14,402 nt of DNA. Source: an uncultured Pedobacter sp. (GTDB lineage Bacteria; Bacteroidota; Bacteroidia; Sphingobacteriales; Sphingobacteriaceae). The stretch spans positions 1 to 14,402 of the forward strand of contig CAMLDJ010000127.1 in NCBI GenBank assembly GCA_946478755.1, given 5' to 3'. Positions 1 through 14,402 of the stretch are shown here, one piece after another. Position 1 is the first letter of the stretch, and each line of letters opens with the position of its first letter. Position numbers and translations under genes: made by a program. The notes under the pieces were generated by a model. The model searched no databases and had not been told where the DNA came from. It worked only from the letters and a program-made list of their open reading frames with translations.

Positions 1-53
1 ACAGGTGGTCAGTTTAAACCGAAACGGGGTGGTCAATTTCAGCGAAATCTCCA
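1..53. mobile_element. Terminal segment of an IS21-type insertion sequence (body outside window)
   Basis: Two direct repeats lie side by side: one beginning GGTGGTCAGTTTAAACCGAA at about 4, and a second beginning GGTGGTCAATTTCAGCGAAA at about 28. Each is a GGTGGTCA block followed by a T/A-rich stretch and CGAAA. Multiple internal terminal repeats of this kind are typical of IS21-family ends, and the segment stops with CA at 52-53, the expected terminal dinucleotide (family knowledge). The coding frame of the neighbouring oxidase-like gene loses its family resemblance exactly here. The transposase genes would lie left of the window, so the family assignment is an inference from the ends only. 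Confidence 0.5.
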
Positions 54-150
54 CAATATACGGAACGCCGTCATTACTGCATGCAATTCTGCCCGTAATC
101 TGACTGCTCAAAAGGTTTTCGATCTGTCGATCGTTTAGTTCTCCTAACAT
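52..150 (-). pseudogene. Pyridoxamine-5'-phosphate-oxidase-like FMN-binding protein, 5' fragment cut by the IS
   Basis: Reading from an ATG at 148-150 on the minus strand gives 33 codons starting MLGELNDRQIENLL and ending in G-R-I-A-C-S-N-D-G-V-P-Y-I-V. This matches the N-terminus of small split-barrel flavin/PNPOx-like proteins, where an L-x-x-x-Q-I-E helix is followed by a G-R-I strand and D-G-x-P-Y-I-V, normally continuing P-V-x-Y-x-Y. These proteins usually run to about 150 residues. Here the resemblance ends at V33, where the IS-like terminal repeats start, and the frame merely stays open into the IS. The gene lies 62 bp downstream of the uspA gene at 213-1049 and probably shared its transcript. 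Full-length relatives bind FMN or haem and are common beside Usp genes; this copy cannot make the complete fold. Confidence 0.6.
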
Positions 151-212
151 CGTGTTTTGACTTTCTAGGTAAATAACATCTTCTCAATAAGGTTTTCAGT
201 ATACAGCCAACA

Positions 213-1049
213 TTATTCATGTTTGGCAAAAACCAATAAAGGCACCTTTGCATAGAATGAATACTGTTCTGCATTGGAGGGAAACAGGAGTTTGTCAAAT
301 CCAGAGCGGTCGTGATGAGAGAAAAGTGCAAGAATGGAGTTATGCCCTTTGTTTATGGTCTGATGGATATCTGCTATTACCGACCTTTCTATGTTGCGTT
401 TAACCTGGATGAATGTTATTGGATAACTATATTTTTCTCTCATCCTTAACTCAAGCTCTTCAGGGTTGCTCATGCCTTCAAACGGTAGACTCATATACAT
501 CATCTGGATTTCTGCACCAAGGGGAGATGCAAAATCAACCAAATGTGGAAGCTCACGCTCAATATTCTGAAGGTCTGTTGCATAGATGATATTTTTTATC
601 TTCCTGTGGCGGTATTTACTGGGCACTACGATCACCGGGATTTTGGAACTGGCCAATAGTCTGCTGGTATGGGTTCCGAAAAGTTTTTTTACCATGCCTG
701 CTCCGCGGGTAGCAATCAGGATATACTCGAATTTCTCTGCCTGGGCATAATCAATTAAGGCATCAACCACCTCCGTTGAATTAAGCACCACAGATTTGAA
801 CCTGAAAGGTTCGAGATCGATGGAACGGCAGATTGCAGAAACAAAGGCGCTGAGTTCTCCGGTGAGCTTATCCATGCTCTTTTTTAAAAACTTGCTGTAA
901 GCCTCCTGTGTCCAGCTAAAAGGTTTGGGTATATGATTTACCTGCACCACACTTAAGGCACAGCCTTTAAGTTTGGCCAACCGCAGTGCCATGCGTACAG
1001 CTGATTTTGAATTATCAGATAAATCGGTGGTTACCATAATTTTTTTCAT
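213..1049 (-). CDS. Two-domain universal stress protein (UspA family)
   Basis: 278 residues, two Usp folds in tandem. Domain 1 (about 1-145) opens MKKIMVTTDLSDNS, the usual first strand plus T-D-x-S loop, and ends I-P-V-I-V-V-P. Domain 2 (about 150-278) restarts at I-K-N-I-I-Y-A-T-D and ends V-P-L-L-V-F. The nucleotide loop of domain 1 (T-R-G-A-G-M-V-K-K-L-F-G-T) resembles G-x2-G-x9-G-S/T but is one residue short, and domain 2 has only a remnant (F-S-H-H-D-R-S-G), so ATP binding is uncertain. There is no signal peptide, so it should act in the cytoplasm as a stress-survival or signalling protein of unknown partner. It is divergent from hsp20; a CRP/FNR-like box lies 92 bp upstream. The IS-cut oxidase gene follows it. 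Confidence 0.9.
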   Translation of the reverse strand: MKKIMVTTDLSDNSKSAVRMALRLAKLKGCALSVVQVNHIPKPFSWTQEAYSKFLKKSMDKLTGELSAFVSAICRSIDLEPFRFKSVVLNSTEVVDALIDYAQAEKFEYILIATRGAGMVKKLFGTHTSRLLASSKIPVIVVPSKYRHRKIKNIIYATDLQNIERELPHLVDFASPLGAEIQMMYMSLPFEGMSNPEELELRMREKYSYPITFIQVKRNIERSVIADIHQTINKGHNSILALFSHHDRSGFDKLLFPSNAEQYSFYAKVPLLVFAKHE

Positions 1050-1089
1050 CTTTTTCCCCTGGTTTTTAACGCAGCTTTTTTCTCTTCTC

Positions 1090-1097
1090 TAAAGCTA
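1090..1097 (-). promoter_or_regulatory. Candidate -7 element of uspA (213-1049)
   Basis: The minus strand reads TAGCTTTA, one base from the Bacteroidota consensus TAnnTTTG, 40 bp upstream of the uspA ATG. No TTG is found at the usual -33 spacing. The box at 1141-1154 is centred about 50.5 bp upstream of the first T. This is a pattern match on a degenerate element, so confidence is low. Confidence 0.3.
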
Positions 1098-1140
1098 TCC
1101 CAGATCACTATCAATTTCAGTAGTTTATCCCTATATTTTT

Positions 1141-1154
1141 ATGATTTTTATCAC
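1141..1154. promoter_or_regulatory. CRP/FNR-like box 1 (upstream of uspA)
   Basis: ATGATttttATCAC: two TGAT half-sites in inverted orientation separated by four bases. This geometry is shared by FNR sites (TTGAT-N4-ATCAA) and CRP sites (TGTGAT-N4-ATCACA). It is centred about 98 bp before the uspA start codon. The sequence directly beyond it, ATCACCTCTGGCAA, recurs next to box 8 with a short insertion. Confidence 0.5.
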
Positions 1155-1316
1155 CTCTGGCAATGATCTTGATCTGAAGGCTTAAAAGAGATGATGTTTT
1201 GCAGTAGATAAGATAATGGGTTTTTCATCGGATTATAGGATGGGCATCCTTTTAATTGCCGTTGTTGAAAAATGCCCAGGCAGCATAATAACCGGTGAGC
1301 AAACTCATAGCAGATA

Positions 1317-1330
1317 ATGACGGGTATCAA
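1317..1330. promoter_or_regulatory. CRP/FNR-like box 2 (upstream of hsp20)
   Basis: ATGACgggtATCAA, half-sites TGAC and ATCA in the same four-base-spaced inverted geometry as the other boxes. Its centre is about 50 bp from the hsp20 ATG and 29.5 bp from a TAACTTTA -7-like element. Allowing about a dozen bases to the start site, this is close to the -41.5 position typical of activators that overlap the -35 region. Confidence 0.5.
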
Positions 1331-1352
1331 TTAAACCCTGTTTAAGACAGGT

Positions 1353-1360
1353 TAACTTTA
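1353..1360 (+). promoter_or_regulatory. Candidate -7 element of hsp20
   Basis: TAACTTTA differs from TAnnTTTG only in the last base and lies 12 bp before the start codon. No TTG stands at the usual -33 spacing, which would fit a promoter needing an activator at box 2. It implies a very short leader, so an alternative promoter further upstream remains possible. Confidence 0.3.
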
Positions 1361-1372
1361 TAAAAAAAAGTT

Positions 1373-1780
1373 ATGTCAGTTACAGAAAATTTAAACAAAA
1401 AAGAGATAAGCTCCATGGTACAGGATTTTTGGGATCCTGAATTCTTTGATGAGCCTAATCAGCCAAAGAAGGCCGTAAATGTTATAGAAAGGGATACCAA
1501 ATTCAAAATTGAGGTGCTCGCGCCCGGGTTTCGAAAAAAAGATTTCTCTGTAAATGTTGAAAACGGAGTGCTCAATATCCTTGCCGAGCATGAAACGGAC
1601 AATGAGGAAAATTATTTGAGAAAAGAATTCTCACGCGCTTCGTTCTGCGGGGCGTTCAGCCTTCCTGAAAATGTTTCTCCAGAACATATAAGCGCCAAAT
1701 ACAGGGATGGTATTCTCTCGTTGACACTTAGAAAGACTGGTAAGCTCTCTTCGGAAAAAAAGCAGGTGAAGATTTCCTGA
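1373..1780 (+). CDS. Small heat shock protein, Hsp20/alpha-crystallin family
   Basis: 135 residues. The alpha-crystallin domain spans about residues 33-120: V-N-V-I-E-R-D, F-K-I-E-V-L-A-P-G-F-R-K-K-D-F, V-E-N-G-V-L-N-I, E-E-N-Y-L-R-K-E-F, F-S-L-P-E-N-V and Y-R-D-G-I-L-S-L-T-L are all in family order. A short N-terminal arm precedes it, and the C-terminal tail ends Q-V-K-I-S, a likely version of the I-x-I/V anchoring motif. Such proteins form oligomers and hold unfolding proteins in the cytoplasm without using ATP. The length is normal for bacterial class A members. The gene is divergent from uspA with its own CRP/FNR-like box, and is followed by a stem-loop before the sigma factor gene. Confidence 0.95.
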   Translation: MSVTENLNKKEISSMVQDFWDPEFFDEPNQPKKAVNVIERDTKFKIEVLAPGFRKKDFSVNVENGVLNILAEHETDNEENYLRKEFSRASFCGAFSLPENVSPEHISAKYRDGILSLTLRKTGKLSSEKKQVKIS

Positions 1781-1794
1781 ACAGACGATGAATT

Positions 1795-1837
1795 TAAGCC
1801 GGGTTTTAGGATAGGGTAATCCCTTGACGCCGGCTTA
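1795..1837 (+). terminator. Stem-loop after hsp20, probable terminator
   Basis: TAAGCCGG at 1795-1802 pairs perfectly with CCGGCTTA at 1830-1837. Inside it, AGGG and CCCT can form a second stem around TAAT. It begins 14 bases after the hsp20 stop. The bases that follow (TATTTAATC) are A/T-rich but not a clean T-run, so it could instead be an mRNA-stabilising or attenuating hairpin before the sigma factor gene. Confidence 0.45.
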
Positions 1838-1865
1838 TATTTAATCATTCACATCATTGAAGCGC

Positions 1866-1879
1866 ATGAGTGAAATCAT
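1866..1879. promoter_or_regulatory. Near-match CRP/FNR-like box upstream of the sigma factor gene
   Basis: ATGAGtgaaATCAT has the geometry of the other boxes, with one mismatch (TGAG in place of TGAT/C). It is centred about 54 bp before the ATG of the sigma factor gene and 28.5 bp before TGATTTTG at 1901-1908, which is one base from TAnnTTTG. This spacing is close to that of box 2, which is the only reason to list it. Confidence 0.3.
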
Positions 1880-1925
1880 CGAGGAAACAAATTGTTTTTT
1901 TGATTTTGGCATTAAAATGTAAAAC

Positions 1926-2444
1926 ATGGAAAAGCCGATTAATTCTTTTACCGAACGTAAATCCTTTGAAGAACTGCTGCTGGCAGAAGTCAAAATCTTA
2001 AAAAGTATGGCCAGTCATTTTGTCAATGAGAAAGACGAAATGGAGGATCTGGTTCAGGATACCCTGCTCAAGGCATTGCGTTTCTATGAGAAGTTTAGTA
2101 TGGACACCGATATTCGCAAATGGCTGTATACCATCATGAGGAACACCTTTATTAACAGGGTCAACAGAACTTCAAGAGTGATGGAACACCATACGCAGAT
2201 TAAAATAGCCTCCAGAAATAGCTGTTCGGTAAGCACTGTCTTCTCAAAATTGATCTCCGATGATGTTCATCGGGTGATCAACAGTTTTCCTTATCCCATC
2301 AGGCAGGCGATAACGATGTATAATGAAGGTTATAAATACCGTGAAATTTCCCAGGCAACTGCCCAGCCCATTGGAACGGTAAAGACCAGGATCAGAACCG
2401 CACGCCTGGTTCTTGGAAAGAAATTTTCCCCCACCGCCCATTGA
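1926..2444 (+). CDS. ECF-type RNA polymerase sigma factor
   Basis: 172 residues with the two-domain layout of extracytoplasmic-function sigma factors. Region 2 spans about 30-85 with D-L-V-Q-D-T-L-L-K-A and a W-L-Y-T-I-M-R-N-T-F-I-N segment that binds core enzyme and melts the -10 region. Region 4 is about 115-165 with the helix-turn-helix Y-K-Y-R-E-I-S-Q-A-T-A-Q-P-I-G-T-V-K-T-R-I-R-T-A-R for the -35 element. No region 3 is present, as expected. It would direct polymerase to a set of stress promoters. There is no anti-sigma gene next to it: hsp20 lies upstream on the same strand and a decayed BON gene downstream. Control by transcription or by a distant anti-sigma is therefore more likely. 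Confidence 0.92.
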   Translation: MEKPINSFTERKSFEELLLAEVKILKSMASHFVNEKDEMEDLVQDTLLKALRFYEKFSMDTDIRKWLYTIMRNTFINRVNRTSRVMEHHTQIKIASRNSCSVSTVFSKLISDDVHRVINSFPYPIRQAITMYNEGYKYREISQATAQPIGTVKTRIRTARLVLGKKFSPTAH

Positions 2445-2487
2445 ATTTGTAGACCCTCGGATTTTGATTTCCTGTCCTTTCATCTCC

Positions 2488-2501
2488 CTGATGAGTATCA
2501 T
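2488..2501. promoter_or_regulatory. CRP/FNR-like box 3 (upstream of the BON remnant)
   Basis: CTGATgagtATCAT, perfectly inverted TGAT/ATCA half-sites with a four-base gap, centred about 97 bp before the BON start codon. This distance resembles that between box 1 and the uspA gene. The gene it would control is now broken, so the site may be a relic. Confidence 0.42.
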
Positions 2502-2591
2502 CCGCTTCACTGAGCAGGGTTCTTGAAGGCTTGGGATGTAATTGCGCTCTTTGGTTATTCAAACTAAATAGTACACTTTATATTAAAAGTT

Positions 2592-2785
2592 ATGAAAACA
2601 GACAATTAGATTCAAAAAGATGTTCTCGGTGAACTCAAGTGAGAACATCTGTTAATTCAGCCGAAATTGGTGTTTCGGTGAAAGATGGTATCGTGACATT
2701 ATCAGGGGAGGTAGATTGCTATTCTAAAAAACTTGCCGCAGCAAAAAGGATTTCCGGTGTTAAGGCAATAGCTGAAGATATTTAG
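2592..2785 (+). pseudogene. BON-domain protein, decayed
   Basis: The ATG at 2592 starts MKTDN, then TAG at 2607-2609, then I-Q-K-D-V-L-G-E-L-K, then TGA at 2640-2642 where relatives carry a tryptophan codon (TGG). A one-base loss follows at about 2646, where GAA-CA-TCT replaces GAA-CCA-TCT. From there frame +2 continues T-S-V-N-S-A-E-I-G-V-S-V-K-D-G-I-V-T-L-S-G-E-V-D to I-S-G-V-K-A-I-A-E-D-I-stop, the signature of a BON domain (G-I-V-T-L-S-G-x-V, then V-x-G-V-x-x-I). Between K-K-L-A-A and the I-S-G-V segment about three residues seem missing, and the tail that normally follows is gone. Intact relatives are small soluble or periplasmic osmotic-stress proteins, often with two or three BON repeats. 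The gene is convergent with the response regulator gene. Confidence 0.8.
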
Positions 2786-2799
2786 GCCGGTTTGGCCTA
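2783..2799. terminator. Short stem-loop between convergent BON remnant and response regulator
   Basis: TAGGCC at 2783-2788 pairs with GGCCTA at 2794-2799 around a five-base loop; the left arm includes the BON stop codon. It sits between two convergent genes, where a shared terminator is expected. No clear T-run follows on either strand, so termination is only probable. Confidence 0.35.
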
Positions 2800-2820
2800 G
2801 ATTTATCGTGGAACCGAAGA

Positions 2821-3879
2821 TCAGTTGTGCATGTTTCTTAATTTATTGATCTGTTCTATATGGATGACACTATCGGTAATGCGGATGAGCCGTTCATCCT
2901 TGAACTCGCCAAGCATTCTGATCATGGACTCTTTGGCAACCCCTGCAATAGCGGCCAGATTTTCCCTTGTCAGGTCAATTTCAAAGGTTTGCTGCTGTTG
3001 AGGATTGTATTTTTCGTAAAGGGTGACGAGTGTATCTGCAACCTTTTTGCGGAGGGAGTTATATGCCGTAGCCAGTAAGTGTTCTTCACGTTCAATCAGA
3101 TTTTTTGCAAGAACGGAAATGAATTTTTTCATCACCTGTGGGTTACTGCCCATCAGTTGCTCAAACTCCGCACGGGGAATCACAGCAAGCTCGGTATCTT
3201 CTAAAGCCTCCGCAGATTCGCGGTAATTTCTGCCTTCAAGCAAAGGCAGATATCCAAAAAAATCGCCTTGGTTATAAAGCCCCATGATGAGTTCTTTTCC
3301 TTCCTGGTTTCGTTTGTAAGTCTTGACTTTTCCTTTGCTCAGGTAAAATAACTTGGAAGGGAGGTTTCCTTCAGTATAAATAATCTGTTTTTTCTTGTAC
3401 TGGTTCTGGCTGCGGTTTTCTTTGAGTAAATCAAGATGGTCTTTTCCATCGTTAAGCATGATAAGCCTGTCCATGCCGTTTATCCCCGGGGCAATTTCTT
3501 CCTTTAGGGAAGCCGCTTTGCGCAACCGCCCGTCTATGGCATTGATTACATCGGTCCCGTCGAAAGGTTTTATGATATAATCATCTGCGCCCATTTCCAT
3601 GCCCTTTCTCACCTCAGTACGTTCAGACTTGGCTGTAAGGAAGATAAAGGGGATGTTGGCAGTTGCCTGGTTTTTTTGAAGCATAAGCAGCACACCATAG
3701 CCATCCAGAACGGGCATCATGATATCGCAAAGTACCAGGTCCGGCCGTTGCTGAAGGGCGATTTCTACACCTTGCTTTCCGTTTTCGGCCTGATCGACTT
3801 TATAGTTGGCCAGCTCAAGGATCTCTGAAAGGTTCTCCCTGATGTCCCGGTTGTCCTCGATAACTAAAATCCTTTTCAT
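2821..3879 (-). CDS. Response regulator with CRP/FNR-type output (receiver, cNMP-binding fold, winged helix)
   Basis: 352 residues. The receiver domain (about 1-120) has the acidic pair E8-D9, phospho-acceptor D52 in L-V-L-C-D-I-M-M-P, T82 and K104 in I-I-K-P-F. A linker leads to a CRP-like beta-barrel (about 150-240), a dimer helix (about 245-275) and a C-terminal HTH_Crp (about 300-345), whose recognition helix carries A-K-E-S-M-I-R (K316, E317, R321). In CRP and FNR the matching Glu and Arg read the TGA half-site. The barrel lacks the cAMP contacts (G-Y-L-P in place of G-E, and E-S-A in place of R-S/T-A), so it is unlikely to bind cAMP. Phosphorylation therefore probably replaces ligand control, driving dimerisation on DNA. 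The start codon overlaps the kinase stop by 4 bp (ATGA), implying coupled translation. It is the best candidate to bind the TGAY-N4-RTCA boxes here. Confidence 0.93.
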   Translation of the reverse strand: MKRILVIEDNRDIRENLSEILELANYKVDQAENGKQGVEIALQQRPDLVLCDIMMPVLDGYGVLLMLQKNQATANIPFIFLTAKSERTEVRKGMEMGADDYIIKPFDGTDVINAIDGRLRKAASLKEEIAPGINGMDRLIMLNDGKDHLDLLKENRSQNQYKKKQIIYTEGNLPSKLFYLSKGKVKTYKRNQEGKELIMGLYNQGDFFGYLPLLEGRNYRESAEALEDTELAVIPRAEFEQLMGSNPQVMKKFISVLAKNLIEREEHLLATAYNSLRKKVADTLVTLYEKYNPQQQQTFEIDLTRENLAAIAGVAKESMIRMLGEFKDERLIRITDSVIHIEQINKLRNMHN

Positions 3880-5546
3880 AATTCAGTCTGTTTTGTTTTT
3901 ACAAATTCAATAGTAAATTCCGTTCCCGATCCAAGTTCACTTTTACAGGAAATTTTTCCGCCCATTAACCCCACATATCTGGAGACAATATGCAGGCCCA
4001 GTCCTGTTCCCTGGATATTGTTGGCATTGCTTGCACGAAAAAACCTTTCAAAGAGATGATGCATATCCTGCGTAGGAATGCCCAATCCTTTGTCACTGAT
4101 TTTTATCGTTACCTGATTTTGGTCAACTGAACTGCATATATGAATGTGGCTGTTTTCAGGGGAAAACTTGATGGCATTGGAAAGCAGATTGATGATAATG
4201 TGCTTGAGCATGACCTGATCTAAATACACGCGGGTTTCTCCCTGATGAGAAAACTGGATAATATGACCTTTCTTTTTCAGTGTTTCTATTTCTGTAATAA
4301 CGTTTTTGATATGATCCGTTAGCTCAAAAGTGCTGTAATGCGGTTCGGCTTTGTTTTCCTCAATTTTCTCAAGGGATAGGAAATCGTTTAATATATCGGT
4401 TAAAGACTGTACTGTAGCGGCTATCCGGTTCACGTGGCTTTGCCGCTTTTCCTGCTGATTTTCTGTGGTATATTTTGATATCAGATAGGCAGAAGAGAGT
4501 ATAGTACTCAAAGGGGTCCGGAATTCATGGGAGGCCATTGAGACAAACCTCGACTTGAACTCACTCATCTCTCTTTCCTTTTTCAGGCTCTGGAGAATTT
4601 TTTCCTCAACTTTCTTCCGTTCAGAAATGTTCATCGCAATCCCCAGATAGCCTTCGGTATCCCCGGTTGGTGTATGCATCGCTGTAATGGTAAGTGATGC
4701 CGGAAAACGGCTTCCGTCCTTTCTCAGGCATTCAATTTCCCGTTCATTCGCCAATCCGAGATCAGTTTTTATTTTTAGTGCCTCAAAGTTGGCAGCAACA
4801 GTTAACTTAAGTGATTTTGTAAGTTCGACCGCGCTTTGCTTAAGTGTTTCAGCAGGATGAAAAACTGAGGGGCTAAGCTTATCGATGATTTCTTCGGCAA
4901 CATAGCCCAGCTCTCGTTCGGCAGCAGGATTGAACATCTTTATCGTTCCGCCCGAATCGGTAACATATAGGATAACCTCTGCATGACCCCAAATACTCCG
5001 CAAAAAAGTGTTTGCCCTATTAAGCTCTACATCCTTTAGCTCGGTTTCGGTGATAAGCTCTGCCAATTGTTTTACCGTGCTGGTCAGTGAGCGTGTCCTG
5101 CTTAAAACCTTGGCCTCCAGCTGCTCGTTTAAGACTTTAAGCTCCAGCTCCGCTTTTTTTCTTGCCGAGATATCACTTATAAAACCGATGACAAATTTTC
5201 CCTGATCTGTTTGATAACTGCTCAGGCTAACCTCTACAGGAAATTCCGTTCCATCTTTTCTAAGTCCAAAAAGATCAAGTCCCAGCCCCATCGGCCGCGA
5301 CCGCGGGTGTTTGATATAGCCATTAACATGGTGCTGGTGTTTATCTGCAAACCTGCTTGGAATAAGATCTTCAATCGGCTTTCCGCTAAGTTCCAACGGG
5401 CGATAACCAAATTGTTTTTCTAAAAATGGATTGGTTATCACAATTTGGCCCCTGTCATCAGCAACAATAATACCCATAGAGGCATTATCAAACAAGGGAT
5501 CGAAACCAATTCCCGTGGTTTTGTTCATCTTTTGGTTGAAAGACAT
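3876..5546 (-). CDS. Soluble PAS-PAS sensor histidine kinase
   Basis: 556 residues. PAS 1 is at about 15-128 (D-N-A-S-M-G-I-I-V-A-D-D through G-F-I-S-D-I-S-A-R-K), followed by a heptad-like coiled coil at about 128-178. PAS 2 is at about 180-310 (closing G-I-A-M-N-I-S-E-R-K). HisKA at about 325-395 has S-H-E-F-R-T-P-L with the phosphorylated H340, and HATPase_c at about 405-548 has the N-box (N-L-L-S-N-A-I-K-F-S), D-K-G-L-G-I-P and G-T-G-L-G-L-H-I-V. All catalytic motifs are intact. There is no membrane segment or signal peptide, so it senses a cytoplasmic cue through PAS; no haem- or flavin-binding residue can be assigned with confidence, so the ligand is unknown. It should phosphorylate D52 of the CRP-type regulator encoded immediately downstream with a 4 bp overlap. 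Two CRP/FNR-like boxes lie 135-170 bp upstream, suggesting autoregulation. Confidence 0.94.
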   Translation of the reverse strand: MSFNQKMNKTTGIGFDPLFDNASMGIIVADDRGQIVITNPFLEKQFGYRPLELSGKPIEDLIPSRFADKHQHHVNGYIKHPRSRPMGLGLDLFGLRKDGTEFPVEVSLSSYQTDQGKFVIGFISDISARKKAELELKVLNEQLEAKVLSRTRSLTSTVKQLAELITETELKDVELNRANTFLRSIWGHAEVILYVTDSGGTIKMFNPAAERELGYVAEEIIDKLSPSVFHPAETLKQSAVELTKSLKLTVAANFEALKIKTDLGLANEREIECLRKDGSRFPASLTITAMHTPTGDTEGYLGIAMNISERKKVEEKILQSLKKEREMSEFKSRFVSMASHEFRTPLSTILSSAYLISKYTTENQQEKRQSHVNRIAATVQSLTDILNDFLSLEKIEENKAEPHYSTFELTDHIKNVITEIETLKKKGHIIQFSHQGETRVYLDQVMLKHIIINLLSNAIKFSPENSHIHICSSVDQNQVTIKISDKGLGIPTQDMHHLFERFFRASNANNIQGTGLGLHIVSRYVGLMGGKISCKSELGSGTEFTIEFVKTKQTEL

Positions 5547-5680
5547 ATTAGCCTACTTCATAAATATACAACAATTAATCATCGGTATTTTCCTGAGGTG
5601 TACATTGCCCGCTCATGAGCAGCTTTTATTCAACTGAGGAGTACAGATAGCTAAAATTGTATCTTTTTTTACACTTATTA

Positions 5681-5694
5681 ATGACCGGTGTCAT
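5681..5694. promoter_or_regulatory. CRP/FNR-like box 4 (upstream of the kinase gene)
   Basis: ATGACcggtGTCAT, a perfect palindrome over all fourteen bases and the most symmetric copy in the window. It lies exactly 22 bp, two helical turns, from box 5, so two dimers would sit on the same face of the DNA. It is upstream of the operon that encodes the presumed binding protein. Confidence 0.55.
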
Positions 5695-5702
5695 ATGGGG
5701 TA

Positions 5703-5716
5703 ATGATGGTAGTCAC
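5703..5716. promoter_or_regulatory. CRP/FNR-like box 5 (upstream of the kinase gene)
   Basis: ATGATggtaGTCAC, with TGAT and GTCA half-sites at four-base spacing. It is the second of a phased pair with box 4. Only the kinase-regulator operon reads away from this region. Confidence 0.5.
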
Positions 5717-5871
5717 ATTATTTTTAAAAGGAATTTGATTTAATCAGACTACTACTAGCTCTTTGTTTGTTTTTCCCGGCACGGATGAAGCAATGATTTT
5801 ATCGGCTTCGAAATTGCAAGGGCTGGATCAAGCTAGCGGGTTTAAAACTGTTCCGATACTCCTGCACCTAG

Positions 5872-6732
5872 CTACTGCTGGCATGCTGGCTTCCAAAGCT
5901 CGGGTAAGACCAGTATGGCTCCGTGGTGCTTTTTAATAATTGCACGGCAGTGAGAAGAATGGAAAATCTCATGAAGCAACCCATGGGTCCTGTTGACAAG
6001 GAGTAAAAGATTATCTTTCGATGGAGGAAACATCCGGTTGATTTCACTGGCGATGGCATTGGATTTTAGAAGATGAAAGGGGATATCGCTGAATTTATCT
6101 TTCTGCAAAACGCGCTGAAAAGATGTTATACGGTCCTCTTCATCAAAATCAGCAACTAGCCCGCGGCTTTCCATTACGTAACTGAGTGAAAGGCTGGCCT
6201 TGAACGCCTTGCGGATCTTCTCAATGGATTCAAGCAGAGCGATGTCCTTTTCATTGAGGTCGGAAGCGAAGTTTATCCTGCACTTATCTGGAAGGAATTC
6301 ACTGGAAGATAATATAAGCAGCGGGCAATCGCTGTTTCGCATGGCAATATGGATATGGTTTGCAAAAAGAAAATTACTTTTATGCCTTTTATGCCTGCCC
6401 ATCACCGCCAGTATTAGTTTTTCGCCCTGCTGAATGTCGTAAAGTACCTCAGATATCGGGCCTATGGTATTTATTGTGTGAATTCTGATGTACTGTTGAC
6501 GAGTTTTCATTTGTTTTAAAAGCCTTTCCTTTTCTTTTTCAAGCGAAATTTTAGCCTTCTCCTCCATTTCCTTATAGTCCATTTTTAAAGGTTCAGCGAG
6601 AATAATCTGGGGCAGGTGATAGCTGTGCAGCAGCAGGAGCTCAGCCCCGAAATGTTCAGCAATGCCTAGAGCGGTTTGAGCTGCATTTTTAGCGGCCCTG
6701 GAAAAATCGGTCATGACCAGTATTGTTTTCAT
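5872..6732 (-). CDS. Two-domain universal stress protein (UspA family), degenerate nucleotide site
   Basis: 286 residues. Domain 1 (about 1-145) opens MKTILVMTDFSRAAKNAAQ, includes a charged, probably helical segment at about 50-80 (M-E-E-K-A-K-I-S-L-E-K-E-K-E-R), and ends C-P-L-L-I-L. Domain 2 (about 150-280) starts C-R-I-N-F-A-S-D-L and ends G-A-I-L-V-L-P. The ATP loop is lost: where relatives have G-x2-G-x9-G-S/T, domain 1 reads M-G-R-H-K-R-H-K-S-N-F-L-F-A-N-H. It is therefore likely a non-ATP-binding, protein-interaction type of Usp. It is divergent from the uspA at 6907, with a CRP/FNR-like box 35 bp before its start and a TAGCTTAG -7-like element between. The kinase gene follows on the same strand after 325 bp, probably as a separate unit. 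Confidence 0.88.
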   Translation of the reverse strand: MKTILVMTDFSRAAKNAAQTALGIAEHFGAELLLLHSYHLPQIILAEPLKMDYKEMEEKAKISLEKEKERLLKQMKTRQQYIRIHTINTIGPISEVLYDIQQGEKLILAVMGRHKRHKSNFLFANHIHIAMRNSDCPLLILSSSEFLPDKCRINFASDLNEKDIALLESIEKIRKAFKASLSLSYVMESRGLVADFDEEDRITSFQRVLQKDKFSDIPFHLLKSNAIASEINRMFPPSKDNLLLLVNRTHGLLHEIFHSSHCRAIIKKHHGAILVLPELWKPACQQ

Positions 6733-6736
6733 CTTG

Positions 6737-6744
6737 CTAAGCTA
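6737..6744 (-). promoter_or_regulatory. Candidate -7 element of uspA (5872-6732)
   Basis: The minus strand reads TAGCTTAG, which matches TAnnTTTG except for one T. It lies 29.5 bp from the centre of box 6, exactly the spacing seen between box 2 and the hsp20 -7 candidate. It is very close to the start codon, so transcription would be nearly leaderless. Confidence 0.28.
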
Positions 6745-6766
6745 GGGGGCGAAATTTGATTTATTG

Positions 6767-6780
6767 ATGATAATGGTCAT
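6767..6780. promoter_or_regulatory. CRP/FNR-like box 6 (between two divergent uspA genes)
   Basis: ATGATaatgGTCAT, with outer bases also inverted. It is centred 41 bp from the start codon of the leftward uspA and 133 bp from that of the rightward one, so it most likely serves the leftward gene. Confidence 0.5.
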
Positions 6781-6827
6781 CTCCGGTAATAATCCTGTCC
6801 ATTGACTTTTGTTGATTTATTTTCAGT

Positions 6828-6845
6828 ATCATCGGTACCGCTGAT
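6828..6845. promoter_or_regulatory. Palindrome upstream of the rightward uspA
   Basis: ATCATCGGTACCGCTGAT reads the same on both strands at 16 of 18 positions, with a perfect CGGTACCG core flanked by ATCA and TGAT. It is centred about 70 bp before the ATG at 6907. The half-sites point outward compared with the CRP/FNR-like boxes, so it may be a site for a different regulator. Confidence 0.35.
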
Positions 6846-6906
6846 TTCCCTCACCTGCTTCCAGCCTTGGTTTTATCAGATTTATATCTTCAAAATAGAT
6901 CTGGTT

Positions 6907-7818
6907 ATGAGGTGTAAAATATTGATTGCGACAGATTTTTCCAGGGCAGCAGCTTCTGCTGCAGATTATGCCCTACGGATGGGCTGCTCATGCGGAATGA
7001 ACCTGGCCATAGTACACATCTACTCCGTCGCTTTACCAATGGTAGCAGACGGGACTATGATTTCGCAGGACAGCTTATATGACCTTGCCGAAAAGGATTC
7101 ATTGGGGAGATTGTCTGCACTCGCGGCAAAACTTAACCTGGAGGCAAACCAGTTGTGCGCTGATGGCTTTAAGCCGTCCATCGAGGTTTTCTCAACAATC
7201 GGTGTTCCTGCGGCCGGGATAAAATCCTTTTTCAACCAGAAGGATATGGGTATGATTGTTATGGGCATCAAGCCTGAGGAAAGATATTTGGGAACTTTGC
7301 CCGGAAGTACGATCCGTAAGCTGATCAAATGGGCCAGTGTGCCTGTGCTGCTTGTTCCCATGGACTTTCCCCCTGTACCACTCCGGCAGATTGTTTTCGC
7401 TACTGACTTTGGGGATAGTGAAATCACAGCGCTCAATTTTTTAGCTGAAATTGCATCTGCTTATCATTCAGATCTGCTTATTTTTCATAACAGGCTATCC
7501 GCTGAGAAGGGACGAAAGTTTTTGCAGAAAGAGAAAAAATTTCTGGACAAGGTAGCCCAGACAATTGATTACCCTAAGATTTTTTACAGGCACAAACAAA
7601 AGGATACCCTTGAGGAGGCGCTGGAGGTTTTGGAAAAAAACAGTGAAGCAGATATGCTGGCAATGGTACATAAAAAGCACAGTATGATAGGAGAGCTCTT
7701 CGGAGGAGATAAAACCTTGAGAATGATTTCCAGAACCAGGCTACCCCTAATGATCTTTCCCCAGGGTTTCGCTACTAGCCTCTATCCCGCAAGGTTAGAC
7801 GAAAAGTTGCATAATTAA
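6907..7818 (+). CDS. Two-domain universal stress protein (UspA family)
   Basis: 303 residues from the ATG at 6907. The frame is open back to a TTG at 6802, but those 35 residues are hydrophobic and unlike the family, whereas MRCKILIATDFSRAA is the normal first strand and T-D-F-S loop. Domain 1 (about 1-150) ends V-P-V-L-L-V-P; domain 2 restarts R-Q-I-V-F-A-T-D-F-G-D-S and ends L-P-L-M-I-F-P. The phosphate loop of domain 1 (M-G-I-K-P-E-E-R-Y-L-G-T-L-P-G-S-T-I) keeps the final G-S-T but not the first G-x2-G, so nucleotide binding is doubtful. Domain 2 has M-V-H-K-K-H-S-M-I-G-E-L-F-G, the H-K-x-H variant also seen in the uspA at 9915. The last 20 or so residues extend beyond the fold. It is divergent from the uspA at 5872-6732 and convergent with the GH130 gene. 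Confidence 0.88.
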   Translation: MRCKILIATDFSRAAASAADYALRMGCSCGMNLAIVHIYSVALPMVADGTMISQDSLYDLAEKDSLGRLSALAAKLNLEANQLCADGFKPSIEVFSTIGVPAAGIKSFFNQKDMGMIVMGIKPEERYLGTLPGSTIRKLIKWASVPVLLVPMDFPPVPLRQIVFATDFGDSEITALNFLAEIASAYHSDLLIFHNRLSAEKGRKFLQKEKKFLDKVAQTIDYPKIFYRHKQKDTLEEALEVLEKNSEADMLAMVHKKHSMIGELFGGDKTLRMISRTRLPLMIFPQGFATSLYPARLDEKLHN

Positions 7819-7913
7819 ACTTTCCGGGAATTTTAATCAATTACCGGCAAATGCTTTCTTGTCGGCTGATCAGGGATGACAGAGTTTTTTTGCAGTGATA
7901 GGTTGCGAGGTAT

Positions 7914-7953
7914 CGTCTTTGCGAGAAGGCTTTTTCAGCAGACGAAGCAATCT
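7914..7953. repeat. Degenerate CGTC-TTGCGAG...GACGAAGCAATCT repeat
   Basis: The segment starts CGTCTTTGCGAGAAGGC and ends GACGAAGCAATCT. This resembles the widespread intergenic repeat of the form CGTCATTGCGAGG...ACGAAGCAATC found in many Bacteroidota and other genomes (recalled pattern, not searched). Its place in a convergent spacer is typical. Copy number in this genome cannot be seen from the window. Confidence 0.45.
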
Positions 7954-7982
7954 TTATAGCACGATCTTTTAATAGCAGGAAA

Positions 7983-8038
7983 GATGCTGAAATAAATTTA
8001 CTGCGTAGCTTTCCGCTGCGCTACAGGTCAGCATGACG
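7983..8038. repeat. Palindromic repeat with an inserted second hairpin
   Basis: GATGCTGA at 7983-7990 pairs with TCAGCATG at 8028-8035 (seven of eight). Between the arms lies AATAAATTT and an inner imperfect palindrome, CTGCGTAGC...GCGCTACAG. The short form GATGCTGAAATAAATTCAGCATGACG is, from memory, a common dispersed palindrome in Sphingobacteriales genomes. This copy looks like one with extra sequence in its loop. Confidence 0.45.
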
Positions 8039-8126
8039 ATCGCTTTAGGAAAAGAGGTTACAAACACAAATCTATCTTAACAAAGATGTGTGTCCACACG
8101 ATAGGATTTTTATCCAGAGGCTCAAG

Positions 8127-8140
8127 ATGACAATCATCAT
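8127..8140. promoter_or_regulatory. CRP/FNR-like box 7 (convergent spacer, doubtful)
   Basis: ATGACaatcATCAT fits the motif but lies 6 bp beyond the end of the GH130 gene, with no promoter reading away from it. It may be a chance match or a relic; listed for completeness of the motif count. Confidence 0.2.
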
Positions 8141-8146
8141 ACTCCT

Positions 8147-9178
8147 TTATAGATCACGGAAACGCCTGAGCTCCACGCAAAGACCTTTGAGGTCAATCGA
8201 GGCACAGGCGATGCAGGAGTCTGCAGCCCCGTAATAAATGTAGAGTCTTCCCGAAAATACCGCTGCGCCTGAAGGGAAACAGACATCGTTGACCTCGCCA
8301 TCACGTTCCCAGTTCTTTTCAGGATAAAACAGCGGATAGGGCAGACGGGAGATTTCCCGCTCGGGGTTGTCAAGCTCGAGCAGTGCAGCGCAGGCGCTAT
8401 ATCGATAGCCATCGGGCGTATCACATACCCCATGATAGATCACCAGCCAGCCCCATTCGGTCTCGATCGGTGGGCATCCGCCACCAATATAACTTACCTC
8501 GTGAGCGAACTTCGGACGCAGCAGGATATGCGTTTGAAAGTGTTTCAGGTTATCTTCCCAAAAAGGCTTATCAAAATCCGACAGATTATCCCCACTGGCC
8601 AGCTGTATATCCGGTTTTATCCGATGCATGAGATATAGTTTGCCATTTATCCTTCTTGGAAAGAAAACCAGGTCTTTATCCCAGACCAGAAGAGGCTTGT
8701 TGTCCTTGGCAAGGGTCTTGTCATGAGCATACCTGGCATATTTTGGATTCAATACCCCTGATTGTTCCGCAAGCATTCTGAACGCTGGAAAAACAATTTT
8801 GGGGACAATAACGCCATAACGCTCAAAAGTCTCCAGGTCTGAAGATACCGCAACTGCACCAAGTGCATTCATTCCGTCAAAAGCGGTATAACTTAAAAGA
8901 TATGTGCCATCAATTTTTACCAGCCTGGGATCCTCTATTCCCGCACTTTCTTCTTCGCCTAAAGGAATTAGAAGTGGTGTTTTATCTCTTTGGATGATTT
9001 CAAGCGGGCCTTTAAATATACATTTGCCAATCGTTGAGATGCCGGATGCATTAACGGCCCGGTACAGCATCACGATGTTTTCTCCTTCCTGAAGAACTGC
9101 AGGGTTAAGTACCGCCCTGGATTCAAAGGGCTTATCTGTAGGGTAGAGCAGAACCCCTTCCTTTTGGATTTCGATCAT
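8147..9178 (-). CDS. GH130-family glycoside phosphorylase (beta-mannoside type)
   Basis: 343 residues, a five-bladed beta-propeller family without signal peptide. Recognised by the N-terminal strand set R-A-V-L-N-P-A-V (21-28), M-L-Y-R-A-V (37-42), the catalytic-loop signature G-I-E-D-P-R-L-V (80-87, D83 the presumed general acid), L-S-Y-T-A-F-D-G, H-R-I-K-P-D-I-Q, G-G-G-C-P-P-I-E-T and I-Y-Y-G-A-A-D. GH130 enzymes cleave beta-mannosidic bonds with phosphate, giving mannose-1-phosphate and saving ATP; several act on beta-1,2-mannobiose. The exact substrate and whether it phosphorolyses or hydrolyses cannot be told here. The start codon overlaps the stop of a truncated uspA (ATGA), so translation is probably coupled. 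No transporter or polysaccharide-degradation genes are nearby, which points to turnover of an internal or stress-related mannoside rather than feeding. Confidence 0.9.
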   Translation of the reverse strand: MIEIQKEGVLLYPTDKPFESRAVLNPAVLQEGENIVMLYRAVNASGISTIGKCIFKGPLEIIQRDKTPLLIPLGEEESAGIEDPRLVKIDGTYLLSYTAFDGMNALGAVAVSSDLETFERYGVIVPKIVFPAFRMLAEQSGVLNPKYARYAHDKTLAKDNKPLLVWDKDLVFFPRRINGKLYLMHRIKPDIQLASGDNLSDFDKPFWEDNLKHFQTHILLRPKFAHEVSYIGGGCPPIETEWGWLVIYHGVCDTPDGYRYSACAALLELDNPEREISRLPYPLFYPEKNWERDGEVNDVCFPSGAAVFSGRLYIYYGAADSCIACASIDLKGLCVELRRFRDL

Positions 9179-9621
9179 CGTTTTTCAGATATGGGAATGA
9201 TGACGAGTGGTTTGTTCGAATTCCGCGTCACCTCTTCTGCTACGCTTCCCATCAAAAGATGAGAAAGCCCTTTTCTGCCGTGGGTACCCAAAACAATCAT
9301 GTCTGCATTCCAGGAGCGGGAAAGCTCGATAATGACCGATGCCGGCCTTCCCCGCTCGATAAAAGTACTCACCGGAATGTTGTAGCCAATGAGATAACAC
9401 TGGTTGAGCAGCTCCTTATGCTCATAACGCGGACGGAAGCCTACGCGGAAGAACTTGCCGATAAAAGCAGAGAGCTGGCCGGTAGCCTCAAAAAAGTCCG
9501 CAATCGAATGCTTAAAAGAAGTTATCAGGTTTTTACTCTTTTTTGGTTTATTCATCTCTCTATACAGGCTATAACCATATTCATAAAGATATCCTGGCGG
9601 GGATGCCCGCCCAATGAGCAC
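9175..9621 (-). CDS. Single-domain UspA, N-terminally truncated
   Basis: The longest frame gives 148 residues from a GTG at 9621, with an ATG at 9555 as the alternative. The C-terminal half is a normal Usp: G-R-P-A-S-V-I-I-E-L, A-D-M-I-V-L and an intact nucleotide loop G-T-H-G-R-K-G-L-S-H-L-L-M-G-S-V (G-x2-G-x9-G-S), ending K-P-L-V-I-I-P. The N-terminus is not: the first strand, the T-D-x-S/D-x-S loop and helix 1 (about 35 residues) are absent, and the frame opens inside what looks like strand 2 (L-P-L-I-V-L-I then S-P-P-G-Y-L-Y-E-Y-G-Y). The upstream frame stops at 9638. Either the start was lost by a deletion, or this is a remnant kept because the overlapping GH130 gene depends on its translation. 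The middle stretch (F-I-G-K-F-F-R-V-G-F-R-P-R-Y-E-H) is also unlike the family. Confidence 0.65.
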   Translation of the reverse strand: MLIGRASPPGYLYEYGYSLYREMNKPKKSKNLITSFKHSIADFFEATGQLSAFIGKFFRVGFRPRYEHKELLNQCYLIGYNIPVSTFIERGRPASVIIELSRSWNADMIVLGTHGRKGLSHLLMGSVAEEVTRNSNKPLVIIPISEKR

Positions 9622-9914
9622 AATCAGGGGGAGTACTGATCAAAATCACCTCTAATGGCTCTGGCAACAATATTTTTAATTTTCTCGTCTTCCTAAAAAA
9701 GTAATCTGTGTGATAAAGGGATCAGCGCTTATTTTTTCTTTCCTGGATGTCTTAAATCATTGTTTTGACCAATCCGGATCATCTTCCTGCATGCTCTTCA
9801 GGTATTAACTTTGGAAAAGCCCTGCAAGATAGTCAATCAAGCAATGGAAAATAACTTAACCATCGCAGCTGAACTTAAATGCGGTTTTCACCGAAGCTAA
9901 AACAATAAGAAAAA
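9622..9914. other. Divergent region between truncated uspA and the uspA at 9915
   Basis: No gene is supported in these 293 bases. Box 8 lies at the left edge. Near 9747-9760 there is ATGTCttaaATCAT, one mismatch from the box motif, about 160 bp before the rightward gene. The leader of the rightward gene is A-rich (AACAATAAGAAAAA before the ATG), the usual Bacteroidota start context. No convincing TAnnTTTG pair was found. Confidence 0.45.
9636..9649. promoter_or_regulatory. CRP/FNR-like box 8 (abutting the truncated uspA)
   Basis: CTGATcaaaATCAC, inverted TGAT half-sites with four-base spacing. It is only 14 bp before the GTG at 9621, far closer than box 1 is to its intact uspA, which fits loss of the promoter and gene start by deletion. 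Like box 1 it is followed by CTCT and GGCAA. Confidence 0.45.
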
Positions 9915-10787
9915 ATGAAAAAAATCCTTGTTCCGACCGATTTTTCGGCTCCCGCTGAAAATGCGGCAAAATATGCCATTTCCATGGCGAAGGTGTTAGA
10001 TGCACGGGTAACTATCGTCAATGCTTTTGTCCTTCCCGTACCTGTTTCTGAAAACGGTTTATGGCCGGTTATAGATACTGCTGATCTTGAAGGGAATATC
10101 GGAGGTGAACTCGACCTCATGGTCAAAAAACTACTCGATGACTCCTGCTCAGATGACCCGGGCAGCTGTCCTACGATAGATTACCGTTGCGCTGAAGGCC
10201 CGGTAATTTCTGTCATAAAGCAGATTTCCGGACAGATTGATACTGACCTTATCTTAATGGGGCTGTCTGGAGCGGGCGGACTTGTGAACTTCATCTTGGG
10301 CAGTAACAGTATGGCCATCATAGAAAAAGGTGATCGCCCCGTGCTTCTTATTCCTTTCGGTGCCCGATACCACGGGATAAAGAAAATAGTCTATGCCGGC
10401 TCACTCACGCCGCAAGATATAAAGCCATTGGAATACCTCTGTAAGCTTGCATTATGGTTTAAAGCTGAAGTCTGCGTGCTGCATATCATTGAAATGAGAA
10501 AGGACCTCAACACTGGTATACAATCTATCGGTGAGGATTTTATCGACCAGATAAGAATACTTACAGGTTACAATAAAATCTGCTATGAACCGGTCTGGAA
10601 CAGCAATATCGATCAGGGGCTCGAATGGATAGCCGAACAGGAAGATATTGACATTGTCTCGATGTTTCATAGGAAGCATAATCTACTCGATAAAATATTC
10701 AGCGGAAGCAGAACCAAACGTTTTGCCAGATATACCACCACACCCTTATTGGTATTTCCTCCGGGTTATATTGAAAAAGAAGCGTGA
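9915..10787 (+). CDS. Two-domain universal stress protein (UspA family) with intact ATP loop
   Basis: 290 residues. Domain 1 (about 1-148) opens MKKILVPTDFSAPAENAAKYA and carries a full nucleotide-binding loop: G116, G119 and G129-S130, spaced G-x2-G-x9-G-S (G-L-S-G-A-G-G-L-V-N-F-I-L-G-S). It ends R-P-V-L-L-I-P. Domain 2 (about 153-290) begins I-K-K-I-V-Y-A-G-S and ends T-P-L-L-V-F-P; it lacks the loop and has the F-H-R-K-H-N-L-L-D-K-I-F variant. Domain 1 is therefore the likely ATP-binding, signalling half, and this is the only intact two-domain Usp here with a perfect loop. The ATG follows an A-rich leader. A strong terminator ends the unit 79 bp after the stop, so the gene is probably monocistronic. 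Confidence 0.92.
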   Translation: MKKILVPTDFSAPAENAAKYAISMAKVLDARVTIVNAFVLPVPVSENGLWPVIDTADLEGNIGGELDLMVKKLLDDSCSDDPGSCPTIDYRCAEGPVISVIKQISGQIDTDLILMGLSGAGGLVNFILGSNSMAIIEKGDRPVLLIPFGARYHGIKKIVYAGSLTPQDIKPLEYLCKLALWFKAEVCVLHIIEMRKDLNTGIQSIGEDFIDQIRILTGYNKICYEPVWNSNIDQGLEWIAEQEDIDIVSMFHRKHNLLDKIFSGSRTKRFARYTTTPLLVFPPGYIEKEA

Positions 10788-10865
10788 TAAAATTAAAATC
10801 AACCTTTTCTTTCTGCAGCTTAAAATATTCTTTGAAAACCTGATAGGGATTATTCATAATAACAA

Positions 10866-10908
10866 CGGCAGACAGTTGATGATTTCTACAACTGCCTGCC
10901 GCTTTTTT
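10866..10908 (+). terminator. Rho-independent terminator of uspA (9915-10787)
   Basis: CGGCAGACAGTTG at 10866-10878 pairs with CAACTGCCTGCCG at 10889-10901, thirteen positions with a single mismatch, around a ten-base loop. A run of six T follows at 10903-10908. It lies between the converging uspA and phosphoketolase genes; the T-run favours the plus strand, while the minus-strand side lacks one. Confidence 0.88.
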
Positions 10909-10915
10909 ATAAGTG

Positions 10916-13324
10916 CTATTCACCCCAAAGCCAACCAGCGATTTCGGGCATATCTTTTCCGTATCTTTGGACGTAATGCTTATGCTCAAGGAGTTTATCC
11001 TGAAGCTGTTGCTTGAGGTAATCGCCTTTGCTTCCGAGATTTTCCAACCTGTCAATTACCTCGATGACCAGATGGAAGCGGTCAATCTTGTTCTGTACCC
11101 TGAGATCAAAGGGGGTTGTTATGGTACCCTCTTCAATGTAGCCCCTAACGTGTAGGTTCCTGTTTGCCCTTTTGTAACTCAGGCGGTGTACCAGCCATGG
11201 ATAACCGTGAAAGTTGAATATAATGTGTTTATCTAAGGTAAATATGGAATCATAGTCAGCATCGCTAAGTCCGTGCGGATGCTCAAGCTCAGACTGCATT
11301 TTCATCAAATCTACTACATTTACCACTCGGACCTTCAATTCCGGAAAGTGTTTTCTAAGAATGGATACTGCTGCAAGCAGCTCCAGTGTTACCGTATCCC
11401 CGCAACTCGCCATTACAATATCGGGGCCTGATTGCTGATCATTGCTGGCCCACTGCCATATACCAATGCCTTGTGCACAATGTATTTCTGCCTCCTTTAT
11501 TCCCAGCCACTGGGGCAGGGGATGCTTGCCCGCAACAACGACATTTACGTAGTTTTTGCTGCCAAGGCAATGGTGCATTACACTCAGCAGGCAGTTTGCA
11601 TCAGGTGGAAGATAAAGTCTGACTACGTCTGCTTTCTTACTGGCCACATGGTCCAAAAATCCGGGGTCCTGGTGGGTAAAGCCGTTGTGGTCCTGCTGCC
11701 ATACATGCGAGGCCAGAAGGTAATTTAGTGAGGCGATATCTCTTCGCCACGGAAGTTCCCGGGTTACCTTCAGCCATTTGGCGTGCTGGCTGAACATCGA
11801 ATCCACAATCCTGATAAAGGCTTCATAACTGTTGAACATGCCATGCCTGCCCGTGAGCAAATATCCTTCAAGCCAGCCCTGGCACTGGTGCTCACTGAGT
11901 TGGGCATCCAGAATGCGCCCGGAAGGGGAAAGAAATTCATCCTCCTCCATAACCTGTGCATCCCACTGGCGGTCGCTAACCTCGAAGACCGCCCCCAATA
12001 GATTTGATAAGGTCTCATCAGGGCCGAATATCCTGAAATTCTTTTCATTAAGTTTGATGACGCCTGATAAATAATTGCCCAATGTTACAGTACCCTGTCC
12101 CTGAACGCTGCCCGGGGAAGAGATTTGCAATGCAAAATTCCTAAAATCCGGTAACCTGATTTCTCTGAGCAGCAGCCCTCCGTTGGCATGGGGATTGGCA
12201 CCCATGCGTTTATCGCCTGTTGGACAGAGTTCTGCCAGTTCAGAAATAAGCCTTCCGTTTTGATCAAAAAGTTCTTCCGCACGGTAGCTTTTCATCCACT
12301 GTTCTAAAAGTTCTACATTGCTGGCGTGTGCCTGGTCAACGGGTATGGGAACCTGATGGGAGCGGAAAGTCCCCTCGTTTTTTAATCCCCCTACTGATTT
12401 TGGTCCCGTCCATCCCTTTGGCGAGCGAAGGATGATCATTGGCCACAAAGGCCTTTTATCATCTCCTTTTTCTCTGGCATTTTTCTGAAATGTCCTGATC
12501 TCGTTGATGGCCTGTTCCATAGCCAATGCCATTTTGCGGTGCATATCCCCAGCTTCAAATCCTTCAACAAAATAGGGTTTCCATCCACAACCGCGGAAGA
12601 ACTGTTCGAGCTCTTCATGCGGAATGCGTGCAAGTAGGGTTGGATTGCTGATCTTATAACCGTTTAAATGCAGGATGGGCAATACCGCCCCGTCACTTTT
12701 CGCATTAAGAAACTTATTGGAATGCCAGGCTGTTGCCAGCGGCCCGGTCTCCGCTTCTCCATCCCCGACAACACATGCGGCGATTAGGTCCGGATTATCG
12801 AAAACTGCTCCGAAGGCATGGCTCAGCGAATAGCCAAGCTCTCCGCCCTCGTGTATTGATCCGGGCGTACTTGGCGCAACATGGCTGGAGATGCCTCCGG
12901 GAAAGGAGAATTGGGTAAAAAGCTTTTTCATTCCCTGTTCATCCTCACTGATGTCCGGATAAACTTCACTATAACTTCCCTCCAGATAGGTGTTGGCAAC
13001 AAGTGCAGGTCCGCCATGTCCGGGACCAGATATGTAGATCATGTTTAAATGATGTTTCTTGATCACCCTATTTAGGTGCACGTAGATAAAGTTCTGCCCG
13101 GGGGAGGTTCCCCAGTGTCCCACCACCATCGGTTTTACGTGAGACAACTGCAAAGGTGCTTTGAGTAGCGGATTATCATAAAGATAGATTTGTCCGACAG
13201 AGAGGTAATTCGCTGCGCGCCAGTACGCATCCATTTTCTCTAAGAGTTCATCACTGAGCACAAAAGTGCTTTGGCTGGTCAGTATTTCCATTTTGTTTTT
13301 CTTATTAGTGTACTGTTTTTCCAT
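10916..13324 (-). CDS. xfp: Phosphoketolase (xylulose-5-phosphate/fructose-6-phosphate)
   Basis: 802 residues, full length for the family (about 790-820). The thiamine-diphosphate enzyme motifs are present: G-H-W-G-T (69-73), G-P-G-H-G-G-P-A (100-107), the phosphoketolase signature [14 protein letters not shown] (159-172), and [11 protein letters not shown] (185-195), which binds Mg-ThDP. It splits xylulose-5-phosphate (and often fructose-6-phosphate) with phosphate into acetyl phosphate plus glyceraldehyde-3-phosphate (or erythrose-4-phosphate), a route that yields acetyl phosphate without carbon loss. A second ATG twelve codons in (13291, M-E-I-L-T-S-Q) would give 791 residues and is equally plausible; the first eleven residues are lysine-rich and unlike the family core. 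It lies 66 bp behind the beta-CASP gene and is probably co-transcribed. No acetate kinase gene is in view. Whether it prefers X5P or F6P cannot be told. Confidence 0.96.
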
Positions 13325-13390
13325 TTAGCAGTATTTACTTAGCATGCTGCTTATTTAGCTAGTTTACTGGTCTTTTTTTTAGCCAGCGCG

Positions 13391-14402
13391 TTATAGGATA
13401 TCGAATAACTTCATTTTTTCGTCCTCCCGGCTAATTCGGGCCTCAAAGCCCAGCGTAACCCTTATCTTAACCCTTAGGGATTCCTGGGCCCCGGGTTCTC
13501 CGTGTACCAGAAAGACCTGGGTTTCTTTTTTTGACGATGATTTCAGCCATTCAATAAGTTCATGCTGATCGGCATGAGCTGAAAGGTTGTTCAGCGAAAC
13601 CGTCCTTGCCCGTACCGGAAAATATTGCCCGTCTATGCGTATCTCATGGGTTTTTTCCAGCAGTGCCCGCCCACGGGTACCCTCAGCCTGAAAACCGGAA
13701 AGTATAAGGCAGTTACGCTTGTCTCCGGCATAATGTTTTAGGTACTCCAGGATCCTGCCACCGGAGAGCATCCCACTGCCTGCAATGATTATCTTGCTTT
13801 TTTTGTTTTTGATGATGCCGATCGTGTTTTCATGTTTCTCATTAATGATAAGCCCTTTCATCATCATCCTGCACTCATTTTCACTCAAGGTACTCCACTC
13901 GGGATAACGCAATAAGATTTCGGATGCAGCAGCAGCCATAGGACTGTCCAGATAAACCGGCAGGGACAGCGGGATTTTGCCTGCCTGTTTAAGCAAATAT
14001 AGAATCCTGATGATTTCCTGCGCTCTGCCTACTGCAAAGCAAGGTATCATCACATTTCCGCCTATTTCAAGGGTGCTGTTGATGGCATCCTCCAGTTCGC
14101 TTTCAGCCTCCTGCGTTCCATGGAGCCTGTCCCCATAAGTGGATTCCATAACAATTACATCTGCGGGCGCTCCGTGCTGAGGAGCATCCAAAAAACCTGA
14201 GTGCGTGCGTCCAATATCTCCTGAAAAGAGTACTTTTTTATCAGATACGGTAAATTCTATGGAGCATGCCCCGGGAATATGGCCCGATAGCATGTATTTC
14301 ATACTCACCTGTTTTGCAATATTGATCTCTACTCCGGGCTCAATAGTTACAAACTGATGCAGGCAGCGTTCTACATCGGTCAGAGTGTATAGCGGCTTTG
14401 CA
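13391..14402 (-). CDS. Metallo-beta-lactamase/beta-CASP RNA-processing exonuclease-like protein (partial)
   Basis: The reading frame is open through the right edge, so 336 residues of the C-terminal part are seen and the N-terminus, with the H-x-H-x-D-H metal motif, lies outside. A GTG at 14308 is internal: the preceding 31 codons (A-K-P-L-Y-T-L-T-D-V...) fit the family. Visible motifs in order are G-H-I-P-G-A (metal His), L-F-S-G-D-I-G-R (bridging Asp), beta-CASP motif A V-I-M-E-S-T-Y-G-D, P-C-F-A-V-G-R-A-Q-E, a motif B region S-G-M-L-S-G-G-R-I-L-E-Y-L-K-H-Y with a His, motif C L-S-A-H-A-D-Q, and V-H-G-E-P. The His-type motif C marks the RNA-acting branch (CPSF73/TTHA0252 type), giving endo- or exonuclease activity with two Zn ions. 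It is followed by phosphoketolase in the same direction, and such pairs with Usp genes suggest stress-induced RNA turnover. Confidence 0.92.
   Translation of the reverse strand, partial: AKPLYTLTDVERCLHQFVTIEPGVEINIAKQVSMKYMLSGHIPGACSIEFTVSDKKVLFSGDIGRTHSGFLDAPQHGAPADVIVMESTYGDRLHGTQEAESELEDAINSTLEIGGNVMIPCFAVGRAQEIIRILYLLKQAGKIPLSLPVYLDSPMAAAASEILLRYPEWSTLSENECRMMMKGLIINEKHENTIGIIKNKKSKIIIAGSGMLSGGRILEYLKHYAGDKRNCLILSGFQAEGTRGRALLEKTHEIRIDGQYFPVRARTVSLNNLSAHADQHELIEWLKSSSKKETQVFLVHGEPGAQESLRVKIRVTLGFEARISREDEKMKLFDIL

Follow-up and report, generated by a model that had tools for sequence, protein, structure and literature searches.

Low-oxygen gene control is well charted in Proteobacteria, and the described system closest to the one considered here is FixLJ-FixK (rhizobia, Caulobacter, Burkholderia). 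In their accessible parts, two reports suggest that a FixK homologue, controlled by FixLJ in B. dolosa, may be at the centre of the response to oxygen (PMC6127331; PMC9104464). The same part of the first report describes the lxa (low-oxygen-activated) locus of Burkholderia cenocepacia, with six universal stress proteins, a heat-shock protein and a BON protein, and the hypoxia-induced DosR dormancy regulon of Mycobacterium tuberculosis, with ten Usp among 48 genes (PMC6127331). For Flavobacterium johnsoniae, the accessible part of another report states that a -33 element could not be identified (PMC7366714). Among the titles and abstract openings of the literature matches listed, we found no receiver-CRP regulator, operator or regulon in Bacteroidota.

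The window, i.e., the whole stretch of 14,402 nucleotides from an uncultured Pedobacter sp. that was analysed, carries a stress island with five Usp genes and hsp20 (Pfam) and a BON remnant recognised by eye in its reading frame. As far as the accessible description of lxa goes, that locus clusters the same kinds of genes. Unlike lxa, the island belongs to another phylum, its BON gene is broken, and it adds phosphoketolase, GH130, an ECF sigma factor and its own kinase and receiver-CRP fusion (hereafter RR-CRP). DosR is a LuxR-type response regulator, whereas the reader proposed for the window is CRP-type. The features are listed below (x/8, palindrome positions matched; box, Bacteroidota -7 box TAnnTTTG, scored out of six; offset, bases after the site; score, promoter scan score).

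213 to 1049, minus strand: usp1 (Pfam Usp, 3.2e-21); TAGCTTTA begins 48 bp ahead of its start codon
1142 to 1153, minus strand: candidate operator upstream of usp1, exact; 7/8 partner at 1164 to 1175, 22 bp off; poor box at offset 24
1318 to 1329, plus strand: candidate operator upstream of hsp20, exact; -7 box TAACTTTA at offset 24; 6/8 partner at 1296; score 15.5
1373 to 1780, plus strand: hsp20 (Pfam HSP20, 2.1e-20)
1845 to 1878, plus strand: degenerate tandem pair 1845/1867 ahead of the ECF sigma gene, both members 7/8 and separated by 22 bp; score 13.25, box 4/6
1926 to 2444, plus strand: ECF-type sigma factor (Pfam Sigma70_r2, 1.4e-13; Sigma70_r4_2, 7.2e-8)
2489 to 2500, plus strand: palindrome upstream of the BON remnant, exact
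2821 to 3879, minus strand: RR-CRP, receiver + cNMP-binding fold + HTH_Crp_2 (Pfam Response_reg, 1.2e-28; cNMP_binding, 1.6e-22; HTH_Crp_2, 1.2e-12)
3876 to 5546, minus strand: PAS-PAS histidine kinase (Pfam), overlapping RR-CRP by 4 bases in the same operon
4114 to 4125, no strand assigned: palindrome inside the kinase gene, exact
5682 to 5693, minus strand: candidate operator of the kinase promoter, proximal member of a 22-bp pair, exact; score 15.0, box 4/6
5704 to 5715, minus strand: candidate operator of the kinase promoter, distal, exact; 22 bp from 5682
5872 to 6732, minus strand: usp2 (Pfam Usp, 9.6e-18)
6768 to 6779, no strand assigned: candidate operator between the divergent usp2 and usp3, exact; TAGCTTAG (5/6) at offset 24 toward usp2; score 13.75 in the usp2 direction and 12.0 in the usp3 direction
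6842 to 6853, plus strand: one-mismatch candidate operator upstream of usp3; 6/8 partner at 6820; score 13.5
6907 to 7818, plus strand: usp3 (Pfam Usp, 1.1e-19 over 6904-7818; start codon ATG at 6907 taken from the sequence itself)
8128 to 8139, no strand assigned: palindrome between convergent genes, exact
9175 to 9555, minus strand: usp4 (Pfam Usp, 2.5e-18 on 9175-9621; start codon inferred)
9615 to 9626, minus strand: one-mismatch proximal candidate operator of usp4; -7 box TATCTTTA at offset 24; score 16.0, the best of the window
9637 to 9648, minus strand: distal candidate operator upstream of the usp4-GH130 operon, exact
9915 to 10787, plus strand: usp5 (Pfam), with a weak degenerate pair 9748/9770 upstream (score 11.25); TAACTTTG lies 109 bp ahead of its start

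A sequence-only reading of the window had claimed eight exact, non-coding matches to TGAY-N4-RTCA within about 2.4 kb of non-coding DNA. All eight are present (1-based starts 1142, 1318, 2489, 5682, 5704, 6768, 8128 and 9637, each one above the coordinate it had given), and our own gene table puts the non-coding DNA at 2430 bp. With a ninth match at 4114, 8/9 are non-coding, and the total compares with 1.04 expected from dinucleotide shuffling; none of 200 shuffled windows contained at least nine. When the spacing between half-sites was varied in the non-coding DNA of the window, N4 gave eight matches and N0-N3 and N5-N12 gave 0-2 each. The earlier reading had mentioned neither a 22-bp pairing as such nor the distance to a -7 box. 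Pairs 22 bp apart occur at 5682/5704, 1142/1164, 9615/9637 and 1845/1867; the one-mismatch copy proposed before the sigma factor gene is that at 1867, accompanied by another one-mismatch copy 22 bp upstream, at 1845. Most sites do precede genes as proposed, except 8128, which is upstream of nothing because it lies between convergent genes (usp3 ends at 7818 and GH130 at 8147); this palindrome and 4114 are probably chance occurrences. For xfp, named among the genes where enrichment would lend support, the 66-bp upstream gap has no exact site. The gene next upstream of xfp extends past the window edge.

The proposed comparison of coding with non-coding density was run in relatives, at 30 loci chosen solely for encoding RR-CRP, and went in the expected direction: motif density was 1.71/kb in intergenic and 0.099/kb in coding DNA (about 17x). 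At 19 further loci, from genomes picked among those rich in tandem pairs, the densities were 2.01/kb and 0.145/kb. Intergenic matches at the 30 loci numbered 90 for N4 and 1-12 for other spacings, and 20 RR-CRP neighbourhoods contained 94 matches where the densities of the respective genomes predict 31.6 (p 2e-19). A correctly oriented gene start lies at most 320 bp away from 145/153 intergenic sites. In some RR-CRP genomes the single motif falls below its reversed control (134 vs 253 in G025, 134 vs 231 in G031); exact tandem pairs across 248 genomes number 479 vs 3 for the reversed pattern. Partner distances at the 30 loci peak at 22 bp, with 52 counts, no other distance exceeding 7.

The sites also keep a fixed distance to the -7 box. 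Of 196 downstream sequences, 22 have TAnnTTTG at offset 24 and 23 have it at offset 46, with at most 2 at other offsets; among 84 sequences of the 19 further loci the counts are 10 and 8, with at most 1 elsewhere. At these two offsets together, the box accompanies the motif in 86/276 sequences and eight pooled wrong-spacing or wrong-word controls in 3/91. Around RR-CRP genes the first base of the -7 element follows the site centre by 29.5 bp, and the centre, judged from that box, would lie roughly at position -41. With the box starting 24 or 46 bases on from the site, the arrangement points to class II activation in which a second, optional dimer sits further upstream. Within the window, a full-score box at offset 24 is found only for hsp20 and usp4, the kinase promoter having 4/6. 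Palindrome 2489 lacks a good -7 box where one would be expected (minus strand, score 11.75, box 3/6) and on the plus strand is outside the 22 listed promoters. Conservation in orthologous upstream regions, the other check proposed, was seen in relatives at the ccoNO cluster, upstream of which four related genomes share a -7 box and three tandem sites amid diverged bases. Taken together, the N4-only enrichment, the intergenic bias around RR-CRP genes and the fixed box offset support the CRP/FNR-like operator reading made from the window, and the repeated palindrome is almost certainly the operator of a CRP/FNR-type activator.

The candidate reader is encoded in the island itself. RR-CRP has the features of the CRP/FNR superfamily (cNMP-binding fold, HTH_Crp, recognition-helix E and R) and matches CRP-type folds in a structure search. 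Receiver residues D52, T82 and K104 and HTH residues K316, E317 and R321 are invariant across 20 aligned sequences; the recognition-helix E and R are presumably the contacts to the TGA bases, as in CRP/FNR. The protein fits none of three known classes: it lacks the 4Fe-4S cysteines of FNR (its single Cys, Cys51, is inside the receiver), it lacks Fe-S cysteines as FixK does yet is fused to a receiver instead of standing alone, and it has HTH_Crp_2 in place of the LuxR-type HTH of FixJ, no LuxR-type domain being found by Pfam. We consider it probable that RR-CRP is a reader of the palindromes in this island.

The first PAS domain of the kinase matches FixL structures (heme PAS; best FixL match 6e-12), below a top match to 10jx, a PAS domain from a different kinase. 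In the alignment, the heme His of FixL falls opposite His70, a residue shared by all 120 of the homologues listed and by 24/25 neighbour kinases. FixL distal Arg220 is not kept, being Leu90 in the window kinase and Arg in 5/25 neighbour kinases; both equivalences use the FixL residue numbering. Of 25 kinase-RR-CRP operons elsewhere, 10 have an exact site at most 300 bp ahead of the kinase and 15 have none within that distance; the window has two.

That the palindromes are chance matches picked by eye is exceedingly improbable. The motif was indeed defined on these very sites, and palindromes 8128 and 4114 are probably accidental, but the shuffled windows never reached the observed count, the enrichment and 22-bp pairing recur in loci chosen solely for RR-CRP, and the -7 offset recurs in the larger sets of 196 and 84 sequences. 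Another possibility is that a stand-alone Fe-S FNR-type regulator encoded elsewhere is the main reader, with RR-CRP a neighbour having the same or different targets. Seven FNR-type proteins from genomes without RR-CRP each have four N-terminal cysteines, unlike RR-CRP, and keep the recognition-helix E and R. Tandem pairs occur in 27/42 genomes with FNR-type and no RR-CRP (mean 1.31), above the 9/42 with neither protein at our thresholds (mean 0.36; p 5e-5), and 4/7 pair loci from genomes without RR-CRP have TAnnTTTG at offset 24, namely in three FNR-only genomes (L168-L170, two of which share one pair) and one genome with neither protein. Since FNR-type genomes without RR-CRP share the operator core and layout, the operator is not exclusive to RR-CRP, and single sites are therefore not assignable to it by sequence alone. 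An FNR-type main reader is nevertheless unlikely: pairs are most frequent with RR-CRP and no FNR-type (113/145 genomes, mean 2.57; p 7e-11 vs neither, in raw counts per genome whatever its size), sites cluster around RR-CRP genes, and they precede some kinase-RR-CRP operons. Only somewhat unlikely is that both proteins share the operators, as two sensors with one operator code. Both are present in 19/248 genomes, and rhizobial FixK and FnrN, according to the accessible part of one report, have closely similar recognition sites (PMC4999443); pairs are, however, not more numerous with both proteins (mean 1.95) than with RR-CRP only.

We therefore retain the palindromes as operators of a CRP/FNR-superfamily activator, here most likely RR-CRP driven by the kinase of its own operon. 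The kinase would sense oxygen or redox state, possibly via heme on His70, and phosphorylate D52; phospho-RR-CRP dimers would bind the TGA half-sites and touch RNA polymerase as a class II activator, a second dimer 22 bp upstream strengthening activation. Low oxygen would thus raise expression of the usp genes, hsp20, the sigma factor and the kinase operon and, elsewhere in such genomes, of cbb3 oxidase and heme genes as well. In Bacteroidota, the probable role of such a regulator is to turn on genes for stress and low oxygen. The arrangement may work like FixLJ-FixK compressed into two proteins: alike are the PAS kinase with a FixL-like first PAS and its proximal His column, the CRP-type regulator without Fe-S cysteines, the TGA-centred palindromes, and, in relatives, sites that are followed by cbb3 oxidase and heme genes. 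Here, unlike there, receiver and CRP-type DNA-binding part form one protein, so that no separate FixJ and FixK step is needed, and few sites carry the outer T of TTGA (15% of 98 when symmetrised; TTGAY-N4-RTCAA in 12/223). On balance we lean towards the view that Bacteroidota use a condensed form of FixLJ-FixK, made of a FixL-like kinase and a receiver-CRP fusion acting as a FixK-like low-oxygen activator, with operators fixed over a -7-only promoter and an optional second dimer at 22 bp; Fe-S FNR would serve the same operators in other lineages, so that one sensor module would have replaced another while the promoter code stayed the same. The interchangeability of two-component and Fe-S input on the same promoters becomes testable, and the constant site-to-box distance is a ready target predictor in Bacteroidota. 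RR-CRP is found (E <= 1e-60) in 161/248 genomes sampled from one order, and could therefore explain regulation in many environmental species.

As for the signal, oxygen or redox is the rather likelier input of the kinase. Less probably, the kinase senses something other than oxygen (such as redox, NO or cell energy), the oxidase genes being indirect company; the absence of Arg220 and the closer match of PAS1 to 10jx agree with this. Against it, the relatives' downstream genes, part of them from genomes without RR-CRP, include cbb3 oxidase, FixS, ferrochelatase, GlutR, FeoB and pyruvate:ferredoxin oxidoreductase, a low-oxygen and heme/iron set. Pfam assigned 96 downstream genes to kinase (11), Usp (7), ccoN/FixO (6), HSP20 (5), receiver (4) and BON (2), among others. 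Kinases are hardly enriched (11/96 vs 10/140 controls), and Usp, with the window left out, weakly (2-3/90 vs 1/137).

The palindrome TGAY-N4-RTCA occurs nine times without mismatch in the window, where dinucleotide shuffles predict 1.04 occurrences and none of 200 contained as many. All eight non-coding palindromes proposed by the sequence-only reading are present in the 2430 bp that our own gene table leaves as non-coding DNA, and the single coding match (4114) lies within the kinase gene. The sites of that reading are real but each of its coordinates is one too low, and the palindrome that it placed upstream of a gene at 8127 (8128 in our count) stands between convergent genes. Half-sites at twelve spacings other than N4 gave 0-2 non-coding matches each in the window; with one mismatch permitted, 37 matches were found versus 19.96 expected.

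The candidate reader of the motif, RR-CRP (2821-3879, reverse strand), combines a receiver, a cNMP-binding fold and an HTH_Crp_2 domain. A contig scan for this protein kept 80 loci, mostly of other receiver proteins, from which L001-L010 were used (L011, a 5-kb locus with 39% identity, was excluded), and twenty stretches of 14-19 kb (L111-L130) were taken from genomes by best RR-CRP E-value or score. The sequence-only reading had suggested comparing upstream and coding density, and in the 30 RR-CRP loci the comparison favours the motif, with 1.71 matches per kb of intergenic DNA (90 in 52.5 kb) versus 0.099 per kb of coding DNA (50 in 505.7 kb), genes being our own ORF picks rather than annotation. 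Other half-site spacings gave 1-12 intergenic matches in these loci versus 90 for N4. For the 20 genome-derived loci, the motif density of each source genome predicts 31.6 matches in total, and they hold 94. Nineteen further RR-CRP loci (L214-L232) gave 70 intergenic matches in 34.8 kb and 45 coding matches in 311 kb, their density and pairing being biased upward by the choice of genomes mainly for many exact pairs. At least one intergenic site was found in 45 of the 49 RR-CRP loci.

The sites are often arranged in tandem. Around exact sites of the 30 loci, a partner matching 7 or all 8 positions was counted 52 times at 22 bp and at most 7 times at any other distance, and in the 19 further loci, mostly from pair-rich genomes, 58 times versus at most 3 at any other distance, these counts being neighbour relations in which an exact-exact pair scores twice. 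The Bacteroidota -7 element, TAnnTTTG according to the available text of PMC7366714, starts at offset 24 from the site in 22 and at offset 46 in 23 of 196 downstream sequences, with at most 2 at other offsets; this set contains 29 loci selected for an exact tandem pair (L158-L186), which raises pairing but not the box offset. In the 19 further loci (84 sequences), for which the box offset is likewise free of selection, the box was found at offset 24 in 10, at 46 in 8 and elsewhere in at most 1; two of these loci (L227 and L232) overlap 3-kb loci of the first set (L162 and L175). Allowing TAnnTTT[GA], 86 of 276 motif sequences have a box at 24 or 46 versus 3 of 91 for eight controls summed (spacings N2, N3 and N5-N8; words AGTY-N4-RACT and CATY-N4-RATG). 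Since 46 equals 24 plus 22, the two peaks correspond to the near and far members of a pair. The centre of the near site is 29.5 bp above the box, at about -41, which is also the class II activator position of CRP and FNR. In L113-L116, three sites and a box before the ccoNO cluster are conserved while the surrounding bases drift, and they precede a small ORF that by eye resembles ccoS.

Scoring of site, box and upstream partner together identified 10 places in the window at 13 or above, compared with an average of 0.08 across 60 first-order Markov sequences. Three of the 10 are opposite-strand readings of pairs already among them. Because the scoring was designed with the related loci, and in part the window itself, in view, its result here does not count as an independent test.

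Candidate promoters of the window (promoter scan, score at least 13)
1142 with partner 1164: usp1 promoter
1318: hsp20 promoter, box TAACTTTA
1845/1867: sigma gene promoter
5704/5682: kinase operon promoter
6768: usp2 promoter, box TAGCTTAG
6842: usp3 promoter
9637 (far site) and 9615 (near site): usp4 promoter, box TATCTTTA

The scan found no good -7 box at site 2489 of the BON remnant, which might be what the decayed promoter of a decayed gene would show. The remnant itself (2594-2786, by eye) is interrupted by stops and a frame change. Pfam identified in the island five Usp proteins, one protein each of the Hsp20, GH130 and ECF-type sigma factor families, RR-CRP and the PAS-PAS histidine kinase; a phosphoketolase and a beta-CASP-like protein come next.

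Across 20 aligned sequences, RR-CRP shows no variation at receiver residues D52, T82 and K104 or at K316, E317 and R321 of the recognition helix. In CRP and FNR, E and R at the corresponding helix positions contact the TGA half-site, and the invariant pair of RR-CRP is in line with the motif. An FNR-type Fe-S cluster is not expected, since the sole cysteine is in the receiver. By sequence, the best-matching CRP-type structure is that of a Crp/Fnr protein from Porphyromonas gingivalis (2gau, 3e-30). An AlphaFold model (mean pLDDT 77, pTM 0.43), with which a fold search ranked CRP-family proteins top, supports the predicted CRP fold; the domain arrangement is too uncertain in it. RR-CRP is widespread: in one order, 161 of 248 genomes encode it (E <= 1e-60), as do 117 of 395 genomes of the class (E <= 1e-100).

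Is RR-CRP the only regulator that accompanies these sites? Single-motif counts relative to the reversed pattern showed no division, judged by eye, between RR-CRP genomes and the others, and in some RR-CRP genomes fell below the reversed control; we therefore adopted the exact 22-bp pair as measure (479 versus 3 for the reversed pattern in 248 genomes). At the 1e-60 threshold, a pair was present in 122 of 161 positives and 39 of 87 negatives, with 0.47 versus 0.24 pairs per Mb in the first 97 genomes. Ten pair-rich negatives were examined: three encode a full-length RR-CRP just under threshold and seven an FNR-type protein, all seven with four N-terminal cysteines. The two-class comparison, being confounded by both, was dropped for one of four classes, in which the three near-threshold genomes were reassigned, 31 other negatives stay as classed at first, and borders are approximate, FNR-type proteins being called at about E <= 2e-48 from a match list read by hand.

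Tandem pairs by regulator class (raw means, uncorrected for genome size or kinship)
RR-CRP only: 145 genomes, mean 2.57, 113 with a pair
FNR-type only: 42 genomes, mean 1.31, 27 with a pair
RR-CRP and FNR-type: 19 genomes, mean 1.95, 12 with a pair
Neither regulator: 42 genomes, mean 0.36, 9 with a pair

From these means, RR-CRP suffices as company of the sites, and so does an FNR-type protein. The receiver is not supported as the cause of 22-bp pairing, since FNR-only genomes pair alike. The two regulators seem to have a common operator code, as the available text of PMC4999443 describes for FixK and FnrN. In G239 (contig 16), the FNR-type match has an exact pair some 86 bp before it, and autoregulation is possible there; in G172 (contig 11), one lies just downstream of the FNR-type gene.

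The window and 30 RR-CRP loci contain 96 genes with a site at most 320 bp upstream, including by Pfam 11 kinases, 7 Usp, 6 ccoN/FixO, 5 HSP20, 4 receiver proteins, 3 baeRF, 2 BON and 2 PfkB. The 29 tandem-pair loci from elsewhere in the order (some from genomes without RR-CRP) contribute a further 37 genes next to sites, including 3 COX1, 2 ferrochelatase, 2 GlutR, and one each of FixS, FeoB, POR_N, BON, PfkB and Usp. As site-free controls, 140 were sampled from the 186 genes with an upstream gap in the same loci; the Pfam tally covered 130, and the other 10 (including six ccoP and one ccoNO) were scanned separately and then counted in the phmmer comparison. There, site-bearing versus control counts were 6 versus 2 for Usp (4 of the 6 being the window's own), 5 versus 2 for Hsp20, 6 versus 1 for ccoNO, 0 versus 8 for ccoP and 11 versus 10 for kinases, with one Usp (window usp5) and one ccoNO (L121) in both sets because 'downstream' was defined two ways. 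Kinases are thus only slightly enriched, and ccoNO, hsp20 and Usp more so. RR-CRP adjoins cbb3 oxidase genes in seven loci, by Pfam ccoP in L113-L116, L124 and L128 and ccoNO in L121; NCBIfam identifies ccoNO, ccoP and ccoG in L114.

The kinase gene overlaps that of RR-CRP by four bases, and the nearest named homologue of its product is from Pedobacter sp. G11 (92% identity), on which basis the island may come from a Pedobacter-like bacterium. Heme-PAS structures of FixL are among the matches of the kinase's PAS1 domain (2cmn, 6e-12), with the PAS of another kinase scoring better (10jx, 5.3e-15). His70 aligns to the column of the FixL heme-binding His and is kept in 120 of 120 homologues among the matches listed and in 24 of 25 kinases adjoining RR-CRP in other genomes; FixL Arg220 corresponds to Leu in the window's kinase, and 5 of those 25 have Arg. 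With a FixL-like domain and His70 but Arg220 replaced, heme in PAS1 is plausible from sequence. Five of the 30 RR-CRP loci have no adjacent kinase, and four of these (L001, L119, L123 and L126; not L117) carry a palindrome immediately before the RR-CRP gene.

The island resembles the Burkholderia lxa locus in its Usp cluster and heat-shock protein, with a BON remnant in place of a BON protein. The available text of PMC6127331 and PMC9104464 describes six Usp, a heat-shock protein and a BON protein in lxa, and proposes a role for a FixK homologue, controlled by FixLJ in B. dolosa. By analogy, the window may be read as a Bacteroidota counterpart in which FixJ receiver and FixK-like activator are one protein; the system would work like FixLJ-FixK, yet RR-CRP falls outside FixJ and FixK as defined. 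Among the matches listed (titles and abstract starts), no account of a receiver-CRP regulator of this type was found, and its novelty is provisional because the search reached few subscription papers. Homologues from Flavobacteriales and Saprospiraceae are placed near MalR in the available text of PMC8510549, a paper on CRP/FNR proteins.

The viral scan gave no matches to the window, and megablast of plasmids gave two short ones, both at the phosphoketolase gene (xfp). A search for Sphingobacteriaceae orthologues by way of xfp gave a match in 5 of 247 genomes at E <= 1e-250 (best identity 70%). Upstream of xfp, a beta-CASP/MBL ribonuclease-like protein (13391-14402; NCBIfam matches under cut-off) runs off the window. 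At the other edge (1-60), two diverged repeats (GGTGGTCA...) presumably resemble an insertion-sequence end.
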